DNA of 64,000 nucleotides from a virus, in the IMG/VR virus record IMGVR_UViG_3300017971_000002, positions 1 through 64,000 of that record; one strand, written 5' to 3'. Shown in pieces: positions 1 through 64,000 of the stretch. Position 1 is the first letter of the stretch. The number at the start of each line of letters is the position of its first letter. The position numbers and the translations under genes were made by a program. The notes below the pieces were generated by a model that searched no databases, was not told where the DNA came from, and worked only from the letters and a program-made list of their open reading frames with translations.

Positions 1-165
1 CAGGTATATTTTGGGTATCAGTATGAATCACTCATAAAATTAAAGAAAAGGTTTTTCGATGAAAAGTCCATACCCTTTAGGGAGATGACGTTTCAGGAAT
101 ACGAAAAGAAATATAAGAGGTGGTGTTACATGAGAATTGATCTGCCTCATATATTTGATTTATAA
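1..165 (+). CDS. 3' end of an unknown gene, cut by the window edge
   Basis: An open frame enters from the left edge and runs 54 codons to TAA at 163-165. The visible part is charged (several KK and EK pairs) and ends in LPHIFDL. No family is recognised. The TATAAATA box at 161-168 overlaps its stop codon, so a new transcript may begin just behind it. Confidence 0.6.
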   Translation, partial: QVYFGYQYESLIKLKKRFFDEKSIPFREMTFQEYEKKYKRWCYMRIDLPHIFDL

Positions 166-168
166 ATA
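161..168 (+). promoter_or_regulatory. TATAAATA box (T4-late-like)
   Basis: Exact TATAAATA, the T4 late-promoter consensus. It precedes the structured non-coding region at 169-514. Function is inferred from the motif and from its repeated placement in front of tRNAs and leader-bearing genes elsewhere in the window. Confidence 0.35.
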
Positions 169-514
169 AAATAGAGTTTCATATATTAACGTATGTGAAA
201 TAGGAGTCAACAACGGTGTTGGTTTCCCACCAGTCCCAACAAGTAGATAGTATCTAGGGGTTCCGGATAATCCTTTTTACTGTCTTTCAGAACAACCCCG
301 GTGCCATGTAGTTGGTCGGGGCTCTGAGAACTAAATTATAGATGGATAGCATCAGGGAGGTAGGGAATTAATAATACGATATAGAAGGACGGGCGCTATA
401 AACCAAAGGTTTAAAAACACCCTTCACCAAGTTGTTCTCCTAGGTTTAAGGTGCCATTGTATAAGAATAATCTTTATTGGGAGATGAGTCCGGGGAGGTA
501 ATTCCCGGACTTTT
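169..514 (+). ncRNA. candidate structured non-coding RNA
   Basis: About 350 nt without a convincing ORF. It holds several local complementarities: TGTTGG with CCAACA near 214-240, GGGGTT near 257 with AACCCC near 293, and AAACC/GGTTT near 400. It ends in a strong terminator hairpin at 487-514 and is preceded by a TATAAATA box. I found no RNase P, 6S or group I intron core motifs. The position beside a tRNA array resembles the setting of large phage ncRNAs such as GOLLD and ROOL, but it is shorter and I cannot assign it. Confidence 0.35.
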
Positions 515-520
515 CTTTTG
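487..520 (+). terminator. rho-independent terminator
   Basis: AGTCCGGG at 487-494 pairs with CCCGGACT at 504-511, extended by two further pairs, around a 5-nt loop and followed by a T-rich run. It closes the putative RNA upstream and insulates the promoter at 559. Confidence 0.8.
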
Positions 521-558
521 TTTTCTAAAATAAAAGTCCAATAAATTTAAAAAAATAC

Positions 559-587
559 TTGACAGCGGTTTAAAAGTATAGTACAAT
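559..587 (+). promoter_or_regulatory. sigma70-type promoter
   Basis: TTGACA (559-564), 17-nt spacer, TACAAT (582-587). This is the optimal RpoD spacing. Transcription would start near 594 and run into the 31-aa membrane ORF and the first tRNA. Confidence 0.75.
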
Positions 588-623
588 TAATCAAATATGC
601 TTGACTAAACAGAAAGGATAAAA

Positions 624-719
624 ATGCTACCATTACTGATAGCTCTTCTGGTTGGTTTTTTTCTGGGTTGGAAGCTGAGGGGTTATCTCATTAGCGTGTT
701 CAAACATAAAACCTCCTAG
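624..719 (+). CDS. 31-aa single-span membrane protein
   Basis: ATG follows AAAGGA by 6 nt and lies about 30 nt behind the promoter at 559-587. The protein starts with a hydrophobic helix (residues 2-16, LPLLIALLVGFFLGW) followed by a short basic tail and a TAG stop. Family unknown; small membrane proteins expressed from an own promoter are common early phage products, but that is inference. Confidence 0.55.
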   Translation: MLPLLIALLVGFFLGWKLRGYLISVFKHKTS

Positions 720-737
720 AATTATATATATAATAAA

Positions 738-813
738 TGGCAGGTAGTATAACTGGTAATGCGCTCGGCTGTTAACCGGGAAGATGGGGGTTCGAAGCCC
801 TCCCTGCCAGCCA
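738..813 (+). tRNA. tRNA-Asn(GTT)
   Basis: Acceptor TGGCAGG pairs with CCTGCCA; anticodon loop CTGTTAA reads GTT; T-loop TTCGAAG; discriminator G and encoded CCA. First of two Asn(GTT) genes; the other, at 3203, has a quite different body. Confidence 0.92.
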
Positions 814-832
814 ATCATAACATGGGGGAATC

Positions 833-1234
833 ATGCAAACCGGGGATATCATCAACGTATTGTTGGTTGATAGCAATCCTGAAAATAAGGCGGTTCTAAG
901 GTCGGCCTTGGAAAGATACGATTGGGCTGATCACGAGGTGAACATCGAAGAGGCGCAGGATTGGTTGAGTTACTTTAAACATTTGATGTACCTGCAGGTC
1001 AATGGGTACGATGGTTACGATTACATATTCCTCTCCCTGGATCTGGAGAGAGAATTAAAGATAGACCTGTCAGGAATGATCCGAACGTACAAGCAGATGC
1101 ACTCCTTTAAGGTCACTGGGGACGAGTTCATAGTTGGGTACTCTAGTGATAACATAAATAATAAGGAGCTGGACGAGTTTTTAACCTCACCAATACATGA
1201 GGATGAGGTGCATAGAATTTTAGATGTGAATTAG
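833..1234 (+). CDS. degenerate receiver-like domain protein
   Basis: 133 aa. ATG at 833 follows GGGGGA. The N-terminus (NVLLVDSNPENKAVLRSAL) resembles the beta1/alpha1 start of a response-regulator receiver domain, and the C-terminus (SPIHEDEVHRIL) the final helix. The strand expected to carry the phospho-acceptor reads FLSLDL, and no clear acidic pocket or conserved lysine is visible, so phosphotransfer is doubtful. Possible role: a non-enzymatic interaction module. The gene sits alone between tRNA genes. Confidence 0.6.
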   Translation: MQTGDIINVLLVDSNPENKAVLRSALERYDWADHEVNIEEAQDWLSYFKHLMYLQVNGYDGYDYIFLSLDLERELKIDLSGMIRTYKQMHSFKVTGDEFIVGYSSDNINNKELDEFLTSPIHEDEVHRILDVN

Positions 1235-1245
1235 TTTAATAGGGA

Positions 1246-1273
1246 GAACACCCCGCCTTCGGGGCAAATGTTC
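1246..1273. other. stem-loop after the receiver-like gene
   Basis: GAACA-CCCCG around a CCTT loop, closed by CGGGG and TGTTC. There is no T-run, so it is either a weak terminator or an RNA-processing/stability hairpin ahead of the tRNA block. Confidence 0.4.
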
Positions 1274-1283
1274 GCTAGAAGAT

Positions 1284-1391
1284 TGTGGTGTAAATGGTAG
1301 CATACCCAGTTGAACAACTGGGAGGTGGTCACTTCGAGATGACAGGAATCTGAGAACATGGGAGATGCAGGCTCAAGTCCTGCATTCACAT
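1284..1391 (+). tRNA. aberrant tRNA-like gene, isotype uncertain
   Basis: It has a D-loop-like AAATGGTAG, an anticodon-arm-like CCCAG/CTGGG stem around an 8-nt loop containing TTGAAC, and a good T-arm (GCAGG, CTCAAGT, CCTGC). The acceptor pairs only 5 of 7 (TGTGGTG with ATTCACA), about 40 nt lie between anticodon and T arms, and no CCA is encoded. The insert holds a GTCA/TGAC hairpin. Possibly a decayed Phe(GAA) or Ser(TGA) gene, or a tRNA-like RNA with another role. Confidence 0.4.
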
Positions 1392-1404
1392 CTATAAAGT
1401 TTTT

Positions 1405-1483
1405 CTGGGTTAGGGCCATTAGGAAGGCCACTTGGTTTGGGGCCAAGAATATCGTGGGGGTTCGAATCCCTCAACCCAGACCA
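1405..1483 (+). tRNA. tRNA-Pro(TGG)
   Basis: Acceptor CTGGGTT/AACCCAG, anticodon stem CTTGG/CCAAG around loop TTTGGGG (TGG), T-loop TTCGAAT, discriminator A, CCA. Confidence 0.88.
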
Positions 1484-1492
1484 GAATTGAAA

Positions 1493-1569
1493 CAGGGTGT
1501 AGGCCAGTCTGGTAGGTCGTTTGGTTTGGAACCAAAAGGTCGTGGGTTCAAATCCCACCTCCCTGACCA
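1493..1569 (+). tRNA. tRNA-Pro(TGG), second copy
   Basis: Acceptor CAGGGTG/CTCCCTG with one T-T mismatch; anticodon stem TTTGG/CCAAA around loop TTTGGAA (TGG); T-loop TTCAAAT; CCA encoded. Its body differs from the Pro gene just upstream, and position 37 is A instead of G. Confidence 0.85.
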
Positions 1570-1581
1570 AGTTATTTAAAA

Positions 1582-1923
1582 ATGAATATTGAAAAGAAAT
1601 TGAAATTTTGTAAAGACTGTTGGTATTATTACGGTACTGAATCGAGTGTAGCGGATGAATTTATTAACGGCTTTACATATACAACAGGAATTAGAGATTT
1701 AAGTTTTGATCTGGTTTCTGATGTAGGAACGATTCCCATGTGTCAACATCCAGTATGTTGGGAGTTTGGAAGTCGGATAGATAAAATAAGTGGCATAATA
1801 AAAACAAAGAAAAGAATTCAAGGACAAGGACAATTAAATAAGAATTTTAAATGTAAATATTTTAAGAAGATAACATTTATTGTAGGAACTGTAAGAAGGA
1901 TTTGGTGTTTTTTATTTGGGTAG
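1582..1923 (+). CDS. unknown cysteine-containing protein
   Basis: 113 aa. Cysteines at about residues 10, 13, 54, 59 and 91 (FCKDCWYYYG..., MCQHPVCWEF) could bind a metal. The C-terminus is basic and then hydrophobic. No good Shine-Dalgarno precedes the ATG. Its last codons overlap the 5' end of the tRNA-Tyr gene by 6 nt, as several ORFs here overlap tRNAs. Family unknown. Confidence 0.5.
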   Translation: MNIEKKLKFCKDCWYYYGTESSVADEFINGFTYTTGIRDLSFDLVSDVGTIPMCQHPVCWEFGSRIDKISGIIKTKKRIQGQGQLNKNFKCKYFKKITFIVGTVRRIWCFLFG

Positions 1924-2011
1924 GAGGCAGCTGTCGGTTGTGCTGTGAGTGGCTGTAACCCACTTCCCTTTGCGGTGAACATCGGGGGTTCGACTCCCTC
2001 CCTGCCCACCA
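1918..2011 (+). tRNA. tRNA-Tyr(GTA)
   Basis: 94 nt, class II with a long variable arm. Acceptor GGGTAGG/CCTGCCC; anticodon stem AGTGG/CCACT around CTGTAAC (GTA); discriminator A, CCA. Confidence 0.9.
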
Positions 2012-2019
2012 TATAAATA
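2012..2019 (+). promoter_or_regulatory. TATAAATA box before tRNA-Cys
   Basis: Exact match 16 nt upstream of the tRNA-Cys 5' end. Could restart transcription inside the tRNA array late in infection; motif-based inference. Confidence 0.35.
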
Positions 2020-2035
2020 TTAAAAGAGAATTCAA

Positions 2036-2110
2036 GTACCGGTGGCCAAGTGGTTAAGGCGGCTGGCTGCAACCCAGTGATCCTCGGTTCGATTCCGAGT
2101 CGGTACTCCA
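2036..2110 (+). tRNA. tRNA-Cys(GCA)
   Basis: Acceptor GTACCGG/TCGGTAC, anticodon loop CTGCAAC (GCA), T-loop TTCGATT, discriminator T (U73, typical of bacterial tRNA-Cys), CCA. Confidence 0.92.
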
Positions 2111-2117
2111 AAGTTTT

Positions 2118-2192
2118 CGGGTCATAGTTCAACGGTTAGAACAGTAGGCTGTCGACCTGCAGATCGGGGTTCGATTCCCCGTGGCCTGGCCA
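2118..2192 (+). tRNA. tRNA-Asp(GTC)
   Basis: Acceptor CGGGTCA/TGGCCTG with wobble pairs, anticodon stem GTAGG/CCTGC around CTGTCGA (GTC), discriminator G, CCA. Confidence 0.92.
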
Positions 2193-2200
2193 AGTTTCAA

Positions 2201-2274
2201 GCGGGCGTAGTATAATGGTATTACGATTGGCTGCCGTCCAGTAGACAGGGGTTCGATTCCCCTCGCCCGCTCCA
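2201..2274 (+). tRNA. tRNA-Gly(GCC)
   Basis: Perfect acceptor GCGGGCG/CGCCCGC, anticodon loop CTGCCGT (GCC), discriminator T, CCA. Confidence 0.92.
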
Positions 2275-2290
2275 AATATAAGGAGAACAT

Positions 2291-2488
2291 ATGGATTGGA
2301 GAACATATGTAAATGAGGATGATAAGGATTTTTATAAAAGATTCAAACAGTCTTATTTAAAATCGAAAAAAGAACTAAAGTATTCTTATAATCTGTTTAA
2401 GAAAAGTCAAGAGGCGAAAGAGTTGCCCTATATAAAGACATTTGAAGATTATGTAGTTCTTGAACTTCATAAAACAGGACAAGTTTGA
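2291..2488 (+). CDS. small basic protein with capsid-targeting-like leader
   Basis: 65 aa, start behind AAGGAGAACAT. The first residues, MDWRTYVNED, fit the leader M-x-F/W-[KR]-x-[YFL]-[LV]-x-E found on many proteins of this window. The rest is lysine-rich and helical (KSKKELKYSYNLFKKSQEAK). It ends where tRNA-Glu begins. By the T4 model it would be a minor internal head protein. Function unknown. Confidence 0.65.
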   Translation: MDWRTYVNEDDKDFYKRFKQSYLKSKKELKYSYNLFKKSQEAKELPYIKTFEDYVVLELHKTGQV

Positions 2489-2562
2489 GGCGGTATAGTT
2501 CAGTGGTAGATCGGGAGGCCCTCAACCTTCAGACTGGGGTTCGATTCCCCATACCGCTACCA
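2489..2562 (+). tRNA. tRNA-Glu(CTC)
   Basis: Acceptor GGCGGTA/TACCGCT; anticodon stem GGAGG/CCTTC around CCCTCAA, giving CTC. Position 33 is C instead of the usual U. Discriminator A, CCA. The body closely resembles Glu(TTC) at 9773. Confidence 0.8.
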
Positions 2563-2569
2563 GATATAT

Positions 2570-2645
2570 GCCGGTGTAGCATAATTGGCGATGCAGCTCC
2601 CTTGTAAGGAGAAGATTGGGGGTTCGAATCCTCTCACCGGCTCCA
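2570..2645 (+). tRNA. tRNA-Thr(TGT)
   Basis: Perfect acceptor GCCGGTG/CACCGGC, anticodon stem GCTCC/GGAGA around CTTGTAA (TGT), discriminator T, CCA. Confidence 0.9.
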
Positions 2646-2652
2646 AGAGTTT

Positions 2653-2728
2653 GGGGGGTCATGTGCCAAGGCGGCGACGAACTTTTGCAAGGTTTGTGTG
2701 ATCAGTTCGATTCTGATACTCTCCACCA
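2653..2728 (+). tRNA. tRNA-Ala(TGC)
   Basis: Acceptor GGGGGGT/ACTCTCC contains the G3-U70 wobble, the alanine identity element. Anticodon stem GAACT/GGTTT is weak (three G-U pairs) around TTTGCAA (TGC). T-loop TTCGATT, CCA. Another Ala(TGC) lies at 16598. Confidence 0.85.
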
Positions 2729-2735
2729 GATGTTT

Positions 2736-2809
2736 GCTGGTGTAGTTAAATGGTAGAACACCTGCGTGGTATGCAGGGGACGACAGTTCGATTCTGTCCT
2801 CCAGCTCCA
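2736..2809 (+). tRNA. tRNA-Thr(GGT)
   Basis: Acceptor GCTGGTG/CTCCAGC (one mismatch), anticodon stem CCTGC/GCAGG around GTGGTAT (GGT), T-stem GACAG/CTGTC, discriminator T, CCA. Confidence 0.83.
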
Positions 2810-2817
2810 GATGTTAT

Positions 2818-2892
2818 GCCCTTGTAGTTCAACGGTAGAATGCCTGTTTCGTACTCAGGCGACGGCGGTTCGACTCCTGCCCTGGGGCTTCA
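2818..2892 (+). tRNA. tRNA-Thr(CGT), somewhat degenerate
   Basis: Acceptor GCCCTTG/CTGGGGC with one mismatch; anticodon loop TTCGTAC (CGT) on stem CCTGT/TCAGG with a T-T at its top; the T-loop appears to be 8 nt. The 3' end reads TTCA, so CCA is not encoded and must be added. It completes a TGT/GGT/CGT threonine trio in tandem. Confidence 0.65.
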
Positions 2893-2900
2893 TATAAATA
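2893..2900 (+). promoter_or_regulatory. TATAAATA box before leader-bearing gene
   Basis: Exact TATAAATA with 18 nt between the box and the ATG at 2919. The same box-to-ATG distance is found at 17966 before 17992. Fits a T4-type late promoter with a very short leader. Confidence 0.5.
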
Positions 2901-2918
2901 TTCTTAAACGGAGGTTGT

Positions 2919-3191
2919 ATGGATTTTAAAGAATATCTAAATGAGAGTAAAGATTTTACTGATGAAAAATTACAAGTTGGAAAATACGTTGAGATTTTTT
3001 CATCAGATGATGAACAGATGGGCTGGGTTAAGATAATTAAATTAACCCCAAAGGAAATAATTACAAAGGAACAATCCTTTGATAGAAAAACAGGAATAGA
3101 AACAAGATCAAAAAGAAAAGGTGAACTTGATAAACTTGGGCAACATCTTATTGATAAGAAAGAAGCAAGGACCGCAGATATATTATATTAA
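2919..3191 (+). CDS. small protein with capsid-targeting-like leader
   Basis: 90 aa behind GGAGG and a TATAAATA box. Begins MDFKEYLNES, a clear copy of the shared leader with LNE followed by S at residues 7-10. The rest (KYVEIFSSDDEQMGWVKIIK, then lysine-rich) suggests a small beta domain. Predicted, by analogy to T4 internal proteins, to be late and head-associated. Family unknown. Confidence 0.7.
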   Translation: MDFKEYLNESKDFTDEKLQVGKYVEIFSSDDEQMGWVKIIKLTPKEIITKEQSFDRKTGIETRSKRKGELDKLGQHLIDKKEARTADILY

Positions 3192-3202
3192 TCATTCAAT
3201 AA

Positions 3203-3280
3203 GGCTCCTGTAGCTCACCGGAGTAGAGCGTCTGGTTGTTAACCAGTTGGTAGTGGGTTCGATTCCCACCGGAGCCTCCA
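3203..3280 (+). tRNA. tRNA-Asn(GTT), second copy
   Basis: Acceptor GGCTCCT/CGGAGCC (6 of 7), anticodon stem TCTGG/CCAGT around TTGTTAA (GTT), T-stem GTGGG/CCCAC, discriminator T, CCA. Confidence 0.9.
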
Positions 3281-3291
3281 AAGAGTTTTAT

Positions 3292-3367
3292 GCCAGTGTG
3301 GAAAACGTGGTCAACTCGTCCGGTTGAAGCCCGGAAGATTCCAGTTCGATTCTGGGCGCTGGCACCA
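3292..3367 (+). tRNA. tRNA-Phe(GAA)
   Basis: Acceptor GCCAGTG/CGCTGGC, anticodon stem TCCGG/CCGGA around TTGAAGC (GAA), T-loop TTCGATT, discriminator A, CCA. Confidence 0.9.
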
Positions 3368-3409
3368 GATATATACTAAACAAGAAAACTAAACAAGAAA
3401 GGAACGAAC

Positions 3410-3622
3410 ATGAAAAAGTTTATTTACCTACTTATGTTAGGCGTGATGTTATTGGGATGTGGTGATCAATTAGTACATCCTCTTATCATAAACAACAAGG
3501 AAATTGAGGATCTTAAAAGGGACCTTTGTTCATTTGATATATGGGCCGTTGGCGATCCGATTAATTATGTTTATTTCGTTGCGCCGTGTAGCCTGTACAA
3601 TGTGGGAGATACATTAAGATAG
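3410..3622 (+). CDS. small lipoprotein
   Basis: 70 aa. Start behind GAAAGGA. Type II signal peptide: MKKF, a hydrophobic core (residues 5-15) and lipobox LLGC with the acylated Cys at about 17. The mature part contains three more cysteines and ends C...VGDTLR. The phage lipoprotein at 52717-52950 has the same end arrangement (C...CAVGDTL), so the two may be distant paralogues. Phage lipoproteins often act in superinfection exclusion or lysis; nothing here decides. Confidence 0.75.
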   Translation: MKKFIYLLMLGVMLLGCGDQLVHPLIINNKEIEDLKRDLCSFDIWAVGDPINYVYFVAPCSLYNVGDTLR

Positions 3623-3628
3623 ATTTAT

Positions 3629-3703
3629 GCCTCCGAAGCATTAATGGTGATGCACCGGGCTTTTAACTCGGGGAACTGGGATCGTTACCTAGCGGGGGTA
3701 CCA
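3629..3703 (+). tRNA. tRNA-Lys(TTT)
   Basis: Acceptor GCCTCCG/CGGGGGT, anticodon stem CCGGG/CTCGG around CTTTTAA (TTT), discriminator A, CCA. The T-loop starts with A (ATCGTTA) instead of T54. Confidence 0.85.
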
Positions 3704-3722
3704 ACTTTTGAATGAGGATTGA

Positions 3723-3908
3723 ATGAAAGCAACGGATATAAAAGGTCGGATGTTAATCAAGAGGTATCCGAACTGGAACATGGAAGAGGTGAAGGTGATA
3801 GAGACCTCGCCCTCCAAAGAGTATTTTAAGGTCCAGCATGCCGATGGCACAAGCACATGGGCAAACCCTGATGAGTATAAGAACTGGACCTTGGTGGAGA
3901 GATTGTAA
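3723..3908 (+). CDS. unknown small protein
   Basis: 61 aa, start behind GAGGATTGA. Charged, mixed alpha/beta-looking sequence (MLIKRYPNWNMEEVKVIE, VQHADGTSTWANPDEYKNW). The tryptophan-rich second half resembles a small SH3-like barrel in pattern only. Followed after 14 nt by 3923. Family unknown. Confidence 0.6.
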   Translation: MKATDIKGRMLIKRYPNWNMEEVKVIETSPSKEYFKVQHADGTSTWANPDEYKNWTLVERL

Positions 3909-3922
3909 CCGAAAGGATTGGT

Positions 3923-4126
3923 ATGATTGTTTATTCAATCAAGAACACGAAGGATAATACCTTCTTCACCAACGGTGGGTTCAGGAAGGAGTTTGGTAAC
4001 CTATACAAGACGAGAGGAGCTGCCAACTTTCAGGTGACCCAGGGAAAGATAAATATTGGTATAAGATTTGGAAGTATTAATCCTTCTGACATAAAGATAG
4101 TTGAATTTGAATTAAACGAGATTTAA
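3923..4126 (+). CDS. unknown small protein
   Basis: 67 aa, GAAAGGA Shine-Dalgarno. Sequence reads as a compact beta-rich domain (IVYSIKNTKDNTFFTNGGF...). It ends 1 nt before the tRNA-Leu(TAG) gene. Family unknown. Confidence 0.6.
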   Translation: MIVYSIKNTKDNTFFTNGGFRKEFGNLYKTRGAANFQVTQGKINIGIRFGSINPSDIKIVEFELNEI

Positions 4127-4127
4127 T

Positions 4128-4204
4128 GGCCAGGTACCCCAACTGGAAGAGGGAGCAGGCTTAGACCCTGTTCAGTGTGGGTTCGACCCCCACCCTGGTC
4201 ACCA
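4128..4204 (+). tRNA. tRNA-Leu(TAG), short variable arm
   Basis: Acceptor GGCCAGG/CCTGGTC, anticodon stem GCAGG/CCTGT around CTTAGAC (TAG), T-stem GTGGG/CCCAC, CCA. The variable region is about 5 nt, unlike the long class II arm normal in bacterial tRNA-Leu. Nearly identical to Leu(TAA) at 10959 (two differences). Confidence 0.88.
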
Positions 4205-4322
4205 AAAAGTTTCTCTTTGATAAGGCACCAAAAGGTCGAGGATGAATGGTCCCGGCGGTCAAACCTCGGATGCGGGAAATGGCATCTTGTGTTAGGGTTC
4301 TTTATCACGGACGTTGTGCATG
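4205..4322. other. non-coding gap between tRNA-Leu and tRNA-His
   Basis: 118 nt without an ORF. The ends can pair (TGATAA near 4217, TTATCA near 4302) and GAGG/CCTC and CCCG/CGGG pairings lie inside, but no anticodon or T-arm is recognisable. Possibly a decayed tRNA or a spacer processed with its neighbours. Confidence 0.3.
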
Positions 4323-4398
4323 GTGACTGTCATCTAATTGGTTAAGATACTAGACTGTGACTCTAGCAATGCCGGTTCGATTCCGGCCGGTCACCCCA
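4323..4398 (+). tRNA. tRNA-His(GTG)
   Basis: Acceptor GTGACTG/CGGTCAC, anticodon stem CTAGA/TCTAG around CTGTGAC (GTG), discriminator C, CCA. The base at -1 (4322) is G and can pair with C73, as in bacterial tRNA-His. The phage also encodes a Thg1-like G-1 transferase (36139). Confidence 0.92.
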
Positions 4399-4404
4399 GA
4401 ACTA

Positions 4405-4480
4405 GCCCCTGTAGTTCAACGGATTAGAATACGGCGCTTCTAACGCCAGGATGAGGGTTCGATTCCTTCCAGGGGTACCA
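4405..4480 (+). tRNA. tRNA-Arg(TCT)
   Basis: Acceptor GCCCCTG/CAGGGGT, anticodon loop CTTCTAA (TCT) on a stem with four of five pairs, T-loop TTCGATT, CCA. Confidence 0.88.
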
Positions 4481-4487
4481 AATATAT

Positions 4488-4562
4488 GGGTCTGTAGTTC
4501 AATGGATAGAATAGTACCCTCCTAAGGTTCAGATCGGGGTTCGACTCCCTGCAGACCTACCA
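4488..4562 (+). tRNA. tRNA-Arg(CCT)
   Basis: Acceptor GGGTCTG/CAGACCT, anticodon stem GTACC/GGTTC around CTCCTAA (CCT), T-loop TTCGACT, discriminator A, CCA. Confidence 0.9.
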
Positions 4563-4584
4563 TTTCAATTGAAAGGACGTTTAA

Positions 4585-5010
4585 ATGAAACGTGTGTTTA
4601 GTATCCCTGGGTACAATGCAGAGAAGGCAGAGAAGTATCTGTTCATTAGTGGCATAAAGATTGTCAATAAGAAAATAAGAAAGGAATACTGGGGCGAAAG
4701 AATTATAGAGGCCATCTTCGAGCTTGATGTGAAGAAGGAGGACAGGCCCAAGCTGGAGCGGATAAAGGATTTCATACCATTCAAGTCCTCCCGTTCGCTT
4801 GAAAAGTTTTTGCAGGAACAGTTCCCACCCGGTGATATATTGGTCAACCGGGAGAGAGGATGTGGGATAGTGATGTACATATATCACAACAAGAGGATCA
4901 ACAGGATAGAGGTCAGTGACGCTCTGAAGTACCTAACCCTTGAGAGATTGAGAGAGAGATTGGAAACCGTTGGGATAATCTTAGGAGGCGTAGATGAAAC
5001 GGGTGTTTAA
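4585..5010 (+). CDS. unknown protein, paralogue of the next gene
   Basis: 141 aa, GAAAGGA Shine-Dalgarno. Shares with the downstream gene the start MKRVF.IP.Y, the phrase YLFISG, and KLERIKDFIPFKS with the same following arrangement, so the two are tandem paralogues. They overlap by 17 nt. Both look like soluble alpha/beta proteins ending in a KYLT/KYIT helix. No known family recognised. Confidence 0.75.
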   Translation: MKRVFSIPGYNAEKAEKYLFISGIKIVNKKIRKEYWGERIIEAIFELDVKKEDRPKLERIKDFIPFKSSRSLEKFLQEQFPPGDILVNRERGCGIVMYIYHNKRINRIEVSDALKYLTLERLRERLETVGIILGGVDETGV

Positions 5011-5443
5011 TATACCTCCATACCACGAGGAGCATGTAAGTCAATATCTTTTTATAAGTGGGCTTGAATTTGATAAAGAACCTTACTATGGTAGGTACGG
5101 GCCAGAATACTATGCAAGATATGGAGGATATAAACCCGAGCCATATCATATTAAATTTATCATAGAGGTTGATAAAGAGAACAAATATAAGTTGGAACGG
5201 ATAAAGGATTTCATACCGTTCAAGAGTTTTGAACTGATTGAGACATATATAAAATCTTTTTTCCCCGAAGGTCATGCTCTTATTCGTAAGGAAGCAAGGG
5301 CTGGTAGATGGAATAAGGATGTTCATTGGGCGGCCTATGTTTTTTGTAACAATAAGATAAATAGAATAGAGATAGGTACTCATCTAAAGTATATAACGGT
5401 CAAGACGATCAAGGACACTTTATTCAAGAACGGTTTACAATGA
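4994..5443 (+). CDS. unknown protein, paralogue of the previous gene
   Basis: 149 aa, start behind AGGAGGCGTAG inside the end of its paralogue (translational coupling likely). Contains a Tyr/Gly-rich insert at about residues 33-53 (EPYYGRYGPEYYARYGGYKP) that the first copy lacks. Shared blocks: YLFISG, KLERIKDFIPFKSF, INRIEI. Family unknown. Confidence 0.75.
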   Translation: MKRVFNIPPYHEEHVSQYLFISGLEFDKEPYYGRYGPEYYARYGGYKPEPYHIKFIIEVDKENKYKLERIKDFIPFKSFELIETYIKSFFPEGHALIRKEARAGRWNKDVHWAAYVFCNNKINRIEIGTHLKYITVKTIKDTLFKNGLQ

Positions 5444-5446
5444 TAT

Positions 5447-5531
5447 GGGGGTGTAGTTCAATGGAGAACGTCTGCTTGCTGGTGTAATCGCAGGCAGAAG
5501 ACCGCGGTCCAAGTCCGCGCATCCTCCACCA
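5447..5531 (+). tRNA. aberrant tRNA with enlarged anticodon arm, isotype unassigned
   Basis: Acceptor GGGGGTG (5447-5453) pairs fully with CATCCTC (5520-5526); D-region TAGTTCAATGGAGAA and T-arm CGCGG/TCCAAGT/CCGCG are tRNA-like and a CCA is present at 5529. The anticodon arm is abnormal: CTGCTTGC pairs with GCAGGCAG over 8 bp around a 10-nt loop (TGGTGTAATC), 9 nt longer than the standard 17-nt arm. No anticodon can be assigned with confidence. Confidence 0.5.
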
Positions 5532-5543
5532 CTAAATACATAT

Positions 5544-5618
5544 GGCCCTGTAGTTCAATGGATAGAATTAGCGGCTACGAACCGCTCGATGGGGGTTCGA
5601 CTCCTCCCGGGGCTACCA
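5544..5618 (+). tRNA. tRNA-Arg(ACG)
   Basis: Acceptor GGCCCTG/CGGGGCT, anticodon stem AGCGG/CCGCT around CTACGAA (ACG, needing host A-to-I editing to read all CGN targets), discriminator A, CCA. Confidence 0.9.
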
Positions 5619-5625
5619 ACTAATT

Positions 5626-5775
5626 ATGACCTTTGAGAAGATAGATACGATAGTAAGACTAACAATAATCGGAGCGGGCGCATGTTGTATCTTTGGTTGG
5701 CCTGGCGCGGCGGTTGGTGCGGTACTTGGAGTGTGGTTGGCGCTTAAAGAAATTAAAGGAAAATCCGATGGCTAG
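5626..5775 (+). CDS. 49-aa membrane protein
   Basis: ATG at 5626, stop TAG. One glycine/alanine-rich hydrophobic stretch (about residues 12-41: LTIIGAGACCIFGWPGAAVG and on) followed by KEIKGK. The repeated small residues suggest a helical hairpin in the inner membrane. No strong Shine-Dalgarno. Overlaps the next start by 8 nt. Family unknown. Confidence 0.55.
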   Translation: MTFEKIDTIVRLTIIGAGACCIFGWPGAAVGAVLGVWLALKEIKGKSDG

Positions 5776-6133
5776 ATGTAGAAAGAAACACGATTTTGAA
5801 AAATTTCAACCATTGACTTTTGAGGTTAATAAAACGACAGGTCTTAGAGAACGGGTAATGACCGAGGACGAGATCAAGGAGCGGCAGAGGAAGGCCGCGA
5901 ACCCGCCGGGACCCAGTGGTTACTGGTTCACCAACATCAAGTGGCAGAGAGTCTGTAAGAAGTGTGGAAAGGTGGACTGGAGATATGTAAATTGTTTTGA
6001 TGTACCAGACGATGACAAAGTGATAAAGGTGAAGAAAACAAGTGGAAAAGGTGTACCAAAAAAGATTAAAGGTTACGGAAGGAAATTATCAATAAAGGAT
6101 GAGAAACGCTGTCCCATAGAAAGAAGGGATTAG
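5768..6133 (+). CDS. unknown protein with Cys pair and basic tail
   Basis: 121 aa. I chose the ATG at 5768 behind AAGGAAAATCCG because the longer upstream frame crosses the preceding ORF. Contains CKKCGK at about residues 64-69 with flanking aromatic residues, a possible half zinc site, then a basic tail (KVKKTSGKGVPKKIKGYGRK) suited to nucleic acid binding. Family unknown. Confidence 0.65.
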   Translation: MARCRKKHDFEKFQPLTFEVNKTTGLRERVMTEDEIKERQRKAANPPGPSGYWFTNIKWQRVCKKCGKVDWRYVNCFDVPDDDKVIKVKKTSGKGVPKKIKGYGRKLSIKDEKRCPIERRD

Positions 6134-6140
6134 TATATAT

Positions 6141-6228
6141 GGAGGGTTGACAGAGAGGTAATGTGCCCCGCTGCTACCGGGTGGCCTGGGGGAACCCAGC
6201 AGGTGTTCGATTCGCCTACCCTCCGCCA
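6141..6228 (+). tRNA. tRNA-Ser(GCT)
   Basis: 88 nt, class II with a long variable arm. Acceptor GGAGGGT/ACCCTCC, anticodon loop CTGCTAC (GCT), discriminator G, CCA. Confidence 0.92.
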
Positions 6229-6236
6229 ACTTGATT

Positions 6237-6506
6237 ATGACTGTCTGGAAAGGAAAACTAAAACAGCTGACAGTTGGTACCATCTTCTCCTATGAGGGTG
6301 TTGTGAAGCATTATAACTATGGGAAGGTTGTAACACGAAAGGAGCAGAACACCACATACCTAAAGATACATCCATTAGGAATAGGTATGGGTGAGTATCG
6401 AAACGAGTTTAATTCCAAGACGGGAAACGACCTTGGTCCTGTATATATCGATCCAGAGTCGGAGGTGACTGTTCTTTTTGTTGAGGAACCTGTTTTATGT
6501 CAATAG
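6237..6506 (+). CDS. unknown small protein
   Basis: 89 aa from the ATG at 6237 (a TTG two codons upstream is less likely). Beta-rich pattern (WKGKLKQLTVGTIFSYEGVV ... TYLKIHPLGIGMGEYR ... PVYIDPESEVTVLFVEEP). Starts 9 nt after tRNA-Ser. Family unknown. Confidence 0.6.
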   Translation: MTVWKGKLKQLTVGTIFSYEGVVKHYNYGKVVTRKEQNTTYLKIHPLGIGMGEYRNEFNSKTGNDLGPVYIDPESEVTVLFVEEPVLCQ

Positions 6507-6547
6507 ATTGTATCGACATTGAAGAAATTGATTGAAGAAAACGAATA

Positions 6548-6630
6548 GGAGGGCGCCGCGGGATGGTCCGCAACCAGGTTTGAACCCTGGGGTGGCCGAG
6601 AGGCTAGGGGTTCGACTCCTCCGTCCTCCT
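6548..6630 (+). tRNA. tRNA-Ser(TGA)
   Basis: Class II with a long variable arm. Acceptor GGAGGGC/GTCCTCC, anticodon stem CCAGG/CCTGG around TTTGAAC (TGA), T-loop TTCGACT. Discriminator T is followed by CAA, so CCA is not encoded. Confidence 0.85.
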
Positions 6631-6649
6631 CAACTTGAAAGGAAATTGA

Positions 6650-6931
6650 ATGGAGCTTCCGGTTAATTATGACAGGTTACATTATTCAAAACGCAGGCTC
6701 GTTAGAGAGGAATATGTAAGGCGTCAGAATAACATATGTTGCCACTGCGGTGCGTCACTTAGCGGGAAGCCTGATAGACAGATAAGGGAATTGCCGATTC
6801 TTTTAACTTTGTTTCCAAGGGGCTTTTTCAAGAACCCTATACATTTACATCACGATCATAATACAGGAATGACGATTGGCGCGGTCCATGCGAAATGTAA
6901 TGCGGTCCTTTGGCAGTATCATGGAGAGTAG
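6650..6931 (+). CDS. HNH nuclease-like protein (endonuclease VII type)
   Basis: 93 aa, GAAAGGA Shine-Dalgarno. Zn-binding CCHCG near residue 30 and the core HLHHDHNTG...GAVHAKCN near residues 64-83 match the beta-beta-alpha-metal/HNH fold as in T4 endonuclease VII-like recombination nucleases and free-standing homing nucleases. The His-His-Asp cluster would bind the catalytic metal. The long hydrophobic insert (LPILLTLFPRGFF) between the halves is unusual. Confidence 0.75.
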   Translation: MELPVNYDRLHYSKRRLVREEYVRRQNNICCHCGASLSGKPDRQIRELPILLTLFPRGFFKNPIHLHHDHNTGMTIGAVHAKCNAVLWQYHGE

Positions 6932-6932
6932 G

Positions 6933-6960
6933 TTGACAATTGAAAATATTTTACTATATT
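6933..6960 (+). promoter_or_regulatory. phage-type promoter TTGACA-N16-TATATT
   Basis: TTGACA 6933-6938, 16-nt spacer ending TTTTAC, TATATT 6955-6960. Drives the 6999-9348 operon. One of six near-identical promoters in the window. Confidence 0.75.
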
Positions 6961-6998
6961 GTATTTAACCATTTTCATTTTTAACAAAAGGAGATAGA

Positions 6999-7373
6999 AT
7001 GGCTGAAGATACACAGGTTCAAGAAGCACCCGCCGCGGATGCGAAACCCACAGGGGCGTTTCTTGATAGCCTTATACGGAACAACAAAAAGATCCGTGAA
7101 GATCGTGCGCAGGCCATCGCTGAGGATGCTCAGTTGATATACAAACGCAAGATCGAGGATCTTGAGGTTTCCATCAAACGTCTGAATCGACAGCGTGAGA
7201 ATATGCTCGACCTGTCGCCCGACAATGCGATGAATCTTAAGGTTGCAGCGGATTTTGATCCAGATGCCTTCGTGGCGACCGATCTGGATCTCGGTGTGAA
7301 GATCCGCAACAAGACCATCGAACTTGATATTGCAAAGGCGCAGTATCTCAGATTGTTCGGGGAGGCAATATAA
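6999..7373 (+). CDS. coiled-coil protein
   Basis: 124 aa, AAAGGAGATAGA Shine-Dalgarno, first gene behind the promoter at 6933. Ala/Pro-rich N-terminus then a long helical region (NNKKIREDRAQAIAEDAQLI ... KIEDLEVSIKRLNRQRENML) likely to form a coiled coil. Stop and the next start share one base (TAATG), so it is probably co-translated with the VWA protein and may be its partner. Codon use is richer in GC than its tRNA-region neighbours. Confidence 0.75.
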   Translation: MAEDTQVQEAPAADAKPTGAFLDSLIRNNKKIREDRAQAIAEDAQLIYKRKIEDLEVSIKRLNRQRENMLDLSPDNAMNLKVAADFDPDAFVATDLDLGVKIRNKTIELDIAKAQYLRLFGEAI

Positions 7374-8239
7374 TGGGAGGTGGATCATATTGCACAACGA
7401 CACGGATGGCCCGGGCCGAAGACCTGGGCTATCACACAAAGTCTGTTCATGAGACTTTTAGCCAGAGACAGATCAACAATGCGATGAACCCCCATGGCGT
7501 CAAGCTAAGGGAGGCTAGGGACTCCAAGGAGCACCCAAACTCAGTCGCAATCATGTTGGCTCTCGACCTGACAGGGTCAATGGGTTCCGTTCCTCATCAC
7601 CTTGTGAAGGACGGGTTGCCCAACATCATGGATGGGATCATTCAGAAGGGCGTGAAAGACCCTCAGCTGTTATTCGTTGGCGTGGGCGACCATGAGTGCG
7701 ATGACTCGCCCCTTCAGGTGGGACAGTTTGAGTCCAGCGATGAGCTGTTGGACAAATGGCTGACCGATATATACCTGGAAGGTGGAGGTGGGGGGAACTA
7801 CGGTGAGAGTTACCTGCTTGCATGGTACTTTGCCGGATACCACACGTCCATCGACTGCTGGGAGAAACGCCAGAGAAAGGGATACCTCTTCACGATAGGC
7901 GATGAGCCTACATTGAAGGATGTTCCGAAGGCAGCGGTTCAGAAGATCATGGGTCCTGGCCAGTATCAAAAGTACACGGCGGCACAGCTTCTTGACAAGG
8001 CGAGGGAGACATACAATGTATATCATCTCCATATCTCGGAAACTGGTGCAGGAAGTGATCCTACGACAGTCGCAGGTTGGAGACAGCTCATGGGTAAGAA
8101 CCTGATTGAGGTCAAACACCATGCAGAGGTTTCAGACATAATCGCTGACATAGTAACAAAGAACGAAAACGGACAGCAGAAAGTAACAGGGAAGAAAGAA
8201 AGTTCGACCGAGGAGCCCTCGGAAGAAGTCATGTTATGA
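7373..8239 (+). CDS. von Willebrand factor A-domain protein
   Basis: 288 aa. MIDAS motif DLTGSMG (D-x-T/S-G-S) at about residues 64-70 begins a VWA-like Rossmann domain; further metal-site candidates are the T/D around GVGDHE and the strongly conserved-looking GGGGGNYGESYLLAWYFA block. A C-terminal charged tail follows. VWA proteins are metal-dependent protein-interaction modules. Placed between a coiled-coil protein and adenylosuccinate synthetase with 1-4 nt overlaps, it probably acts with one of them. Confidence 0.8.
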   Translation: MGGGSYCTTTRMARAEDLGYHTKSVHETFSQRQINNAMNPHGVKLREARDSKEHPNSVAIMLALDLTGSMGSVPHHLVKDGLPNIMDGIIQKGVKDPQLLFVGVGDHECDDSPLQVGQFESSDELLDKWLTDIYLEGGGGGNYGESYLLAWYFAGYHTSIDCWEKRQRKGYLFTIGDEPTLKDVPKAAVQKIMGPGQYQKYTAAQLLDKARETYNVYHLHISETGAGSDPTTVAGWRQLMGKNLIEVKHHAEVSDIIADIVTKNENGQQKVTGKKESSTEEPSEEVML

Positions 8240-9348
8240 AGGCTGTCATAGACTTAGGTTTTGGTGACTCGGGCAAGGGTATCCTCACGGACTACCTTTG
8301 CTCTGAGGCCCAGAGCCCAGTTGTTGTAAGGTTCTCGGGAGGGAGCCAGGCAGGGCATACCGTCGTGCGTGATGGTGTTCGCCATGTGTTCTCGAATTTC
8401 GGTTCTGGTACATTGAGTGGGATTCCCACTTACTGGTCGAGATTCTGCACAGTCGATCCCGAGGCATTAATAACCGAGTTTCATGTGCTGAAGGCTAAAG
8501 GGGCTGACCCATATATGACCATACACCCCGACTGCCCTATAACGACACCTTTTGATAGGCATTTTAATCAACACAGCGCATTGACTAAGGAACATGGAAC
8601 CTGTGGGGTCGGGTTTGGTGCGACTATAGAGAGGGAGGAGAACTTTTACTCTCTACGGTTCAAGGACCTGTTTAATACATCGGTCCTTAAGATTAAGATG
8701 AACCTGATTCAGAAGTATTATGGATTCGAGGATCTGGACCTTGGTGAGTTTTATAAAGCGGTCGATACATTGGAAGATTTAATGCCAATGTGGATAACGA
8801 TGAACGCAGAGATGCCAGACGGAGAGAAGGTCTTTGAGGGTTCGCAGGGGTTGCTGCTCGACAAGGATATAGGGTTCTTCCCGCACGTGACGAGATCAAA
8901 CACGGGTACAAAGAATATTCTAAAGATGATCGAGGACGCAGATAGGATACTTGAAGGCCGTGATATATACATGGTGACCCGGGCATATCAGACACGGCAT
9001 GGAAATGGCCCGATGACAAATGAGCACATAGATCATGATATAAAGGACAACCCAAACGAGACCAACCAGATGCATGAGTATCAGGGTGAGTTTCGTAAGA
9101 CAGTTCTTGATCTTGATCTGTTGAGATATGCAATCGAGTCCGATGATTGTCTAAGGACGAATGTTTTCTCCAAGCTGGTGATCACCTGCCTGGATCATGT
9201 CGAGGGAGAATGGAGATTCACGGAGAATGGTGAATTGAAGGAATTTGGAAGTGAGGATGAGTTTGTGGAGGCTATTCAGACTAAATTGGGGGCATATAAG
9301 GTGATACGATTTAGGTCTGAGGAAACTCCTTCTTTGATTTATAAATAA
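8236..9348 (+). CDS. purA: adenylosuccinate synthetase (PurA family)
   Basis: 370 aa; E. coli PurA is about 430. Catalyses IMP + Asp + GTP to adenylosuccinate. Seen: GFGDSGKG at residues 8-15, which keeps the catalytic Asp that is replaced in PurZ; GGSQAGHT with the catalytic His at about 40; VTRSNTGTKN; AYQTRHGNGP; and ITCLDHV as the guanine-specificity loop. The retained Asp argues for true PurA activity rather than 2-aminoadenine (PurZ) synthesis. Overlaps the VWA gene by 4 nt; tmRNA follows immediately. Likely boosts adenine nucleotide supply. Confidence 0.88.
   Translation: MKAVIDLGFGDSGKGILTDYLCSEAQSPVVVRFSGGSQAGHTVVRDGVRHVFSNFGSGTLSGIPTYWSRFCTVDPEALITEFHVLKAKGADPYMTIHPDCPITTPFDRHFNQHSALTKEHGTCGVGFGATIEREENFYSLRFKDLFNTSVLKIKMNLIQKYYGFEDLDLGEFYKAVDTLEDLMPMWITMNAEMPDGEKVFEGSQGLLLDKDIGFFPHVTRSNTGTKNILKMIEDADRILEGRDIYMVTRAYQTRHGNGPMTNEHIDHDIKDNPNETNQMHEYQGEFRKTVLDLDLLRYAIESDDCLRTNVFSKLVITCLDHVEGEWRFTENGELKEFGSEDEFVEAIQTKLGAYKVIRFRSEETPSLIYK
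9340..9347 (+). promoter_or_regulatory. TATAAATA box before tmRNA
   Basis: Exact TATAAATA overlapping the last codons of purA and ending 5 nt before the tmRNA. Could give late, nearly leaderless tmRNA transcription; inference from motif and position. Confidence 0.35.
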
Positions 9349-9351
9349 TAT

Positions 9352-9763
9352 GGGGATGCTTACAACTGGCTTCGACAGGGGTGCAGAACTATACATAGCA
9401 TGCAGAGGTGCTGGTGGCCTCTTAAAAAACCAGAGACACGATAGACGGCAACACCGTAGATCATACAGGACTTCAGTTCGTGATGCAGTTCGCTGCTCTC
9501 ACCGGGCTGGCACAAGTCCCTACCTACGCTTGAGGGCATAGGCGCCTACCCCGGAGTTATCTCCGCCCGGGGAGTGGTGTTATAAAGGAGGATACACCAT
9601 CTGAAGGGTTTCCTTAGACACAGGTGGTAGAGGATATCAAGGAATAGGTCAGGGCATTTGTGTCCACAGGGGTGTCCGACCGATTAAGTTCTGGGGACTC
9701 AGCATGGAGAAGTGTATAAGGAAGGATTCTTGGACGCGGGTTCGACTCCCGCCATCTCCACCA
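9352..9763 (+). ncRNA. ssrA: tmRNA (transfer-messenger RNA)
   Basis: 412 nt. 5' GGGGATG pairs with 3' CATCTCC, followed by ACCA. Both ends carry the signatures of E. coli tmRNA: CTGGCTTCGACAGGGG after the acceptor, GGTGGCCTC then a run of A, and GGACGCGGGTTCGACTCCCG at the 3' T-arm. Following the conserved ATAGAC context, the resume codon appears to be GGC at 9447-9449. The tag frame then runs 28 codons to TGA at 9531-9533, starting GNTVDHTG and ending VPTYA instead of the usual ALAA. Works with SmpB to rescue stalled ribosomes. Confidence 0.92.
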
Positions 9764-9772
9764 AGTTTACTA

Positions 9773-9846
9773 GGCGGTATAGTTCAGTGGCAGATCAGCC
9801 GGCTTTCTACCGGTAGACCGGGGTTCGATTCCCCGTACCGCTACCA
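9773..9846 (+). tRNA. tRNA-Glu(TTC)
   Basis: Acceptor GGCGGTA/TACCGCT, anticodon stem GCCGG/CCGGT around CTTTCTA (TTC), T-loop TTCGATT, CCA. Begins 10 nt after the tmRNA end. Confidence 0.92.
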
Positions 9847-9853
9847 GATATAT

Positions 9854-9927
9854 TGGGGTATGGTGCAATGGTAGCGCACTGCGCTCTGAACGCAGAGATA
9901 GAGGTTCGATTCCTTTTACCCCAGCCA
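9854..9927 (+). tRNA. tRNA-Gln(CTG)
   Basis: Acceptor TGGGGTA/TACCCCA, anticodon stem CTGCG/CGCAG around CTCTGAA (CTG), discriminator G, CCA. Confidence 0.92.
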
Positions 9928-9937
9928 ATACATACGA

Positions 9938-10012
9938 AGGTCTGTGGTGTAATTGGCAGCACACCAGCCTTTGAAGCTGTTAGTTCCGGTTCAAGTCCGG
10001 GCGGACCTGCCA
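9938..10012 (+). tRNA. tRNA-Gln(TTG)
   Basis: Acceptor AGGTCTG/CGGACCT, anticodon stem CCAGC/GCTGT around CTTTGAA (TTG), T-loop TTCAAGT, discriminator G, CCA. Confidence 0.92.
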
Positions 10013-10023
10013 GGAGAATCAAT

Positions 10024-10920
10024 ATGATTAAGAAAATATTTCTAATACTTGCCTTCATTCTATGTATAGGAACAACAGAAGAACCAAGATTGTTTCAACC
10101 AGAAGATAAGGACAAGGGACTCTGGACTGCACAGAAGTTATATAAGGGGGCAGAGTTCATAAGGGAGACCGATGACAGTGTGGTCGTCTGGCTTCAGAAT
10201 AAGACGGCAAAGTGGCAAGGCGATCTATATCTAATGTGCCTCGATTGTGAGAGAAGAACTGAGCTCTCAAATGAAGATAAGATGTACTGCAGAATGGGTT
10301 GTGATAATTACTGGGACAAGGCATCGTCGGAGGGACTCAATATATTTGCGAAGGACGGATGTTCTTTTGAGGAACCAGAACCTCCAGCAATATATGGACC
10401 TTGGTTAGACCCAGAATTATGGAGAGATTTTGAACCAGTCGAGGAATGTGTATATGCTTATGATGATGAGGTTACGTGCGGAAACGAATGTAAGGAGGAT
10501 GACCCAGAGAGATGTTTTTATGTCGAATGTTTAAAGGATTGCGAATCTGGAAAGATAGGATTTTATAGAATCTTTTCAAGTGAAGTGGAGCCTGGCGCAG
10601 AGGTGAATCTTAGTCGTATTTTTGACATTCCGAAAAACAAGCCGATACATTTCACATACAAAGTCAAGGATCCGGAAATGTGCGAGGATGGAATGGATGA
10701 GCATCCATCGAATGGTAACCCAGCAAGCTGGTGGATGAAATACACAGGCGGCCCGTTTAGTGTTGCTGGACTATCAACAAACTCGATCTGTGAGTTTGGA
10801 TTTGAGGAGGACTCCAATCCAGAGACAAGCGATATGGATTACAATGATATAATTTTTCAAGTGAAAGGTTTACGCATAGGCGTTAAGGACTTCAGTTACC
10901 AAATACTAAAAATTCGATAG
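10024..10920 (+). CDS. secreted cysteine-rich protein with DUF4114-like end
   Basis: 298 aa. I chose ATG 10024 behind AGGAG; the longer frame begins inside tRNAs. Signal peptide MIKKIFLILAFILCIG (possible lipobox Cys at 14). The body has more than a dozen cysteines (for example CLDCER, CRMGCDNYW, CGNECKEDD), implying disulfides and an exported destination. The C-terminus holds FGFEEDSN...DMDYNDIIFQVKGL, the D-x-DYND-x-x-F pattern of DUF4114, a calcium-binding beta domain. Possibly a surface or superinfection factor; TAG stop. Confidence 0.72.
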   Translation: MIKKIFLILAFILCIGTTEEPRLFQPEDKDKGLWTAQKLYKGAEFIRETDDSVVVWLQNKTAKWQGDLYLMCLDCERRTELSNEDKMYCRMGCDNYWDKASSEGLNIFAKDGCSFEEPEPPAIYGPWLDPELWRDFEPVEECVYAYDDEVTCGNECKEDDPERCFYVECLKDCESGKIGFYRIFSSEVEPGAEVNLSRIFDIPKNKPIHFTYKVKDPEMCEDGMDEHPSNGNPASWWMKYTGGPFSVAGLSTNSICEFGFEEDSNPETSDMDYNDIIFQVKGLRIGVKDFSYQILKIR

Positions 10921-10948
10921 TTGACAAAACGAATTTCTTTACTATATT
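10921..10948 (+). promoter_or_regulatory. phage-type promoter TTGACA-N16-TATATT
   Basis: TTGACA 10921-10926, spacer of 16 nt ending TTTAC, TATATT 10943-10948. Starts 1 nt after the preceding stop. Drives tRNA-Leu(TAA) and the membrane-protein trio. Confidence 0.75.
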
Positions 10949-10958
10949 TTCATTAGAA

Positions 10959-11035
10959 GGCCAGGTACCCCAACTGGAAGAGGGATCAGGCTTAAACCCT
11001 GTTCAGTGTGGGTTCGACCCCCACCCTGGTCACCA
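10959..11035 (+). tRNA. tRNA-Leu(TAA), short variable arm
   Basis: Same 77-nt body as Leu(TAG) at 4128 except two bases, one of them the last anticodon base (CTTAAAC, TAA). Variable region about 5 nt. CCA encoded. Confidence 0.88.
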
Positions 11036-11066
11036 AAAATTAACATAAAATTGAAAGGGATTGAAA

Positions 11067-11495
11067 ATGGATTTGTACGGAATAATAGGTCTTATACTTG
11101 GAGGCATGATAATGTCATTAGGTCTCCTGATGTTTGTTGGAACAATATGGACTTTCATCAAGTCCTATATAGTAGAAACAGAGATTAAATACCCCAGGTT
11201 TGTAGTCAACCTTGCCGTATTTTTTTATAACGTATTTCAACCCGACGTTGAAATGAATGCAGCAGACCTTGACAATGATGATGTACTTGTTGGATTGATG
11301 GGAATGTTATATATTACACTTGGTTTTTTAGTGATGTTGATATGGCCCATATTTATTATCGGCGGTCTAATATACGGCATGATGAGAACTCTCAGATTCG
11401 CATATAGGATCAAAAGTGCCATCGGTAAGCTGGTTAGCGGTAAGAAGTGTCTGAAGGACTATGAGGACGCGGACAAGCCCAAGATTGAACTTTAA
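11067..11495 (+). CDS. membrane protein, first of a tandem paralogue trio
   Basis: 142 aa from the ATG at 11067 (GAAAGGGATTGAAA upstream). Hydrophobic helices near residues 5-30 and 78-102. The C-terminus carries the trio signature R..RF.YR.K.AIGKLV..KKCLKDY...DKPKIEL. The three genes share this layout and are spaced 14-17 nt apart. No known family; probable inner-membrane proteins acting as a set. Confidence 0.75.
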   Translation: MDLYGIIGLILGGMIMSLGLLMFVGTIWTFIKSYIVETEIKYPRFVVNLAVFFYNVFQPDVEMNAADLDNDDVLVGLMGMLYITLGFLVMLIWPIFIIGGLIYGMMRTLRFAYRIKSAIGKLVSGKKCLKDYEDADKPKIEL

Positions 11496-11512
11496 TTGAA
11501 AGGTGGTGAAGG

Positions 11513-11938
11513 ATGACTCTTGGATTCTATTTTATCATCGCTGCCATCTGCGCCGCCCCAGGGGTGGCACTCTGGTTATTATCATTACTGCTTCTGTTTG
11601 TTGAATGGAACATGACTTACATTGACGAGAGAAGGTTCAGGTGGCCCAAGATCATAGTGGCCATGTACAACAGCCTGGCGAAGTCGTTCGGCGACAGTGA
11701 GATCAAATATGAGCTGTTCGAGGATAATGATTACGGTAACTTCAGCGCCATGATTCTGATGCCATCGATCTTTGGAGGATTGTTCTGGCCCGTGACAGGA
11801 ATAGGATGTGTGTATTACACAATGCTCAGAATGCTCAGGTTCTCCTTCCGCTTGAAGAAAGGTCTGATGAAGCTGGTCAATGGTAAGAAGTGCCTTGCTG
11901 AATACACCGAGGCGGACAAACCTAAACTTAATTTCTAA
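11513..11938 (+). CDS. membrane protein, second of the trio
   Basis: 141 aa. TM helices near residues 3-28 and 80-103. Signature end: LRMLRFSFRLKKGLMKLVNG then KKCLAEY.EADKPKLNF. Middle portion (ERRFRWPKIIVAMYNSLAKS) parallels the first copy's KYPRFVVNLAVFFYN. GAAAGG Shine-Dalgarno. Function unknown. Confidence 0.75.
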   Translation: MTLGFYFIIAAICAAPGVALWLLSLLLLFVEWNMTYIDERRFRWPKIIVAMYNSLAKSFGDSEIKYELFEDNDYGNFSAMILMPSIFGGLFWPVTGIGCVYYTMLRMLRFSFRLKKGLMKLVNGKKCLAEYTEADKPKLNF

Positions 11939-11952
11939 ATGAAAGGAAAGGT

Positions 11953-12399
11953 ATGACTGAAGCATTGTATTACACGATAGGTGCATTATGCGCCGCTCCG
12001 TTGGTGGCCGTTGTGATCTTTATCCTTCTTTCTCTATTCGTGGCATGGAATCTGTCCTTCATCAAGGACAAGCCATACAAGAGACCAACGGTGATATATC
12101 CATTTCACAAGTTCTTTCAGAAGGTGTTCACTCCGAATATGATAGCAACATTGGAGGAGTTCCAGAGACCGAATTTCTGTCAGACAGTTGACATGGAGTT
12201 TGTATTTCTTGCATATAGCGTGGGGGCAATAGTCATGATGGGCGCATGGCCAGGGGTCTTGTTAGTTTCTATGTACATCATCTTGCTCCGTATGATGCGA
12301 TTCATGTATCGGACAAAGACAGCAATAGGGAAGGTGGTGAATAGTGGCAAGTGCTTAAAGGACTTCAAGGAAGAGGACAAACCAAAGATCGAATTTTAA
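11953..12399 (+). CDS. membrane protein, third of the trio
   Basis: 148 aa. TM helices near residues 6-31 and 83-108. Signature end: LRMMRFMYRTKTAIGKVV then GKCLKDFKEEDKPKIEF. Divergent enough from its siblings (mainly the loop after the first helix) that the duplication is old. GAAAGG Shine-Dalgarno. Function unknown. Confidence 0.75.
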   Translation: MTEALYYTIGALCAAPLVAVVIFILLSLFVAWNLSFIKDKPYKRPTVIYPFHKFFQKVFTPNMIATLEEFQRPNFCQTVDMEFVFLAYSVGAIVMMGAWPGVLLVSMYIILLRMMRFMYRTKTAIGKVVNSGKCLKDFKEEDKPKIEF

Positions 12400-12413
12400 C
12401 TTAAAAGGGTAAT

Positions 12414-12587
12414 ATGGGAACAAGAGGAAGTAAAAACAACCCTGCAGCTAGAGGGGCGGAGAGAAAAAATCTCTGCCCCGCTTGCGGCGAATTCAAGAAA
12501 TGGATCTTGAAGGTGACCATTGGTAATAGGAAGATGGTCGCTGAGTGTAAGTGTGGTACCTTCGATAAGAGGGGAGTCAAGGTTTAA
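12414..12587 (+). CDS. 57-aa zinc-ribbon protein
   Basis: ATG behind AAAGGG; 57 aa. Two cysteine knuckles, CPACG at about residues 21-25 and CKCG at 45-48, separated by a beta-hairpin-like stretch, give a classic zinc ribbon. A basic N-terminus (TRGSKNNPAARGAERK) suits nucleic acid contact. Not in a named family as far as I can tell. Confidence 0.65.
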   Translation: MGTRGSKNNPAARGAERKNLCPACGEFKKWILKVTIGNRKMVAECKCGTFDKRGVKV

Positions 12588-12600
12588 CTAAGGAGATTGT

Positions 12601-12852
12601 ATGCCTTATATTGATCAGAATGATAGATCAAAATTTCAATCTGTTCTTGACAAGCTCCCAAGAATGAAAAGTAAAGGTGAGCTTGAATTTTGCATATATA
12701 GATTGATGCAGTTATATATGGCCGACCGTGAGGAGAGGTACTCCGATTTACATGACACGGTATACGCCGCGGCACATTGTGCGGACGAGTTTCGTAGACG
12801 AAGGCTAGACGCCAGAGAGAATGAAGCCAGATTAATGAACGGAGATGTATAA
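12601..12852 (+). CDS. DUF6899-like phage protein
   Basis: 83 aa, AAGGAG Shine-Dalgarno. Opening MPYIDQNDR, the KSKGELEFCIYRLMQLYM helix, the DLHDTVYAAAHCADEFRRR helix and the ENEARLMNGDV end match my memory of the widespread phage family DUF6899 (MPYI...R, GELNY, NGDV end). Role unknown. TAATG overlap with the next gene. Confidence 0.7.
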   Translation: MPYIDQNDRSKFQSVLDKLPRMKSKGELEFCIYRLMQLYMADREERYSDLHDTVYAAAHCADEFRRRRLDARENEARLMNGDV

Positions 12853-13463
12853 TGAAAAAGAGATTCAAGTATACCACATATCTTGCAGGATCGATGGAGT
12901 TCTCCACAACCGAGGACATGACTGGATGGCGAGATGAGATAACTGAGAAACTAAAACACCCAGACCTCATGATATACAATCCTGTTGTACAGGAATCTGA
13001 AAAAGGAGGTCTGGAGGTCACTGAGCAGATTGAGAGAATAAAGAATCTTAAACGAGCTGGACAGTGGGATATCTTTTTCAATGAGATGTGGAGAATTTGG
13101 TTCGGTACCATCTCACAGAACACGGATCTAATTCAGCTCCTTGGAAATCTCAGGATGAGAAAATACGTGGACGGTAACTATGCTGAGAAGATACAATACT
13201 GGGGAGACAGTGAGGCCGTGGTAAGGTCTGACTTCATTGTGGCTCATGTTCCAAAGGAGTCAAAGATGGTCGGAACGATTATAGAGGTCACATTTGCGTT
13301 CCTATTTCGAATTCCAATATATCTTATACTTCCGGATGATAAAAACACTAACGCAAACTCGACCCTGTTGTTTGCAAGTCAGATTTCAAATAACGGTCAA
13401 GTGAAAAGTTTTTATACCATAGATGATTGCGTGAAACAGATAAGAGAGGATTTCAAATTCTAA
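12852..13463 (+). CDS. nucleoside 2-deoxyribosyltransferase-like protein
   Basis: 203 aa. YLAGSMEF at residues 9-16 with W25RDEI is the nucleotide-binding opening of the NDRT superfamily. The D-F-I-V-A-H-V-P...GTIIEVTFAF block (about 130-150) supplies the acidic and Glu positions expected at the active site. The family exchanges bases between deoxyribosides or hydrolyses nucleotides. A nucleotide-metabolism role fits purA and the dNMP kinase elsewhere in the window. Confidence 0.7.
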   Translation: MKKRFKYTTYLAGSMEFSTTEDMTGWRDEITEKLKHPDLMIYNPVVQESEKGGLEVTEQIERIKNLKRAGQWDIFFNEMWRIWFGTISQNTDLIQLLGNLRMRKYVDGNYAEKIQYWGDSEAVVRSDFIVAHVPKESKMVGTIIEVTFAFLFRIPIYLILPDDKNTNANSTLLFASQISNNGQVKSFYTIDDCVKQIREDFKF

Positions 13464-13499
13464 ATAGTTAAAAGGATTTTATTAACTATAGGAGTCATT

Positions 13500-13829
13500 A
13501 TGAGTTGGAAAGAGTATTTACGGGAAGGTAATTCCATAAACATTAAAAATGATATTATAAAATTTCTAGGCAAAACCTTTACTAAATCCATTATGACACC
13601 CAAAAGATTTTCTATGTGGGTTCCTCATGGTAATCATGTTATTGTTAAATATAAGAAGGTAAACCCAACTAATTCTGATTTTCAAAGAGTTAGTAGGGCA
13701 GTTCAAAAAAAGATTCATGATAAGTTTTTACATCAGGACTTTGAGATTACTAATACTGATGTTCAAATATTTCCGGTTGATGGTGGAAACAAAGAAATTC
13801 ATGTAATGATAACATATAATAAAAAATAA
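13500..13829 (+). CDS. protein with capsid-targeting-like leader
   Basis: 109 aa, AGGAGTCATT Shine-Dalgarno. Leader MSWKEYLREG has LRE followed by G at residues 7-10, an exact fit to the T4 prohead protease rule (L/I-x-E before A/G). The remain is basic and beta-rich (FSMWVPHGNHVIVKYKKV). Predicted internal head protein; family unknown. Confidence 0.7.
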   Translation: MSWKEYLREGNSINIKNDIIKFLGKTFTKSIMTPKRFSMWVPHGNHVIVKYKKVNPTNSDFQRVSRAVQKKIHDKFLHQDFEITNTDVQIFPVDGGNKEIHVMITYNKK

Positions 13830-13832
13830 CAA

Positions 13833-13904
13833 GCCGATGACTGTGGGACAGGGCAAGGTCTCATATGCCTTAGCAAGAGAGTTCGAGTCTCTCCATCGGT
13901 ACCA
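13833..13904 (+). tRNA. tRNA-Met(CAT) or Ile2-type(CAT), minimal D-arm
   Basis: 72 nt. Acceptor GCCGATG/CATCGGT, anticodon stem AAGGT/GCCTT around CTCATAT (CAT), T-stem GAGAG/CTCTC, CCA. The D-arm is reduced to CTGT-GGG-ACAG. Elongator Met and lysidine-modified Ile cannot be told apart from sequence; an Ile(TAT) gene at 19989 makes Met more likely. Confidence 0.78.
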
Positions 13905-13916
13905 TAAAGGATTGAA

Positions 13917-14225
13917 ATGGCATTGAAAATATATATACTAATGAAAGAGGACATTGACCTCGGCCATGCGATAAATGGAGTCGGTCATGGTGTACTTATG
14001 TTACACAAGAAATTTAAGAACGACCCCATATATCAGGATTGGTTAAATAATCACTTTAGAAAAGTAACTTGCAAAGTATCAGAGGTAGAATTTCAGCAAG
14101 CTAAAGAATTCAACAATTACATTACCATTACAGAAATGGCTTTTGATGGAGCCGAGATTGGATTGGTATTTGCTCCACGAAAGGAATGGCCAAAGGCTTT
14201 TAAATATTTTCGATTATACAAATAA
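13917..14225 (+). CDS. PTH2-fold protein
   Basis: 102 aa. KIYILMKEDIDLGHAINGVGHGVLML parallels the first strand and helix of peptidyl-tRNA hydrolase 2 (V-V-R-x-D-L ... Q-x-x-H-A), and ITEMAFDGAEIGLVFAP near 75-91 matches its closing strands. Several catalytic positions differ, so hydrolase activity is uncertain. A second PTH2-like gene lies at 17139. Flanked by tRNA-Met and tRNA-fMet. Confidence 0.6.
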   Translation: MALKIYILMKEDIDLGHAINGVGHGVLMLHKKFKNDPIYQDWLNNHFRKVTCKVSEVEFQQAKEFNNYITITEMAFDGAEIGLVFAPRKEWPKAFKYFRLYK

Positions 14226-14230
14226 AGAAT

Positions 14231-14310
14231 TGCGGGGACAAGCCCTGGTGGGCTACTGGGTTTCATAAGCCCGGACTTATGGTCAGGTTCGATTCCGGCC
14301 CCCGCTTCCA
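14231..14310 (+). tRNA. initiator-type tRNA-fMet(CAT)
   Basis: Acceptor TGCGGGG/CCCCGCT leaves position 1-72 unpaired (T-T), the hallmark that lets formylase and IF2 recognise initiators. Three G-C pairs (GGG/CCC) sit in the anticodon stem, and AGCCCTGGTGGGCT and CCGGCCCCCGC resemble E. coli tRNA-fMet. Anticodon loop TTCATAA (CAT); the stem has a sixth pair (T-G). 80 nt, CCA present. Confidence 0.78.
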
Positions 14311-14315
14311 AATTA

Positions 14316-14651
14316 ATGACAAATACATTTTTTGATACGGATCATTTATCTATTGAAGAAAAAGATACATTACTTCGGGATTCCAAAGATCGATGTTATG
14401 AATGGTGGGTAGATACTCTGGACTGTAGTATAAGTTTTTCGAGACAGAAAACTCAAATGGAATTTGAAGATATATTGAAAAAATTAACAAATGACTGTCT
14501 TTTCACCATAATACATCGAAAGTTTATTGAAAGGCATTTGGAAATTGGATTTTGTACACTAAGTGGTGCGCCAGATTATTTCTTATGGATTAAATGCCAC
14601 GAATCGGACATACAATATTTTGTAGACAAATATAAGTTAAAGGTAAAATAA
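14316..14651 (+). CDS. unknown protein
   Basis: 111 aa, begins 6 nt after tRNA-fMet with no clear Shine-Dalgarno. Helical N-terminal half (LSIEEKDTLLRDSKDRCYEW), three cysteines, basic C-terminus. Overlaps the next gene by one base (TAATG). Family unknown. Confidence 0.6.
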   Translation: MTNTFFDTDHLSIEEKDTLLRDSKDRCYEWWVDTLDCSISFSRQKTQMEFEDILKKLTNDCLFTIIHRKFIERHLEIGFCTLSGAPDYFLWIKCHESDIQYFVDKYKLKVK

Positions 14652-14962
14652 TGGATAAAAAGAAATTCAATAAAAAAGACATTGAAATTGCTCCTCAGAT
14701 CGATGTTGATTCGTATCACGATGTTGCCGAGAGATTCTTTCCAGAGATAATTGGAATGAACTATTGTGATGTATTGATTACAGATGAATCCTCGCTTACG
14801 GATTTCTTCATAGCCTTTAATGAGGACGAACAGGATCAGAGAGATAAGGATATTGATAACGCCATTGAAAAGATAGAAAAGATATATGGTATAAATGTAA
14901 CAGATCTGGATCCAGAGTTTTATCTAATAGATATATTCAAAAGAATAGAAAATCTAAGATGA
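14651..14962 (+). CDS. unknown acidic protein
   Basis: 103 aa, strongly acidic centre (EDEQDQRDKDIDNAIEKIEK). An acidic, helical protein of this size could be an inhibitor or DNA mimic, but no motif supports either. Overlaps the next gene by 4 nt (ATGA). Confidence 0.6.
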   Translation: MDKKKFNKKDIEIAPQIDVDSYHDVAERFFPEIIGMNYCDVLITDESSLTDFFIAFNEDEQDQRDKDIDNAIEKIEKIYGINVTDLDPEFYLIDIFKRIENLR

Positions 14963-15162
14963 GTTTATTTTCACATGAAGAAATATGTGCAGGTTGTGGA
15001 TATTCGGAATGGATAGAGGGACAAAAGTTCTGGCATGGCCAACCTGTATTTGCATTCTGCGGACTTGGTTGCGAGAATAGGGTCGACCACACAAAAGGAA
15101 CGTGTCTATTTAAGGAGGATCCAAATGAGGTGCCCAATTTGCCAAAGGGAGACCCCGAATGA
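14959..15162 (+). CDS. small zinc-binding protein
   Basis: 67 aa. Cys pairs CAGCGYSEW (residues 10-18) and CGLGCENR (34-41) plus C49 give a likely zinc site of the kind found in hydrogen-rich small phage proteins. Overlaps the following HNH gene start by 38 nt. Family unknown. Confidence 0.6.
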   Translation: MSLFSHEEICAGCGYSEWIEGQKFWHGQPVFAFCGLGCENRVDHTKGTCLFKEDPNEVPNLPKGDPE

Positions 15163-15397
15163 TTACATCACGGAGCATCATCTCATTCCTGCTTGTAAGA
15201 AGGGCAAGGAAACGATCTCTTTATGTATAGATTGTCATGGTCAGGTTCATCTACTATTTACCAATAATGAACTTCGTGATTATTACAATACATCGGAAAG
15301 ATTGTTGAAGAATGAGAGAGTTCAGAAGTGGATTAGGTTTATTCGTAAGAAGAAAACATTCGGAACCTGCATGAAGATAAAGAAATCAAAAAGGTGA
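15125..15397 (+). CDS. HNH endonuclease-like protein
   Basis: 90 aa from ATG 15125 behind AGGAGGATCCAA. CPIC at 3-6, EHHLIPACKKGKET at about 19-32 and CIDCHGQVHLLF at 36-47 are the H-N-H core with a structural zinc. A basic tail (FIRKKKTFGTCMKIKKSKR) could bind DNA. Mobile-type nuclease or DNA-processing enzyme. Confidence 0.75.
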   Translation: MRCPICQRETPNDYITEHHLIPACKKGKETISLCIDCHGQVHLLFTNNELRDYYNTSERLLKNERVQKWIRFIRKKKTFGTCMKIKKSKR

Positions 15398-15400
15398 ATC

Positions 15401-16018
15401 ATGAAAGAGTATATGACCATAGCACATTATAAAAATCATTCAGGCAAGGTCTATGCGTTTGATAAACTCGATGGTTCTAATGTTCGTGCGGAGTGGGATC
15501 ATAGAAAAGGATTCTGGAAGTTTGGTTCCCGGAGGAGATTACTAGATGAGAATGATCCGCTTCTTGGTGAGGCAAAGCAGCTGATAAAGAACACGGAGCC
15601 GTACTTCAATCATATATTCAAACGACAGAGATATCAGAAGGTTATCTGTTTCTTTGAATACTTAGGCGAACATTCAATGTTTGGTCAGCATACCAAAGAG
15701 ATACATGAGGTCAAGTTGATTGATGTTAGTGTATATAAGCAGGGGTTAATGACACCGCAGGAGTTCCTTAAATTATTTGGGGACTCTGGGTTCGAGGCCC
15801 GCCTTCTATATAGAGGAGAGGTCACCAAGGACTTTGTTGACAGCGTGAAGGATTCGACACTTGAGGGGATGACATTTGAAGGTGTGGTGTGTAAGGGTGC
15901 CGAGAGGCCTAAGAAGTTCTCCTATCCCATGATGTTCAAGATCAAGTCAGACGCCTGGTTGAAACAGTTGAAGGAATACTGTAAAGGTAACATCGGAATG
16001 TTTGACAAATTGAGATAA
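15401..16018 (+). CDS. small RNA ligase (nucleotidyltransferase core)
   Basis: 205 aa. Motif I FDKLDGSN with the adenylated Lys at about residue 22; motif III-like FFEYLGEHS; motif IV LEGMTFEGVVCKG; motif V MFKIKSDAW. Only the catalytic core is present, like Rnl2-type or mini ligases. First of three RNA ligase genes in the window; likely reseals cleaved tRNAs with the PNK at 28204. Start 3 nt behind the HNH gene. Confidence 0.85.
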   Translation: MKEYMTIAHYKNHSGKVYAFDKLDGSNVRAEWDHRKGFWKFGSRRRLLDENDPLLGEAKQLIKNTEPYFNHIFKRQRYQKVICFFEYLGEHSMFGQHTKEIHEVKLIDVSVYKQGLMTPQEFLKLFGDSGFEARLLYRGEVTKDFVDSVKDSTLEGMTFEGVVCKGAERPKKFSYPMMFKIKSDAWLKQLKEYCKGNIGMFDKLR

Positions 16019-16047
16019 ATTAAGTCCAAAATATACTACCGAAAGGA

Positions 16048-16055
16048 TATAAATA
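16048..16055 (+). promoter_or_regulatory. TATAAATA box upstream of hsp20
   Basis: Exact match, 82 nt before the Hsp20 ATG. The region between (16056-16136) holds no ORF longer than 13 codons. Confidence 0.35.
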
Positions 16056-16136
16056 TTTCTACATTAAGAGAATGGATGGATTGGATAACCATTCAACAAT
16101 TATTGAAATGTGACCTAAGGGCACAAGGAGGAAAGT

Positions 16137-16553
16137 ATGACTACACTATTTAACTGGGATGAGTTCGACATCCTATTCAGCAACATTTTTGAATCACACA
16201 CGGGTTTTGGTCCGATACAAGATGGTTCTGTGAAGATTGGTTACCCGGTTGATATACTCAAAAGAACAGATGGATTGGAGCTACAGATCGCAGCTCTTGG
16301 TCTGAAGAAGGACGATATAGAAATTTCCATTGAGGGGGATATCCTTGGTGTGAAGTACGATAAAAAGGCCCGGGATATTCCCGAGTCAGACTATATCGCC
16401 AGACATATCACAAGAAAATCATTCAACCATGCCTGGAAGATAGGAGCCAAGTTTGAACTTGACAATCTTGAAGCCAAGCTGGAGAATGGTCTGCTAACTA
16501 TAAAGATTCCTATAAAGGAATCCGCGCAGACTAGAAAAGTGAAAATCAAATAG
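16137..16553 (+). CDS. Hsp20/alpha-crystallin small heat-shock protein
   Basis: 138 aa, AGGAGGAAAGT Shine-Dalgarno. GYPVDILKRTDGLELQIAAL starts the alpha-crystallin domain (about residues 39-130), with the A-x-x-x-n-G-V/L-L signature as AKLENGLLTIKIP near 118-130. ATP-independent chaperone. Such genes occur in cyanophages and other large T4-like phages, where they are thought to help protein folding or virion stability. Confidence 0.88.
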   Translation: MTTLFNWDEFDILFSNIFESHTGFGPIQDGSVKIGYPVDILKRTDGLELQIAALGLKKDDIEISIEGDILGVKYDKKARDIPESDYIARHITRKSFNHAWKIGAKFELDNLEAKLENGLLTIKIPIKESAQTRKVKIK

Positions 16554-16581
16554 AACAGTAAACCAATCCATTCATGTTAGA

Positions 16582-16589
16582 TATAAATA
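16582..16589 (+). promoter_or_regulatory. TATAAATA box before tRNA-Ala
   Basis: Exact match 8 nt upstream of the tRNA-Ala 5' end. Confidence 0.3.
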
Positions 16590-16597
16590 AAATTAAA

Positions 16598-16672
16598 GGG
16601 GTCGTGGTGACAACGGAAACATGCTTGGCTTGCACCCAGGAGATAGGGGTTCGATTCCCCTCGACTCCACCA
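16598..16672 (+). tRNA. tRNA-Ala(TGC), second copy
   Basis: Acceptor GGGGTCG/CGACTCC with the G3-U70 identity pair, anticodon stem CTTGG/CCAGG around CTTGCAC (TGC), T-loop TTCGATT, CCA. Confidence 0.9.
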
Positions 16673-16686
16673 GAACTTTTAATCAT

Positions 16687-16764
16687 GTCCAGGTATCCCA
16701 ATTGGTAGAGGAGGTTGGTCGAGAGCCAATTAATGTGTGGGTTCGAATCCCACTCTGGGCACCA
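16687..16764 (+). tRNA. tRNA-Leu(GAG), short variable arm
   Basis: Acceptor GTCCAGG/TCTGGGC, anticodon stem GTTGG/CCAAT around TCGAGAG (GAG; base 33 is C), T-stem GTGGG/CCCAC, CCA. Same class I architecture as the other three Leu genes. Confidence 0.83.
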
Positions 16765-16765
16765 T

Positions 16766-16841
16766 GCGTCCGTAGCTCAACTCGTAGAGCAGAGTATTCT
16801 AAACACTCTGGTTGGTGGTTCAAGTCCACCCGGACGCACCA
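16766..16841 (+). tRNA. probable amber-suppressor tRNA(CTA)
   Basis: 76 nt with perfect acceptor GCGTCCG/CGGACGC and D-stem GCTC/GAGC. Counting by standard numbering gives A26, stem GAGTA/CACTC (one A-C mismatch at 31-39), loop TTCTAAA and a 5-nt variable region, so the anticodon is CTA, which reads UAG. The body resembles bacterial Arg tRNAs. Alternative: shifting one base gives TCT (Arg), but with a mid-stem A-A mismatch and no base 26. The PTH2-like gene 300 nt downstream has an in-frame TAG. Confidence 0.68.
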
Positions 16842-16843
16842 AA

Positions 16844-16851
16844 TATAAATA
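16844..16851 (+). promoter_or_regulatory. TATAAATA box before leader-bearing gene
   Basis: Exact match 28 nt before the ATG at 16880. Confidence 0.42.
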
Positions 16852-16879
16852 CTAATGTATCAACATTAGGAGCGACAAT

Positions 16880-17137
16880 ATGGACTATAAAAACTATTTG
16901 AAAGATGGTGACGATTTTGCTGGCGTAATGAAAGTGATGAAACAGAGAGGCGTATATAAGCCTAGAAAAGAAGGTGGATTAGAATACGCGGCTTATGTGA
17001 AAGATAGGGTTAATGTTTTAAAACAAAATATTGAAGTTTTTGAACAGGCACTTGGCACAGAGAATGTACAGGTAATGAAAAAGCAGTTAAAACAAATTGA
17101 AGCAAGTATACGATTGATTAAAAAGAAGGTGAAATAA
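16880..17137 (+). CDS. small protein with capsid-targeting-like leader
   Basis: 85 aa, AGGAGCGACAAT Shine-Dalgarno. Leader MDYKNYLKDG (LKD then G, a conservative variant of LxE-G). The rest is a basic helical protein, likely coiled coil (VLKQNIEVFEQALGTENVQV, MKKQLKQIEASIRLIKKKVK). Behind a TATAAATA box. Predicted internal head protein. Confidence 0.68.
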   Translation: MDYKNYLKDGDDFAGVMKVMKQRGVYKPRKEGGLEYAAYVKDRVNVLKQNIEVFEQALGTENVQVMKKQLKQIEASIRLIKKKVK

Positions 17138-17138
17138 A

Positions 17139-17471
17139 ATGAATCATACCTAGGAAACCGAATACGTTTATGTTGTTGTGAGGGACGATCTTTCTATCCC
17201 TCAACAATGTGTTCAGTCTTGTCATGCAGCGATAGAGATGGCAAGAATGTATATGAATGGTACAGAGACACATCCACATTTGGTACTCTGTAACACCGAT
17301 GAACAAACGATTGAAAAATTATTATATAAGGCGAAACAGAAAGAGATAAAGACATACATATTTAGGGAACCGGATATTGGTAACATAATCACGGCCTTCT
17401 CCACGACACCCATTAAGGGTGATAAGAGGAAGGTGTTCTCAAACCTTAAACTAATGAGGGAGGGAGCATGA
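17139..17471 (+). CDS. PTH2-like protein interrupted by an in-frame amber codon
   Basis: From ATG 17139 the frame reads four codons, TAG at 17151-17153, then ETEYVYVVVRDDLSIPQQCV to TGA at 17469-17471. The PTH2 motifs (VVVRDDL, Q-x-x-Q-S-C-H-A-A) begin right after the TAG, and the first beta strand would be lost if translation began at the only later candidate, GTG 17178. Either the UAG is read through, perhaps by the CTA tRNA at 16766, or this is a nonsense-mutated gene. Elsewhere in the window TAG is used as an ordinary stop. Confidence 0.6.
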
Positions 17472-17553
17472 CTTAGAACCATGTATTCAAACCACCATAA
17501 TATATTGATTGAACACGGATACAATTAAACACTAACTTAAAAGGAGATATATT

Positions 17554-17880
17554 ATGGAACTTATGATAGACGAAAAAGGATTGGACGCAATCATTGGCAC
17601 CAAAGAAAGATTTCGGGCACTAAAGCAGGTTATCAAACTAAAGGCAAAGGGACTTGGAAGATTTAAGAGAGACCTTCGGGATAAGCAGAGAAAAGGTGAA
17701 GCTGTCTGGAGAGAGCAGGGACAGCTCTTTGGCATGAGAAGGGACTTCCGTCATTATCATATTGCTTACTGCGAGATGAAGGGACGGACCCGGAGACAGA
17801 TTGAGAGACCTGGACCCGAGACCATGCCTGTCGATGAAAAGGTGATCCAGGAAATTAAAAATAAGGTATACGGAATATAA
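17554..17880 (+). CDS. unknown basic protein
   Basis: 108 aa, AAAGGAGATATATT Shine-Dalgarno. Very basic helical core (residues 17-60: RFRALKQVIKLKAKGLGRFK, RDLRDKQRKGEAVW) and a basic segment GRTRRQIERPG; probably nucleic-acid binding, perhaps ribosome or DNA associated. Family unknown. Confidence 0.65.
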   Translation: MELMIDEKGLDAIIGTKERFRALKQVIKLKAKGLGRFKRDLRDKQRKGEAVWREQGQLFGMRRDFRHYHIAYCEMKGRTRRQIERPGPETMPVDEKVIQEIKNKVYGI

Positions 17881-17883
17881 ATA
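17876..17883 (+). promoter_or_regulatory. TATAAATA box before tRNA-Val
   Basis: Exact match overlapping the preceding stop and ending 5 nt before tRNA-Val. Confidence 0.3.
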
Positions 17884-17888
17884 ATTGT

Positions 17889-17963
17889 GCCCGGTTAGTT
17901 CAGCGGCTAGAATATCTGGCTTACATCCAGCAGACGGGGGTTCGAGTCCCTCACTGGGTACCA
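17889..17963 (+). tRNA. tRNA-Val(TAC)
   Basis: Acceptor GCCCGGT/ACTGGGT, anticodon loop CTTACAT (TAC) on a four-pair stem, T-loop TTCGAGT, discriminator A, CCA. The only Val tRNA seen. Confidence 0.88.
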
Positions 17964-17965
17964 AA

Positions 17966-17973
17966 TATAAATA
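17966..17973 (+). promoter_or_regulatory. TATAAATA box before leader-bearing gene
   Basis: Exact match with 18 nt to the ATG at 17992, the same spacing and same GGAGG-containing leader layout as at 2893. Confidence 0.5.
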
Positions 17974-17991
17974 CAATCAAAGGAGGATTGT

Positions 17992-18279
17992 ATGAACTGG
18001 AAATCTTATTTAATGACCGAAAAGGTTCAAAAGAAGAAAATTGAAAAACTATTATCTACTGTTTTAGGAGATGCAAGTTTTAGAGTAACAGGTGTACAGA
18101 AAATGAAAGGTGGTCCTTGGGTTGAATTTGCATCAAGTAAAATTAGCAATGGACAACTTGCTAATATTAATGATCCTAAGAATTTTAAAATCTGGACCCC
18201 TGGTGGCGATAGTAATATCGTAAAGGATTTTGAGAAGAAAATAAAACCACATTTAGATGACTTGCAAAAATTAATATAG
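17992..18279 (+). CDS. small protein with capsid-targeting-like leader
   Basis: 95 aa, AAAGGAGGATTGT Shine-Dalgarno. Leader MNWKSYLMTEK (LMTE). Remainder lysine-rich with a predicted alpha/beta domain (VLGDASFRVTGVQKMKGGPW). Family unknown; predicted late internal head protein. Confidence 0.68.
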   Translation: MNWKSYLMTEKVQKKKIEKLLSTVLGDASFRVTGVQKMKGGPWVEFASSKISNGQLANINDPKNFKIWTPGGDSNIVKDFEKKIKPHLDDLQKLI

Positions 18280-18296
18280 AAGATAACAAATATATG

Positions 18297-18323
18297 GATG
18301 CCCTATAAATGAGGTAGGGCATC
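18297..18323 (+). other. perfect 9-bp stem-loop
   Basis: GATGCCCTA (18297-18305) pairs perfectly with TAGGGCATC (18315-18323) around a 9-nt loop. It contains the tiny reading frame ATG-GAT-GCC-CTA-TAA. No T-run, so it may be an attenuator or mRNA stabiliser 23 nt ahead of the next gene. Confidence 0.45.
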
Positions 18324-18345
18324 AATCTCTTGAAAGGATTTTGAA

Positions 18346-18633
18346 ATGATTAGTTTAAATATTGGCGAGGCCGTGGGCATCCTTGAGTCAATTGGTTCTG
18401 GTCAAGATCCCATCATAATATTTAATAAAGACATTAGAAAGATTTTAGAACGACAGTGGACCCAGGATGTTTGTGCGTTTAATGTATTTGAGCTGGACCC
18501 CAGTCAGTTGGATGGTTACTTTGATATCAATAAGAAAGCAACTACTGTAAGAATTAAATATTATGCAACAAAAAGAGGATGGATTGTAGGAACATTATAT
18601 TCAATGGTCAAGGAACGATTGTCAATTAAATAA
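18346..18633 (+). CDS. unknown small protein
   Basis: 95 aa, GAAAGGATTTTGAA Shine-Dalgarno. Alternating hydrophobic pattern with a central acidic loop; WTQDVCAFNVFELDPSQLDG is distinctive. Family unknown. Confidence 0.62.
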   Translation: MISLNIGEAVGILESIGSGQDPIIIFNKDIRKILERQWTQDVCAFNVFELDPSQLDGYFDINKKATTVRIKYYATKRGWIVGTLYSMVKERLSIK

Positions 18634-18646
18634 AGGTGGAACATAT

Positions 18647-18790
18647 ATGGGTAGAATCTCATTTAGAAGGTCAACCGCCAAGAGACCAAGTTATCAATGT
18701 GATAACTGTGGTTGTTCCAGATACTCGCCCTGTGGGTGTCTAAGAAAAGGCGAAGTCAGAAAGAAGAAAAAGAAAAAGAAGAAAGGATAA
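18647..18790 (+). CDS. 47-aa zinc-knuckle protein with lysine tail
   Basis: ATG 18647 behind AAAGGTGGAACATAT. CDNCGCSRYSPCGC (about residues 18-31) holds five cysteines for one or two metal sites, followed by RKGEVRKKKKKKKKG. The polybasic tail suggests RNA or DNA binding. Family unknown. Confidence 0.6.
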   Translation: MGRISFRRSTAKRPSYQCDNCGCSRYSPCGCLRKGEVRKKKKKKKKG

Positions 18791-18793
18791 GAA

Positions 18794-18979
18794 ATGGATC
18801 TTGGAAAGATTGCGATGGATATGATCGATTGGTCGATATATATTCCATCAGTGAACAAAACAAAGGAAAGAAAATCATTCTGTATTCATGTGGTAGATTA
18901 TAAAAATATGGTCTGTAGAAAATGTGGAATGCCAATGAAGAAGATATTAGAGGAGCACAATGACAAAAGTGATGATTAA
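18794..18979 (+). CDS. unknown small protein with CxxC
   Basis: 61 aa, AAAGGATAAGAA Shine-Dalgarno. VCRKCGMPMKK near residues 40-50 forms half a zinc site, with C31 and H33 as possible partners. Overlaps the following gene by 20 nt. Confidence 0.55.
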   Translation: MDLGKIAMDMIDWSIYIPSVNKTKERKSFCIHVVDYKNMVCRKCGMPMKKILEEHNDKSDD

Positions 18980-19685
18980 AAAAGGAGGTCTGCTCTGGGA
19001 CACGGAACGCAAAAACGATGTGACCCCATTCGCCACCAGATTTCTATTTTATGCTTGTGAGATTGAAAAAGGAGTTACTCTCAAGGATGTGTTTCTTCTA
19101 CTTCAGCGGGATATAACTTTTTACAATGTATTATTTGGCAACTGGGTTGATGAACTGGTTGCTGAAGGTCTCAAGGGCTCGCCAGGTGGACGGGATCATG
19201 AGATTGAATACTTAGAACTTTACTGGTGTCTTGAATCTTGGAAGTTTGATGGTGAAAGGACTCTGGAAGGTATGATGTTTCCAGACTTTCATGGCGTTGG
19301 TTTTGAACAGCCAAAAGACAAGTATGCTGAAGGTACCGATATAATAGAATGTAAGAAGGGCGATAGAATACATTGGGCGATAGAGTTCACCCCTTGTAAC
19401 GAGCTTATCAATATAGAGATCAGATTGCGTGATAGGGTCGATATATCGCTTCATAAAGAGAAGTCGGGATTTAAGGAGTTTAGTTACGATAAGGGAGAGT
19501 TTTCCTTTGCCCATATTCTTTACGGTATAATCTGGGAACTATCTTTTATGGGTTCACCCGCGGATAGAAATAAAGCGGCTCAGGATCTTAGAGACACGTC
19601 TGAGAGAATACGAAACGGAACGGAGCCCCTGGTAAAGTTTAAAGACGCAGATGATCTTCTAAATAGTTTGGAAGAGGAAGAATAA
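18960..19685 (+). CDS. unknown 241-aa protein
   Basis: Starts behind TTAGAGGAGCACA. Soluble, mixed alpha/beta, with GVTLKDVFLLLQRDITFYNV and a C-terminal acidic tail (DDLLNSLEEEE). I do not recognise a family. The size and lack of low complexity suggest a conserved folded protein. Followed by tRNA-Ile after 2 nt. Confidence 0.72.
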   Translation: MTKVMIKKGGLLWDTERKNDVTPFATRFLFYACEIEKGVTLKDVFLLLQRDITFYNVLFGNWVDELVAEGLKGSPGGRDHEIEYLELYWCLESWKFDGERTLEGMMFPDFHGVGFEQPKDKYAEGTDIIECKKGDRIHWAIEFTPCNELINIEIRLRDRVDISLHKEKSGFKEFSYDKGEFSFAHILYGIIWELSFMGSPADRNKAAQDLRDTSERIRNGTEPLVKFKDADDLLNSLEEEE

Positions 19686-19687
19686 TT

Positions 19688-19762
19688 GCAAGGAGCGCAT
19701 CGGTAATGCGGAGCGGTCTGATAAACCACTTGTAGTGGGTTCAACTCCCACTCCTTGCACCA
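19688..19762 (+). tRNA. tRNA-Ile(GAT)
   Basis: Perfect acceptor GCAAGGA/TCCTTGC, anticodon loop CTGATAA (GAT) on a stem with one mismatch, T-stem GTGGG/CCCAC, discriminator A, CCA. Confidence 0.88.
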
Positions 19763-19780
19763 ATTTGAAAGGAAATTGAA

Positions 19781-19981
19781 ATGAGATTTACTAAACGAAT
19801 TCCGAAGAGGACTGGATACTATTGGGTCAAGAAGAAACGTGTCTATGCGCCCAGGCTTGCCATGTTAGGAAAAGAGGACAATTCTTCAAGGGTCTGGATT
19901 CACTTTTTTCATCAAACATTAGATGATCCTAACTATGTGACAGAAGGTATGATGTTTAGTAAACGAATAGAAGAACCTTAA
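19781..19981 (+). CDS. unknown small basic protein
   Basis: 66 aa, GAAAGGAAATTGAA Shine-Dalgarno. RFTKRIPKRTGYYWVKKKRV then a hydrophobic segment; the RIPKRTGYYWVK phrase recalls small beta-barrel DUFs of phages (for example DUF551-type W-x-x-x-Y-x-W folds), weakly. Family not assigned. Confidence 0.6.
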   Translation: MRFTKRIPKRTGYYWVKKKRVYAPRLAMLGKEDNSSRVWIHFFHQTLDDPNYVTEGMMFSKRIEEP

Positions 19982-19988
19982 TACACAT

Positions 19989-20064
19989 TGGGCACGGAGG
20001 TCTGGTCGATCCCTTTAGTCTTATAAGCTAGCGGTGCCGGGTTCAATTCCCGGGTGCCCGACCA
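19989..20064 (+). tRNA. tRNA-Ile(TAT)
   Basis: Acceptor TGGGCAC/GTGCCCG, anticodon stem TTAGT/GCTAG around CTTATAA (TAT), T-stem CCGGG/CCCGG, discriminator A, CCA. Bacteria normally read AUA with Ile2(CAT) and lysidine; a TAT anticodon avoids that modification. Confidence 0.86.
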
Positions 20065-20069
20065 CAAAG

Positions 20070-20207
20070 ATGGATAACCATATTAAAGATTGCGAATACG
20101 GTGAGAACTGGAGAGAATGTCCAGCCTGTGTCGAGGCGTTTAATTCGACTTGTGTACCGAAGGACGTTTTACCAATACCAGACCTTCCGTATGACCATGA
20201 AGGTTGA
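20070..20207 (+). CDS. 45-aa cysteine-containing protein
   Basis: ATG 20070, stop TGA 20207. CEYGENWRECPAC and C28 give four cysteines, a possible zinc site. It lacks a clear Shine-Dalgarno and begins 6 nt after a tRNA, so it is only moderately supported. Its stop overlaps the -35 of the next promoter. Confidence 0.42.
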   Translation: MDNHIKDCEYGENWRECPACVEAFNSTCVPKDVLPIPDLPYDHEG

Positions 20208-20231
20208 CAGACTTAAAAACTTTACTATATT
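20204..20231 (+). promoter_or_regulatory. phage-type promoter TTGACA-N16-TATATT
   Basis: TTGACA 20204-20209, 16-nt spacer ending TTTAC, TATATT 20226-20231. Precedes the 20269 gene by 37 nt. Confidence 0.75.
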
Positions 20232-20268
20232 TTCAATAGAATTATCATAGCCAAAAAAGGAGGAACAA

Positions 20269-20562
20269 ATGGCTAACTTATCAATCAATGCTCTGCTCTC
20301 AATGGAGAAGTCATTGAAGCAGAGAGTACATCAGCTTAACGAGCTGAAGAATCAGAGTACATCAAGGACGAGGTACTACGGCATGGAACAGGAAGAGAAA
20401 CGTGTCGAGGAGCCTACCTATGATGTGAAGGATGTCGATAGAAAGATCGTTGAACTGAACAAGGCCCTGTTCAACATCGACCAGACCATCAAAGAGAGTA
20501 ACGCAAAAGTCAAGGTCGATATTGATATCGACTATGATAGCCTAGTCTCACCACTAGAATAA
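20269..20562 (+). CDS. coiled-coil protein
   Basis: 97 aa, AAAGGAGGAACAA Shine-Dalgarno, first gene behind its own promoter. Mostly helical with heptad-like spacing (MEKSLKQRVHQLNELKNQS; DRKIVELNKALFNIDQTIKE) and an acidic end (VDIDIDYDS). Similar in architecture to the coiled-coil gene at 6999, which also lies directly behind a promoter of the same class. Function unknown. Confidence 0.68.
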   Translation: MANLSINALLSMEKSLKQRVHQLNELKNQSTSRTRYYGMEQEEKRVEEPTYDVKDVDRKIVELNKALFNIDQTIKESNAKVKVDIDIDYDSLVSPLE

Positions 20563-20835
20563 TTTTTCAATTCAAGTCCTGTGGAACTAGGATGAACGGA
20601 CTTCGGTCCTGGATTCTGAAAAGGAAGGATAGACCAAATATATTACACTCGTAATGGATGAACGTATAGCGGGCATGCAAAGGTTCGATTCCTACACTAA
20701 TTTGTTGTTGTGGTTAATCAGCTCGCTGGGTCTTTTTGTTGTTCATTCTTATTAGTTGTTATCATCCTTGGTATTATTTTTCTCTGTTCCCAGGCACCAA
20801 AACAAAACCATTAACATCAAGAGAAAGGACTAAAA
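20563..20835. other. 273-nt gap with tRNA-like fragments
   Basis: No ORF. AGGTTCGATTCCT near 20683 looks like a T-arm, and CCCAGGCACCA near 20795 like a tRNA 3' end, but no matching acceptor 5' strand or anticodon arm could be found. Best read as remnants of one or two tRNA genes ahead of the 20836 gene. Confidence 0.35.
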
Positions 20836-21078
20836 ATGGGATTCGGATTCGCAGTTAAAGAATTTCCCCGGACAGAGATAAGTGATGGTCAGGTGGAGCA
20901 GGTCGAGGAGAGCGTTCTCCAAGACATCGAAGATAAAAAGGCATTCGGTCAGATCCAAGATCGCGGCCCAACAGATTTTGGAGCAAAGGAGCTTCAGATG
21001 AAGTTCGACTACTGGCTAATGGGGGTCCAGGGTACGATACCCGAGGACTTTATGAAGATCGTCAAAAGGCGTATGTGA
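20836..21078 (+). CDS. unknown small protein
   Basis: 80 aa, GAGAAAGGACTAAAA Shine-Dalgarno. Acidic helix (QVEQVEESVLQDIEDKKAFG) and an amphipathic end (FDYWLMGVQGTIPEDFMKIV). Family unknown. Confidence 0.65.
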   Translation: MGFGFAVKEFPRTEISDGQVEQVEESVLQDIEDKKAFGQIQDRGPTDFGAKELQMKFDYWLMGVQGTIPEDFMKIVKRRM

Positions 21079-21086
21079 TATAAATA
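21079..21086 (+). promoter_or_regulatory. TATAAATA box before tRNA-Gly
   Basis: Exact match directly after the preceding stop and 7 nt before tRNA-Gly(TCC). Confidence 0.3.
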
Positions 21087-21093
21087 GGATAAA

Positions 21094-21171
21094 GCGGCCT
21101 TAGTGTTCAATGGATTAGCACGGTAGGCTTCCAACCTATAAGTACGGGTTCGACTCCCGTAGGCCGCTCCA
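21094..21171 (+). tRNA. tRNA-Gly(TCC)
   Basis: Perfect acceptor GCGGCCT/AGGCCGC, anticodon stem GTAGG/CCTAT around CTTCCAA (TCC), T-loop TTCGACT, discriminator T, CCA. Confidence 0.92.
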
Positions 21172-21184
21172 CTACATTGAAATT

Positions 21185-21733
21185 ATGTTTAAATTTTTAA
21201 AGTTCAAAACACAGATAGAGAAAGATCGGGAGAAGTATCCCGAATATGATGTATTGAAGGGTATCCTTAATATCGTTAAGGATCATCCAAATGTGTTTCA
21301 GATGTCATTTAATGATAATTACACGGAAAATTATACTTATACCATTTACGCCAACGAGGATGCCACAGGATTTGTTCAGAATATTGCTCTTAAAATTACC
21401 TATTCCATGGCGTTGTTAAAAGATGAAGGAGGATTCTTACAACCGATCAAATCAAACGTGCCGGAATCGTTGAAGGATTTATTCTATGAGGCATGCTATA
21501 AATTTACCAAGGAGTATGCTGATATGACTGAGGAGAAACAGAGACTGGAAACGTTTAAGGCTCAGCTTATTAAAGTCGAATCTATGAAGAACAACTCTCA
21601 ATCGGCGATAGTGTTCAAGGATGATACCGATACATATGTTAGAAAGATGAGCAGAAAGATATTAATCGGAGATGAACCCGAAGAGGAAACTGGTAAATCG
21701 GACGATGTAGAATCACGGAGATTTGAATTTTGA
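21185..21733 (+). CDS. unknown protein with C-terminal KN-x4-LVR-type motif
   Basis: 182 aa. The region KNNSQSAIVFKDDTDTYVRKMSRKIL (about residues 134-160) matches a short motif also found in the genes at 22026, 62558 and 63009: KN, a hydrophobic strand (ALLY/AIVF), two to three spacer residues, D/N, then YVR/LVR and a K-x-IL helix. Shares overall length and layout with 22026 and may be a diverged paralogue. Function unknown. Confidence 0.65.
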   Translation: MFKFLKFKTQIEKDREKYPEYDVLKGILNIVKDHPNVFQMSFNDNYTENYTYTIYANEDATGFVQNIALKITYSMALLKDEGGFLQPIKSNVPESLKDLFYEACYKFTKEYADMTEEKQRLETFKAQLIKVESMKNNSQSAIVFKDDTDTYVRKMSRKILIGDEPEEETGKSDDVESRRFEF

Positions 21734-22029
21734 ATAATGCAAAGAAAATTGAACAGATAAAGAAATGGCAAACAAGTAAATATTTACATCCTCTTACTTG
21801 TATAAGGGATTCGTTGCATAAATTGCCAGAGCCAGTGATAGAAAATGATAAGGTAGTTCTTCGGTGTCCAACATGCTTTCATATACAATTAGTTATTCCA
21901 AAGCAAGTATATGAAGTCAAATGGACAGACAACCCATTTGGGAAAATTGAAAAGATGATTGAGAAGTTAGAAAAAAGGGTTAAGGATCTGGAGGAGCGTT
22001 CTATATACTCCGGGAGGACTTATAGATGA
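21730..22029 (+). CDS. zinc-ribbon and coiled-coil protein, TTG start
   Basis: 99 aa beginning at TTG 21730, which overlaps the previous stop (TTGA); no ATG exists in this frame before the conserved part. CIRD...LRCPTCFHI gives CPTC plus C22 as a possible zinc site, followed by a heptad-like helix (GKIEKMIEKLEKRVKDLEER). Stop overlaps the next ATG by 4 nt. Confidence 0.6.
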   Translation: MNNAKKIEQIKKWQTSKYLHPLTCIRDSLHKLPEPVIENDKVVLRCPTCFHIQLVIPKQVYEVKWTDNPFGKIEKMIEKLEKRVKDLEERSIYSGRTYR

Positions 22030-22643
22030 GAGAGGAATGGGGCGATAGAAAAATACTTACCAAACTAACGGGATGGAGACTTCGTAGAAGAATGGCCTGG
22101 GTTTTTCTCTCTCAAGTGATCAATCCTTACTACAGATTCCGAAAGTGGCGGGATATGAAACATGAGTATTACACATTCATGAAGCACACCATCTTTTTCA
22201 TGTATGAGCATCCAGAAAGGTTTACCAATATAATGGATGGTGAAACCCCTGGCAAGGATGAGCGAGAATTCCTTGCGCTCCTTAGTGAGAAACGTGAACC
22301 AACAAAGGATATCGTGATACGGATAGGGTTTAACAAAAAAGATTTTATGAAGAACGGTACGATCATTGACCCGTTCTATTCAGAGATACCATGGACACTA
22401 AAGAAGCTGATGTTGAACCTTTTACCAATATGGTGGAGAGACTCTGTCCGGAAAAGGCATGAGGCGTTGGTCAAACAGACACAGAAGGAGAAGATCGTCA
22501 AGAAGATGGATTATGTTTGGAAGATAAACGAGATGGACGGGATAATGGATTCCATAGAGAAAAAGAACAAGGCCCTTCTTTATTCTAAGGATGATAACTA
22601 TATAGTGAGAGAACACGCAAAAAGGATTTTGAAAGAATCATAA
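22026..22643 (+). CDS. unknown protein with C-terminal KN-ALLY-VR motif
   Basis: 205 aa. Basic N-terminal helices (WRLRRRMAWVFLSQVINPYYRFRKWRDMK) could be membrane associated. The C-terminus KKNKALLYSKDDNYIVREHAKRIL is the clearest copy of the motif shared with 21185, 62558 and 63009. The repeated motif on otherwise different proteins suggests a docking peptide. Function unknown. Confidence 0.68.
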   Translation: MREEWGDRKILTKLTGWRLRRRMAWVFLSQVINPYYRFRKWRDMKHEYYTFMKHTIFFMYEHPERFTNIMDGETPGKDEREFLALLSEKREPTKDIVIRIGFNKKDFMKNGTIIDPFYSEIPWTLKKLMLNLLPIWWRDSVRKRHEALVKQTQKEKIVKKMDYVWKINEMDGIMDSIEKKNKALLYSKDDNYIVREHAKRILKES

Positions 22644-22651
22644 ATAATCAT

Positions 22652-22725
22652 AGGTCGTTGGTGTAGTGGTAACATGGATGGCTCCAAACCATCAGCTCTG
22701 GGTTCGATTCCTAGGCGGCCTGCCA
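22652..22725 (+). tRNA. tRNA-Trp(CCA)
   Basis: Acceptor AGGTCGT/GCGGCCT, anticodon stem GATGG/CCATC around CTCCAAA (CCA), T-loop TTCGATT, discriminator G, CCA. Confidence 0.92.
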
Positions 22726-22740
22726 AATTTGAGAGGTTCT

Positions 22741-23406
22741 ATGAAAGAGGTTGATGTTCATGTTAATTTTAAAGATGGGTTAATCCATCTAAAGTTTCCA
22801 ACACAGTTCGATTTATGTTCAACCATGTTAAGACCACAGGAGTTTTATGAGTCCTCATTCGAAGAAATAAAGGGCAAGCATTTCACCTTGGATACATACA
22901 TGGATTTATATTCCAGGAAGCATGGTTCGTTTAATTACTTTGATGAGGTTGAGGGGTTTAACATACCCGGAAACTCACTTGTAAAATTCTTCAAGTGGTT
23001 TACCGATCTTAGAGAGAGGGAGGTCATACTAAAGCATCTTGTGGAGGCCTGTGTTAATCTTGAATTGGATGATCATTTTTATCTAATAGCGACTGCTGGC
23101 GATTTGGCGGCGCTTAAACATGAGAAGTGTCATGCCCTATATTATTTGAATGAGAATTTTAAAAACGAAATTGACAAGATGACCAGATTTGAACTTCCAA
23201 CGGAGGTTAAGGTAGCAATCACAAAGTGGTTATCAACAATGGAGTATTGTGAGGATGTTTTTAACGATGAGATTCAGGCTTATATAATTGGGGATCAGAC
23301 CTCAGATATATATAATATATGTAAGGGTGTTCCCAAAGCAAAGATAAGAAAGATTAGAACTAAATATAGACAAGTTTACAATAGATATATGGGTCCGAAG
23401 CATTGA
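22741..23406 (+). CDS. candidate HExxH zinc metalloprotein
   Basis: 221 aa from ATG 22741 behind GAGAGGTTCT (the longer frame begins inside tRNA-Trp). LKHEKCHALYYLNENF near residues 126-141 is an HExxH zincin helix, and EDVFNDEIQAYII (about 180-192) could supply the third, Glu ligand as in minigluzincins. Could be a phage protease, or a protein that keeps only the fold. The 3' end overlaps tRNA-Lys by 16 nt. Confidence 0.6.
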   Translation: MKEVDVHVNFKDGLIHLKFPTQFDLCSTMLRPQEFYESSFEEIKGKHFTLDTYMDLYSRKHGSFNYFDEVEGFNIPGNSLVKFFKWFTDLREREVILKHLVEACVNLELDDHFYLIATAGDLAALKHEKCHALYYLNENFKNEIDKMTRFELPTEVKVAITKWLSTMEYCEDVFNDEIQAYIIGDQTSDIYNICKGVPKAKIRKIRTKYRQVYNRYMGPKH

Positions 23407-23465
23407 CGGCGATGCACTAGGCTCTTACCCTTGGGAATCCGGTTCGACTCCGGGCGGACCCACCA
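23391..23465 (+). tRNA. tRNA-Lys(CTT)
   Basis: Perfect acceptor GGGTCCG/CGGACCC, anticodon loop CTCTTAC (CTT) on stem CTAGG/CCTTG with one mismatch, T-loop TTCGACT, discriminator A, CCA. The 5' end lies within the preceding CDS. Confidence 0.88.
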
Positions 23466-23471
23466 ATTAAT

Positions 23472-23732
23472 ATGCCGATACATAGATGTCCTGGGATGAA
23501 TCCCAACTTCTGGAAGCCAGAAGATATCACTGAGATACAGTGTAAGGTCTGTAAGGAACAGATCGAGTTCTGGAAGGATGATATAAAGAGGGAGTGCCCC
23601 AAGTGTAAGAGAGTGATGGTAAATCCTAATTTAGAGAAGATATGTATGTCCTGGTGTGACAAGGCAAAAGAATGTAAAGAGCAAGGTCAGGTAGCCCAAT
23701 CTGGTAGAGGCGGTGCTTTCAAAAAGCATTAA
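23472..23732 (+). CDS. double zinc-ribbon protein
   Basis: 86 aa, directly after tRNA-Lys. CPGMNPNFWKPEDITEIQCK, CKVCKEQIEFWKDD, CPKC and NPNLEKICMSWCDKAKEC form a pattern I know from a small Cys-rich domain in anaerobic bacteria, often next to HD phosphohydrolases. It carries at least nine cysteines, so two metal sites are likely. The last third of the frame runs through tRNA-Leu(CAA), so the functional end may be near residue 70. Confidence 0.6.
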   Translation: MPIHRCPGMNPNFWKPEDITEIQCKVCKEQIEFWKDDIKRECPKCKRVMVNPNLEKICMSWCDKAKECKEQGQVAQSGRGGAFKKH

Positions 23733-23763
23733 TGTGTGGGTTCGAGTCCCACCCTGACTACCA
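23685..23763 (+). tRNA. tRNA-Leu(CAA), short variable arm
   Basis: Acceptor GGTCAGG/CCTGACT, anticodon stem GTGCT/AGCAT around TTCAAAA (CAA), T-stem GTGGG/CCCAC, discriminator A, CCA. Fourth class I-shaped leucine tRNA. Lies within the 3' part of the preceding frame. Confidence 0.87.
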
Positions 23764-23781
23764 CAATTGAAAGGATATTGA

Positions 23782-23985
23782 ATGAGTAAAACAAAACTTC
23801 CACGAAAGAAAAGTGATAGGACAATCGCCAAGATGGCTTGTTCAAGGTTGGACAAATTACTCACCGCAATAGATTTTGAACGGGGCCGTCGTTCAAAAGG
23901 TCATAGTGATGGAGAGAAGATTCTGAAGATCGCATATAGTGATGCTGAGGAGTTTCTTGATAACATCGGCTGGGAAGATATGTGA
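23782..23985 (+). CDS. unknown small basic protein
   Basis: 67 aa, GAAAGGATATTGA Shine-Dalgarno. Basic start (KTKLPRKKSDR) then a helical body with MACSRLDKLLTAIDFERGRR. Stop overlaps the next ATG (TGATG), so it is co-translated with the DNA glycosylase. Family unknown. Confidence 0.65.
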   Translation: MSKTKLPRKKSDRTIAKMACSRLDKLLTAIDFERGRRSKGHSDGEKILKIAYSDAEEFLDNIGWEDM

Positions 23986-24407
23986 TGGTTACCCCTGTAT
24001 ATACATCACCATTAAACCTGCTTCAGGAGTGGTACAGGAAAGAACCCTGGAAGCTGCTTGTTGGTTGCATATTCCTCAATCAGACGCAAGGTAAGACACA
24101 GGTCAAACCAATGATTAAAGATTTCTTCAAACGATACCCAACGCCACAGGATGTTATTAATGCGGATGAGAATGAGATGTTTGATTTTATAAGTCCACTT
24201 GGTTTTGGTCGCCAGAGAACACAGAGATTGAAATTGTTTTCATTTGATTGGCTTTACAAACAATGGAAAGATGTGGACGAGCTATATGGCATCGGCAAGT
24301 ATGGTCGTGATAGCTATGAGATTTTTGTTCGTGGCAATATCATAGTCGATGTGACGGACAAAAGGTTGAAGGCCTACGTAGAGTGGGCACAGGCGGAGAT
24401 GACATAA
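23985..24407 (+). CDS. MBD4-like DNA glycosylase (HhH-GPD family)
   Basis: 140 aa. WKLLVGCIFLNQTQGKTQVK near 23-42, the helix-hairpin-helix ELYGIGKYGRDSYEIF near 98-113, and the catalytic Asp in VDVTDKRLKAYVEW (about 122-135) align with human MBD4 (GIGKYGNDSYRIF...EDHKLNKY). The fold excises mispaired T or U, or damaged pyrimidines. At 140 aa it is a minimal catalytic domain without an iron-sulfur cluster. May protect AT-rich or modified phage DNA. TAATG overlap with the next gene. Confidence 0.8.
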   Translation: MVTPVYTSPLNLLQEWYRKEPWKLLVGCIFLNQTQGKTQVKPMIKDFFKRYPTPQDVINADENEMFDFISPLGFGRQRTQRLKLFSFDWLYKQWKDVDELYGIGKYGRDSYEIFVRGNIIVDVTDKRLKAYVEWAQAEMT

Positions 24408-25366
24408 TGAAACGAATATTGGTCTGTGGTGTGAATGGATTCATCGGTAGTTATATGGCGAACCGATTGAAAGATGAAGGTCATTGGGTTCGTGGTATTG
24501 ACTACTGGTCTTTATCAAAGTCAAACCCCCAAATGGATGAATGGATATTAAATGATCTAAAAGTTAGTAAGTATTGTGATAAGGCCATGGAGGGAATTGA
24601 TGAGGTTTATCAATTCGCGGCCGAGATGGGAGGCGCTGGTTTTCTATTCACGGGTGAGAACGATGCAAGGGTGATGTGGATGTCAGCAAAGATAAACATC
24701 AATGTATTAAACTCCTGTATAAAATATGGAGTCAAGAAGATATTCTTTCCAAGCTCCGCATGTGTATATCCAAAACGTATGCAACTAAAGAGGAATCATG
24801 GAGGATTGTCCGAACACCTTGCGATACCCGCAGAACCCGATAGCCCATATGGATGGGAGAAGTTATATTCAGAGAAGCTATACGAATCGTTCTCTAAGGT
24901 CTATGGAATTGATGTAAGGATTGCAAGATTGCACAATGTATATGGTCCTCGTTGTGAATTTGATGGAGGAAAGGAAAAGGTTCCCGCGGCAATATGTCGA
25001 AAAGTGGCAGAGGCGAAGGATGGGGAAGAGATCGAGATTTGGGGTGATGGTAAACAGACGAGGTCTTTTCTCTATATAGATGAATGTATAGAGGGAATAC
25101 GAAGGCTCATGGAGTCTAATGTTTCTGAGCCGATCAATATTGGCTCTGATAGATGTATATCGATCAACGACCTCGCTAGGCTGGTCATAGCAATCTCTGG
25201 AAAGGATTTAACAATAAAGAATACACCCGGACCCGTTGGTGTTCAGGGACGAAATTCGGATAATAGATTGATACATAAGGAGCTTGGTTGGGTACCAAGC
25301 ACCGATCTTGAGAGAGGGATGCGATTAACATATAAATGGATAGAGAGGGAGATCAATGGCGTATAA
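24407..25366 (+). CDS. NAD-dependent nucleotide-sugar epimerase (GDP-mannose epimerase-like)
   Basis: 319 aa from ATG 24407. Rossmann motif VNGFIGS near residues 8-14; FAAEMGGAGF near 65; SSACVYP then PYGWEKLYSEKL, the S...YxxxK catalytic triad of extended SDRs; DDECI-type end. AAEMGGAGF and SSACVYPK resemble plant-type GDP-mannose 3,5-epimerase. Probably changes a surface sugar or a capsid/DNA glycan precursor. Works conceptually with the glycosyltransferase at 58361. Confidence 0.82.
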   Translation: MKRILVCGVNGFIGSYMANRLKDEGHWVRGIDYWSLSKSNPQMDEWILNDLKVSKYCDKAMEGIDEVYQFAAEMGGAGFLFTGENDARVMWMSAKININVLNSCIKYGVKKIFFPSSACVYPKRMQLKRNHGGLSEHLAIPAEPDSPYGWEKLYSEKLYESFSKVYGIDVRIARLHNVYGPRCEFDGGKEKVPAAICRKVAEAKDGEEIEIWGDGKQTRSFLYIDECIEGIRRLMESNVSEPINIGSDRCISINDLARLVIAISGKDLTIKNTPGPVGVQGRNSDNRLIHKELGWVPSTDLERGMRLTYKWIEREINGV

Positions 25367-25718
25367 ATTCATAAAGACAGACAACGGGTATGAGACATAT
25401 ATAGACTGTTACTGTCCGGACTTTGACCACGTGTCAAGGTTGGTGTTTTGGGAGGATAATGAAGATCCAGACATGGATGAATTTTATCTTGAGTTCAAAC
25501 CGTTGCCAGGAAAATGGGTGAATGGAAATCGCTGGAGAAAGATCAAGTTTTATTTTTTCAATATATGGTACGCAATCAAAGGACAGCCAAATACATATTC
25601 GTCAAGTGCGACCTGGAGTATGAAACATGCTAATCAGATTCAGGAATTTATTGCATATATCAAACGAAGGCGAAAGAAAGGAGACCGCCGGGCTCCCGGC
25701 CGGGGTTCCGGCGCTTAA
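25356..25718 (+). CDS. unknown protein ending in a GC-rich repeat
   Basis: 120 aa, overlaps the epimerase end by 11 nt. Aromatic, basic body (KFYFFNIWYAIKGQPNTYSS). The last 13 residues (DRRAPGRGSGA) are encoded by the dispersed GC-rich palindrome at 25687-25711, and another gene (40742) ends with the similar RRAPGSGLRLKP from the same repeat, so the native end may have been replaced by repeat insertion. Confidence 0.62.
   Translation: MAYKFIKTDNGYETYIDCYCPDFDHVSRLVFWEDNEDPDMDEFYLEFKPLPGKWVNGNRWRKIKFYFFNIWYAIKGQPNTYSSSATWSMKHANQIQEFIAYIKRRRKKGDRRAPGRGSGA
25687..25711. repeat. dispersed GC-rich palindrome, copy 1
   Basis: GCCGGGCTCCCGGC (25687-25700) overlaps CCGGGGTTCCGG (25700-25711). Its reverse complement shares a 19-nt identical block with the copy at 30944. 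All four copies contain CGGGCTCCC or its complement, in an otherwise AT-rich sequence. Confidence 0.7.
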
Positions 25719-25732
25719 ACGGGACATTCAAT

Positions 25733-26434
25733 ATGAAAATCTTTCTTACAGGTGATACTCATATCCCGCTAGATATAGAGAAACTAGGGTCAGACAATTT
25801 TGTTTTAGGCAACACCTTGACCAAGAAGGATTACGTTATCGTTCTTGGGGATTTTGGTCTGCTCTGGAGAAACAGTCCAAATCACGTGGAGCGGAACTGG
25901 ACATCCTGGCTCGATGAAAAACCATGGACCACTTTGTTCATTGACGGAAATCACGACAATCATTATAGATTGGGACGATTGAAAAAGATTTCAATGTTTG
26001 GTGGGAGCGTCGGTAAAGTATCCGATAGTATCTTTCATTTAAGACGTGCGGAGATTTATGACTTTGATGGAAAGTCCATCTTCACTTTCGGAGGGGCGTT
26101 AAGTATAGACAAACTGTGGCGCACCGAAGGACTGGACTGGTGGAGACAGGAGCTTCCGAATTCAATTGAGATGGAGGCGGGACTTAATATCCTAGAGTCT
26201 CATAAAAACAAAGTCGATTACATATTGACCCACACGTTACCACAGAGTCTGGTTAATGTAGTTGCGGATTTTCAGTTTCATGCCGGACATCCGTTACATG
26301 ATCCGACCTGCGATTATCTACAGCATATATATGGGACAGTGGATTTTGAGAAAGGGTTCTGTGGACATTTTCATCAGAATAGAACCGTAGAAAAGTATAC
26401 CATTCTTTATGAGGATATATTGAGATTGGTTTAA
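25733..26434 (+). CDS. calcineurin-like metallophosphoesterase
   Basis: 233 aa. Metal-binding motifs in order: GDTH (residues 7-10), GDFG (39-42), GNHDN (71-75), THT (about 166-168), GHFH (about 211-214). Dinuclear metal phosphatase or phosphodiesterase fold as in lambda PP or Pnkp-type phosphatases. Substrate not readable; RNA 2',3'-phosphate processing would fit the RNA-repair genes, but protein or nucleotide substrates are equally possible. Confidence 0.85.
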   Translation: MKIFLTGDTHIPLDIEKLGSDNFVLGNTLTKKDYVIVLGDFGLLWRNSPNHVERNWTSWLDEKPWTTLFIDGNHDNHYRLGRLKKISMFGGSVGKVSDSIFHLRRAEIYDFDGKSIFTFGGALSIDKLWRTEGLDWWRQELPNSIEMEAGLNILESHKNKVDYILTHTLPQSLVNVVADFQFHAGHPLHDPTCDYLQHIYGTVDFEKGFCGHFHQNRTVEKYTILYEDILRLV

Positions 26435-26459
26435 ATTCAAGTCCAAAATAGACGCAAAG

Positions 26460-26490
26460 AAGCCCTGGGAATGTATCTCCCAGGGCTTTT
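26460..26490. terminator. bidirectional terminator
   Basis: AAGCCCTGGGA at 26460-26470 pairs with TCCCAGGGCTT at 26478-26488, followed by TT. It separates the plus block from the converging minus block. Confidence 0.8.
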
Positions 26491-26581
26491 CTGTTGTGTC
26501 GATTTCTATCCGGGGCGTTGGCTGTTTTCAAGCGGTTTGAGATCGAAAAAGTGTCAAGATGTGGGTCAAATTTTCGAGCCT

Positions 26582-27112
26582 CTAAGGGCGGTTTCTCGCA
26601 GTCTTAGAATTGTCCAAATTAAGCCTGCTTTCCTCGCTTTCTCCATTCTTGATAATCCTCTTGGTGAATTCGTTGGTGAGATATCGGATATTGCTGTTCT
26701 TTGAACGCATATTGAAAAGTGCCTTCTCCTTACCCCACTTCACGATCTTTGGCCAAAGCCTGAAGAAGTCATGTGCTACTAGCCTGGGATCGGTCGTGTG
26801 GATGTCTTTCAGCTTAAAGGTAACGACCTCGGTCTCCTGAAGGTACAGCTGTTTGCCATCTTCTCTATAATATCTGAGATGGTTATATATGTCCTTGGCG
26901 GACACAAACATTTTACCCCTTGTTCCAAACTTCCTCATGTTAAGAGCGGTGTTGGCTTTGTCTAATGGCTCCGCCAGGCATCTGGATATGTGTACACAGT
27001 TGATACCACCCTTGGAATAAAGGGTAGATTTGGTCTTGTTAAACCTGGAGTCTTTTTTAAGTCTGATCATGTAAGCGATCATGTTGGCAACACTCCTTTC
27101 AATGTCTCCCAA
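26582..27112 (-). CDS. unknown basic protein of the sigma-factor operon
   Basis: 176 aa, rich in Lys/Arg/Asn, helical (SVANMIAYMIRLKKDSRFNK; HDFFRLWPKIVKWGKEKALF). Overlaps the start-side gene 27079-27339 by 34 nt. Could be nucleic-acid binding. Family unknown; last gene of the minus operon led by the sigma factor. Confidence 0.65.
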   Translation of the reverse strand: MGDIERSVANMIAYMIRLKKDSRFNKTKSTLYSKGGINCVHISRCLAEPLDKANTALNMRKFGTRGKMFVSAKDIYNHLRYYREDGKQLYLQETEVVTFKLKDIHTTDPRLVAHDFFRLWPKIVKWGKEKALFNMRSKNSNIRYLTNEFTKRIIKNGESEESRLNLDNSKTARNRP

Positions 27113-27339
27113 ATAGACCTCCAGAACATAATTCGAGACTTCCAGTTTATCACAACGATATTACTTGGGTCTGTGATATGTTCCTTTGAATAGTTTGCAG
27201 ACATTATTAATTTAGATAATCGTTTAACACCATCCTCGGTTAAAAAGTCTGGCTCGTCGGTAATCGCAGTGACCCAACCAAACCCATGAAAATCATCTTC
27301 TGAATAATGATATGCAATATATACGGTTCTAATGATCAT
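27079..27339 (-). CDS. unknown small protein
   Basis: 86 aa. YIAYHYSEDDFHGFGWVTAI suggests a beta-strand start; rest helical. Overlaps the sigma-factor gene by 4 nt (ATGA) and the following gene by 34 nt, so translation is coupled. Family unknown. Confidence 0.62.
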   Translation of the reverse strand: MIIRTVYIAYHYSEDDFHGFGWVTAITDEPDFLTEDGVKRLSKLIMSANYSKEHITDPSNIVVINWKSRIMFWRSIWETLKGVLPT

Positions 27340-28133
27340 ACGTTCTCCTCCCTAGACGCCAGTATCTGTTTGAACCTTTCTATGAAAAGTTCACCATCGT
27401 CTGACTTCAGAATTCTGCGGATTGCTTGCTTCTGAAGCTGGCGAACTCGTTCATGGGAGAGATCCATTTCTTTACCGATCTCCCTAAGTGTTTTGGGTTC
27501 CTCGATACCTATTCCAGCGAGAGACTTCATTATGTAAAGCTCCTTCTCTGGAAGAATCTTTAGAACATCCATAGCCAGTTCATCGGCCATATATGGGTTC
27601 AACCCATGTTCTGGATTTGCCGCGGACGCATCGGGAATGGTATCGCCAAATGTGGTACGACCTGTTCCCACGGTCTGATGGATGGATGTCCCGGAACTAC
27701 TAAGCTGCATGAACTCCTGAACATCGTCAGGAAGATCGGCAGTGGTCGTGAATTCTTTTAGCGACTGTCGAATCCTAAGATGCTGATTGGCAGGAATTCG
27801 AATAAGGGAGCTCTGTTCATTAAGAGCCCTTGTGATGAATGCTCTGATCCAGTACACCGCATAGGTGATAAACTTTAGACCTCTCTCACGATCAAATCGT
27901 TTAGCGGCATGATCAAGTCCCATGGCACCTTCCGTTATGAGATCGGGAAGAGGTACAGAGCAGAACCTGTACTGGAGGGCTATCTTGAGAACGAATCTCA
28001 TGTTTGCCTTAACCAGTTTCTCTCTCGCCTTTTGATTTCCTTCCTGGGCGAGTTTCAGAAGTGCATCCTCTTCCTTTCTGGAGATTGGTGCGGTGTTTCT
28101 GATGTCCTTTATATATAGTCCTTGTATGTTCAT
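27336..28133 (-). CDS. sigma-70 family RNA polymerase sigma factor
   Basis: 265 aa. Region 2: ANMRFVLKIALQY, LPDLITEGAMGLDHAAKRFD, GLKFITYAVYWIRAFITRAL, then the RIPANQ of region 3.0. Region 4: TLREIGKEMDLSHERVRQLQ with the helix-turn-helix near 225-245. This is a full primary-type (group 2/3) sigma, not the short T4 gp55. It would redirect host polymerase to phage promoters. It has its own consensus promoter at 28160-28188. Confidence 0.92.
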   Translation of the reverse strand: MNIQGLYIKDIRNTAPISRKEEDALLKLAQEGNQKAREKLVKANMRFVLKIALQYRFCSVPLPDLITEGAMGLDHAAKRFDRERGLKFITYAVYWIRAFITRALNEQSSLIRIPANQHLRIRQSLKEFTTTADLPDDVQEFMQLSSSGTSIHQTVGTGRTTFGDTIPDASAANPEHGLNPYMADELAMDVLKILPEKELYIMKSLAGIGIEEPKTLREIGKEMDLSHERVRQLQKQAIRRILKSDDGELFIERFKQILASREENV

Positions 28134-28159
28134 GGATTTTCCTTTCTTGGTTTTAGTTC

Positions 28160-28188
28160 ATTATATCATAATTCAAATTGAATGTCAA
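28160..28188 (-). promoter_or_regulatory. sigma70-type promoter of the sigma-factor operon
   Basis: On the minus strand TTGACA (28188-28183), 17-nt spacer, TATAAT (28165-28160): perfect consensus at optimal spacing, so expected to be strong with host RpoD and to act early. Confidence 0.85.
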
Positions 28189-28203
28189 GGGTTTTCTTGC
28201 GCC

Positions 28204-29064
28204 TTAAAAATCACCCTCAGCAACCTGGAGACAGGTGAGACCTAACTCATTTCTCCACATATCAACAACCTGATTCCTGTCGTCCAGAACAAAAAGTACA
28301 TTATAAGTTTTGGCGATGTATTTGTCATACAGCTCTCGTTTGACTATGGAGTCCTTCCTACAATCGCCAGCAGTTCTCATATAGAGATGATGGTATAATA
28401 TCCCATTCTCTTCCAGCCACTTCTCGGTCAGTTCTCTTGAGGAACCATCCCGACCAGAGAGCATGATGATCTTATATGCAGAGTCAAACATGGTATATCT
28501 CTCTATGATATGCCTCACGGGTTCATTCACTTCGTCCTGATCAACCTTGTCCCACTCGAATGGTCCTCTGGAAACCATCTTTGCAAGCGTTCCGTCAATG
28601 TCACAGATAATACATATTGAACGTCCAGGAGTAAATTTGTATTTTACAGGCTCGGGTCTAAGATACTGATTGTACATTCTCATAATGACCTTCTTACCAA
28701 CACTGGCTTCACGTTTGGCGTCCCTCTTGAGACAGGTGTCCAGATCCACATCGGTGAAATCCTTAATCCGCAGCTCCGCCTTGCCCTTAATGAGATCATG
28801 TATGTGTGTCTCATGTTTCTCATGAAGGTTGGTGTCGTCCACTATGACATGCTTGCCCTCATCCAGAGATTTCAGAATTATCTCATCCCTGATCTTTAGT
28901 ACAAACTTCTCATTGGAGCCAGACCATTTACTCACGTCCAGCATGGCACGAAGATCGTCCTTGTTCACCCTCTTATATACACCGGGGTGTTTTGTTATCA
29001 GGTCCTTTGCCCATGTGGACTTCCCGGACGCCGGTAAACCTTTTGTCATTATAACCTGTTTCAT
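28204..29064 (-). CDS. pseT: polynucleotide 5'-kinase / 3'-phosphatase (PseT-like)
   Basis: 286 aa from ATG 29064 behind GGGAGG. Kinase half: P-loop GLPASGKST (residues 9-17), DDTNLHEKH. Phosphatase half: DIDGTLAK (HAD motif I), SGRDG, and DDRNQVVDMW as motif III. Same order and length as T4 PseT (301 aa). With an RNA ligase it repairs tRNAs cut by host anticodon nucleases. Overlaps the preceding small membrane-protein ORF by 4 nt. Confidence 0.92.
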   Translation of the reverse strand: MKQVIMTKGLPASGKSTWAKDLITKHPGVYKRVNKDDLRAMLDVSKWSGSNEKFVLKIRDEIILKSLDEGKHVIVDDTNLHEKHETHIHDLIKGKAELRIKDFTDVDLDTCLKRDAKREASVGKKVIMRMYNQYLRPEPVKYKFTPGRSICIICDIDGTLAKMVSRGPFEWDKVDQDEVNEPVRHIIERYTMFDSAYKIIMLSGRDGSSRELTEKWLEENGILYHHLYMRTAGDCRKDSIVKRELYDKYIAKTYNVLFVLDDRNQVVDMWRNELGLTCLQVAEGDF

Positions 29065-29237
29065 CTGCACCTCCCTGATTTACGTCTCCATTGTGTGAAT
29101 GTTGAACCTGCCTTCTGTGTTAGATTAGTTTGATGTTGGGTGAGGGACAGCACCATGATGATACCGTCCAGTATTTTACACCAGCCTATCAGCCAGAGAA
29201 AAAACCTTTCTGTGTAGTCTATCTTTTGTCTATTCAT
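29061..29237 (-). CDS. 58-aa membrane protein
   Basis: ATG 29237 to TGA 29061. Hydrophobic segment FFLWLIGWCKILDGIIMVLS at residues 12-31, then a polar basic tail. It overlaps both neighbours by 4 nt (ATGA at each end), which strongly supports that it is translated. Family unknown. Confidence 0.6.
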   Translation of the reverse strand: MNRQKIDYTERFFLWLIGWCKILDGIIMVLSLTQHQTNLTQKAGSTFTQWRRKSGRCR

Positions 29238-29851
29238 GCCGCCGTCCTGTACTCAAAAAGTTTATCCAGTTCTTCCCAGAGACATATTGCACCGAGAGTC
29301 CTAGACTCGAAATACTCACGGAATGCTGGATACTCCTTCTTATACATCTGGTACTTGTCGTTGCCCATTTTCTTACCACGCCGACCATTTGCGATCATGT
29401 CTGCCTGTTTCACTATGACAGACCTGTAGTTGGAGGCCATCTTCGGCCACGTCTTGATTTTTCTCTCTTTCCTGTTATGACCAAGTTCGTCAGTCATATC
29501 ATAGACCACATCTGCAACCACCCTACCAAACTCCTTTAGAAGATCGTGATAATTACTTTCCGTGTCCTCAAGGGTATCGTGTAGCCAGGCAGCCGCAAGT
29601 AGTTCTGGATTTGTGATTCCAAACTCAGCCAATACATCATGAACCTGTTTGAGGTGGACAGTGTATGGTAGACTTCCATATTTCTGTCCATGATGAACAT
29701 GGGCGGCGAACTGAACGACCTCTTCAATGTCCCTATCAAACTTTTGGGAGTTTTTAGACGGTCCCAGGGAGAATTGATGTTTGGCCATTCTCATACCCTC
29801 TTTGAGTTCCTTGTAAAAATATTCAATTAGATACTGTTTGGGTGAATTCAT
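29234..29851 (-). CDS. SpoT/MESH1-type HD hydrolase
   Basis: 205 aa. HD-superfamily motifs as in ppGpp hydrolases: HHGQKYGSLPYTVHLKQVHD near 54-73, AAAWLHDTLEDT near 87-98 (metal-binding HD then ED), and IVKQADMIAN near 145-155 (the K..D step). May degrade alarmone or another nucleotide and so counter the stringent response or nucleotide-based defence signals. Overlaps the next gene by 4 nt. Confidence 0.83.
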   Translation of the reverse strand: MNSPKQYLIEYFYKELKEGMRMAKHQFSLGPSKNSQKFDRDIEEVVQFAAHVHHGQKYGSLPYTVHLKQVHDVLAEFGITNPELLAAAWLHDTLEDTESNYHDLLKEFGRVVADVVYDMTDELGHNRKERKIKTWPKMASNYRSVIVKQADMIANGRRGKKMGNDKYQMYKKEYPAFREYFESRTLGAICLWEELDKLFEYRTAA

Positions 29852-30051
29852 AAATCCATCTCCTTAATTGGATTCTTACCATCGAACTGTTTATATAGAA
29901 CGAGATACATGGAATTGTCAACCGCGACTGGAATCAATATTGATGCCAACGCAGCAAAAAGATATGTGAAAAAATTATTCAGTCTTTTCATAAGCCCGTT
30001 TAGCTTCCAGTAGGAATGCTGGATATCGGATGTATCTATAAGACCTTTCAT
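29848..30051 (-). CDS. small membrane protein
   Basis: 67 aa. I chose the ATG at 30051 behind AAAGGAAATAAA; an earlier in-frame start overlaps the PolX gene. One hydrophobic helix FFTYLFAALASILIPVAVD (about residues 27-45) with flanking charged segments. Family unknown. Confidence 0.58.
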   Translation of the reverse strand: MKGLIDTSDIQHSYWKLNGLMKRLNNFFTYLFAALASILIPVAVDNSMYLVLYKQFDGKNPIKEMDL

Positions 30052-30062
30052 TTTATTTCCTT

Positions 30063-30740
30063 TCATTTTAGGTTTAGATGTCTGCAAAACTTTCTATGCT
30101 TGTATCCGGGGCAGGTGCACGTTCCGTTTTTTACGGTGTAGTACCTTTTCCCATCGCTGGACCTGACCCTCCGGACTATGGACTTGTTCACCTTTTTACC
30201 AAGACCCAGTTCATCCTCCCCCTTACGATCTTCGGGTTTGACATATGGAAGACCCAGCTCCTTATAGATGCTCCGCTCGGTGTTCTTGTCCAACCGGTTT
30301 CCATCCTCATCAAAAAGACCATACTGGTTCAGCTTCCAACCTTTGGATTTTGCATACGATCTCATCTGCTGGTTGTGCTGACCGCTACCAGTCAAAAACA
30401 AAGAGGCAGGTCCCCAATGCGCCCGTTTAAAAAAGTAAAGATCGAGCTGGGTCCTGATCCCGGCCAGTGCCGTGTGTAATGTAATGTGCTTGTTGCCACC
30501 AGAGGTGACCTCGAAATCCTTGCTATATTTGAACACCTGTTCAACGGCCTGCTTAACATCGTCTTCCTTGACGCACGCCCTTAATTCAACCGCCACGTCC
30601 AGATCACCAATAAGGCTCTTACCCCTGCGGTAAGAACCCATCAGCTCGATCCTCTTGGCGATCCTACCCAGAAATAATTTCAGATTCTTGTAGTGGGATT
30701 CTATAACCTCTCGACTGACCTTCTGTTCGTACTTGCTCAC
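30063..30740 (-). CDS. PolX-type nucleotidyltransferase with SWIM zinc finger
   Basis: 225 aa. IELMGSYRRGKSLIGDLDVAVEL (about 31-53) is the family X palm with GS and D-x-D metal ligands; QLDLYF gives the third Asp; the HWGPASLFLTGSGQHNQQM thumb follows as in DNA polymerase beta. The C-terminus CTCPGYKHRKFCRHL is a SWIM zinc finger (CxC..CxH). No 8-kDa lyase domain. Likely fills short gaps in DNA or extends nucleic acid ends; SWIM gives nucleic-acid or protein binding. An unusual fusion. Confidence 0.83.
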   Translation of the reverse strand: MSKYEQKVSREVIESHYKNLKLFLGRIAKRIELMGSYRRGKSLIGDLDVAVELRACVKEDDVKQAVEQVFKYSKDFEVTSGGNKHITLHTALAGIRTQLDLYFFKRAHWGPASLFLTGSGQHNQQMRSYAKSKGWKLNQYGLFDEDGNRLDKNTERSIYKELGLPYVKPEDRKGEDELGLGKKVNKSIVRRVRSSDGKRYYTVKNGTCTCPGYKHRKFCRHLNLK

Positions 30741-30765
30741 TTGAATTTCCTTTCACCTAAAATTC

Positions 30766-30839
30766 TGCCCCAGTGATACTCCTCAGGGTTATCTGCAGTT
30801 CCCTGTGTTTCTCTTAACCCATTTAATCGCCCTGGGGCA
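30766..30839 (-). promoter_or_regulatory. structured mRNA leader of the PolX operon
   Basis: Between the promoter at 30875-30903 and the start at 30740. TGCCCCAG (30839-30832, minus) pairs with CTGGGGCA (30773-30766), enclosing an inner CAGGG/CCCTG hairpin. An 8-bp closing stem over 74 nt suggests a regulatory or stabilising leader. No known riboswitch recognised. Confidence 0.45.
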
Positions 30840-30874
30840 AAAGCGGACCAACTGGCTGGGATTTCTATTATTCA

Positions 30875-30903
30875 ATTATATCATAGAACGGGATAAAATT
30901 CAA
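30875..30903 (-). promoter_or_regulatory. sigma70-type promoter
   Basis: Minus strand TTGAAT (30903-30898), 17-nt spacer, TATAAT (30880-30875). Divergent from the promoter at 31041. Confidence 0.75.
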
Positions 30904-30943
30904 GGGTTTTCTGAACAAAACCAGGGTCCCGAAATTCAGTCAA

Positions 30944-30977
30944 AACCCCGGCCGGGAGCCCGCCCCGGTTTTTCGGC
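30944..30977. repeat. dispersed GC-rich palindrome, copy 2
   Basis: Contains AACCCCGGCCGGGAGCCCG, identical over 19 nt to the reverse complement of copy 1, then CGGTTTTTCGG, which recurs at copy 4. A second AACCCCGGTTTTTCG lies at about 30996. Located between divergent promoters. Confidence 0.65.
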
Positions 30978-31040
30978 TAAAAACAGGAATCGAACCCCGG
31001 TTTTTCGTCAAAATACCGTAATTTCGGGTTGGTTTTTATC

Positions 31041-31069
31041 TTGAATGCGGCCTGAAAACCTAGTATAAT
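31041..31069 (+). promoter_or_regulatory. sigma70-type promoter
   Basis: TTGAAT 31041-31046, 17-nt spacer, TATAAT 31064-31069; 21 nt before the ATG at 31091. Mirrors the divergent promoter at 30875 in both hexamers. Confidence 0.78.
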
Positions 31070-31090
31070 TATAATGAAACTGGAGGTATC

Positions 31091-31519
31091 ATGAATGAAA
31101 TCAAAAACAAGGACTTTTTCAGAGGTGGCAATGCGGTGTTCACTATTCATAATGATAAGGGTGATCACTTTACTTTTAAGATTAGGCAGTGCCAATATGA
31201 CAGGGAAGGAAACAAGGTGGATAATGGCCCATTCTTTGTTTCATTAATGACAGGATCGGATAATGAACGATCCTATTCTTATATGGGAATTTTCAATACC
31301 AAAACATACTATGTGCATCCTACCAAAGGGACCAAAGTACGGGACCAAAAAGCCTGGAAGGTTCTGGAATGGGGTATCGGGATGATTTTACAAGGCAAGG
31401 TTGTCCCAGAAGGATATGGGATAAAACACGAAGGCAAATGTTGCAGGTGTGGACGTCGGTTGACAACCCCCAAGTCCATAGAATTAGGCATTGGCCCGGA
31501 ATGTGAAAGAAGGATGTAA
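31091..31519 (+). CDS. DUF6011-domain protein
   Basis: 142 aa, GGAGGTATC Shine-Dalgarno, first gene of the plus operon. C-terminus CCRCGRRLTTPKSIELGIGP then ECERRM is the DUF6011 zinc-knuckle signature (CxxCGRxL...S...GxGPxC). The N-terminal part (FFRGGNAVFTIHNDKGDHFT) looks beta-rich. The family is common in phages and actinobacterial elements; role unknown. Confidence 0.75.
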   Translation: MNEIKNKDFFRGGNAVFTIHNDKGDHFTFKIRQCQYDREGNKVDNGPFFVSLMTGSDNERSYSYMGIFNTKTYYVHPTKGTKVRDQKAWKVLEWGIGMILQGKVVPEGYGIKHEGKCCRCGRRLTTPKSIELGIGPECERRM

Positions 31520-31521
31520 TT

Positions 31522-32217
31522 ATGACTAAGGGATATATCTTATATGAAGGCCCGTCCAGGATTGATGGTGAACCGATAGTGGCGATTGCTACATTCGGAT
31601 CGAAAAATTCAAAGACTGGTGACATGATCCAGACTTTTATTATCAGGTCGGATATTCGTCCGACTGATGCAATTAAGTCTTTGGACGATAAATCGATCTG
31701 CGGGGATTGTCCACAAAGGTTTGGTCTCGGTGGTGGTTGTTATGTTAGGACTTTCTTCGGGCCCGATAGTATCTATAAAGCATACAAGGCTGGGAAGTAT
31801 TCTCGGGTCTGGAATTCTGATGTTTTTAATGGCGAGTCAATTCGGATCGGATCTTATGGTGATCCCACCGCCGTTCCTGTGGAGGTGTGGAGAACGGTAC
31901 TTCGGAATTCTAAAAAACATACTGGTTACACCCATCATTGGGATAATGAAAATAATCAGGAATATAGAGATATCCTGATGGCATCGGTGGAGACTTATGT
32001 TGGTCGGGTTCGGGCCGCTAATAAAGGCTGGAGAACTTTTAGGATGATCAATGATATTTCGGATCTTGGTGTTGGTGAGATGTTATGCCTCAATCTGACC
32101 CATGGAATTAAATGTAAAAAGTGTGGAATGTGTTATGGTAAAGGTCAGGCAAAGGACTTATGTATATATCCTCACGGTATAGTCAAGAAAAGAGTTTTTA
32201 GCAAGGTGAATGGATAA
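31522..32217 (+). CDS. DUF7227-like phage protein
   Basis: 231 aa. CGDCPQRFGLGGGCYVRTFFGP (about residues 54-76), AYKAGKYSR and RIGSYGDPTAVP match my memory of a conserved phage family (DUF7227; C-x-x-CP...CYV, G-S-Y-G-D-P). The Cys near the C-terminus (CKKCGMCYGKGQAKDLC) suggest a metal or iron-sulfur site. It resembles radical-SAM partner architecture only loosely. Function unknown. Confidence 0.7.
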   Translation: MTKGYILYEGPSRIDGEPIVAIATFGSKNSKTGDMIQTFIIRSDIRPTDAIKSLDDKSICGDCPQRFGLGGGCYVRTFFGPDSIYKAYKAGKYSRVWNSDVFNGESIRIGSYGDPTAVPVEVWRTVLRNSKKHTGYTHHWDNENNQEYRDILMASVETYVGRVRAANKGWRTFRMINDISDLGVGEMLCLNLTHGIKCKKCGMCYGKGQAKDLCIYPHGIVKKRVFSKVNG

Positions 32218-32441
32218 TGAGAACATTGGTTCATGAAAATATTTATCTGGAGCTTAATTACTGTAGTCCTGAAGAGGCTATAAGATCAATCAATATGGCT
32301 AAAGATATATTGGTCAAACGAGGTTGCGATGAACAATCTATTCACCTAGAGGTTGGTTCGGTATATGTTGAGGAGTTTGATGAGGATCAGGTTCAGTCTA
32401 TTATGACTGGTTCACATATATTAGAGGAGGTTGGAAAATGA
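32217..32441 (+). CDS. unknown small protein
   Basis: 74 aa, TAATG overlap with 31522. DILVKRGCDEQSIHLEVG parallels RTLTSQGCEHDTLTIDLD in the next gene, so the two are likely distant paralogues with a helix-GC-strand layout. Overlaps its neighbour by 4 nt. Confidence 0.62.
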   Translation: MRTLVHENIYLELNYCSPEEAIRSINMAKDILVKRGCDEQSIHLEVGSVYVEEFDEDQVQSIMTGSHILEEVGK

Positions 32442-32644
32442 ATAAAAAGTCTGTGGAATATGAATTGGTTCGTGGTGTGGAATTTATGGATCTCAAAGAT
32501 TTTAGACATAAGATAAATCGTGGTGTTAGGACTCTCACCAGCCAGGGGTGTGAGCATGATACATTGACCATAGATTTAGATATGGATGATATACCTTATT
32601 CTAATGAACAGACATTGGTAATAAAACTGGTGGGGTACAAATAA
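32438..32644 (+). CDS. unknown small protein, possible paralogue of the previous
   Basis: 68 aa, GGAGGTTGGAAA Shine-Dalgarno. Shares the helix-GC-strand layout described for 32217. Family unknown. Overlaps the TOPRIM gene by 1 nt. Confidence 0.6.
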   Translation: MNKKSVEYELVRGVEFMDLKDFRHKINRGVRTLTSQGCEHDTLTIDLDMDDIPYSNEQTLVIKLVGYK

Positions 32645-33177
32645 TGGATTTAATAGAACATCTTAGAAGTAGGGATCTTAAAGTCGAACGGTATTCTGTT
32701 CACTTATCTGAGGCTGATGGTATAGCAACTTTTATGTTGTATAACTTTTCAGGCAAACTGGTCGGATATCAGACCTATAATCCGAACGGCCCCAAGATAC
32801 GGAATAACCATGACCCTAGACTCCAGAGGTACTTTACTTACTTTACAAGTGAGGGTTATAAGAAGGCAATAGGTTTCTTTGGATTGGATACATATGATCC
32901 TGGAAAGAAATATCTATTTCTCACGGAAGGTATATTTGACGCGGTCAAGTTACACAACCTTGGGTTGAACGCATTTGCCCTTCTCTCTAATGATCCGAAG
33001 AGGCACAGGTCTTGGCTTCGAATACTTCCCCATCGAAGGGTGGCGGTCTGCGACGGAGACGCCGCAGGGTTGAAGTTGGCCAAGATGGGTCATGAGCATG
33101 TGGTCATGCCTGAGGGAAAAGATTTAGGAGATATGAATGAACCAGAAATCAAAACCTTACTAAGGAGGTATATATGA
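32644..33177 (+). CDS. TOPRIM-domain (primase-like) protein
   Basis: 177 aa. FLTEGIFDAVKLHNLG (catalytic Glu) near 96-111 and AVCDGDAAGLKLAKMG (D-x-D) near 137-152 are the TOPRIM motifs of DnaG-type primases; the ending VMPEGKDLGDM fits too. The N-terminal part (YQTYNPNGPK) resembles the short pre-TOPRIM segment of phage primases lacking the zinc-binding domain. Probably acts in priming or as a truncated primase. Confidence 0.78.
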   Translation: MDLIEHLRSRDLKVERYSVHLSEADGIATFMLYNFSGKLVGYQTYNPNGPKIRNNHDPRLQRYFTYFTSEGYKKAIGFFGLDTYDPGKKYLFLTEGIFDAVKLHNLGLNAFALLSNDPKRHRSWLRILPHRRVAVCDGDAAGLKLAKMGHEHVVMPEGKDLGDMNEPEIKTLLRRYI

Positions 33178-33566
33178 CCGAATCGACCAATGACAAAATT
33201 GTGGAACTTAAGGTTCCAATTAATGTCACAACGATTGCCAAGGAAGTTTATCAGAACTTTCCTGAGGCCGGAATGTGCCTGTCGTGTATCAATTGGCGTT
33301 ATGGCGATACCCCAGGGAAACCTTTCATGTTCGTGTTTGAGGATCTGGAGGACGAGGATGATGAAGGAAATTCCAAACTTTACAAGGTCGATCTTGAGAT
33401 GGCCGAAAAGGGTATTCAGATTCTCATGGAGAAAATTCTCGCCAAGGATTACCACTTTGATGGTATTGACGGACTCGAGGATTTGTTGGAGCTTGGTAAC
33501 TGGGACGCATGGGTTGTTGACGCCGCAGCTCAGTGTGCCATTTTTGGTGAGGTCATATATGGATAG
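33174..33566 (+). CDS. unknown acidic protein
   Basis: 130 aa, AAGGAGGTATAT Shine-Dalgarno. Acidic loop (FEDLEDEDDEGN), Cys pair CLSC, helical end. TAG stop overlaps the Tat-signal gene start by 8 nt. Family unknown. Confidence 0.65.
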   Translation: MTESTNDKIVELKVPINVTTIAKEVYQNFPEAGMCLSCINWRYGDTPGKPFMFVFEDLEDEDDEGNSKLYKVDLEMAEKGIQILMEKILAKDYHFDGIDGLEDLLELGNWDAWVVDAAAQCAIFGEVIYG

Positions 33567-33903
33567 AAGAACATTTCTAAAGACGTTAACCGCGATGACC
33601 GCCATTCCGGCGGTCGCTGCTGGATGGCCTGTTAGAGGTTGGAGGTTTAACTTCTATAAAATCTCCCGTGGTTGTGAGAATCTGACTATCGAACAGGGCA
33701 AGTGGATGAACTCTATGATCTTTAGATATCTTCGGAATAATATTGATACGGTCAAAAACTTTGACGAACTTCAGAGATATTTAAACAAGGTCAAGCCCGA
33801 GATCATTGGAGACTTTTGGGATTGTCTGTCAGTTATACATTGTAGGTTGAAACATGATTGGGCCAAAAAACTGACGATAAAAAAAACACGATCTATCCGA
33901 TAG
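33559..33903 (+). CDS. Tat-signal protein, probably frameshifted at its 3' end
   Basis: 114 aa. The start MDRRTFLKTLTAMTAIPAVA is a twin-arginine signal (RRTFLK, hydrophobic core, A-V-A-A cleavage region), so the product may be exported folded. The frame ends at TAG 33901-33903 shortly after a run of eight A (33876-33883). Leaving one A out joins it to HDLSDRIFFEKELRDNFVNG and on to TGA at 34034-34036, which overlaps the next ATG by 4 nt like other junctions here. Programmed slippage, a real indel, or a sequence error are possible. Confidence 0.6.
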   Translation: MDRRTFLKTLTAMTAIPAVAAGWPVRGWRFNFYKISRGCENLTIEQGKWMNSMIFRYLRNNIDTVKNFDELQRYLNKVKPEIIGDFWDCLSVIHCRLKHDWAKKLTIKKTRSIR

Positions 33904-33937
33904 GATCTTCTTTGAGAAAGAACTAAGGGATAACTTT

Positions 33938-34036
33938 GTGAACGGAGTATATAATAGAATTAGTGATACAGAATTAAGATCCATGAAGAAGGCCGAGATC
34001 GAAAAAGTCATATATTGGTATAGGAGAAAGAAATGA
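33938..34036 (+). CDS. alternative 32-aa ORF or frameshifted end of the Tat-signal gene
   Basis: GTG 33938 behind AAGGGATAACTTT begins 32 codons (ISDTELRSMKKAEIEKVIYW, basic end) to TGA 34036, overlapping the radical SAM start by 4 nt. The open frame extends upstream without a start to the A8 run, so this is more likely the shifted end of 33559 than an independent gene. Confidence 0.4.
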   Translation: MNGVYNRISDTELRSMKKAEIEKVIYWYRRKK

Positions 34037-34734
34037 AGAAATATTCTATAGATAATTTGATCATCGAGGTGACCCGCAGGTGTAACCTTAAATGTCTGCA
34101 CTGCCTGAGGGGTGATGCCCAGGACAAGGACATTGATGATAAATACATCGAGGGCCTTTTTCAGAAACTGGAGTATATATCGTTCCTGACCATAACTGGT
34201 GGTGAGCCGTCCCTGGTACCTGATAAAATCAGAACCATCATCCGCTTAGCCAAAAAGTACAAGGTGGGGATTGGGAACTTCTATATCGCCACCAATGGCA
34301 TCAAGGTTCCTGATAGGTTTTTGTTTGCGATTCTTAGACTTTGGACATATTGTGACGATAACGAAGTGACTGCAGTCGAAATAAGTAACGATGGATATCA
34401 TAACTGGCGAAAAGTTGATGATAAGATCCTGGCCTTTGGTTTTGCCCGAATGAAGTTCGAGCAAGATGGTACAAAAGACTTCTCTTTAATTCAGGAGGGA
34501 AACGCATATCTAAAGTTGGGAAAAGGACGGGAGAATCCCATACACGGTTTCACTGTTGAGGATGAACGTATAGATGGTGAACTATATCTCAACTGTAAAG
34601 GTAACATACTATCGAATTGCGATCTATCATATTATAGGCAGGACGATGAGGAGAACATAGTGGTGCGTAACATAGCACGAAAGAGATTGGATTTAGGCAA
34701 GGCTTGTGAATCATTCAACCCTGAGGAGGAATAA
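34033..34734 (+). CDS. radical SAM enzyme
   Basis: 233 aa, AGGAGAAAGA Shine-Dalgarno. TRRCNLKCLHC at about residues 13-23 is the CxxxCxxC 4Fe-4S site; TGGEPSL near 54 is the SAM-binding GGE motif; IATNG near 84 follows. The C-terminal LNCKGNILSNCDLSY carries two more cysteines that could hold an auxiliary cluster. Substrate unknown; its neighbours are a Tat-signal protein and an RNA ligase. Confidence 0.88.
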   Translation: MKKYSIDNLIIEVTRRCNLKCLHCLRGDAQDKDIDDKYIEGLFQKLEYISFLTITGGEPSLVPDKIRTIIRLAKKYKVGIGNFYIATNGIKVPDRFLFAILRLWTYCDDNEVTAVEISNDGYHNWRKVDDKILAFGFARMKFEQDGTKDFSLIQEGNAYLKLGKGRENPIHGFTVEDERIDGELYLNCKGNILSNCDLSYYRQDDEENIVVRNIARKRLDLGKACESFNPEEE

Positions 34735-34925
34735 TGAAAAATAGGATAGAGGCATCAGTTGTATATAATGGTCCCTGGTGGCATTTTCTTGCCTGCCTGT
34801 TGGCGCAGGGATATCCAGTTTTATCATTTGAAGTCGGACTCTGGACTCTGGTTCCGATTTTCAATGCGATGTATGTATTTGGTTTATCAATAGTTAAAGG
34901 AGCAATGTATGACTCTACTAGATAA
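34734..34925 (+). CDS. small membrane protein
   Basis: 63 aa, GAGGAATA Shine-Dalgarno, TAATG overlap with the radical SAM gene. Two short hydrophobic segments (WWHFLACLLAQGYPVLSF; LWTLVPIFNAMYVFGLSIV). Its last 17 nt overlap the RNA ligase start. Family unknown. Confidence 0.6.
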   Translation: MKNRIEASVVYNGPWWHFLACLLAQGYPVLSFEVGLWTLVPIFNAMYVFGLSIVKGAMYDSTR

Positions 34926-35940
34926 GATACAGACTGAGATTGAGGCTGGAAATGTCATGGTCAAGAAACATCCAGAGGTAGATTATTACATATATAATTA
35001 CACTCCGGACTGTCAGTTCAAAAGGCGTTGGAACGGCACCAACATGATGTGTCGCGGGTTGATACTCAATGAGTATGGTGAGATAATTGCACGGCCTTTC
35101 CCGAAGTTTTTCAACTATGAGGAGCTCCCTGGATTAGGTATCCAGATACCTAATGAGACCTTTGAGGTGTATGACAAGCTGGATGGTTCTCTTGGTATCT
35201 TATACAAGATGCCCGATGGTACTCCCAGAATTGCAACTCGCGGTTCGTTTGACTCTGAGCAGGCTCGGGTAGCCAACAGGATACTTGAAAATAGATACAA
35301 GGATTTTCATTTCAAGGATGGATTCACCTATCTGTTTGAGATCATATATCCAGATAACAGGATCGTGGTAAACTATGGTGATGTAACAGATCTGTTTCTT
35401 CTCGCCATCATAGATAACGAGACCGGGTTTGATTTTTCAATTAATGATATTTCCTTGCCAACCGTCAAGAAGTATGACGGTGTAAAGGACTTTAGGGTTC
35501 TAACTAAGAATGATAAGAATAATTCTGAGGGCTTTGTTGTGAAGTTTGACAATGGGTTTAGACTAAAGATGAAGTTTGAGGAGTATGTAAGACTTCACAG
35601 AATCGTCACCGGTCTAAATGAGAAGGCTGTTTGGGAGATGCTCAAGGATGGTGCAGACTTTGATTCTATACTGGTGAATCTTCCTGAGGAGTTTGAGAAG
35701 TGGATCAAGGAGGTCAAGGATAACTTTGAGAAGGAGTTCGATACAAACAAGGCTCTGGCCCTTGGTGTCTTTGAGAGGGTTAAGAATCTTTCTACTAGGA
35801 AAGAGCAGGCAATCACAATAAAGAACAGTATTAGCAATAAGCTGTGGGCTGTCGTGTTCAAGATGCTTGACGGTAAGGGGTACGATGAGTATATCTGGAA
35901 GATATTGAAACCAATTACCAAGGAGGACGATGATGGCTAA
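34909..35940 (+). CDS. rnlA: T4 Rnl1-like RNA ligase
   Basis: 343 aa (T4 RnlA is 374), AAAGGAGCA Shine-Dalgarno. Adenylation motif EVYDKLDGSLG near residues 86-96 with the nucleotidyl Lys; upstream CRGLILNEYGEIIARPFPKF typical of Rnl1; FEIIYP (motif III); EGFVVKF (motif IV); LKMKFEEYVRLH (motif V). Joins 5'-phosphate to 3'-OH at broken tRNA anticodon loops after PNK healing. Confidence 0.9.
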   Translation: MTLLDKIQTEIEAGNVMVKKHPEVDYYIYNYTPDCQFKRRWNGTNMMCRGLILNEYGEIIARPFPKFFNYEELPGLGIQIPNETFEVYDKLDGSLGILYKMPDGTPRIATRGSFDSEQARVANRILENRYKDFHFKDGFTYLFEIIYPDNRIVVNYGDVTDLFLLAIIDNETGFDFSINDISLPTVKKYDGVKDFRVLTKNDKNNSEGFVVKFDNGFRLKMKFEEYVRLHRIVTGLNEKAVWEMLKDGADFDSILVNLPEEFEKWIKEVKDNFEKEFDTNKALALGVFERVKNLSTRKEQAITIKNSISNKLWAVVFKMLDGKGYDEYIWKILKPITKEDDDG

Positions 35941-36142
35941 ACATAACTGGGTTAAGATATCGGATAGTAGTATCGAGGTTGCCAATGTAGATTGGTGTAC
36001 GATAACTGGTGCGATTCGTATCGACGGAAAGGTGGAACATCCTTCTTATGACTGCAATGGTTGTACTGCGAAAGACATGGATTCCTCACACGGTTGTATA
36101 GAGTGCCGTCGGTTATATCATGATGGATGGGAGGGAGAATGA
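35930..36142 (+). CDS. unknown cysteine-rich small protein
   Basis: 70 aa, AAGGAGGACG Shine-Dalgarno, overlaps the ligase end by 11 nt. Five to six cysteines (WCTITG, CNGCTAKDMDSSHGCIECRR) fit a zinc-binding fold. Family unknown. Overlaps the Thg1 gene by 4 nt. Confidence 0.62.
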   Translation: MMAKHNWVKISDSSIEVANVDWCTITGAIRIDGKVEHPSYDCNGCTAKDMDSSHGCIECRRLYHDGWEGE

Positions 36143-36855
36143 ACTTAGGCGATAGGATGAAAGAATACGAGCGAGCCTTCTCTGGCAAGTATCCGATACG
36201 GATGCCTCTCGTTCTCCGTCTGGACGGTGTCCACTTCCACACCAATGTAAAGAAATGGAAATGTAGGAAGCCGTTCGACTATAGGTTGATCGATTCTATG
36301 ATAAGAACATCTTTTGACCTTTGCAAAACGATACCAGGTGCACAGATCGCATACACGCAATCTGACGAGATAACGATTCTTATAAGGGACGACCAGACCT
36401 TTGAGACCGAGCCATGGTTTGGTAAGAAGATAAACAAGATCACGTCTGTCACTGCGTCCATGGCGACAGCGTTATTTAATGAGGCATTTAGAGCATTTCA
36501 TAATGTGGACATTAATATGCCTTGTGCGTTTTTTGATTGCCGGGGATTTGTTCTTCCAGAGAATGAGATATATAACATATTCCTCTGGAGGCAGCAGGAC
36601 GCAACACGTAATGCCATTCAGATGGTAGGCCGTTCTCAATTCTCTCACAAAGAGCTACATAAGAAATCCTGTGACCAGATCCAGGACATGCTTTTTCTTT
36701 TGAAGAAGATCAACTTCAATGATCTTCCAACTATCGAGAAACGCGGAACCTGTATTGTGAAGGGGGAGGATGGAAAGTGGTTCATTGATAAGGAGATACC
36801 GATCTTTTCACAGGACCCAGACTATATAAACAGATTCGCAAAGTTATCGAATTGA
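36139..36855 (+). CDS. tRNA-His guanylyltransferase (Thg1-like)
   Basis: 238 aa from ATG 36139 behind GGGAGGGAGA. LGDRMKEYE, MPLVLRLDGVHFHT (metal-binding D in RLDG), YTQSDEITILI (second and third carboxylates) and WFGKKINKITSVTASMATAL match Thg1 motifs in order. Thg1-like proteins polymerise 3'-to-5', adding G-1 to tRNA-His or repairing truncated tRNA 5' ends. The phage tRNA-His gene already has G at -1, so 5'-end repair is the likelier job. Confidence 0.9.
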   Translation: MNLGDRMKEYERAFSGKYPIRMPLVLRLDGVHFHTNVKKWKCRKPFDYRLIDSMIRTSFDLCKTIPGAQIAYTQSDEITILIRDDQTFETEPWFGKKINKITSVTASMATALFNEAFRAFHNVDINMPCAFFDCRGFVLPENEIYNIFLWRQQDATRNAIQMVGRSQFSHKELHKKSCDQIQDMLFLLKKINFNDLPTIEKRGTCIVKGEDGKWFIDKEIPIFSQDPDYINRFAKLSN

Positions 36856-36866
36856 AAGGATACATC

Positions 36867-37475
36867 ATGCGTTGGAGAAATCGGGACTGGAAAAAGGCCA
36901 GGCAGGATGATCATCGGTCATTGAAGAAGTGCTCTGAGATCAAAGAGAATAAGGCCCTCGCCCTGATCAACACAAAGGTGAATGACAAGCGGGTGGCCGG
37001 GCTCTCGGTGGCGATTATAAAGGGAGAGGCGGTAAAAAAGGACGCCTTTGTCTATATAGAGAGAAAGGAGTTTGAGGACATAGTCCGACCCGCCGGTTTC
37101 CAGATTGCGGAATCAGATGGCTTCACCAGGGAGCTGGTTTATGAACGCCCGTTCAAATCACACCCAGATATATACATTCGAATACTCTCCTCCATTGATG
37201 AGGCGGGCATCTCCCGAAGAAAGGGAAAGGACGCTATCCGAGTGTTTCTATATAACAATCGGTTAGACAAGATGATCGGGAAGTCGGTACGGATCAACCG
37301 GCTTGTTGGTTGGGCTGAGAGGTTAAAGAAGAAGGTCAATGAACAATATCATGCCCTATACAAGTTACAGACCTGTGAGAAGTGCGGGGAATTCTTGGTT
37401 GAACGAAAAGCCAAGCGAGGTCCAGGGGCTGGAAAGAAGTTTTTAGGTTGTAGTGCATGGCCACAATGTAGATAA
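36867..37475 (+). CDS. unknown protein with topoisomerase-type zinc ribbon
   Basis: 202 aa from ATG 36867 behind GAAAGGA. The C-terminus TCEKCGEFLVERKAKRGPGA...FLGCSAWPQCR is a topoisomerase I C-terminal zinc ribbon (CxxCG...FxGCxxxPxC). The preceding 160 residues are basic and not recognised. Probably binds single-stranded DNA or RNA. Last gene before the terminator. Confidence 0.7.
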   Translation: MRWRNRDWKKARQDDHRSLKKCSEIKENKALALINTKVNDKRVAGLSVAIIKGEAVKKDAFVYIERKEFEDIVRPAGFQIAESDGFTRELVYERPFKSHPDIYIRILSSIDEAGISRRKGKDAIRVFLYNNRLDKMIGKSVRINRLVGWAERLKKKVNEQYHALYKLQTCEKCGEFLVERKAKRGPGAGKKFLGCSAWPQCR

Positions 37476-37492
37476 AAATTTTAGGCAAATAA

Positions 37493-37519
37493 AAAGGGGA
37501 GGTGTTAAACCTCCCCTTT
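37493..37519. terminator. bidirectional terminator
   Basis: AAAGGGGAGG pairs with CCTCCCCTTT around a 7-nt loop, A-run before and T after, between converging genes. Confidence 0.85.
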
Positions 37520-37541
37520 CTGCATATCAAGGTCGATCCAA

Positions 37542-38570
37542 TCAAGGCCATGTTCCATCAATTATGTTCACATAATGATCTCTTATTATCTTACTTGCTG
37601 CCTTTTGGACCTTACCTTTGATAATTTTTTGAACGGACTTATTCAGCTCACCGAAGGCCTCATTGAAATCCTTGTTAAACTCCTCCGATATATCCCTGGA
37701 GAACTCCCCAAGTAACTTTCCAAAGTCCTTTTGCCCAACTGGTCCGAACTTGGATAACACATTCACTAATCTGTTCTCCGTAACGAGAGAATGAAATTCA
37801 TGGTAAAGTCTTTGTTCCTCGTCAGTCAGTTGAACCTCTATCTTTGGCTTTCTATCACTTGCCTTACTCTTTTCCTCCCACTTGGCGTTCTTGTTCTTGA
37901 GAATGACCCTGGACCCGTTAGGAAAAAACCTTGGCTCTACGGGTCTTATAACAACACCCTCGCAGAAGTTATCATCAATCTGTGGAAGTTGAAACTTACC
38001 AGGGACGGTGGTCTGGAATTCATTTTTATATTCCAGGCAGTTCTTTAATGAACCTTCAAATAAAGTCTCCGCATGAAGAAACCCAAACCTGTTAAATAGA
38101 TCATTGGCTTCTGGTACGGATAGGTACACACCGTTTACCCTTATATCGAAGGCGTAGAAATCATTGTGAGGGCAATAATGTATACCCTTCTGTATTTTCT
38201 TGGCCCCCGGATCTACCGATACATCCTTGTGAGGATACGAACCACCAAACAGTTCTCCATACACTGCGACCTCGAGCGGGTCCTCAATATTCTGCTGGGA
38301 CACACGAAGAAAGGTGTGAAGATTCTGTATGTTCGGACGTAGCCGATCACGAACTTCCTGAAAGTTGGAAAAATTATCATCCTCCTTTAGAAAGGCGCTT
38401 CTCTTGGCGCATTTGAGATCAGTTCCATCGTACCAAATGGAAAAATTGGCACCATGTATCTTCTCTGATACGACAAATGTACCATCATCAAGAGTATACT
38501 GTTTTAATAGTTCCAGATACTTGACTCTGTAACTATTCTCTATACTTGAAAACTTCTTAAACTCTTTCAT
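37542..38570 (-). CDS. T4 Rnl2-like RNA ligase
   Basis: 342 aa. VVSEKIHGANFSIWYDG near 34-50 is the Rnl2 adenylation motif (K-x-x-G-x-N); YGELFGG near 104-110 (motif III); FCEGVVIRP near 208 (motif IV); ILKNKNAKWEEK near 227 (motif V). The C-terminal 110 residues form a helical domain, as in Rnl2 (334 aa), which seals nicks in double-stranded RNA. Third ligase in the window. Overlaps the upstream gene by 4 nt. Confidence 0.9.
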   Translation of the reverse strand: MKEFKKFSSIENSYRVKYLELLKQYTLDDGTFVVSEKIHGANFSIWYDGTDLKCAKRSAFLKEDDNFSNFQEVRDRLRPNIQNLHTFLRVSQQNIEDPLEVAVYGELFGGSYPHKDVSVDPGAKKIQKGIHYCPHNDFYAFDIRVNGVYLSVPEANDLFNRFGFLHAETLFEGSLKNCLEYKNEFQTTVPGKFQLPQIDDNFCEGVVIRPVEPRFFPNGSRVILKNKNAKWEEKSKASDRKPKIEVQLTDEEQRLYHEFHSLVTENRLVNVLSKFGPVGQKDFGKLLGEFSRDISEEFNKDFNEAFGELNKSVQKIIKGKVQKAASKIIRDHYVNIIDGTWP

Positions 38571-38827
38571 AATAATTCATCATCCTCGTCCTGAAAATTC
38601 TCTTCCACAACCTTGTTATCATTCTGGGTGTCAACGATCTGATACCACTTTAACATGGCTCCATACCTGATCAGATGGGGCATATAGTTGCCTTCGCCTT
38701 TACGATATCTCTCATCGAAGGAGTTGAACCCGAGACCTGATCGATCACCTACTTCGGGACAGAACAGAACATACCTCTTTGGCTCCTTCTGCCTCTTCAT
38801 CTCCATTTTATAATCCATCATGTCCAT
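38567..38827 (-). CDS. unknown small protein
   Basis: 86 aa, AAAGAGG Shine-Dalgarno. Charged start (MDYKMEMKRQKEPKRYVLF) and acidic end (FQDEDDELL). First gene behind the minus promoter at 38866; coupled to the RNA ligase. Family unknown. Confidence 0.65.
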   Translation of the reverse strand: MDMMDYKMEMKRQKEPKRYVLFCPEVGDRSGLGFNSFDERYRKGEGNYMPHLIRYGAMLKWYQIVDTQNDNKVVEENFQDEDDELL

Positions 38828-38865
38828 TGCAGAACCTCTTTCCTTTTAATGTAACCTTCTAGTTA

Positions 38866-38893
38866 AATATAGTAATGTTTATCTCTTTGTCAA
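38866..38893 (-). promoter_or_regulatory. phage-type promoter TTGACA-N16-TATATT
   Basis: Minus strand TTGACA (38893-38888), 16-nt spacer ending TTAC, TATATT (38871-38866). Divergent with 38907, only 13 nt between the two -35 boxes. Confidence 0.75.
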
Positions 38894-38906
38894 CTGTTTT
38901 TGGAAC

Positions 38907-38934
38907 TTGACATTTTTGTGGAGTTTACTATATT
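38907..38934 (+). promoter_or_regulatory. phage-type promoter TTGACA-N16-TATATT
   Basis: TTGACA 38907-38912, 16-nt spacer ending TTTAC, TATATT 38929-38934; 24 nt before the ATG at 38959. Confidence 0.75.
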
Positions 38935-38958
38935 TAGTTTATAGCAAAGGAGAACTGA

Positions 38959-39507
38959 ATGGTAAAGCGAGTCAAGGAAGAGGAAGAGGTATTAATTGGA
39001 CAGGATGCGAATAGAGGACCTGATTATGGGTTTGTATGGATCGCTCCCGATGTAAGATATACACCCGAAGAGGCTCAGAGATATTTAAAGAAACACCCAG
39101 ACGAGGCAATCAATCTCGGTGATGGAAATGGTTGGCTCTATGGTAAGAAATATAAAAAGGATTCTAACGATGTATCCATTGAACCCGTGGTGGAGGAACC
39201 CAAGAAGAAAAGAAAGGTAACTGGTAAACGGATTTCAAAGGTCGTTGATCTAGATACATTCGGAAAGACCTGGGAAGAGAAAAAGAAAATGGTCAGAGAC
39301 ATGATCATTGAGAAATATGGTGAGGTTCCAAAAGGGGTTCAGTTTAAAAAGATAGGCGTCCGTGCTGGTAATTGTGATGAGTTTCCCGACGGTGATAGAT
39401 TTTTGGTTTGGATTGAAGGTCTACATAGACAGCGAGCATACGATAAGAAAGGTAAGTATCGAGTCAGTGCATTATTCTCAAAGATAGATTGGTTACTGGA
39501 GCAATAA
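38959..39507 (+). CDS. unknown protein, paralogue of 40303
   Basis: 182 aa, AAAGGAGAACTGA Shine-Dalgarno. The second half (KKKMVRDMIIEKYGEVPKGV ... CDEFPDGDRFLVWIEGLHRQ ... YRVSALFSKIDWL) aligns with the 40303 protein (KKELITNEMIKVFGEFPNDV ... NPDGLRILVHCKWIKRNRFY ... FSFGRLVKAI). A basic linker KKKRKVTGKR sits between the halves. Shared domain unknown. Co-translated with the SWIM gene (TAATG). Confidence 0.72.
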   Translation: MVKRVKEEEEVLIGQDANRGPDYGFVWIAPDVRYTPEEAQRYLKKHPDEAINLGDGNGWLYGKKYKKDSNDVSIEPVVEEPKKKRKVTGKRISKVVDLDTFGKTWEEKKKMVRDMIIEKYGEVPKGVQFKKIGVRAGNCDEFPDGDRFLVWIEGLHRQRAYDKKGKYRVSALFSKIDWLLEQ

Positions 39508-39755
39508 TGGGAAAGAGTATATATGGCGAGGATGATCGCCTTTGGATTGTGGAGGGCTCGACAGGTAAGAGTTATTTTGTAAGATATAAAGACCGCGAGT
39601 GGCACTGCACTTGTCCCGGTTACAAGTGGAGAAAAAAATGCAGGCATATTACCGAACATAAGGCTGAGGTCATGCTTGAGAGAAAGGTTGACCCACGAAA
39701 ACATTTCGGTTTGAAGAACATAAACAAACTAAATAATAGTGACCTTAACTTTTAA
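39507..39755 (+). CDS. stand-alone SWIM zinc-finger protein
   Basis: 82 aa from ATG 39507. WHCTCPGYKWRKKCRHITEH near 34-53 is a CxCx...CxH SWIM finger, nearly the same as the one fused to PolX at 30063. Binds DNA, RNA or protein. The simplest idea is a cofactor of replication or repair; nothing more can be read. Confidence 0.75.
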   Translation: MGKSIYGEDDRLWIVEGSTGKSYFVRYKDREWHCTCPGYKWRKKCRHITEHKAEVMLERKVDPRKHFGLKNINKLNNSDLNF

Positions 39756-39767
39756 GAAGGGAGAATC

Positions 39768-40220
39768 ATGTCAGACATAGAAGGGAGCCTGGAACCTAAA
39801 CCGGGTAAGAATTACTGGGAGAAGCTGAACAGCGTCAGTCCCCTGGCTATCAAACGTAGGATTGCGGAAGTTCTTTCCAAGGATCCCAAGATGGTCAATT
39901 TTAAGTCGTGGATGGAGAAGGAAGGTCCCGAGGTCTATGATAGTTATGTACAGGCCATTAAGAATAACTATCCCCCTGCCATGGTCACTTCTTTTAATGA
40001 CTTCTGTCTTTACTGTTTCGTTCTTGAGAATCATGGTTCAGGCTTATCCCATTCAGAGGGAAGTTCCGAGCCTCCGATTCAGACGACCGCCCATCAGAAA
40101 GAGATCAAGGAAAAGTTCACAGACGAGAACATAGAGAAGGGCGTGGCTGATTTCTGTGACGAACTTGGAATATATACCGAGGACGAACTTCCACCAGACC
40201 AAAAACCTCCGGGTAAATAA
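39768..40220 (+). CDS. unknown protein
   Basis: 150 aa, AAGGGAGAATC Shine-Dalgarno. Helical centre (PLAIKRRIAEVLSKDPKMVN) and acidic, proline-rich end (DELPPDQKPPGK). Family unknown. Last gene before the next promoter. Confidence 0.68.
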   Translation: MSDIEGSLEPKPGKNYWEKLNSVSPLAIKRRIAEVLSKDPKMVNFKSWMEKEGPEVYDSYVQAIKNNYPPAMVTSFNDFCLYCFVLENHGSGLSHSEGSSEPPIQTTAHQKEIKEKFTDENIEKGVADFCDELGIYTEDELPPDQKPPGK

Positions 40221-40236
40221 AAGTCCATAATTTACA

Positions 40237-40264
40237 TTGACATCCAAATATAATTTACTATATT
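40237..40264 (+). promoter_or_regulatory. phage-type promoter TTGACA-N16-TATATT
   Basis: TTGACA 40237-40242, 16-nt spacer ending TTTAC, TATATT 40259-40264. Confidence 0.75.
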
Positions 40265-40302
40265 TGGAATAAGTGTTATTTTAACCCATGAGGATTTTAG
40301 GT

Positions 40303-40677
40303 ATGAAGAAAAAAGTAACCAATGTAAAGGTTCAACCCGATGCGTTACATGAAGTGGTCGATGTTCCGGGCACCACAAAGATGCGAAAGAAACTAATCAA
40401 GTTTGATGTATCTGGTATGACCTTTGCCGAGAAGAAGGAGCTAATAACCAACGAAATGATCAAGGTCTTTGGGGAGTTTCCGAATGATGTTACCATTATG
40501 AAACGTAGCACCAGGAAGACTGATGTCAATCCAGATGGACTCAGGATACTTGTCCATTGTAAATGGATCAAGAGAAATCGGTTCTACGATTACAATGGAT
40601 TGTTTTCATTTGGAAGATTGGTCAAGGCAATTAATAAACAGATCGAAGGTAAGACACGGAGATCCATTTTAGTGTAA
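40303..40677 (+). CDS. unknown protein, paralogue of 38959
   Basis: 124 aa from ATG 40303 (an ATG five codons upstream is possible). GEFPNDVTIMKRSTRKTDVN and the following strand-rich end match the C-terminal domain of 38959. Monocistronic between its own promoter and terminator, so regulated separately from its paralogue. Confidence 0.7.
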   Translation: MKKKVTNVKVQPDALHEVVDVPGTTKMRKKLIKFDVSGMTFAEKKELITNEMIKVFGEFPNDVTIMKRSTRKTDVNPDGLRILVHCKWIKRNRFYDYNGLFSFGRLVKAINKQIEGKTRRSILV

Positions 40678-40699
40678 CCTTGTTGCAGCACTAAAATTA

Positions 40700-40727
40700 A
40701 AAGAGGGAGATTTTTATCTCCCTCTTT
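40700..40727. terminator. bidirectional terminator
   Basis: AAAGAGGGAGA pairs with TCTCCCTCTTT around a 6-nt loop and is followed by TT; A-run on the other side. Confidence 0.85.
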
Positions 40728-40741
40728 TTGTGCTTTAAAAT

Positions 40742-41260
40742 TTACGGTTTTAGCCTTAATCCGCTGCCGGGAGCCCGGCGACCCCTCACCATCTTTTTGT
40801 TATCAGGAACGCTTTGTGGTAGTTTTGGAGTCTGATTTCTTATCATATATTCTAATGTATCTGGCTCTATTAATGTTGAATCCAGATTTTCTCTTATCTC
40901 ACAATCGAACACCTTATGTTTCATGAACTTTTGACTTAGGTTTTTCTCCCAACTAATATTAGACTTTAACCCTAGTATGATTAATGATGGATTACGAATA
41001 AATCTTGATACTTCACCCGTGGGCCATTGAAGTATTTTGTTATATACCCGAATAGCCATTCGATGAGGATCGGCGGTTCTCTTGGTTCGAAAGGTGCAGT
41101 TTTCATTCAATCCAAAGAATGAAATTTCCTCATTCTCATGTCGGAGGTTATAGTTTTTCGTAAGTGCCAGTTTAAACCAATAGAAATTTTCTACTGAATC
41201 ATATTGGTAGTACCAGTTGACAGGCACTATATCAGTTTCACAGATGAATACTCTTTTCAT
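40742..41260 (-). CDS. unknown protein ending in a GC-rich repeat
   Basis: 172 aa from ATG 41260 (MKRVFICETD). Alternating strands and helices, tryptophan pair QWPTGEVSRF. The last residues, RGRRAPGSGLRLKP, are encoded by the dispersed palindrome (40766-40780), like the end of the gene at 25356. Weak Shine-Dalgarno. Family unknown. Confidence 0.62.
   Translation of the reverse strand: MKRVFICETDIVPVNWYYQYDSVENFYWFKLALTKNYNLRHENEEISFFGLNENCTFRTKRTADPHRMAIRVYNKILQWPTGEVSRFIRNPSLIILGLKSNISWEKNLSQKFMKHKVFDCEIRENLDSTLIEPDTLEYMIRNQTPKLPQSVPDNKKMVRGRRAPGSGLRLKP
40766..40780. repeat. dispersed GC-rich palindrome, copy 3
   Basis: GCCGGGAGCCCGGCG, 15 nt identical to the reverse complement of copy 1; inside the 3' end of an ORF. 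Confidence 0.65.
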
Positions 41261-41293
41261 TGTTAAATCCAACCGTTTTAGTTTTTTATGTGA

Positions 41294-41327
41294 CAAAAAA
41301 AGGGGAGGAACTCTAGTCCCTCCCCTT
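41294..41327 (-). terminator. terminator of the 41.6-64 kb minus block
   Basis: AAGGGGAGG (minus 41327-41319) pairs with CCTCCCCTT (41308-41300) and is followed by a T-run on the minus strand. Confidence 0.8.
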
Positions 41328-41396
41328 GCGTGGATTGTCTATAAGGATTAGTCCGTGCGTACCAAGAAAGAATGAACCGAACCAACCGAACGGCAT
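41313..41396 (-). CDS. possible 27-aa ORF
   Basis: ATG 41396, 2 nt after the preceding stop and behind GAGGTGAT, codes 27 aa (MPFGWFGSFFLGTHGLILID, then basic) ending at TAG in the terminator hairpin loop. Hydrophobic and aromatic. Plausible small membrane peptide; unproven. Confidence 0.35.
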   Translation of the reverse strand: MPFGWFGSFFLGTHGLILIDNPRKGRD

Positions 41397-41397
41397 A

Positions 41398-41610
41398 TCA
41401 CCTCATAAACTCCACCTTCTCCTTTACTTTTGGAATTCCTTTAAGAACCTCATCCAACACCTCAGTCTGTGCCTTAACTATATGTCCTCTCAGTTTGTAC
41501 TGATGCGGGTTTAGTTTCTTGACAGGTTTTGCGTCTTGGATGTTTTTCTTCAAGGCCTGCACATATTTTGTGAGTCTCTTATCAAACTCCTCCAAATGAT
41601 TAATTGTCAT
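41398..41610 (-). CDS. unknown small basic protein
   Basis: 70 aa. Helical, lysine-rich (LTKYVQALKKNIQDAKPVKK; KAQTEVLDEVLKGIPKVKEK). AGGAGAATAAG lies upstream. Family unknown; last larger gene of the long minus block. Confidence 0.65.
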   Translation of the reverse strand: MTINHLEEFDKRLTKYVQALKKNIQDAKPVKKLNPHQYKLRGHIVKAQTEVLDEVLKGIPKVKEKVEFMR

Positions 41611-41636
41611 GGAACTTATTCTCCTATATTAGTTGG

Positions 41637-43079
41637 TTAATTCTCGTACCTATCAAGGTAGGCTCTAAACCCCCACTCCACTGGAGGACTCTGACCTTTG
41701 CTATGTAATAACCAGAGAGTCTTTGTCTTTATAGGCTTCGAGGGTGAATCAGCATACCCGTCTGTGAATATTACGAGACCGTCTGCCTTATGTTCGTTTG
41801 CATAGTCGACCACTTCCTGGAAATCGGTACCTCCCCGACCAGTCACTTTAAAGGACTTCTTGGCTTTTTTGAAATCCTTTTCAACTGATTTGATTTTGGT
41901 ATCGAACAGCATGTAGGTCATCTCGGCATGACCGCACACCGAGTTTATAACTGCGAAACCTTCCTTTAAATCTTCATCTGACATTGAGCCAGATACATCG
42001 ACTGCGAATATGATCTTAGTGTCATATTCTCTGCGTGCTCCAGGAAGATCGAATTTGTAACGCCTGTTTACTCTCATCCTTGAGGGTACAGTTCTACGGG
42101 ACATAACCGAGCGACCAAAACGCCTCACAATTTCCTTCCAGGAAATCTTTGGTGTATTGGCTGCGACTATATCACCTAATGCTTCGCCGGTGTATTTGCC
42201 CCACTGCTTACTAGAGCCTTTCTTCTCATCCACCATGCTTTTAATGTCCGCGTCCAGAAGATCATTCGTACCCCAGTCAACATTGTTGGTACTATTGGGA
42301 TCGAAGTATTCCTTCATTGCGTCATTTTCATTGTCGTATTTTTCAAACCCATCCTGGTCCTGATTTCCCTGACCCTGACCCTGACCATTCTGATCATCTT
42401 GACCCTGACCCTGGCCATCTTGTGGCTGTTGATTGGGATCTGACTGACCCTGACCTTGATTGTTCATGGCGTCATTGATCATCTGTTGTTTTTCCTCGTC
42501 AGACATGGAATCCCAAATCTCTTTGATTCGTTTGTCTGTCTCAGACTTTCTGTCCATCAACTGACGAAAATACTCCTCAAAGAATTTACCCTCGGGAAGT
42601 CCGAAGTTCTTTGGAGTAGGAAAGAAGTCTTCCATACCTTCCATATTCAGAAGCGGACCGAGGGACATTGGTGTAACGGTAACAGAACTAGCGAGACCAG
42701 ATATATTTCTAGGGAACGCCAATCGTGTAGTTGGATGCCTGAGCAATAATTTAAAACCCTCCTGAGCCATGATGCATTCGAGCCTCTCCTCAGAAAGAGT
42801 ATTGATGAAATTTGGATTGTATTTAATTCTTGGTGTACTTGACCTTGTGTCGATACCAAGGGTCTTCTGATCTTTACTTGCGACCTTTTCGACCAGACAG
42901 TAAGTACCAAGCATGACAGGATCATCAGTGAACCAGTTCACCAAGACCTTCTCAATCTTTTCCTTAGCTGTCCGGATGTTATCGTAACCCTCCTCAGAGA
43001 TGACTACCTCTTTGGTGTTTTCCTGTTGCTGCTCGGCTGGCACCAAGTCTTTTCCGGGTGTGTTCTGTTCCTCTGACAT
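41637..43079 (-). CDS. VWA / metallopeptidase-like protein, partner of MoxR ATPase
   Basis: 480 aa from ATG 43079 behind AGAAAGGATAAC. N-terminal region (VMLGTYCLVEKVASKD ... CIMAQEGFKLLLRHP) is the DUF2201-type metallopeptidase-like domain with the HExxH degraded. A Gln/Gly/Asp low-complexity linker (about 215-265) follows, then a VWA domain: IIFAVDVSGSMSDEDL (MIDAS) and GRGGTDFQEVV, LVIFTDGYAD. Such proteins work with MoxR AAA ATPases, here at 43490. Likely remodels a target complex; target unknown. Confidence 0.83.
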   Translation of the reverse strand: MSEEQNTPGKDLVPAEQQQENTKEVVISEEGYDNIRTAKEKIEKVLVNWFTDDPVMLGTYCLVEKVASKDQKTLGIDTRSSTPRIKYNPNFINTLSEERLECIMAQEGFKLLLRHPTTRLAFPRNISGLASSVTVTPMSLGPLLNMEGMEDFFPTPKNFGLPEGKFFEEYFRQLMDRKSETDKRIKEIWDSMSDEEKQQMINDAMNNQGQGQSDPNQQPQDGQGQGQDDQNGQGQGQGNQDQDGFEKYDNENDAMKEYFDPNSTNNVDWGTNDLLDADIKSMVDEKKGSSKQWGKYTGEALGDIVAANTPKISWKEIVRRFGRSVMSRRTVPSRMRVNRRYKFDLPGARREYDTKIIFAVDVSGSMSDEDLKEGFAVINSVCGHAEMTYMLFDTKIKSVEKDFKKAKKSFKVTGRGGTDFQEVVDYANEHKADGLVIFTDGYADSPSKPIKTKTLWLLHSKGQSPPVEWGFRAYLDRYEN

Positions 43080-43130
43080 TGTTATCCTTTCTAGTTGTTG
43101 GTTCGTGTCGGTACTATAAAAACTCAACTG

Positions 43131-43154
43131 ATGTGAGCCCCGAAGGGCTCACAT
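43131..43154 (-). terminator. stem-loop, terminator or attenuator
   Basis: ATGTGAGCCC pairs with GGGCTCACAT; on the minus strand the loop is TTCG (stable UUCG tetraloop). A T-run follows only after 8 nt. Sits between 43162 and the VWA gene, perhaps lowering downstream expression. Confidence 0.5.
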
Positions 43155-43161
43155 ATTGAAA

Positions 43162-43437
43162 CTACGGTATTCTCGTAGTGATGCCTTTGCGGCCAAAAAC
43201 CTTCTTGTAAAAAGTTCTGGCATACTCGGCTCTGGTGGAAGCTCCAAACCCATTGTTCAGGGCACGAAGTCTTTCCAAATATCCGGTCTCTGCTGTTCTC
43301 TTTCTCAACTTAGCCAACTTGGCCTTGCTGATCCCTTTCAGGTATACCCTTCTTGAAGGCTTCACCGTGAAGTAAAACTCCCAATCATAGGGCTTTTCGA
43401 CTGCAGAGATATAGGGATATATCTTTCCGTTAATCAT
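43162..43437 (-). CDS. unknown protein between MoxR and VWA genes
   Basis: 91 aa. Strand-rich start (MINGKIYPYISAVEKPYDWE) and a very basic helical body (YLKGISKAKLAKLRKRTAET). No Shine-Dalgarno of high quality. Conserved placement inside the MoxR-VWA operon would suggest an adaptor; not testable here. Confidence 0.62.
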   Translation of the reverse strand: MINGKIYPYISAVEKPYDWEFYFTVKPSRRVYLKGISKAKLAKLRKRTAETGYLERLRALNNGFGASTRAEYARTFYKKVFGRKGITTRIP

Positions 43438-43489
43438 TTCAATCAGTCTCCTATACTGTTATCAACTCCAGCTACCCGAGTAGGATGAA

Positions 43490-44632
43490 TTAATCATCCC
43501 ACTCATCGTCTGTCTGCTTATCCTCGATCTTCTCGCCGTGGACGATCTTGAAGAACTTCTCGGCCAGATTAGGATTCAGATTCAAGAGAGTCTGAGGCCA
43601 AGTCTCTCCGTCCGTGTTGGAGCGAGAAAGAAGATCAAAGAACTCTGCCATCGCCTCTGGCTGAATAGTGTTAAGGTACTTCTGCAAGTTCTTGGTCGTG
43701 TTGGCGCCAAGCTGCTTGGAGAGTTTAATGTCCTTCTCCTGTTCTTTGAACCAGATTGCGATCTCTCTGTTGAGCTGTGTCACTGTCTGAATGTCCAGAC
43801 TCTTCAGAGTATTTTCTATCGTCTTGCTGTACTTGAGTATGACCTTCGCAGCGTCAAGTCCCTTACCTTCCTCTTTCACATACTTGGTGAACACGGAGGT
43901 GGACTTCGGTCCAAGGATACCAAGGAACGTGTCCCTCATGGTGTGGACATTCAGGTTGGGGTTCTTGTTAAGGATGTCAGACACCCTCTTCCATGAACGC
44001 CTGGAAGCCTGAATTGTGTTCCTCTCGGCTCCCGCCTTTGCGCTTGTCTCCGGATCAAGATGATTCGGATGTTTTGCGATGAAGCCAATCACGAATTTAT
44101 GGCACTTTGCTTTGGTCGCCCAATCCAGCCACTCGTTAACCGAGGGCAGAAAGTCGTAACGGTTGAATCTATCAAGTAACGCCGGGTCCAGCTCCTCAAC
44201 CTCGTAGTACCCGTCATCACTGACTGGGTTCATAGCGGCGATTATCCTACACTTGGTTGGCAGCTTTCTATCGTTAAGTCTGCGGTTCAGCACCATGTCC
44301 ATGATGCACTGCATGACCTCGGGCTTACCCCTGTTCAGCTCGTCCAGGAAGAGTATGACATTCTCTTCCATTGTCATGGGCCACCAGGTAGGAGGTGCGA
44401 AGTCCGTGTGAACGACTCCTGACTCTGGGTCCTCGGTGTGCCTCGGCAACCCGATAAGGTCACCGGCGTCAGCCAACTGTCCAAGGAATTTGGTTACGAC
44501 TCGGTAACCTTTTCCCTCAAAGTAAGTTCTGACGCACTCACTTTTACCAATACCATGCTTTCCTTCCAGAAGTATGGCCTGGTCGTCTGGAGTGGCTTCT
44601 ATGATTGCCATTGTTTCTTTTATGTCTGGCAT
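43490..44632 (-). CDS. MoxR-type AAA+ ATPase
   Basis: 380 aa, AAAGGATCATT Shine-Dalgarno. Walker A EGKHGIGKS (23-31), Walker B VILFLDELNRG (90-100), sensor 1 IIAAMNP near 129-135, arginine-containing LDPALLDRFNRYDF near 145-158. The C-terminal half is helical and specific to this protein. Works with the VWA partner (41637) as a chaperone-like remodeller. Confidence 0.87.
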   Translation of the reverse strand: MPDIKETMAIIEATPDDQAILLEGKHGIGKSECVRTYFEGKGYRVVTKFLGQLADAGDLIGLPRHTEDPESGVVHTDFAPPTWWPMTMEENVILFLDELNRGKPEVMQCIMDMVLNRRLNDRKLPTKCRIIAAMNPVSDDGYYEVEELDPALLDRFNRYDFLPSVNEWLDWATKAKCHKFVIGFIAKHPNHLDPETSAKAGAERNTIQASRRSWKRVSDILNKNPNLNVHTMRDTFLGILGPKSTSVFTKYVKEEGKGLDAAKVILKYSKTIENTLKSLDIQTVTQLNREIAIWFKEQEKDIKLSKQLGANTTKNLQKYLNTIQPEAMAEFFDLLSRSNTDGETWPQTLLNLNPNLAEKFFKIVHGEKIEDKQTDDEWDD

Positions 44633-44708
44633 AATGATCCTTTCTTGGTTTAGTTATCGGTTTAGGTTAGTTAGTTTGATCACTCATCGTTTTAAATTTA
44701 GTCAATTT

Positions 44709-44993
44709 TTATTTTTCGTCAACTTCTTTTTTGGAATTATCTTTGATCTTGTCCAGGAGCTCCTCGCCCTTTCTATATATCTCCTGTGAATCTTTATCCT
44801 CCTCGATCTGGCCTGAATTCTTTTCCTCATAGAGCTTGTCCAGAATCTGATTTGCCCATTCACTCTGTGCTTTGAATACCATAACACCTTGATCGAGAAG
44901 TGAGTTTATGCCTTTCACAAAGGTGAATAGTAAGACTGCAATTATAGCCAACAATCCTATACCTATCCATCCTATCAATAATGCAGTTTCCAT
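44709..44993 (-). CDS. membrane-anchored coiled-coil protein
   Basis: 94 aa. N-terminal TM helix (LIGWIGIGLLAIIAVLLFTF, residues 5-24) then charged helix (QILDKLYEEKNSGQIEEDKD...). AGGAGATACA Shine-Dalgarno. Could be a holin-like or membrane-tether protein. Family unknown. Confidence 0.65.
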   Translation of the reverse strand: METALLIGWIGIGLLAIIAVLLFTFVKGINSLLDQGVMVFKAQSEWANQILDKLYEEKNSGQIEEDKDSQEIYRKGEELLDKIKDNSKKEVDEK

Positions 44994-45008
44994 TGTATCT
45001 CCTATACG

Positions 45009-45146
45009 TTAAATATCCTTTAGAAAATCCTTCCTTTTTCTCTTGTAAGGCTCCATACCTTTTCGTGTTGTGTTCTTTTTCTTCTTATTGTTTGATCCTA
45101 TTTTTCTATTCAGTTCTTTCTTAGAAACACGATCTGTCCTTCTCAC
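45009..45146 (-). CDS. 45-aa very basic protein, GTG start
   Basis: GTG 45146 behind a perfect AAGGAGGTACAA; 45 aa with about 40 percent Lys/Arg (RTDRVSKKELNRKIGSNNKK ...). Resembles small ribosomal or nucleoid-binding proteins in composition only. Confidence 0.6.
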   Translation of the reverse strand: MRRTDRVSKKELNRKIGSNNKKKKNTTRKGMEPYKRKRKDFLKDI

Positions 45147-45156
45147 TTGTACCTCC

Positions 45157-45969
45157 TTAACCAGTTGGTAATTGGTCTGCTATAATCCGATGGAATAGTG
45201 AGTCCCGCCGATTTATTTTTGAAACATAGTTCTTGGTCTCGGTTGCTAATGCCTCCATATAATGTGTTTCAAGAGAGTCCAGTTCAACACCTTTCAAACT
45301 CTTTTCAAGTAACATATATCTAAAAGCCTGTCTTCCCCCTCCGTTATAATAAGCCAATGCGCCGTTTCTATTGTTCTCGATTAGTTTGATTCTTTTGATC
45401 AACCAGTCCATATACCAAGCTCCCATCCTCATATTTATTATCGGATTGAACGCAGTTTTATCCGTACAAGTCATACTCCATTCTGCGCAGATCATTGCTT
45501 GGGTCTCTGGCATTATCTGCATTAGACCCTCAGCTCCTGCTTTTGAAACAGTGTCCTTAAAAAACTTACTCTCTTGATATATCTGGGCTGTTAGTAATGA
45601 TGGGGTTAGGACCTCATATGTATTGGCCAGACTAACAATCTCCTCAGCATATATGTATGCAGTGTCAACTGAAATATGATCACAGTATTTCAGAATTATG
45701 TTCTTGACACCCTGTACATCCAATCCTCTTTTATTGATCTTAAGGATTAACCTGTTCACCTTATCATCGATCTGGTTCATCCTATCACCGATGTTATCTG
45801 TCATGATATCAATCTTGTTCACAAAGAAAATAAACAGCAGAAGCATCAACGCCAAGCTGATTATTCCTCGGAACTTAGATATAAACATCAATGTATCGAC
45901 CCAGGGTCTTTTCTCTTCCTTGGCTTTTCTTATATTGCCTATTAGCCCTTTCAAATTGTCTCGGATCAT
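45157..45969 (-). CDS. membrane-anchored lytic transglycosylase (SLT)
   Basis: 270 aa from ATG 45969 behind AAAGGAAAACA. TM helix (IISLALMLLLFIFFV, about 36-51). SLT domain: TAQIYQESKFFKDTVS with the catalytic Glu, SKAGAEGLMQIMPETQ, FNPIINMRMGAWYM, ALAYYNGGG. Cleaves the glycan backbone of peptidoglycan; membrane anchoring with a periplasmic domain suggests a role in lysis or in local wall opening rather than a free endolysin. Confidence 0.87.
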   Translation of the reverse strand: MIRDNLKGLIGNIRKAKEEKRPWVDTLMFISKFRGIISLALMLLLFIFFVNKIDIMTDNIGDRMNQIDDKVNRLILKINKRGLDVQGVKNIILKYCDHISVDTAYIYAEEIVSLANTYEVLTPSLLTAQIYQESKFFKDTVSKAGAEGLMQIMPETQAMICAEWSMTCTDKTAFNPIINMRMGAWYMDWLIKRIKLIENNRNGALAYYNGGGRQAFRYMLLEKSLKGVELDSLETHYMEALATETKNYVSKINRRDSLFHRIIADQLPTG

Positions 45970-45994
45970 TGTTTTCCTTTCCTTTAAAGAAAAT

Positions 45995-46038
45995 AGGCTC
46001 AACCTTCCTGTTCTTATTGAACAGGTTCAGTTGAGCCT
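45995..46038 (-). terminator. long hairpin terminator
   Basis: AGGCTCAAC/GTTGAGCCT closes over an inner CCTGTTC/GAACAGG hairpin, followed on the minus strand by TATTTTCTTT. Ends the HNH transcript ahead of the transglycosylase. Confidence 0.75.
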
Positions 46039-46058
46039 CTGGATATGCTACTCTCATT

Positions 46059-46595
46059 TTACTTGATGTAATTGTACCAAGATGGGTGATCCACCCTATC
46101 CAGGTTGAGGAACTTGTGCCTTATATTGTCGCAAACGGTTTCCACGATGTCGGGAACGACCGGACGTTTTATTAGTTTCATACCTGCCTCTTTCAAGGTC
46201 TTGCAGTCCTTCTTATTGTTACATTTTTTACAGGCCGTAACAATATTAGTCCAGATTGATTGTCCACCCTTACATCTTGGAATGATGTGGTCGACTGTGA
46301 ACTCCCGAACCGATACCTTTCGACCGCAGTATTGGCATCGGCCGCCATCTCGTTTCCATATATTGACCTTTGAATAGAAATCACGGAGCGGTCTCTTTTT
46401 GTTGATCTTAACAAAGTAGTTCATACGCATCACTGCGGGAAGACCAATCTTCTCACCAAATACATCGAAGAACTGGTCATCATATACCTCCACAATACCT
46501 GCTTTGTTTTTATCCCACAGCAGCATAGCCCTGTCCATCTCATGTATCGACAGAGGCATATCGTTTTGGTTAACTATCAGAACTCTTCCTTTCAT
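46059..46595 (-). CDS. HNH endonuclease
   Basis: 178 aa. CQYCGRKVSVREFTVDHIIP (about 86-105), CKGGQSIWTNIVTACKKCNN (about 107-126) are the full HNH core with two CxxC zinc pairs. N-terminal 70 residues (VLIVNQNDMPLSIHEMDRAM) match the McrA-like HNH family seen in many bacteria and phages. Overlaps the previous gene by 26 nt. Could be a mobile nuclease or DNA-packaging helper. Confidence 0.85.
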   Translation of the reverse strand: MKGRVLIVNQNDMPLSIHEMDRAMLLWDKNKAGIVEVYDDQFFDVFGEKIGLPAVMRMNYFVKINKKRPLRDFYSKVNIWKRDGGRCQYCGRKVSVREFTVDHIIPRCKGGQSIWTNIVTACKKCNNKKDCKTLKEAGMKLIKRPVVPDIVETVCDNIRHKFLNLDRVDHPSWYNYIK

Positions 46596-46998
46596 CTTTT
46601 CCTTCTTTCAATAACTTCATCTTGATAAGTTTTAATCTGATTAGTGAAAGTAATCTTAACCCTTCATCCTCGCTCCTTAAATCAAGAAGGGCCATTGCCT
46701 TATTATTTATTATTCCTTTGACCTGCCGTGCATAGAAATCTATGAATTCCTCTTTGGTCTCTTTCCTTTTCTTCATTGATTCGGAAAGATCCAAGTCCCA
46801 TTGTATATGATAATTTGGTTGGGTATGATGCCTGTTGTCCATAAACAACAAGTCTATTATAATATCGTTTCCTTTGGTCGCATACTCTTGCTTGATTTTC
46901 TTATGCACCTTCTTGTCAAGATAGAAACGTACAGATATTCTTAGGACTGACTCCAACTCCTTTATACTAAACTCTGATCCTATGCATCTATACTTCAT
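46570..46998 (-). CDS. unknown protein
   Basis: 142 aa. Basic, helical (VHKKIKQEYATKGNDIIIDL; RLKLIKMKLLKEGKDERKSS) with a HHTQPNYHIQWDLDLSES centre. Family unknown; sits between dNMP kinase and HNH genes with 8- and 26-nt junctions. Confidence 0.66.
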   Translation of the reverse strand: MKYRCIGSEFSIKELESVLRISVRFYLDKKVHKKIKQEYATKGNDIIIDLLFMDNRHHTQPNYHIQWDLDLSESMKKRKETKEEFIDFYARQVKGIINNKAMALLDLRSEDEGLRLLSLIRLKLIKMKLLKEGKDERKSSDS

Positions 46999-47006
46999 GT
47001 ATATAT

Positions 47007-47672
47007 TTATGATAGGATTCGATCTTTGATCACCTCATTGTTAATGGTTTCTGCAGACCCATATAGATCCTCTAATGTTCCATTATTCTCGACAATAAAG
47101 TCCCAAAATTTATATTCATCAAGCGAAGTCTCTGATTCGTGCTCCTGAAAATCTTCCTTACGAACCATCTTCCTCTCTATCCTAATTGAGATGGGATTTA
47201 TACCCGGTGTTCCCTTAAACAATTCAATCTCATTCGGAAAACGAACATCGGTAACAATTATGTTATCGGCTTCTGAATTCTGAACCCTTGATATTAATTT
47301 CTTGACCCAATAATCATCGTCAATTCTCTTGCGGAATATGTCGGTTCCATATAACTGAAGAAGTATTCTGGTGAGGTCTGTCTTGTCCTCAAAGAAATTA
47401 TCTTCTTTAGTCTCCAGATCATTGAGATGTGGCTCTATGGTGAATTGACAGGTGCAAGACAATAACATTAAATCTTGTCGAATGGCCCTCACCTTACTAT
47501 TTATATACTCATATAGTTTTTTAAAGTCGTCCCTAGAACCTTCTTTCACGTCCTTTGCAAAAAGGTCAAAGGTAACTGTTCCTTCATTAAGCTGGATCAC
47601 CTGACCAAGGTATTCAGCAAACTGATTCTTACCGGACTGTAGTTTGCCCGAAACAAGGAAAACATTTTTCAT
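47007..47672 (-). CDS. deoxynucleoside monophosphate kinase (T4 gp1-like)
   Basis: 221 aa from ATG 47672 behind GAGGAG (a GTG three codons upstream is possible). P-loop SGKLQSGKNQ near 6-15; LLQLYGTDIFRKRIDDDYWV near 105-124 matches the T4 gp1 substrate-binding block; IIVTDVRFPNEIELF near 139. Phosphorylates dNMPs for phage DNA synthesis. It has its own promoter at 47700. Confidence 0.88.
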   Translation of the reverse strand: MKNVFLVSGKLQSGKNQFAEYLGQVIQLNEGTVTFDLFAKDVKEGSRDDFKKLYEYINSKVRAIRQDLMLLSCTCQFTIEPHLNDLETKEDNFFEDKTDLTRILLQLYGTDIFRKRIDDDYWVKKLISRVQNSEADNIIVTDVRFPNEIELFKGTPGINPISIRIERKMVRKEDFQEHESETSLDEYKFWDFIVENNGTLEDLYGSAETINNEVIKDRILS

Positions 47673-47699
47673 TGATTTCACTCCTCTTCAATTTAATAA

Positions 47700-47727
47700 A
47701 ATATAGTAAATTTTATTTTGTTGTCAA
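47700..47727 (-). promoter_or_regulatory. phage-type promoter TTGACA-N16-TATATT
   Basis: Minus strand TTGACA (47727-47722), 16-nt spacer ending TTTAC, TATATT (47705-47700). Drives dNMP kinase and genes after it. Confidence 0.75.
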
Positions 47728-47729
47728 CC

Positions 47730-48917
47730 TTATGCGCCAATCTTTAAAAAGACCGATGATGTATTACCTATGCTACTTGTGGAATACTTATATACGAATT
47801 TAAAAAAGTCATCATTGGCGTGTAGTGCTATCTGGAGTGCTTGAACCTTGGATGATAGTATGTCACCGACCTGGTTTATATCGCCTTTCTTCTCTATGGT
47901 CAATTCCTCTATCACCTTTTCAAGGTCTTTCATGTCTTTGAAGTTACGAAGGAAGCCAACATCCAACTCCTTCCTTTTCTTGAGTTCCAATATTATATGT
48001 AGAAAGAAACCTAAAAACTTTTCACTAATTTGTTCATCTATTATTATCTCATTTCGAGAGAACTGTATCACTTTACCTTTGGTGTTTTTTTCTAACCAAC
48101 CAACCATGGCAGTAAAACCTACTCCCCCGGCAAGTCCCTTCTTTCCCTTTTGTTTGATCTCACCCTTGACCCGAGTTCCAATCTTCCGGGTACTCCGAAT
48201 CTGGAACTTTATATTATCATCAAGATCGATGAGGAGAGCGTCCTTGGTCATGGCTGTCAACTTGGTCATAATATTATGCTTTATCTGATCAAGCTCGACA
48301 TCCGCTTCCTTCGACATCTCGGCAATATTGAACCACTTAACGGGGGGATTTTTTGTGGCTTTCTTCAATGATATACCAACGATGTTTCGGCCGCCCTTAG
48401 CCTCCCTCATCATATATTCGTTTATATCTTCAATCGTCTTGAATTTTAATATCGTGCGTAATGTCTTTGTGGGATTCTTAAACATCCATACATCTGCGGG
48501 GTTCCATTTGTTTATATCCATGCCCGATACATTGGCGTCCTTGAGTAGTTTCTTAACGTGTGCCTCGAGCTGCTTGACTACATCACTATCTTTATGGAAT
48601 GTATCTTTTTTTGTGGCCTTAAGTTCTTTCTTAATTGCCTCTGCTGTATAGCATGTACCGACCAGCCATTTTTCATTACTCAATAAAGATTCAAGTATCA
48701 GGGCCGGGCTCCCGGTCCCGAAAAACCGCTGAAAAAGGGAATTTAGCTCCTTGATCAATACATCGTTACTGGTTTTCTTAATGTATTCGATACATTTGAT
48801 AGCGTTGGAAAATCTTTTCTCTATATAAAACGGAGTGATCATGGCAACCGCGGTCTCAAAGACCTTCGCCTTCTTGGTTCCAAGTTGCCCTTCGTTTAAT
48901 ATTGTTTCAAATTTCAT
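47730..48917 (-). CDS. large unknown protein with capsid-targeting-like leader
   Basis: 395 aa. Leader MKFETILNEG with LNE followed by G at residues 7-10, an exact prohead-protease-type site. The rest is a lysine-rich, mostly helical protein with a strand-rich middle (LLIDLDDNIKFQIRSTRKIG). The dispersed GC-rich repeat copy 4 lies inside (encoding GTGSPAL). No enzyme motifs recognised. Last of 11 leader-bearing proteins in a row on this strand. Confidence 0.75.
   Translation of the reverse strand: MKFETILNEGQLGTKKAKVFETAVAMITPFYIEKRFSNAIKCIEYIKKTSNDVLIKELNSLFQRFFGTGSPALILESLLSNEKWLVGTCYTAEAIKKELKATKKDTFHKDSDVVKQLEAHVKKLLKDANVSGMDINKWNPADVWMFKNPTKTLRTILKFKTIEDINEYMMREAKGGRNIVGISLKKATKNPPVKWFNIAEMSKEADVELDQIKHNIMTKLTAMTKDALLIDLDDNIKFQIRSTRKIGTRVKGEIKQKGKKGLAGGVGFTAMVGWLEKNTKGKVIQFSRNEIIIDEQISEKFLGFFLHIILELKKRKELDVGFLRNFKDMKDLEKVIEELTIEKKGDINQVGDILSSKVQALQIALHANDDFFKFVYKYSTSSIGNTSSVFLKIGA
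48703..48715. repeat. dispersed GC-rich palindrome, copy 4
   Basis: GCCGGGCTCCCGG, followed by TCCCGAAAAACCG, which is the complement of the CGGTTTTTCGG seen beside copy 2. Lies in frame within the 47730 gene. Confidence 0.6.
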
Positions 48918-49323
48918 GTAAATAACTAAATCCTAACTCTGGCCAAAAACTTTTATACTTGACCTTGGGTAACATTTTCTTGATCGCAGCGATCACTTCC
49001 TCTTTGTTTTTGACATCCTTCCAGTTTAACCATCCGACGGAGTTGTCTCCCATAATAGAATGTGCTCTTCCAGGTTCATAGTAAAAACCAAAGAGTTTTT
49101 TACCTGGTATATGTTTGATAACATCCCTATGTAAAAATGTCGCTGGCCATGCATATATCTTAGGTTTCTTTTTATCTTCAATGAAAAATCTGGCTCCCCA
49201 TCCATCCTTATCAATCGTTTTTCTTACTTCATCACTTGAAGGATTTACAAAAAACTCAACAGCACGTCCCTTTAACTTTACAGTCTTGAAATATTTTTCA
49301 TTTAAAAGATCACTAAATTTCAT
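48907..49323 (-). CDS. leader-bearing protein, KIYAW family
   Basis: 138 aa from ATG 49323. Leader MKFSDLLNEKY. Shares with 49325 and 50373 the EKY.KT start, VE.F.NP, ARFF/VRFG, KIYAW, a following H, and a K-rich end (IKKMLPKVKY), so these are three paralogues. Small alpha/beta domain of unknown role; leader predicts packaging into the head. Confidence 0.75.
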   Translation of the reverse strand: MKFSDLLNEKYFKTVKLKGRAVEFFVNPSSDEVRKTIDKDGWGARFFIEDKKKPKIYAWPATFLHRDVIKHIPGKKLFGFYYEPGRAHSIMGDNSVGWLNWKDVKNKEEVIAAIKKMLPKVKYKSFWPELGFSYLHEI

Positions 49324-49324
49324 T

Positions 49325-49738
49325 TTAAATCTTGAATGGTTTTCCGCCAAACGGTCTAAAGGTTTTTGCTTTTGGTAACATCTTCTTTATTCTTTCTATA
49401 AGTTTCTTTTTGTTTTTAAATCTTGCAAATGAATACTTCTGATCTGTATATATAATTTCAGGTGTTCTAAACTCATAGTAAAACCCAAAATCAAAGTCAA
49501 CCCCATCTGGATTCTCTTTCATATTTGGGTGAAGTATTTCTCCTCCCCATGCATATATCTTTCCGTTTGGTTTGTCTATTACACCAAATCGAACAGAGCC
49601 GCCCCATTGTTTTGCTATTGATTGAATTTCGGTTGGCGCTGGATTTTCAAATACTTCCACAGTCTCATATCCAACGGGAAATGTTTTTGCCCTTACAGTC
49701 TTTAAATATTTTTCATCCAATACATCTCTGAATTTCAC
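49325..49738 (-). CDS. leader-bearing protein, KIYAW family, GTG start
   Basis: 137 aa from GTG 49738, which overlaps the previous stop (GTGA) and gives the leader MKFRDVLDEKY exactly; the upstream ATG would put five extra residues before it. Blocks VEVFENP, VRFGVIDKPNGKIYAWGG, RIKKMLPKAK shared with its paralogues. Confidence 0.73.
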   Translation of the reverse strand: MKFRDVLDEKYLKTVRAKTFPVGYETVEVFENPAPTEIQSIAKQWGGSVRFGVIDKPNGKIYAWGGEILHPNMKENPDGVDFDFGFYYEFRTPEIIYTDQKYSFARFKNKKKLIERIKKMLPKAKTFRPFGGKPFKI

Positions 49739-50376
49739 TGACTCTTTCTCCATTTATAATATGAATCATATGCCTTTATCATTTCATATACTTTCTTATA
49801 TGTATCCAGCTCCTTGAAAACTCTCTTCCTATAAGCGTCAGATCCCTCTCTAAAACCCTTCACCAAATTGAATTTTTCTTGAACCCACTTTGGAGATAGA
49901 TTCAAAAAGAATGAAGGAGAAAGTAAAAAATATTCCTTTGTATCCAATACAAGTTCATCATATTTCTTCTTTATTCCGTCTTTATATGTATCTATCAATG
50001 CGGCTGCTGTCTTTTTATTTTTAGTAACATCCGTCAAGTCCTTGACCTCTTCTGAATATTTTACATTCCATTTGCCCTTCGGAATGACTACATACACCTG
50101 ACCAAACACAGACGCTTTTGCTGGAGCGGTTGTAACAAAGACAGGTTTTAAAATTCCAATCCCTTTAAGAATTGCCTGCATTTTTCCATGTGTTGTATCC
50201 AATATCTTACCTTTGAACGCCAAATCCTTTCTGTCGTTTTTTATTTTGTTTGCCCCGTGTGAGAATTTTAGATTGTGTCCTCTATACATCACAGGACTGC
50301 TTCCCATTTTCTTTAAATGAGAGAGCAACTCTGTGTGAGTCGCCTGTTCCTCATTGAGAAGATCGGTAAATTTCAT
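49735..50376 (-). CDS. leader-bearing protein, possible ADP-ribosyltransferase-like fold
   Basis: 213 aa. Leader MKFTDLLNEE. SPVMYRGHNLKFSHG near 27-41 and KPVFVTTAPAKASVFGQVYV then VIPKG near 77-101 recall the R and S-T-S/FG segments of ART-like toxins found in phages (Y-R-G, then F-x-T/S near FG). The expected Glu is not certain. If real, it would resemble T4 Alt, an ADP-ribosyltransferase packaged in the head and injected with the DNA. Confidence 0.62.
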   Translation of the reverse strand: MKFTDLLNEEQATHTELLSHLKKMGSSPVMYRGHNLKFSHGANKIKNDRKDLAFKGKILDTTHGKMQAILKGIGILKPVFVTTAPAKASVFGQVYVVIPKGKWNVKYSEEVKDLTDVTKNKKTAAALIDTYKDGIKKKYDELVLDTKEYFLLSPSFFLNLSPKWVQEKFNLVKGFREGSDAYRKRVFKELDTYKKVYEMIKAYDSYYKWRKSQ

Positions 50377-50783
50377 AGATCAACCTTTAAACTTTTTAAC
50401 CTTCCTTTGTCCATTCCAATTATTCCGATGTATTTGACTTGGGGTATAAGTTTCTTAATCTTCTTTTTGAAACTATCCTTGTTTTTAAATGATACCCACT
50501 GAGGCGCCCATGTACTTCCAAGTGCAGGTTGTCCAGGGGTCCATTGAAACGCCCAATCAAAGTCTATATGCTTCAATAACTTTTCATGTATCTTGTCACC
50601 CGTCCAGGCATATATCTTTCCGTTCTTCTTATCCTCGACACCAAATCGAACATCCTTAAAGAGACCCGCTTTACTTATGGCCTTTATCTCGCCGGGATCT
50701 GGATTGACAAAAATCTCAACAACATCGCCATCTACTTTGGTGGTTTTCATGTATTTTTCATTGAGAAGATGTTTGAATTTCAT
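50373..50783 (-). CDS. leader-bearing protein, KIYAW family
   Basis: 136 aa. Leader MKFKHLLNEKYMKTTK, then VEIFVNPDPGEIKAISK and VRFGVEDKKNGKIYAW, closest of the three to 49325. Overlaps its downstream neighbour by 4 nt. Function unknown. Confidence 0.75.
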   Translation of the reverse strand: MKFKHLLNEKYMKTTKVDGDVVEIFVNPDPGEIKAISKAGLFKDVRFGVEDKKNGKIYAWTGDKIHEKLLKHIDFDWAFQWTPGQPALGSTWAPQWVSFKNKDSFKKKIKKLIPQVKYIGIIGMDKGRLKSLKVDL

Positions 50784-50784
50784 T

Positions 50785-51027
50785 TTATTTGAATATCCTT
50801 TGAATCTGTTGACCTAACCAAATGACAGGATCGCCCGTTCTTGCCTTGGCGACACCATAAGGCATCATTCCCTTATCAGTAAAGTATTTGTATAGTTTAT
50901 CAAAGGCATCGGTGTCAGTTTCGACCTCGCCTGTTTTTATAATGAGCTTTAGTTCCTTTGGATTATTGATCAATTTCTTAATGTCGGCCTTCTGATCTTC
51001 TATTATGAATTTAGTGAATCTTCCCAT
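50785..51027 (-). CDS. small leader-bearing protein
   Basis: 80 aa. Start MGRFTKFIIED (IIE then D) is a divergent form of the leader. Body basic and helical with a possible DNA-binding look (FTDKGMMPYGVAKARTGDPV). Family unknown. Confidence 0.66.
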   Translation of the reverse strand: MGRFTKFIIEDQKADIKKLINNPKELKLIIKTGEVETDTDAFDKLYKYFTDKGMMPYGVAKARTGDPVIWLGQQIQRIFK

Positions 51028-51035
51028 GGTGTCTC

Positions 51036-51278
51036 CTATAGTTTTTTGACAAACGTATCAACCAGTTTAGACCACTGTTTCTCTAATTCAAATAATTTCT
51101 TATATGTTCTTTTTGTATCATTCTGAGAAGGAACATCCTTGCCTGTCATATGATGGGTGATTAATTCAATATCATCCTCATCCATTTCATCGACATTAAC
51201 AAATGCCTTTAGGGCATCACCGATATCTTTCCTTTGATTTGGTGTCATTTTTTCATTTACAACTTGCTTAAAGTCCAT
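51036..51278 (-). CDS. small leader-bearing protein
   Basis: 80 aa, AGGAGGAAATAT Shine-Dalgarno. Leader MDFKQVVNEK. Body helical and acidic in the middle (NVDEMDEDDIELITHHM). Family unknown. Confidence 0.66.
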   Translation of the reverse strand: MDFKQVVNEKMTPNQRKDIGDALKAFVNVDEMDEDDIELITHHMTGKDVPSQNDTKRTYKKLFELEKQWSKLVDTFVKKL

Positions 51279-51286
51279 ATTTCCTC

Positions 51287-52720
51287 CTATAGCTGTTTGA
51301 TAAATTTCTTTATCTTGGCCTCGTCTTTAATATTTATGTTATTGTCCGCGATCCAATCGACCGTCTTTTGAATATATCGACCAACAGCTGGTCCCGGCTT
51401 GATTCTCTTTAAGCGCATGATTAGAGAGCCTGTAACGACTTTTCGTATGTTGGTGAGGGCGTCAGTACCCTTGTCTGCGAACTGCCGTGTAATGGCGTCT
51501 ATCTTGACTTTGATGGCATCCCACTCCTTCTTATTGAACATCTTTCCGCGGGCACGTGCGTCCATTTCCCCGACCGCTAAAAGGGTTGCCCAATTTGGAT
51601 CATTCATTAATTGAATAATTTTCTTATTACTCATCTTTAGTAAGTCGTGTATTTTCATATGGTTAAGAGTGGCGAACTTCATTGCGTTTTTTGTCTTGGT
51701 GTCCAATTTTAATCTCTGAGCTATCTGATCGACCATCTCCGCACCCTCTTTGTGATGTTGGAAATAGGTGATCCGTCCCTTCTCATCCATCTTCTTTGTT
51801 TTGATCTTTCCAATATCATGTAGCAGAATTGATAGATTAACTATTGGATCCTTGGAATCGCTTGCTCGAAGAGCTGCCAATGTATGGGCATACACCCCGC
51901 CCTCGGGATGATTCTCTATATCATGTTCAAACTCTTTCATCTTTACTACTTCCGGAAGTATATGATGAAGGAGTCCAACTTGATCCAGTTTCACGATTGC
52001 GTCAGCGAACTTACCACCCTTTTGTTTCGCCATCTTAAGGAGCTCCTTGGTCACCCGCTCGGGTGCTATGTCCTTTATCTTAATGGAGCTCTTTTGTATC
52101 GCTGTTGTTACTTCTGGATCAAGTTGGAGGTCCAATCGAGAAGCAAATCTCACCGCCCTGAGCATTCTCAGGTAATCCTCACTAAACCTTTTGTCCGGGT
52201 CGCCGACGGCCCTTAGGGTCTTATTCTTTATATCACCCTGACCATCAAAGTGATCTATTATATTGCCCTTACTATCGACCGCCATGGCGTTTATGGTGAA
52301 ATCCCTTCTCTCTGCATCTCCTTTAAATGTTGCTACAACCTCTATCTTGTCTGGCCGCCTACCATCCGTATATGTTCCATCTTTTCTAAACTGAGCTATC
52401 TCAAAATCCTCACCCTTGTGTTTAACCACGACTATACCAAAATCCTTATTGGCACCAATGTCATGGGTCTTGAATAAGGATTCAATCTTTTCCATTGGAA
52501 CATTCGTTGCGATGTCTATATCATCTGGTTTCTTTTCTCCAGAGATTATATCACGAACGGCGCCACCAACAATGTATGCCTGACCGTGTTTCTCAAGCAC
52601 TTTAAGTATCTCCACGCCCTTCTTTAGAATCGGGATACGTTTTATGTAACCCTCCCAATCCTTAAAAACCTTTTGCGCTTCGGTTAAAACCCTCTCATTA
52701 TATACATCACGAAATCTCAT
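51287..52720 (-). CDS. cca: CCA-adding enzyme / poly(A) polymerase family with HD domain and leader
   Basis: 477 aa. Leader MRFRDVYNER, then an insert before the class II core: IVGGAVRD (about 50-57), DDIDIATN (about 66-73), RRDFTINAMA (about 138-147), DPDKRFSEDYLRMLRAVRFA (about 172-191). An HD domain follows (LLHDIGKIK near 299, H...HKEGAEM). Adds or repairs 3'-CCA on tRNAs; at least two phage tRNAs here lack encoded CCA. The leader suggests the enzyme is carried in the virion. Confidence 0.88.
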   Translation of the reverse strand: MRFRDVYNERVLTEAQKVFKDWEGYIKRIPILKKGVEILKVLEKHGQAYIVGGAVRDIISGEKKPDDIDIATNVPMEKIESLFKTHDIGANKDFGIVVVKHKGEDFEIAQFRKDGTYTDGRRPDKIEVVATFKGDAERRDFTINAMAVDSKGNIIDHFDGQGDIKNKTLRAVGDPDKRFSEDYLRMLRAVRFASRLDLQLDPEVTTAIQKSSIKIKDIAPERVTKELLKMAKQKGGKFADAIVKLDQVGLLHHILPEVVKMKEFEHDIENHPEGGVYAHTLAALRASDSKDPIVNLSILLHDIGKIKTKKMDEKGRITYFQHHKEGAEMVDQIAQRLKLDTKTKNAMKFATLNHMKIHDLLKMSNKKIIQLMNDPNWATLLAVGEMDARARGKMFNKKEWDAIKVKIDAITRQFADKGTDALTNIRKVVTGSLIMRLKRIKPGPAVGRYIQKTVDWIADNNINIKDEAKIKKFIKQL

Positions 52721-52950
52721 TTATCTTCCACCACATATTTTGTTCTTATAAGTGTATCTCCAACTGCGCACAATCCACATATATCTTTTACCAATATCCT
52801 TTTATTATTCGTTGGCTCAAACACATATATACATTTATCTTCTTCAGAATATATATCGACAACCTTATCACGCACCTTTACCTTTTTGTAAGTCGCAGAA
52901 GCAGTACAGCCTAACAATAACAATAATACTATATATCCTCTCCAGTTCAT
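52717..52950 (-). CDS. small lipoprotein
   Basis: 77 aa. Signal MNWRGYIVLLLLLGC with lipobox LLGC (Cys 15). Mature part beta-rich with CIYVF and CGLCAVGDTLIRT, sharing C...VGDTL with the lipoprotein at 3410. Overlaps the CCA gene and the Nudix gene by 4 nt each. Its start also fits the leader loosely (MNWRGYI), but it is clearly a signal peptide. Confidence 0.72.
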   Translation of the reverse strand: MNWRGYIVLLLLLGCTASATYKKVKVRDKVVDIYSEEDKCIYVFEPTNNKRILVKDICGLCAVGDTLIRTKYVVEDK

Positions 52951-53423
52951 AAATTATCCTGTAATCTCTCTATGAAAACCTTCTGTCTTTGATTTATTTT
53001 TCTTAATGCTTCCGGTATATTGTAAAATCTTGCTGTCTCGATCTCCGGGAACTTTTTCATCTTACCGCTCTTTGGAGGCCATTCCATCTCAAATGTATTA
53101 CTTCGCTTGAATTCTTTTTCACCCTCGACGGCCCATACATACATTGTTTTATTGGCAAGCGGTGCAGAACCAAGACTCATCATGTTTTTGGTTACTGGAC
53201 GGACTCCAATCTCCTCACTAAACTCACGAACGGCCGCCCTTTTTGGCGTCTCCCCATCATTGACTTTTCCTTTTGGAATCGACCAAGAGCCATCATCTCG
53301 TCCTTTCCAGAGAGGGCCTCCTGGTTTTGCAAGAAACACTTGAAGTGTATTTCCTTTGAATCTATATTGAAGTATTCCGGCGGTAACTGTTTTGCCTTCT
53401 GCCAGTAGTTGTTCAAATCTCAT
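52947..53423 (-). CDS. Nudix hydrolase with capsid-targeting-like leader
   Basis: 158 aa from ATG 53423 behind AAAGG (two in-frame starts lie just upstream). Leader MRFEQLLAEG has LAE then G, exact for the protease rule. Nudix box GETPKRAAVREFSEEIGV near 59-76, preceded by SWSIPKGKV. Hydrolyses X-linked nucleoside diphosphates; possible targets are Ap4A, NAD(H), capped RNA or oxidised nucleotides. Confidence 0.87.
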   Translation of the reverse strand: MRFEQLLAEGKTVTAGILQYRFKGNTLQVFLAKPGGPLWKGRDDGSWSIPKGKVNDGETPKRAAVREFSEEIGVRPVTKNMMSLGSAPLANKTMYVWAVEGEKEFKRSNTFEMEWPPKSGKMKKFPEIETARFYNIPEALRKINQRQKVFIERLQDNL

Positions 53424-53428
53424 TCTCA

Positions 53429-53752
53429 TCACCTTTCTGCTGTCTTTACAAATCCGCTGGACTCAAACTCAATTCGTATCAAAGCGTCTCCCCATTTATC
53501 GGTATAGTACCATATACTATCTTGAACAACCATGTTTGGTTTCCCATACATTATCTCGACCAAGTCTCTATCGAATCCGGGGCCAATTCTTTTCTCTATG
53601 AATTGTTGCTTGGTCTTTGGTGAATATCTAGCACCATTTTTCTCAATATACTCAACCCGTTTTGATTGACTCAATCCTCGTTCACTTAAAGGCCTTGTTG
53701 TTGATGTACATGATAATAACAAGGTCAATAATATACATAATAGATATTTCAT
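53429..53752 (-). CDS. lipoprotein, BamE/SmpA-like pattern
   Basis: 107 aa. Lipobox LLSC with Cys at 15 after a hydrophobic core. Mature region YGKPNMVVQDSIWYYTDKWG then ALIRIEF resembles the BamE/SmpA fold (G-x-P ... W-x-Y). Phage lipoproteins of this sort could act at the outer membrane. Overlaps neither neighbour. Confidence 0.65.
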   Translation of the reverse strand: MKYLLCILLTLLLSCTSTTRPLSERGLSQSKRVEYIEKNGARYSPKTKQQFIEKRIGPGFDRDLVEIMYGKPNMVVQDSIWYYTDKWGDALIRIEFESSGFVKTAER

Positions 53753-53755
53753 TAT

Positions 53756-54709
53756 TTATGGTTGGCCACTAAATTTGATATTACTCGCCATCTGTTCAGA
53801 GGCGAACTTCGGGCGCATCATCATTATTCGCTTTCCACCAGCAGAGATGATAACATTATCATTACCCGTCTTATCAATTGTAATCTTGGATGAATATAAT
53901 TTGTCTAATTTCTCGTTTCTTAATGGGTCTGTTATGTTTGCAGAAAAAGGTTCCTTTGAACCCATACCTGTTACTTTTATATATGGAGGAAATGTATCTT
54001 TTGCGTCCATCCAATCGTCAAGTATATAATTAAGTAGATCCTTCTGCTTCATCTTTTTAAGTTTAGCCATTAATACATCGGCCATGTCAGAGAGAACTTT
54101 TCTTCCAGCCTCTTTAGTCTTTTTTTGAAGATTAGCATCTGCACGTATCTCTAATTTTCTCTTTGGTCTACTTGGAGATAATTTGTGTTTCTTTATAATG
54201 ACTTTCTCTGCGTCCTCTAATATCTTTCCGAGATTTATTTTGAGTGCTTTTTCAACTGTTCCCATCCCTGGATTCTTGAAACCGATATCCGCCTTCTGTT
54301 TGGTTGACTTTGCCGATATACCTAAGAACTTACCTTTTGGATATTCTATCAATGTATCGGTCGGGTTCTTTGCAGAATCAACTTGCTGTCCAACGGCCTT
54401 TGATAGAACACCTTTTCTCGCAGTCCAATAGACCTTTACAGGTTCGCCTTTATATCCATTCTTCTTTGCCCATTTCTTGATCTCCTCGGCCATCGTTCTT
54501 GCCTGACCGGATCTAAGACCATAGGCAAACATCCCAACAATCTTTCTTTTTGCTGCTAGTTGTTTCTTAGCTGAAGCTGCATCCTGAAAACCTTTCCATG
54601 AACCTTTGTTTCCTTGACCCAATATATAGAATCCAACAAGTATCTCATTTATATCGGCCTCGTGGGTGTTTATAGCTTCGTTTAAATAGAAGTCTTTGAA
54701 TCTTCTCAT
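53756..54709 (-). CDS. leader-bearing protein, possible nuclease fold
   Basis: 317 aa. Leader MRRFKDFYLNEA has LNE then A, exact for the prohead-protease rule. PTDTLIEYPKGKFLGISAKS near 116-135 resembles the D...(S/A)-x-K core of PD-(D/E)xK nucleases; other catalytic residues are not certain. Lysine-rich helices fill the rest. A packaged nuclease would fit host-DNA attack on injection; inference. Confidence 0.65.
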   Translation of the reverse strand: MRRFKDFYLNEAINTHEADINEILVGFYILGQGNKGSWKGFQDAASAKKQLAAKRKIVGMFAYGLRSGQARTMAEEIKKWAKKNGYKGEPVKVYWTARKGVLSKAVGQQVDSAKNPTDTLIEYPKGKFLGISAKSTKQKADIGFKNPGMGTVEKALKINLGKILEDAEKVIIKKHKLSPSRPKRKLEIRADANLQKKTKEAGRKVLSDMADVLMAKLKKMKQKDLLNYILDDWMDAKDTFPPYIKVTGMGSKEPFSANITDPLRNEKLDKLYSSKITIDKTGNDNVIISAGGKRIMMMRPKFASEQMASNIKFSGQP

Positions 54710-54718
54710 GTATACCTC

Positions 54719-56191
54719 TTATGCAAAACGGATCATCATCTGTCGCCAGTTTGGATCGCCAGACATTCTGATCTTAACAGCATTAAGAAACGTTCTCATG
54801 TTGGCTTCCTTGTTCAGATCAACTCCGTCCTTCTTTAGTATCTCCAGAACTTCTTTCTTTACACTCATAGGAACGGTCTTTTTCTGACCAAAGATCACTA
54901 CATCAGGAATCATCTTGTCAAGAACCGACTCCATCCTAGCGAAAACATCTGTCGCTTTTAGAGTCACATCAATGGCAAAAGACCTTGACTTAACGGCTGC
55001 GTCAATTTGATTTATGTTCAAGTTAGAGATAAAGATCACCTGACCATCAAATATGAAGTTACTTGGAAACATTGGTTTCTCTCCAAGTGCCAGAGAATCC
55101 ATCTCATCGTCTGAGAGGGGATCTAGAGGATTGATTGGATAGGTGTTCTTACTTTCCCATGATATATCCCTTACATCGTGTGAGTCAAGAGCGGCCTTCA
55201 AAATGTTCTTTGCTGTTGCGTCTTTAAATACATCGTCAGAGTCATCAAATACCACTATTCTTTTTCTATTAATGAATAATGTTCTATATAGACCAAATGG
55301 TGACACGGCTCCTTTCTTCACAACGAAGTCCTGACCTTTCACCTTACCTGCGGCCTTGAGCTGCTTCTGAACTGTGAATGTTTTTCCGATACCTGCCATT
55401 CCTGTTATGAGAAGGGACGGTTGGATTCCAGAAATAATCATATTGACCAACGATTCCAAATCTTTGAATATTGTTTTTGGATCTGCATATTGGATGTTGG
55501 CAAGTTGTTTTGAAGATTTCTTCACATCAGAACCGGGAACTATTTTAAGTTTCTTTCCACGATTTACTTTTAATTTCTCAAGTGCCGATGCTTTTGTCTT
55601 TGTTGCCTTTCCCTTCTTTTGGAGTTTCTCAAGTTTCTTTTGAAGATTGGCCATGGAGAAACCAAAATTTCTTCTAATAAATCTTGAGTCCTTTCCCTGT
55701 TCCAGGGCATGAATTGCGGCGTCTGATTTGGAGGCAAAGTCTTTTCCATCATATTCAACAAGACCTTCACTTAGGATCGTGTCCTTGTCCATCACTCTCA
55801 TCTCTTGTATTGGTGCGACCAATATGTCTTTCTTGACCACAGGTTTCTCTATGAAACTCACTATAGCCGGGAGTATCTTAATAATTGATAGACCTTTTGT
55901 TTCAATGTTTACGGCAGGATCCGGACTATCCGTAGCATCCCAAATATCGACGGAATGGATCTGGGTGAGTTTTCCACCACCCTTGAAATTAAACTGAATG
56001 GCTTTTGGAGAACCGTCTATGCCGAGTAATATACCATGCATTTGACCGCCCTTGGCATCAAACACCCTTTCGCCGTAATCGAATAATTTCTTTCCAAGAC
56101 GTTTCTCAAGAACCTTTTTAATGATCCCGACCATTTTGCCAGCCTGTTCGACCTTGAACGCCTCTGTTATAAAATCTTTAAATCTTGTCAT
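54719..56191 (-). CDS. leader-bearing AAA-type ATPase
   Basis: 490 aa. Leader MTRFKDFITEA (ITE then A) is the closest match to T4's MKTYQEFIAEA-like leader as I recall it. An N-terminal 200-residue region of unknown fold is followed by Walker A GMAGIGKT near 265-272 and Walker B RIVVFDDSDD near 313-322, sensor-like IFISNLN. Might unwind or move DNA at injection. TATAAATA lies 34 nt upstream. Confidence 0.78.
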   Translation of the reverse strand: MTRFKDFITEAFKVEQAGKMVGIIKKVLEKRLGKKLFDYGERVFDAKGGQMHGILLGIDGSPKAIQFNFKGGGKLTQIHSVDIWDATDSPDPAVNIETKGLSIIKILPAIVSFIEKPVVKKDILVAPIQEMRVMDKDTILSEGLVEYDGKDFASKSDAAIHALEQGKDSRFIRRNFGFSMANLQKKLEKLQKKGKATKTKASALEKLKVNRGKKLKIVPGSDVKKSSKQLANIQYADPKTIFKDLESLVNMIISGIQPSLLITGMAGIGKTFTVQKQLKAAGKVKGQDFVVKKGAVSPFGLYRTLFINRKRIVVFDDSDDVFKDATAKNILKAALDSHDVRDISWESKNTYPINPLDPLSDDEMDSLALGEKPMFPSNFIFDGQVIFISNLNINQIDAAVKSRSFAIDVTLKATDVFARMESVLDKMIPDVVIFGQKKTVPMSVKKEVLEILKKDGVDLNKEANMRTFLNAVKIRMSGDPNWRQMMIRFA

Positions 56192-56224
56192 ATCTGAGCT
56201 CCATGATTGACTGAATACTACTAT

Positions 56225-56232
56225 TATTTATA
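56225..56232 (-). promoter_or_regulatory. TATAAATA box before the leader-bearing operon
   Basis: Exact minus-strand TATAAATA 34 nt ahead of the ATG at 56191. The same spacing (31-34 nt) is seen at 56831 and 58366. Confidence 0.5.
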
Positions 56233-56236
56233 AAAT

Positions 56237-56800
56237 TCATTGTTCCGTATCATCGGGACCTATGGACTCTGAATGTATCTCTGCAATTAAGTTATCCATC
56301 AGCTCTGCATCCCCATCAAATTGAACTCTATCCTCGTCCACACCAGTGTAATGAATTACTACTCTATTACACATTTGACATTTGAAATTTTCTTCAGGAA
56401 CCTCGGTCGAATTCTTGAATGAATAGAACATTCCACATTGTGGACAGGTGACTGTGATGAGGTTATCTTCATAGATACTTTCATCATTCTCTATATGTTC
56501 TCCACGATCTGGTTCGTCAAGTACCTTTTTTATTCGTTCCTTTAGTTCGTTTCTGGACAACTCTCTCATACGGACCCCATCTTTCATTATATCACTAAAT
56601 CGTTCAGATGATAACATTAATTCCATATCGGATATAGGGGTATCATAGAAGAAAGAAAAGGTCTTGTATGCCGATACAAACCCAATCAACTGTTCCTTAT
56701 TCTTTGCTATGATGGGAACCCAGTATTGTTTGCCATCCTCATTTCGCGGAAGCTCCACGACCATCTTATTGGGATCAGCTGGGTTTGAAAAATAAAACAT
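56237..56800 (-). CDS. unknown zinc-ribbon protein
   Basis: 187 aa from ATG 56800 behind GAGGTG. TCPQCGMFYSFK and KCQMCNRVV near 117-147 are two CxxC pairs of a zinc ribbon; the N-terminal half is mixed alpha/beta and the tail acidic. Family unknown. Confidence 0.7.
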   Translation of the reverse strand: MFYFSNPADPNKMVVELPRNEDGKQYWVPIIAKNKEQLIGFVSAYKTFSFFYDTPISDMELMLSSERFSDIMKDGVRMRELSRNELKERIKKVLDEPDRGEHIENDESIYEDNLITVTCPQCGMFYSFKNSTEVPEENFKCQMCNRVVIHYTGVDEDRVQFDGDAELMDNLIAEIHSESIGPDDTEQ

Positions 56801-56830
56801 AAAACACCTCACCATTTATTATCATATTAT

Positions 56831-56838
56831 TATTTATA
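56831..56838 (-). promoter_or_regulatory. TATAAATA box
   Basis: Exact minus-strand match 31 nt before the ATG at 56800. Confidence 0.45.
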
Positions 56839-56841
56839 TGA

Positions 56842-57228
56842 TTATTTAACAGTGCGATATTTATTCAATATGTCTTTTATCTGATCCTCTGGAAGAACGG
56901 TGATTATATTTTCAATCTCTCTTAATCCGCACTCAAAATACTTGCAGAGTAGTTTCTTCTCATCAAGGTCCACGTCCTTTTTCTTCTTTATATAGTTGAA
57001 AAAGAATTTTCTTTTTGGAAGTAGTGTCTTGAAATATCTATAGTGAACGGATTTTGGAAGATCAAAACGATTGATTTGATTTACGACTGGCAACAATACA
57101 TCGGTCATTGAAATGAACCTGTTTATCATATATGGAGTATATGACTTTGCTTGCTCATCATTATGAGGATCAAACTCCGACTTATTGATTGTCAGATTTT
57201 TCAAGTGATCAAATAAACTTAATTTCAT
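56842..57228 (-). CDS. 62: clamp-loader small subunit (T4 gp62-like)
   Basis: 128 aa. SLFDHLKNLTINKSEFDPHN ... YTPYMINRFISMTDVLLPVV ... LLPKRKFFFNYIKKK ... LPEDQIKDILNKY follows the pattern of T4/cyanophage gp62 (Y-x-P-F-M-V-N-R, K-K-x-R-F). It forms the clamp loader with the gp44-like ATPase at 59612. Shorter than T4 gp62 (187 aa), close to the cyanophage length. No strong Shine-Dalgarno. Confidence 0.8.
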   Translation of the reverse strand: MKLSLFDHLKNLTINKSEFDPHNDEQAKSYTPYMINRFISMTDVLLPVVNQINRFDLPKSVHYRYFKTLLPKRKFFFNYIKKKKDVDLDEKKLLCKYFECGLREIENIITVLPEDQIKDILNKYRTVK

Positions 57229-57260
57229 GTATTCAATATAGTAATAATTTGTTTTTTATT

Positions 57261-57497
57261 CTAGTGATTTTGGATGAAATCTATGAACCTATCGAGCAAC
57301 TGTTTCATATTGTTGCTCATTTTCTCATTGTCCTTCTGGAGATTCTCCACGTCCTTTTTTACACCAGTCATATCTGTTTTTAGATCATTGACGGGTTGTT
57401 GCCAGGTCGTGTCCTTCTTAAAAAACTTATATATGAATGCCAGAATCGTAACAACGCTGGCCACTACCGTAAAGGCTATAGGCCAAGTAAAGTCCAT
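57261..57497 (-). CDS. membrane protein with coiled coil
   Basis: 78 aa, AGGAGACAAGCGA Shine-Dalgarno. TM helix IAFTVVASVVTILAFIYKFF (7-26), then a polar heptad region (TGVKKDVENLQKDNEKMSNN). Placed one gene away from the endolysin, so a holin or spanin-like role is possible; not proven. Confidence 0.68.
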   Translation of the reverse strand: MDFTWPIAFTVVASVVTILAFIYKFFKKDTTWQQPVNDLKTDMTGVKKDVENLQKDNEKMSNNMKQLLDRFIDFIQNH

Positions 57498-57509
57498 TCG
57501 CTTGTCTCC

Positions 57510-57914
57510 TTACAATGCGAACATCTCTGTTCGTATTGTCATCAGTTCGTCAAGCAATTGTTTTTTCTTGGAGATGTTTGTTAGGGTTCCAACATATCCC
57601 TTTCCCCCGCCATTGATCTTTGCAGCTTGACCCAATACCCATGTGACCTGTTTATCTTTTGATCTAAATCTAAATTCAAGATTCCAATCAAGATTATTTT
57701 CAATAGCATTATACCAGGTGTTAGAAACCTTTTTCACATCGTCAAGATGAACAGCATCAAACCATCCAACCCCAAGTATTTGCCCTCTTGATATTTGGGC
57801 TATGTCCTCATACTTTTGATTGACATAAGTTATCCTTCCGGTCTCGTCAGTCCTGAATAAACCAACCGGAGAAATTCTGCACATTGTTTCGTAAAAATCT
57901 TCTAGACCATCCAT
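57510..57914 (-). CDS. stand-alone PAS-domain protein
   Basis: 134 aa from ATG 57914, TAATG overlap with the endolysin stop. GLFRTDETGRITYVNQKYED near 17-36, WFDAVHLDDVKKV near 51-63 and WVLGQAAKINGGGKGYVGTL near 95-114 form a complete PAS fold, ending in the usual ITERK-like helix (ISKKKQLLDEL). PAS domains sense ligands, redox or light and dimerise. No output domain is attached, which is rare in phages. Confidence 0.85.
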   Translation of the reverse strand: MDGLEDFYETMCRISPVGLFRTDETGRITYVNQKYEDIAQISRGQILGVGWFDAVHLDDVKKVSNTWYNAIENNLDWNLEFRFRSKDKQVTWVLGQAAKINGGGKGYVGTLTNISKKKQLLDELMTIRTEMFAL

Positions 57915-58333
57915 TAATACCTCACCCACTCACCATCAATCAATTTACTATGTAATTCGATATGTGGTGAATCAACAAAACTCTCTGTGAATCTATAATC
58001 ACTATTCCAATCAACGCCGAGCCTTAATTTGATCCCCTTTGAGAAGGCGATTCCTTTGATCACAAAAGCCACCGCGCCGATTCTTTTAATGTCACCCCAA
58101 TCAATAGGGTATGGTACAAGATCGACGGCAAGCGATGGATATGGGTTATGTTTACTATTCGGATATTTTAATTTAGACTTGCCCTGTTCAAAATACTTAT
58201 TCTGGGTCTCCTCGTCTCGGTTGCCCTGTAGAACAGAAAAGTCCACATACTTGATTGCTTCATTTAATATGTCCTGTAAATCCTTATGACAGGTCTTCAG
58301 TTCCCTCAATGATCTTCTTCCAAATTTCGGCAT
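57914..58333 (-). CDS. endolysin, peptidase M15 family
   Basis: 139 aa from ATG 58333 behind GAGG. SKHNPYPSLAVDLVPYP near 60-76 (zinc His and Asp), and DSPHIELHSK near 121-130 (second His) are the VanY/M15 active-site motifs, as in T5 endolysin (L-alanoyl-D-glutamate peptidase). It has no signal peptide, so it needs a holin. A TATAAATA box 33 nt upstream fits late expression. Confidence 0.88.
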   Translation of the reverse strand: MPKFGRRSLRELKTCHKDLQDILNEAIKYVDFSVLQGNRDEETQNKYFEQGKSKLKYPNSKHNPYPSLAVDLVPYPIDWGDIKRIGAVAFVIKGIAFSKGIKLRLGVDWNSDYRFTESFVDSPHIELHSKLIDGEWVRY

Positions 58334-58360
58334 ACACAATCCTCATTATTTAATAAACTT

Positions 58361-59089
58361 TTAACTATTTATATTCTGATATAAATGTTCCCTAAGAATG
58401 GGAAACTTCATACCCCTGGCGGTCCATTTCTTGATGAATTTGTCTCGTTCTGTAAACCAAGAGTCTGAGAGAGGACCTTCAGATTCATGTCTAACCAATA
58501 CATCAATGATACCAATGGAGAATCCTTTTCTTAAAGCGGTGAAGCATGAATCTACATCATAAAAATGGTATCCATCATAGGTCTGTTCATCAAAACGAAA
58601 GTCTTTTAGGAATCGTCCACTCATAAACAATATACATCCATCAACCGATACAAGGTCATCAAACATACCTTTTTTGTCTTCCATCACATGATCAGGTTGA
58701 TCGGGATGACCTTGTATAATTCTACCCCTTGTTCGTTTTGAGCGGTCGCACATCCACCATCCACCCTCTGCCGGAAATATGGTTGTTCCGATTACTCCAG
58801 CAATCCCGATGTTATCTTTATACCTAAAATATAATTCAATCTTTCCCTCTAGATTCTCATCCTCAAACGATACATCATCATGTACAAAAACAAACACATC
58901 CTCATCATTGATCTTTCCTTTACTTGAAAGCATATTTAAGACAAGGTTATATTTCTTGAATATACCTTCATCTAAATCCTTATTTAATACTAGGGTAACC
59001 CTATCAAGGGCTTCTATCTTTTCAAGCGAGGGTTTTAAAAATCGGTTATAGTTATCCTCATTATCTGCTGCAACAATGTATCGAATCAT
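58361..59089 (-). CDS. glycosyltransferase (GT-A fold)
   Basis: 242 aa. FVFVHDDVSF near 66-75 gives the D-x-D-like metal site; SVDGCILFMSGRFLKDFRFD near 147-166 and FYDVDSCFTALRKGFSIGII near 175-194 match the Glyco_tranf_2_5/StrF-like family. Probably modifies a surface glycan, a virion protein or modified DNA bases, perhaps with the sugar epimerase at 24407. Overlaps the next gene by 4 nt. Confidence 0.8.
   Translation of the reverse strand: MIRYIVAADNEDNYNRFLKPSLEKIEALDRVTLVLNKDLDEGIFKKYNLVLNMLSSKGKINDEDVFVFVHDDVSFEDENLEGKIELYFRYKDNIGIAGVIGTTIFPAEGGWWMCDRSKRTRGRIIQGHPDQPDHVMEDKKGMFDDLVSVDGCILFMSGRFLKDFRFDEQTYDGYHFYDVDSCFTALRKGFSIGIIDVLVRHESEGPLSDSWFTERDKFIKKWTARGMKFPILREHLYQNINS
58366..58373 (-). 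promoter_or_regulatory. TATAAATA box before endolysin
   Basis: Exact minus-strand match 33 nt before the endolysin ATG at 58333; overlaps the 3' end of the glycosyltransferase gene. Confidence 0.5.
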
Positions 59090-59376
59090 TTTAGCTTCTC
59101 AAATAACTCCCGTCTTTGTTTTTCATATAATGCACCGGAACGTTCCCAAATGATCTCTCCATCAATATATACTCTGGTATGTGGAACATCATCCACATTA
59201 TGTTGTCGAAGAAAATATCCGGCATTCTGTCCGCAGTCAATTAGATACCAATCCGATGTATCTATTTTCTTTAATTCCTTGAGATACTCCTGACAAATGA
59301 AGCAATCATCAAGTATGAATACATATACACCATTAGGTTTTTCTCTATGAAAAACCCTTATATCTAATTGTTTCAT
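59086..59376 (-). CDS. thioredoxin/glutaredoxin-like protein
   Basis: 96 aa. VYVFILDDCFICQEYLKELK near 18-37 holds a CxxC-type active site (CFIC) after the first strand, and DVPHTRVYIDGEIIWE near 63-78 is the cis-Pro loop and following strand. Likely supplies reducing power, for example to ribonucleotide reductase, as T4 NrdC does. Confidence 0.78.
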   Translation of the reverse strand: MKQLDIRVFHREKPNGVYVFILDDCFICQEYLKELKKIDTSDWYLIDCGQNAGYFLRQHNVDDVPHTRVYIDGEIIWERSGALYEKQRRELFEKLK

Positions 59377-59615
59377 CCAAAAAATCCATCACTATTTAAT
59401 GGCGGTTGATGATCGAAATAAACTTTCAAGATGAACCAAAACAAAAGCTGTACGGGTATCGCAATGTAACATGGAACGCCAAATCCAATTGAGAATAACC
59501 CACCGAGACATAGAAACAATAATAATACTATACCAAATAGACCAAATACTATCATTCCTAGGTACTGTAAATATTCAATGAATTCAGACCCTAACATTTT
59601 TAATATCTTTTTCAT
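59373..59615 (-). CDS. small membrane protein
   Basis: 80 aa. Two hydrophobic segments (LGMIVFGLFGIVLLLFLCLG; IAIPVQLLFWFILKVYF). Overlaps both neighbours by 4 nt, so translated with the clamp loader. Family unknown. Confidence 0.68.
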   Translation of the reverse strand: MKKILKMLGSEFIEYLQYLGMIVFGLFGIVLLLFLCLGGLFSIGFGVPCYIAIPVQLLFWFILKVYFDHQPPLNSDGFFG

Positions 59616-60562
59616 TGAATAAGTCCCATTAGTTCAAGCATGAGTGCGGCGAAGTTTATTTCTTTATCAATTGAATGACTATTTTTATACATATACTCAG
59701 CAATGGTTATAATCGCCTCAGGCTGAACTTCTTTAGTCAACATTGGAACAAAATGATGATATAGATTAGTGAACATTTCTTCATAATTGTAATTACTTTC
59801 AATTAAGTATTTTCTTGCATTCCGAAAATCCTTATTGAGAAGATATGTATAGAACTCCTCATCCACTTTCTCATAATTAAAAATATTACTATCTATAACA
59901 CCATTCACTGCACTATACTGTTGACATATTTGAATAGTTTTTCTAATGTCTGGGTAATGATCCTCGACCAACTTTACGATCACGCTATTGTCATAGTCGA
60001 CCTTTTTAAAGTCGAGTATCTTACAGACACGATTGGTCACCTTTGGAACCATTTCGTCTTTAATCTTCTTATCGGTGAAGTTCATATCAAACACCTGGCA
60101 CCTTGACAACACAGGATCCTTTATCTGTGTTATATAGTTGCAAGTAAATATGAATCGACATACCTTATGGAATTCCTCTATCGCTGCACGAAGGCCCATC
60201 TGAAGATTATTGGATGCACCATCGAACTCGTCCATTATGACGATCTTTGGCTTACCATTAAATGACTTTGTGGATGCGAATCTGGAGATGGATGTTCTCA
60301 ATGTATCGATCCCGCTTTCACTGGACACGTTTATATAGAGATAATCCGCGCCTATGTCATTACATAGTGCTTTAGCCAATGTCGTCTTTCCAACACCAGG
60401 GCTGGATGAATACAACATAAGATTTGGTATCTCCTTTTCCTCGACAAACTTCCTAAAGGTCTTCATATATGCCTTCGGAAGTATTATGTCCTCTACGGAC
60501 ATTGGACGAAAAAACTCTATCCAGATATACTTATTCTTTTTTCTCTTTGTGTTAGGTTTCAC
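59612..60562 (-). CDS. 44: clamp-loader large subunit (T4 gp44-like AAA+ ATPase)
   Basis: 316 aa. Walker A SSPGVGKTTLAKAL near 53-66, Walker B IVIMDEFDGA near 107-116, sensor 1 FTCNY near 139, SRC motif DPVLSRCQVFD near 148-158. Four copies with gp62 open and load the sliding clamp (61068). Overlaps neighbours by 4 nt. Confidence 0.92.
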   Translation of the reverse strand: MKPNTKRKKNKYIWIEFFRPMSVEDIILPKAYMKTFRKFVEEKEIPNLMLYSSSPGVGKTTLAKALCNDIGADYLYINVSSESGIDTLRTSISRFASTKSFNGKPKIVIMDEFDGASNNLQMGLRAAIEEFHKVCRFIFTCNYITQIKDPVLSRCQVFDMNFTDKKIKDEMVPKVTNRVCKILDFKKVDYDNSVIVKLVEDHYPDIRKTIQICQQYSAVNGVIDSNIFNYEKVDEEFYTYLLNKDFRNARKYLIESNYNYEEMFTNLYHHFVPMLTKEVQPEAIITIAEYMYKNSHSIDKEINFAALMLELMGLIQ

Positions 60563-61068
60563 CGTCTATTCCTTTTTCTATCCTTTTTCTGTTGTTTCTT
60601 TTTCTTCTTTCTCTTTACCTTAAACTCCTTTTTGAGTTTATGTTCAAGTATGTTGGATGCAGATGTGTGAAACTCTTTTCGGGTTATCCTTCTTTCCCGT
60701 TTATCGTTTCTATGTCTTTCCTTTCTGCCCAACGATATCATACCCGTAAACATCTTTGGAAGATCATGTTTCTCAAAGACACACTTACAAGGATTTGGAA
60801 TCTCTCTTGTTACCTCTTTGTCATCGGCAGAGATCGTGAATGATCTAACCGATACATAGCCTCGACCATGACATTTGTTACAGTCCTTATCAGGATCCTT
60901 AAGAGAGACCCCATGTTGCTGTGCGGCGAGTTTTATTTTTTCCAAATGCGGAAGATCAAAAAACTCACCTTCCTGCCCTTCAGGAACCTGAACATCAATC
61001 TGTTCCTCAACAGGATCCAGACTATAATCTGATCTCAATAGATCATCTTTCTTCTCAGGGTCTTCCAT
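60559..61068 (-). CDS. DnaJ-type zinc motif protein with very basic tail
   Basis: 169 aa between clamp and clamp loader. CNKCHGRGYV near 63-72 and CKCVF give a half DnaJ-like zinc finger. The last 45 residues are almost all Lys/Arg (KKEFKVKRKKKKKQQKKDRK and more), so strong nucleic-acid binding is expected. Overlaps both replication genes by 1-4 nt; perhaps a replication accessory factor. Confidence 0.7.
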   Translation of the reverse strand: MEDPEKKDDLLRSDYSLDPVEEQIDVQVPEGQEGEFFDLPHLEKIKLAAQQHGVSLKDPDKDCNKCHGRGYVSVRSFTISADDKEVTREIPNPCKCVFEKHDLPKMFTGMISLGRKERHRNDKRERRITRKEFHTSASNILEHKLKKEFKVKRKKKKKQQKKDRKRNRR

Positions 61069-61805
61069 TACTCTTCCTCTATTTCTGCGGTGTATAAATC
61101 CAAGGAGATGGCATCATTCTCAAGATACTTGAGCCTGATTATACCTTCCTGCTTGACTTGTATATCATAGGAACCTTCGGGGGCCTTCTCCCAAATATCC
61201 TTTGATAAAGTTATACTAAACTCAGTCCCGTCCCATTCCTCTGTCTTGAACTGAGTCTCATATGAATTATCTTTGTCACCAGTTGACAGCTTGACCGTCA
61301 CCGTGTCCTCGGCGACAGAGATGGTCACATTCTCGGCCTCGATGAGCCTGAGCATGTTTCGTAAATCCTTGAACTGTTCATCACTAATGCAGAATGAAAG
61401 CTCCGGGTCTTTAAAGTCAACCTCTGAGAACCCAACATCAACCGCCTCCGAATCTGAGATGAAGTATGTGATCTTGGACTTGTTCTGTTTTATCTCAAAC
61501 TTCTCATCACCGATCTGGGAAATCTTTGGTTTGTCAAAAACACTAAGCAGCTCGAAGAACTGGCTATAGTCATAAAAGGCGACCTCGTCACCCTCAAACT
61601 CAAAATGTTCCTTTGGCGCGGAAAATTTATATGCGATTGTGGTATCTGGATTAGTACCATCAATGATTATATTTTCAGGCTCCTTGCCCTTCTCAACCTC
61701 CTCATGCTCTATCATTAACTTGGTGTTGATCTTGGTCAACTCGTTGATTAGCTCCAGGGTCTTTTTCTCGAAGGTGACATCCTGGGGTTGTACTTCTTTT
61801 GTCAT
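61068..61805 (-). CDS. 45: DNA polymerase sliding clamp (T4 gp45-like)
   Basis: 245 aa (T4 gp45 is 228) from ATG 61805 behind AGGAG. Acidic beta-rich protein; IAYKFSAPKEHFEFEG, YDYSQFFELLSVFDKP and the long C-terminal strands (GIIRLKYLENDAISLDLYTA) fit the gp45/PCNA fold. The context of gp44- and gp62-like genes supports it. In T4, gp45 also activates late TATAAATA promoters. Confidence 0.87.
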   Translation of the reverse strand: MTKEVQPQDVTFEKKTLELINELTKINTKLMIEHEEVEKGKEPENIIIDGTNPDTTIAYKFSAPKEHFEFEGDEVAFYDYSQFFELLSVFDKPKISQIGDEKFEIKQNKSKITYFISDSEAVDVGFSEVDFKDPELSFCISDEQFKDLRNMLRLIEAENVTISVAEDTVTVKLSTGDKDNSYETQFKTEEWDGTEFSITLSKDIWEKAPEGSYDIQVKQEGIIRLKYLENDAISLDLYTAEIEEE

Positions 61806-61869
61806 CATATTCTCCTTTTAGTTTTTCTCAATATAGAATTTTATTTTTTGGATTATTAGTATTTGTGGA

Positions 61870-62568
61870 TTATAGACCTGATGTATATGGTTTTCTCACG
61901 GCTATTAAGCCAACAAAATTAAAGGAGCGCCAGAATATATCGACAGGTCCAATTTCCTCCATGTCCTTTATCGACTGTTCAATTGATTGTATCTTCATTA
62001 TCTTTCTAAGATCCTTTTCCTTCTGCAGAATGGCGTCTCCGGAGAAATGCTCGTTTTTCTTCTCGTAATATAGACTATTGGTAATGTCCTGAAACTTGGC
62101 GTTACTGGAATATATCTTCTCGCAAGATATAAATGCACCTCCAGGTATCAACGAATTGTTTATCTTCTGAATCAATCTCTTTCTTGATGAGAGGGGTAGA
62201 AATTGTAATGTAAACATTGACACCACAAAGCTCGCAGTGTTGTAGTCATTATAATTTAGAAGGTCAGAACATTCAAAACGGATATCTGGATATTCCTCCT
62301 TCTTGGGCAATAGATTTTTACTTATATCTATGCCGACATATCTTACACCATCCCTTCTATTAAGAGACTTTAGGAATTTTCCAGTGGAACAACCCAAGTC
62401 ATATACATTGGTGTTATCCTCTATGAAATAATCGGATAGATTTCTTACCTGCTCCAAAACAAAAGAGTAGTTTGGTATGGACAGATCAATATGAGTATCG
62501 AAATCTTCCATGTCATCAAATGAGAACTCCTTTGAACCTTTTTTCAAATGATTATCTTTATTTGTCAT
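61870..62568 (-). CDS. CmoA-like SAM-dependent methyltransferase fold
   Basis: 232 aa. FDTHIDLSIPNYSFVLEQV, VYDLGCSTGKFLKSL (SAM site), FTLQFLPLSSRKRLIQKINN, LIPGGAFISCEKIYS and the closing FWRSFNFVGLIAVRKP line up along the whole length with E. coli CmoA (carboxy-SAM synthase), which with CmoB makes cmo5U34 in tRNAs. At the segment matching CmoA's QKR, the phage has QKE, so it may bind plain SAM. No CmoB is in the window. Confidence 0.75.
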   Translation of the reverse strand: MTNKDNHLKKGSKEFSFDDMEDFDTHIDLSIPNYSFVLEQVRNLSDYFIEDNTNVYDLGCSTGKFLKSLNRRDGVRYVGIDISKNLLPKKEEYPDIRFECSDLLNYNDYNTASFVVSMFTLQFLPLSSRKRLIQKINNSLIPGGAFISCEKIYSSNAKFQDITNSLYYEKKNEHFSGDAILQKEKDLRKIMKIQSIEQSIKDMEEIGPVDIFWRSFNFVGLIAVRKPYTSGL

Positions 62569-62758
62569 GTAATATCTCCTTGCATTTATTTCTCACAAGT
62601 TTGCTATCATGTGTCATGTATAGCAACGCATCGTTTTTGGTTTTAATTTTTTCTAAAAGACCCCATCCGGATACTTCATTATAATATTCATCGACTTTCA
62701 TTATATCCTTCTGTTGTCGAATTAACATTCGTTGTAAAACATCAATTGCTCTCTCCAC
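62558..62758 (-). CDS. small protein with KN-ALLY-VR motif
   Basis: 66 aa. The second half KTKNDALLYMTHDSKLVRNK then CKEIL is the motif shared with 21185, 22026 and 63009. The first half is one helix. Overlaps both neighbours by 11-17 nt. Possible assembly or docking peptide; function unknown. Confidence 0.65.
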   Translation of the reverse strand: MERAIDVLQRMLIRQQKDIMKVDEYYNEVSGWGLLEKIKTKNDALLYMTHDSKLVRNKCKEILHDK

Positions 62759-62951
62759 CTTTCTCTCCTTCTCTCTTTATCCGTTTACCATTCCATCCGT
62801 CGCCTCTAAGAATGTAATTCATATCTCCGGGCATGAGTCTTTTACATGGAGCGGCGCAATAGTTACATTTGATTTCAGGAGTCTCTGTGATCGAATGTCG
62901 TTCCTCCTGTATTCTATCGCACCCTACACACTGATAATCGTAGAACGGCAT
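62742..62951 (-). CDS. FmdB-type zinc ribbon protein
   Basis: 69 aa. MPFYDYQCVGCDRIQEERHS, then IKCNYCAAPCKRLMPGDMNY, is the FmdB putative regulatory domain: MP-x-Y-x-Y-x-C-x-x-C and a second C-x-x-C. Found in many phages; role unclear, perhaps transcriptional. Confidence 0.8.
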   Translation of the reverse strand: MPFYDYQCVGCDRIQEERHSITETPEIKCNYCAAPCKRLMPGDMNYILRGDGWNGKRIKREGEKGGESN

Positions 62952-63109
62952 ACCTTTACCTCTATTGCTGGGGGTTTTGAAATTTTATTTATTTGTTTAA
63001 GTATCATATTATCGATCTCTTTTTGAATCTCCTGAGCCATTAGTTTCATCATTAAATGATCGATTGGTTTTTCTTCTAGAGGATTTCCTAGTTTTACTCC
63101 GATTCCCAT
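62924..63109 (-). CDS. small protein resembling a capsid-protein internal segment
   Basis: 61 aa, overlaps its neighbours by 28 and 101 nt. KLMAQEIQKEIDNMILKQIN resembles the helix near the middle of T4-like major capsid proteins (E-I-x-x-E-I-x-R-E). Together with 63009 it may be a cut-up capsid gene. Weak Shine-Dalgarno. Confidence 0.45.
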   Translation of the reverse strand: MGIGVKLGNPLEEKPIDHLMMKLMAQEIQKEIDNMILKQINKISKPPAIEVKVCRSTIISV

Positions 63110-63389
63110 TTTTGTTTTTTTCCTTTAATATGTTTATACAATGTTCTCTAACAAATCTATTATTATGGGTCACATATAATAACGCCTGATTCTTTGTCGT
63201 GATTCTAATTATCAATTTTCTTATTTCCTCGTTTATAAACGCATAAGCCAACCCAGACGGTCCGTTCATTGGTTGAACATTAACAATCTTATTAGCAAAT
63301 AATTTTGGAAACTGTCTCCTTATTAATGGAATTGATAAATTTTCAAATTCTGGCAGTTTATATTTTTGAGATGATTTTTTCATATACAT
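63009..63389 (-). CDS. small protein with major-capsid-like segment and KN-ALLY-VR motif
   Basis: 126 aa. SIPLIRRQFPKLFANKIVNV then QPMNGPSGLAYAF (about 19-51) matches the conserved region of T4-like gp23 (R-R-x-F-P-x-L-x-A-x-x-I-V-x-V-Q-P-M-x-G-P). It is followed at once by TKNQALLYVTHNNRFVREHC, the motif seen in three other genes. The last 35 residues are low-complexity basic and lie in the overlap with 62924. Far too short for a capsid protein. Confidence 0.6.
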   Translation of the reverse strand: MYMKKSSQKYKLPEFENLSIPLIRRQFPKLFANKIVNVQPMNGPSGLAYAFINEEIRKLIIRITTKNQALLYVTHNNRFVREHCINILKEKNKNGNRSKTRKSSRRKTNRSFNDETNGSGDSKRDR

Positions 63390-64000
63390 GCTCCGCGACT
63401 GCCTTCATCAATAGAGGAGGAACGGCCCTTCCAACAAATTCATTTGACTTACTATGTCCAAGTATATTGTAATATTGTGACTTGGTATCAACTTTAATCT
63501 CTGGTTCCTTTAAATCAAGATAGAAACATTTTTCATCCCAACGTTCCTTTGGAAAATCTACGAGAGAACAAATGTATGGTATATCTCCAGAGTCCTGTCC
63601 TGCTTGAAAATTATAACAATTGAATTTCTTTTTAAGTAAATCGTTGACTGAAACTTTTATTCTCTTGAATGGCTGACCCAGTACATCAAAGTCTGATGGG
63701 AATGATTGAAGTAATTTTGATTCGTTCACGGCCGTGTATCTATTGACCAGCGCATGAATGTTATAGTCTGATTGGAGGATCGTCCGATGAGGGTAGAACC
63801 AGTTATCCCGTGGCATCCTCTGGCAGAACGCTTTGAGGTTGTTCTTCTTTGCTATCTTGGTCACCTGATGAAGGGTGGTTAATGGTTTAAACCAGTTATG
63901 TATATAGTCCCACTCCTTCGTCCCGTGGGTCAGATTCCTCTCACAGCCGTTGAATATGAATGGAAACATCACATCTCCCGCCTTTATCGGTCTCTGCCGA
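63358..64000 (-). CDS. DNA C5-methyltransferase-like protein, 5' end outside window
   Basis: 213 codons visible; the frame is open through the right edge, so the start lies outside. RPIKAGDVMFPFIFNGCERN and the C-terminal NILGHSKSNEFVGRAVPPLLMK fit the target-recognition end and motif X (G-N/R-A-V-P-P) of C5-cytosine methyltransferases. Would protect phage DNA from host restriction. Catalytic PC and ENV motifs are not in view, so the assignment is provisional. Confidence 0.58.
   Translation of the reverse strand, partial: RQRPIKAGDVMFPFIFNGCERNLTHGTKEWDYIHNWFKPLTTLHQVTKIAKKNNLKAFCQRMPRDNWFYPHRTILQSDYNIHALVNRYTAVNESKLLQSFPSDFDVLGQPFKRIKVSVNDLLKKKFNCYNFQAGQDSGDIPYICSLVDFPKERWDEKCFYLDLKEPEIKVDTKSQYYNILGHSKSNEFVGRAVPPLLMKAVAEHVYEKIISKI

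Follow-up and report, generated by a model that had tools for sequence, protein, structure and literature searches.

Comparison across phage genomes indicates that a dedicated amber suppressor tRNA very probably gates the translation of a phage peptidyl-tRNA hydrolase of the PTH2 type, with the tRNA and an early in-frame UAG codon in the hydrolase gene acting as a two-part switch. The pair lies in the stretch of viral DNA analyzed here (64 kb, hereafter the window), which is the first part of a 202,503-bp IMG/VR record from a T4-like myovirus whose portal protein shares about 30% identity with T4-like gp20 proteins. The tRNA gene is ~300 nt away from the PTH2 gene, both being encoded on one strand and within 400 nt. 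If true, this reading describes a naturally occurring gene switch, made of a stop codon together with the tRNA that reads it, in genomes that still use the codon as a stop, and it offers phage suppressor tRNAs a target that is specific, conserved, and easy to test.

The CUA tRNA and the interrupted hydrolase gene

The tRNA gene (16766–16841, plus strand) is called by ARAGORN with a CUA anticodon and an encoded CCA end, and it scores 59.3 bits against the Rfam tRNA model. It forms the cloverleaf of an amber suppressor, with perfect acceptor, D, and T stems and an anticodon loop, UUCUAAA, that contains U33. Its weak points are an A31·C39 mismatch in the anticodon stem, which is the single non-standard pair in the Rfam alignment, and a C, not a G, at position 18. 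The discriminator base is A73; across phages, the acceptor stems and discriminator bases of suppressor tRNAs vary. A preliminary description of this DNA had given the anticodon as CTA, with TCT as the competing reading. The TCT reading would require position 26 to be absent and would break the stem with an A-A mismatch, and for this reason the CUA assignment stands.

All 37 predicted tRNA genes and a tmRNA fall inside the first 24 kb. Just upstream of the CUA tRNA are genes for an RNA ligase (PF09414; 15401–16018) and an HSP20 protein (16137–16553), both on the plus strand, which together with the tRNA array look like a tRNA upkeep region. Between the suppressor tRNA and the hydrolase gene lies an 85-amino acid open reading frame on the plus strand (16880–17137) that has no Pfam match and whose TAA ends 1 nt ahead of the PTH2 ATG. 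Elsewhere in the region, the phage tmRNA (9212–9763, plus strand) has a full-length Rfam match (9352–9763) and an atypical-looking tag peptide in the ARAGORN prediction, and a tRNA-like sequence at 13833–13901 (plus strand) carries CAT at the anticodon position, with a sub-threshold score of 26.6 bits and no ARAGORN call.

The PTH2 frame (17139–17471, plus strand) reads ATG AAT CAT ACC TAG GAA and so on to a TGA stop, exactly the ATG, three codons, TAG, and intact PTH2 N terminus of the preliminary description, and would yield a 110-amino acid protein if the UAG were read. The TAG is codon 5 (17151–17153), is followed by a G, and is conserved as an early stop in relatives; a Shine-Dalgarno-like AAGGTG (17126–17131) lies 7 nt upstream of the ATG. 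With its N terminus included, the product matches PF01981 at 32.4 bits, above the curated cutoff of 23 bits. An AlphaFold2 model built with 38 homologs has a mean pLDDT of 92.3 and adopts the PTH2 fold, its best matches in the PDB (2zv3, 3erj, 1q7s, and 1xty; TM-scores of 0.62–0.76) being the PTH2 enzymes of Methanocaldococcus, Archaeoglobus, and Sulfolobus and human Bit1. The gene product is a predicted PTH2-family peptidyl-tRNA hydrolase. Candidate active-site positions, as judged by conservation among the phage PTH2 proteins, are the invariant residues R15, D17, Q26, H29, F75, and E77 and the nearly invariant D79 and T85. For the PTH2 of the window itself, a single-sequence search of IMG/VR returned no close relatives. 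A second PTH2-like gene at 13917–14225 (plus strand) has phrog_1866 in common with it, scores 18.7 bits, which is below the cutoff, and lacks an early stop.

The first ATG, GTG, or TTG after the TAG at 17151 is the GTG at 17178–17180, which corresponds to residue 14. In the AlphaFold2 model, strand β1 spans residues 9–15, mostly upstream of this GTG. A start at the GTG was considered and rejected: it is unlikely because most of strand β1 would be deleted, and the Pfam score falls from 32.4 to 25.5 bits. The first PTH2 strand cannot be encoded from any standard start after the TAG.

TAG is also a normal stop in this phage. The triplets noted earlier at 719, 5775, 10920, and 33566 are confirmed, and 13 of the 105 open reading frames of about 200 amino acids or more in the whole record end in TAG. 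The window has 0.6 in-frame TAG per 1000 codons, and related loci for the most part have fewer than 2. Among the early-TAG frames of this genome with coding-like downstream sequence, the PTH2 frame alone is supported by homology in the region from the TAG to the following start codon, and the genome yielded no further conserved gene interrupted by TAG. Genes shared with a 211-kb relative, which lacks both a PTH2 match and a CUA tRNA, gave no convincing in-frame TAG, the hits being mostly antisense shadow matches. Genome-wide recoding of UAG, as in code 15, was tested and rejected, UAG being rare inside genes and used as a stop. We consequently class the case as programmed stop-codon read-through and not as that of a recoded phage, and since TAG also serves as a stop, it is reasonable to regard the suppression as partial.

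Recurrence of the early stop and of its matching anticodon

A tblastn search of annotated phages identified PTH2 homologs with the same DNA layout in jumbo and other large phages. The encoded starts are M-A-Q-TAG in Cronobacter phage GAP32, M-A-H-TAG in Erwinia phage Kaldavass, M-T-TAG in Acinetobacter phage ME3, M-K-TAG in Tenacibaculum phage pT24, and M-L-TAG in Salmonella phage Arash, while the mycobacteriophages Astraea and Myrna have ATG-TAG-GTG and GTG-TAG-GTG, respectively. Huge metagenomic phages share the layout too. In public annotations, several of these genes are begun downstream of the stop or omitted, and a CUA or suppressor tRNA is marked near several of them; the early stop accounts for the tendency of gene callers to truncate or miss these PTH2 genes.

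Three IMG/VR scans combined with GenBank phages yielded 137 loci in 76 clusters (70% identity). A start codon, zero to seven codons, a stop, and then PTH2 sequence are found in 54 of the 76 PTH2 clusters, from diverse phages, with the stop at codon 2–5 in 51 of them. The early stop is TAG in 52 clusters, with TAA and TGA seen once each, against a TAG share of 14% among the stops of long open reading frames at the same loci. A purine follows the early TAG in 51 of 52 clusters, compared with 44% at the TAG stops of other genes, and U, the commonest base after ordinary TAG stops, never occurs there. Binomial p-values for the TAG excess and for the purine at this position are 8e-43 and 2e-17, respectively, figures that overstate independence because the clusters share descent, although both trends are clear in direction. 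In 49 of the 52 early-TAG clusters, no ATG, GTG, or TTG after the stop would retain strand β1. The preliminary description had left room for a sequencing error at the TAG and for homologs that start at the GTG; the former is very improbable, as the early stop recurs in dozens of independent genomes, and the starts of the homologs sit just upstream of that stop. Bacterial genomes contributed only two loci with the alignment used. At a Neisseriaceae MAG contig (L231, 3650–3979), the PTH2 gene starts ATG-CAT-TAA; no UUA tRNA was found in the draft-MAG stretches examined.

A suppressor tRNA is present in the fetched flank of 41 of the 54 early-stop clusters, at a median distance of 733 nt, and every flanking CUA tRNA is on the PTH2 strand (45/45). 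Wherever a flanking suppressor is present, its anticodon matches the early stop (41 of 41 clusters), including the two departures from TAG, on which the argument leans most: ATG-ACA-TAA is paired with a UUA tRNA (L109), and ATG-GAA-AGC-TGA with a UCA tRNA (L136). On the PTH2 tree, L109 is nested with good branch support in a clade whose other members have TAG, and L136 groups with TAG relatives with less firm support. Shuffled labels equal the observed match in 0.06% of draws (p = 0.0006); a test of independent pairs on the PTH2 tree had too few supported pairs. This co-variation of stop and anticodon supports suppression as the mechanism and, with it, the earlier suggestion that read-through of the UAG would give full-length PTH2.

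Scanning whole records added CUA tRNAs for XacN1 (two), CM1, LR756511, and the L129 and L128 records, whereas the sequence scanned for some early-stop records (e.g., LR756502, L133, and L167) holds no suppressor tRNA. ARAGORN overlooks some odd CUA tRNAs, and a simple cloverleaf scan picked out candidates with long D arms that it had missed at L114, L116, L119, and L120.

The association also appears when approached from the tRNA. A search with a DNA pattern for the CUA tRNA that took no account of PTH2 gave 52 viral contigs, of which 40 encode a PTH2-family protein (12 already known from the gene-side survey and 28 among the 40 contigs searched anew). As a control, the same pattern was used with a Lys UUU loop and gave a PTH2 match, a weak one, in 1 of 50 contigs (Fisher p = 2e-16). 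Among newly searched contigs over 100 kb, PTH2 is present in 12 of 15 with the CUA tRNA versus 1 of 15 with the Lys tRNA. About half of the PTH2 genes in this survey carry the early TAG, which is also seen in a more cell-like PTH2 type (MT-TAG in both L344 and L345).

Gating is not the whole story, given that a clear early stop is missing from 12 clusters that do have a CUA tRNA. Among standard-code PTH2 clusters, early stops and suppressor tRNAs show no significant association in a contingency test (p = 0.21) because many PTH2 genes with no early stop also adjoin a CUA tRNA; unlike this test, the anticodon match and the tRNA-side survey are the informative ones. Linkage without any early stop is seen at L148, L157, L164, L178, and L335–L343, and two further loci (L147 and L158) have a PTH2 with a single in-frame TAG in mid-gene, away from the start, and a CUA tRNA about 280 nt off.

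Selection on the interrupted frame was assessed over the codons from the early stop to the conserved arginine that closes the first strand. GAP32-like phages show 76 synonymous to 25 non-synonymous differences (0 to 85 in frame +1), and Arash-like phages 35 to 0 (0 to 35 in frame +1). Neither group has a start codon in this stretch, so translation through it in the PTH2 frame must begin at a more upstream site. Both groups thus display a conserved in-frame stop with selection beyond it, as in programmed read-through. In the divergent L113 group, the counts are 7 to 28, and purifying selection is not visible. Shine-Dalgarno matches of four or more bases precede 51% of the pre-stop ATGs versus 18% of random ATGs. 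PTH2 fusions with an HD-type-motif domain also carry the early TAG, and they do so at the start of the fusion: MK-TAG in XacN1 (MK#TIKAMK...) and CM1, MNLA-TAG in L129, and MSFT-TAG in L134. Because these fusions carry the stop at their own start, it is tied to initiation rather than to a position within the folded domain.

Proposed mechanism and competing readings

In the mechanism that we propose, ribosomes would initiate at the ATG at 17139 and reach the UAG at codon 5, where release factor 1 (RF1) would normally terminate after four amino acids, the short product being discarded. A charged suppressor tRNA would compete with RF1, some ribosomes would insert an amino acid and continue to the 110-amino acid PTH2, and the level of the enzyme would then track the UAG-suppressing activity of the cell. 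Since both parts are on one strand, PTH2 would need its own mRNA as well as the tRNA, which amounts to a coherent feed-forward AND gate.

By analogy with prfB, discussed below, PTH2 may recycle stuck peptidyl-tRNAs at a dose set by suppression, matching repair to damage, a role we consider plausible if somewhat short of an even prospect. Such peptidyl-tRNAs could stem from suppression, from read-through beyond gene ends, where suppression would be expected to push ribosomes, and from early drop-off; peptidyl-tRNAs frequently drop off ribosomes during early elongation and are recycled by Pth (PMC10192219). The occurrence of linked CUA tRNA and PTH2 genes without an early stop favors a functional bond between tRNA and enzyme that would go beyond timing. 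In standard-code phages generally, suppressor tRNAs could largely represent one half of a conserved suppressor-tRNA/PTH2 module, a feed-forward gate in which the tRNA would unlock the hydrolase through a stop at codon 2–5 and the hydrolase would limit suppression damage; we give this broader proposal a nearly even chance.

Two readings would dispense with gating altogether, and we consider both very improbable. The PTH2 gene could be truncated or decaying, with a start at GTG 17178 or another downstream codon and a tRNA nearby by coincidence: the 97-amino acid frame from the GTG still passes the Pfam cutoff, and annotators have begun homologs after the stop or skipped them. Against this stand the loss of most of β1, the lack of a usable start in 49 of 52 early-TAG clusters, the purifying selection on codons between stop and first start in the best-sampled groups, and the co-variation of stop and anticodon. 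It is just as improbable that UAG is sense throughout the phage, making PTH2 one of many genes with an in-frame UAG. Recoded phages with CUA tRNAs are known (PMC8346664 and PMC13037316), but the TAG-terminated long frames, the scarcity of in-frame TAG in the window and in related loci, and the comparison with the 211-kb relative all speak against recoding here.

Other readings keep the stop and the tRNA but change their purpose. Gating may be real without PTH2 serving suppression repair, the tRNA instead being a sensor, whether of tRNA charging, of intact phage tRNAs, of the RF1 level, or of the stage of infection, and setting the timing of an enzyme harmful or useless early. PTH2 being the only clear early-TAG gene in this genome is consistent with such a sensor, as is the shared location of the tRNA array, the RNA ligase gene, and the tmRNA; however, about half of the CUA-linked PTH2 genes in the tRNA-side survey lack the early stop, so the bond between tRNA and PTH2 seems wider than the timing of one gene, and we regard this reading as possible but rather doubtful. 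It is unlikely, in our view, that the tRNA serves another target, such as C-terminal extensions or host genes, with the UAG in PTH2 as a secondary safety valve. The 12 clusters with a CUA tRNA and no clear early-stop PTH2 point that way, as does Stenotrophomonas phage DLP5, which has a CUA tRNA (L266, 2270–2342) and no PTH2, but the search of this genome for another conserved TAG-interrupted gene found none.

Relation to known systems

Selenocysteine and pyrrolysine decoding likewise use a special tRNA to read a stop codon in a few genes. An unsystematic look at the present system noticed neither a special element nor a synthetase nor an unusual amino acid, and the L136 tRNA with anticodon UCA is of an ordinary kind, 77 nt long. 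The read-through proposed here also recalls prfB, where an early in-frame stop ties expression of release factor 2 (RF2) to competition with termination (PMC12421855). Both cases place a translation factor under an early in-frame stop, RF2 supply being tied there to RF2 activity; prfB, however, relies on +1 frameshifting and no dedicated tRNA, whereas here a linked phage tRNA would suppress the stop and the product is PTH2. Lak, crAss-like, and jumbo recoded phages also encode UAG-decoding suppressor tRNAs (PMC8346664 and PMC13037316), but UAG is sense in many of their genes, while here it is a normal stop with one clear target. In an engineered suppressor-tRNA feed-forward loop in E. coli (PMC7969014), the target is expressed only with the suppressor tRNA; that loop is synthetic, and the phage tRNA/PTH2 pair would be its natural counterpart.

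A search of full-text literature, with preprints and most subscription papers outside its scope, returned no report of PTH2 as the target of a phage suppressor tRNA, and an earlier report may exist. The pairing would link phage tRNA arrays to peptidyl-tRNA rescue and provide an experimental handle on suppression during infection. Many large phages have annotated suppressor tRNAs, among them XacN1 and Summit, whose CUA tRNAs have been reported with no target found (PMC5852040 and PMC9022506). For Summit, the genome searched was that of its relative DLP5, which lacks PTH2. In XacN1, a candidate target of the CUA tRNAs is an HD-PTH2 gene that begins with ATG-AAA-TAG. Fusions of PTH2 with an HD-type-motif domain occur in either order, at the start in L045, L046, L129, and L134 and at the end in L112, L151, L105, and L050.

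Follow-up and report, generated by a model that had tools for sequence, protein, structure and literature searches.

The window, the whole 64,000-nucleotide stretch that was analysed, comes from a T4-like virus whose record spans 202,503 bases and includes a gene for a gp23-like capsid protein. At 51287–52720 on the minus strand lies a gene for a tRNA nucleotidyltransferase of 477 residues, predicted to be a class II CCA-adding enzyme with its catalytic apparatus intact. Its ATG start overlaps the upstream gene, and no alternative start codon occurs between this ATG and codon 36. Pfam matches delineate a nucleotidyltransferase head domain (PolyA_pol, 2.5e-30; residues 48–170, 52211–52579), an RNA-binding domain (PolyA_pol_RNAbd, 4.7e-11; residues 198–258, 51947–52129) and an HD domain (1.4e-5; residues 294–359, 51644–51841), all on the minus strand, and the protein matches phrog_2244, tRNA nucleotidyltransferase, at 1e-76. 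Alignment of the window protein with 26 viral relatives revealed that the GGxVRD, DxD, RRD, EDxxR and HD residues are invariant. The AlphaFold model has a mean pLDDT of 90.4, with residues 1–17 below 50; its closest solved structures are bacterial CCA-adding enzymes, in agreement with the sequence match.

Head motifs together with the RNA-binding domain place the protein among the class II CCA-adding enzymes. The CCA type was assigned through motifs and fold, not through the cut-off of the curated equivalog model NF009814, which was the best-scoring model although its 239.8 bits fall short of the required 290. A poly(A) polymerase of the PcnB type was considered and rejected, since TIGR01942 scored 163.7 bits, below the 239.8 bits of NF009814; all the CCA models stayed under their curated cut-offs. 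An earlier note on this DNA had described class II CCA/poly(A) polymerase motifs plus an HD domain, and the Pfam and PHROG matches and the invariant catalytic residues bear out that description.

The leader and the extra N-terminal segment

The enzyme begins with a capsid-targeting-like leader, MRFRDVYNE (52694–52720, minus strand), for which the pattern and comparison with T4 predict a prohead-protease cut after E9; a second possible cut, identified by eye, lies after E15 (VLTE/A). The leader is followed by an extra segment from residue 10 to about residue 29 (52634–52693, minus strand), in which the alignment displays a W-x-x-Y motif common to the leader clade. Eight other phages have CCA enzymes that lack about 24 residues of this N-terminus, and solved CCA enzymes (bacterial chains) start near profile position 22–25. 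Together with the low pLDDT of residues 1–17, these observations confirm that an additional segment precedes GGAVRD, as the earlier note had held.

The T4 internal protein IPIII served as reference for the capsid-targeting sequence (CTS). According to the pertinent passages of PMC9026906, its first ten residues are enough for packaging, with residues 4 and 7 acting in targeting and residues 8 and 10 in processing. T4 IPII and IPIII both begin with MKTYQEFIAEA, so that Y4, F7, I8 and E10 align at equal spacing over F3, V6, Y7 and E9 of the window enzyme; the arrangement F3-x-x-V6-Y7-x-E9 equals the mapped IPIII determinants, including the glutamate at the cut. An S77 (gp21-like) prohead protease gene is present in the genome (E 4e-30). 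Leader determinants, cut-site glutamate and protease are features expected of T4-type CTS cargo. R10, which follows E9 here where relatives most commonly have A, S or G, counts against packaging.

The leader pattern is found at 32 of 327 ORF starts in the 202.5-kb genome versus 9 of 1012 internal methionines, and in the T4 control at 5 of 252 ORF starts (IPII and IPIII among them) versus 7 of 900. Two relatives, G024 and G017, were counted with a narrower pattern than the window genome and gave 32/248 ORFs versus 5/777 internal methionines and 15/200 versus 0/634, respectively. ORF counts throughout rest on uncurated automatic calls, taken longest first with a minimum of 60 amino acids, and those around relatives' CCA genes used a slightly wider pattern, with L admitted at the first key position. 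Among the matches listed, such leaders mark 100 of 393 ORFs near leader-clade CCA genes, 12 of 128 near the ten nearer leaderless CCA genes and 10 of 718 near 41 distant CCA genes, the last being the internal-methionine rate there. The counts in the genome, the relatives and the T4 control exclude a chance origin of the leader, and its enrichment at ORF starts, combined with the IPIII spacing, upholds its earlier description as capsid-targeting-like. In phage Atu_ph07 (1–50 kb covered), just 1 of 65 ORFs carries a leader, which makes this phage useless as a proteomic calibration.

Selection was quantified on 15 leader-clade genes whose first 30 codons align gap-free. Key codons 3, 6, 7 and 9 displayed a pN/pS of 0.16, compared with 0.99 for codons 2, 4, 5, 8 and 10 and 0.33 for the linker (codons 11–25); among the 126 four-codon subsets of codons 2–10, the key set ranks second lowest. 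The conserved linker residues W17, Y20 and N24 indicate that the whole extra segment is also constrained. Mere relatedness as the cause of leader conservation is excluded by this codon pattern, and constraint on precisely the set to which the T4 data point is the strongest single piece of sequence evidence for a CTS-like tag. A different reading takes the leader as a signal unrelated to the capsid, one that might, for example, address a phage compartment, recruit a partner protein or act in translation start, with only convergent likeness to the T4 CTS. It draws on abundance: leaders mark a tenth of the genes here and 100 of 393 ORFs in the neighbourhood of related CCA genes, many more than the few CTS proteins of T4. 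We consider it quite improbable: spacing and residue classes equal those of the T4 CTS, protease-site E included, an S77 protease and a late-type promoter accompany them, and the key codons vary synonymously, which speaks against an RNA signal.

Leaders among viral relatives

Used alone as query, the window protein matched no viral contig, and an alignment had to take its place; this returned at least 599 matches, of which 80 viral loci were retained. Before tree building, nine of 90 sequences were removed as short or broken (L041, L044, L050, L051, L052, L056, L060, L064 and L083); two of them, L044 and L050, have the leader. The resulting quick tree, with SH-aLRT support only, has 81 rows among the matches listed; leader and variant labels were assigned from N-termini, for some rows after a choice among start codons. 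Within the group of 31 rows to which the window belongs, again among the matches listed, 21 rows have the leader, three a variant (L022, L024, L045) and seven none (L042, L046, L047, L048, L049, L054, L055), and none of the other 50 rows is labelled leader. Aligned leader rows are 46–53% identical to the window protein. Its nearest rows among the matches listed, L024 and L022, are both variants: L024 has the pattern shortened by one residue, and L022 keeps LFE/S, comparable to LFE/G in the phage's own capsid protein.

The earlier note had named leaderless homologues in close relatives as evidence against packaging. Such homologues do exist in moderately near relatives, the seven leaderless rows, and the nearest rows L024 and L022 have only variant leaders, but 21 of the 31 rows of the group keep the leader. 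Packaging cannot therefore be essential to the enzyme in all these phages. In L049 and L054, a leaderless CCA gene is adjoined by leader-bearing genes, so the tag is no blanket feature of every gene. N-termini such as MKIDLSLFNEE (L073, L075–L077, L079 and L084, with a similar one in L082) recall the start of T4 Alt by eye; they are off-pattern and were left uncounted. Of 39 related records, many of them fragmentary, 9 contain the S77 protease. No CCA enzyme match was obtained in two relatives by major capsid protein, represented by fragments of 18.9 and 66.5 kb, a negative of little weight.

Some CCA genes of relatives have unusual architectures. Three are interrupted, perhaps by introns or inserts (L041:4712-7092, L056:1-2046 and L083:6001-7512, with gaps of about 930, 720 and 235 nt), and in a 735-kb uncultured phage the homologue lies within a 1237-residue open frame (L019:658-4371), perhaps a fusion.

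A leader-rich operon behind a late-type promoter

The CCA gene is the sixth of 13 same-strand genes that run from 56191 to 47730 with gaps below 10 bases or overlaps. Ten of the 13 carry the leader, and an eleventh (49325–49753) does so, as MKFRDVLDE, if read from an internal GTG. The first gene (54719–56191) encodes a P-loop ATPase-like protein with leader MTRFKDFITEA, the second (53756–54709) a protein of no assigned function with leader MRRFKDFYLNEA, and the fourth (52947–53432) a NUDIX hydrolase with leader MMRMRFEQLLAEG. The third and fifth (53429–53752 and 52717–52950), both without leader, are lipoprotein-like by eye. Downstream of the CCA gene follow two small leader proteins (51036–51278 and 50785–51027), a further leader-bearing protein (50373–50783), a phrog_11975-like protein with leader (49735–50376), the gene with the internal GTG, a gene with leader MKFSDLLNE from an internal ATG (48907–49350) and a phrog_1462-like protein with leader (47730–48917), all on the minus strand. 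For 49735–50376 an ADP-ribosyltransferase was considered from motifs seen by eye, but it goes no further than a visual likeness, the model having a pLDDT of 34 and Pfam giving no meaningful match. Several small leader proteins resemble one another by eye through EKYxKT...EIFVNP (48907–49350, 49325–49753 and 50373–50783, as well as 162704–163177 of the phage's own record).

A T4-type late promoter octamer, TATAAATA, is located 34 nt ahead of the gene that opens the operon (56225–56232, minus strand); early or middle promoters may also serve it. The same octamer precedes gp20-, gp22- and gp23-like genes by 27–55 nt, the names gp20 and gp22 being given from gene order alone, as well as several further genes. 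It occurs 14 times in the window versus 4.2 expected and 10 times in the 20-kb structural stretch versus 1.4 expected; it is also found among the tRNA genes. Two of 21 relatives' operons ran off their contig. Among the 19 testable, eight have the octamer no more than 160 nt before their first gene, with 0.46 expected; its absence over the same distance in the other 11 counts against packaging. When ten further proteins of the window's operon were compared with 82 loci, only two weak matches resulted, whereas the CCA enzyme with its leader recurs.

Leader-bearing genes near related CCA genes were surveyed as well. Among 83 such ORFs listed, 70 were scanned, the 13 omitted including copies and the CCA gene of L036. 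Pfam identified P-loop kinases (AAA_33, zeta toxin), NT5C, ART-PolyVal, an ATP-grasp RimK-like protein and peptidase C39, and the commonest PHROG was phrog_11975 (4 of 70), which matches 49735–50376 of the window too. An NAD-dependent DNA ligase in L023 and some other hits are probably chance matches to the pattern. Two genes upstream of its CCA gene, L041 has a leader-bearing polyvalent-type ADP-ribosyltransferase (L041:3733-4422; PF18760, 2.9e-25), a works-like parallel to T4 Alt.

A proposed role in tRNA repair, and comparison with known systems

The window contains 37 predicted tRNA genes (738–23763, plus strand), 34 of them with an encoded 3′ CCA; in two relatives all tRNA genes encode it (35/35 and 9/9), bringing the three phages together to 78 of 81. 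Because phage tRNA genes already encode CCA, repair is likelier than maturation: the tRNA-maturing role put forward in the earlier note is weakened in favour of repair, as is the idea that the enzyme chiefly matures the tRNAs of the phage itself, and mending clipped tRNA tails, of host or phage, fits better with the sequences. Cas12a3 has been described as a defence that cuts tRNA CCA tails (in part of PMC12851939), and a review of jumbo phages counts CCA-adding enzymes among the means of repairing RNA that host RNases have attacked, in a passage that makes no mention of packaging (PMC7824862).

The 37 tRNA genes cover nearly all amino acids. One at 16766–16841 with anticodon cta, called Pyl by ARAGORN, is possibly an amber suppressor, and a cta tRNA is present in G017 too. 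A predicted tmRNA (9212–9763) with an odd 28-residue tag, perhaps a false call, overlaps the end of an adenylosuccinate synthetase-like ORF (8236–9348; PurA 130 bits versus PurZ 49, all below cut-off).

Five other RNA-repair genes lie in the window: an RNA ligase (15401–16018), a Pnkp kinase-phosphatase (28204–29070), an Rnl1-like ligase (34909–35940), a Thg1-like protein (36127–36855) and an Rnl2-like ligase (37542–38570). None has the leader pattern, and no octamer is listed within 400 nt upstream of them. A radical-SAM-like ORF (34033–34734) matches many families weakly, with viperin at 3.4e-7, far below cut-off.

One could imagine that the packaged protein has a function other than CCA addition: its HD domain might treat RNA ends as a phosphatase or phosphodiesterase would, or the protein might serve as an RNA-binding scaffold. 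Conserved HD residues would agree with this, as would the Pnkp, the three RNA-ligase-family proteins and the Thg1-like protein available for RNA-end repair, and the E. coli enzyme has HD-domain activities. All class II nucleotidyltransferase residues are invariant, however, and the best matches are bacterial CCA-adding enzymes; we therefore regard this alternative as very unlikely.

A more serious competitor is an ordinary phage CCA enzyme that matures or maintains phage and host tRNAs late in the producing cell; its leader would have been acquired through gene shuffling within a leader-rich operon, and the protein would be at most a passenger in the head. Phage CCA enzymes are indeed widespread, with matches in 460 phage records, and most lack a leader, as do all nine that were examined; three of the 37 tRNA genes lack an encoded CCA, and the late-type octamers among the tRNA genes imply that tRNAs and enzyme may be co-expressed. 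This account appears improbable to us, if less so than a non-capsid signal, given purifying selection that falls exactly on the CTS positions within the CCA gene, the CCA encoded by 78 of 81 tRNA genes, and leaderless CCA genes beside tagged ones, from which it follows that the tag does not spread automatically.

We instead favour delivery of the enzyme in the phage head. It would be produced late in infection alongside head proteins and carried by its T4-type CTS leader into the prohead core, where the gp21-like protease would cut behind E9 (or E15) and so free the enzyme of its leader. Retained in the head with other leader-bearing proteins, the processed enzyme would be ejected into the next host along with the DNA. 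There it would rebuild the CCA on clipped tRNAs, at first those of the host and afterwards those of the phage, and thereby sustain translation from the first minutes on. Head delivery would let repair precede the reading of phage genes.

These parts differ in strength. Packaging in the virion, suggested by the earlier note, appears likely on the evidence of CTS spacing, selection, the gp21-like protease, the late-type promoter and tagged neighbours, evidence that is genomic throughout and comes from an uncultivated phage. Leader cleavage and ejection are inferred as well. Early tRNA repair by the delivered enzyme is about evenly poised, and early action against CCA-clipping defences such as Cas12a3 is plausible. 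The combined reading, a packaged, leader-cleaved and ejected enzyme that repairs clipped tRNAs, is the one toward which the sequences lean somewhat. More tentatively, a clade of uncultivated T4-like phages might equip its heads with tens of leader-addressed proteins, many of them enzymes such as a CCA-adding enzyme, NUDIX, nucleotide kinases, an ADP-ribosyltransferase and an ATP-grasp ligase; the CCA enzyme would be the member that recurs and would undo Cas12a3-type clipping ahead of all phage gene expression.

If this is correct, tRNA repair would be delivered with the phage genome, not made afterwards, and would directly counter defences that cripple translation through cuts in tRNA tails, for example the Cas12a3 described in part of PMC12851939. 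The leader would then offer a simple sequence rule for predicting injected proteins among the many uncharacterised genes of these phages, with tens of candidate host-takeover or counter-defence proteins per genome.

The principle of packaging is known; the CCA-enzyme cargo is apparently new. Among the titles, abstract openings and passages searched, mostly from journals outside subscription and with passages of the CB7 paper (PMC7344957) included, no report of a virion-packaged CCA enzyme was recognised; such an enzyme may nevertheless have been detected in virions of RaK2, Atu_ph07, XacN1 or CB7. The window enzyme shares the phrog_2244 family with the CCA enzymes of Tunturiibacter phage Tunturi_5 (its best phage-record match, 31% identical), RaK2, Atu_ph07 and XacN1, but differs from the nine phage-record homologues examined in bearing a leader. 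The relevant passages on RaK2 (PMC3622015), Atu_ph07 (PMC6102473) and XacN1 (PMC5852040) present these enzymes as tRNA maturation or repair, not as virion proteins. Likewise, the bacterial class II enzymes 1miv (Bacillus stearothermophilus) and 6qxn (from a psychrophile) agree with it in fold, catalytic residues and domain order, and lack the leader. Polyvalent and other injected phage proteins are enzymes injected with the DNA (part of PMC5512222); whereas polyvalent proteins form one fused chain, the window phage has separate chains with a common CTS-like leader. The closest parallel is to T4 IPI, IPII, IPIII and Alt, with which the system has in common a short leader, equal key spacing ending in E, a gp21-like protease, a late-type promoter and varied cargo. 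By all that sequence can tell, the CCA protein resembles a T4 internal protein, though we do not class it as one, the system being known here from genes alone. It departs from the T4 case in that the cargo is a CCA-adding enzyme and in that leaders occur on about a tenth of the genes of this genome.
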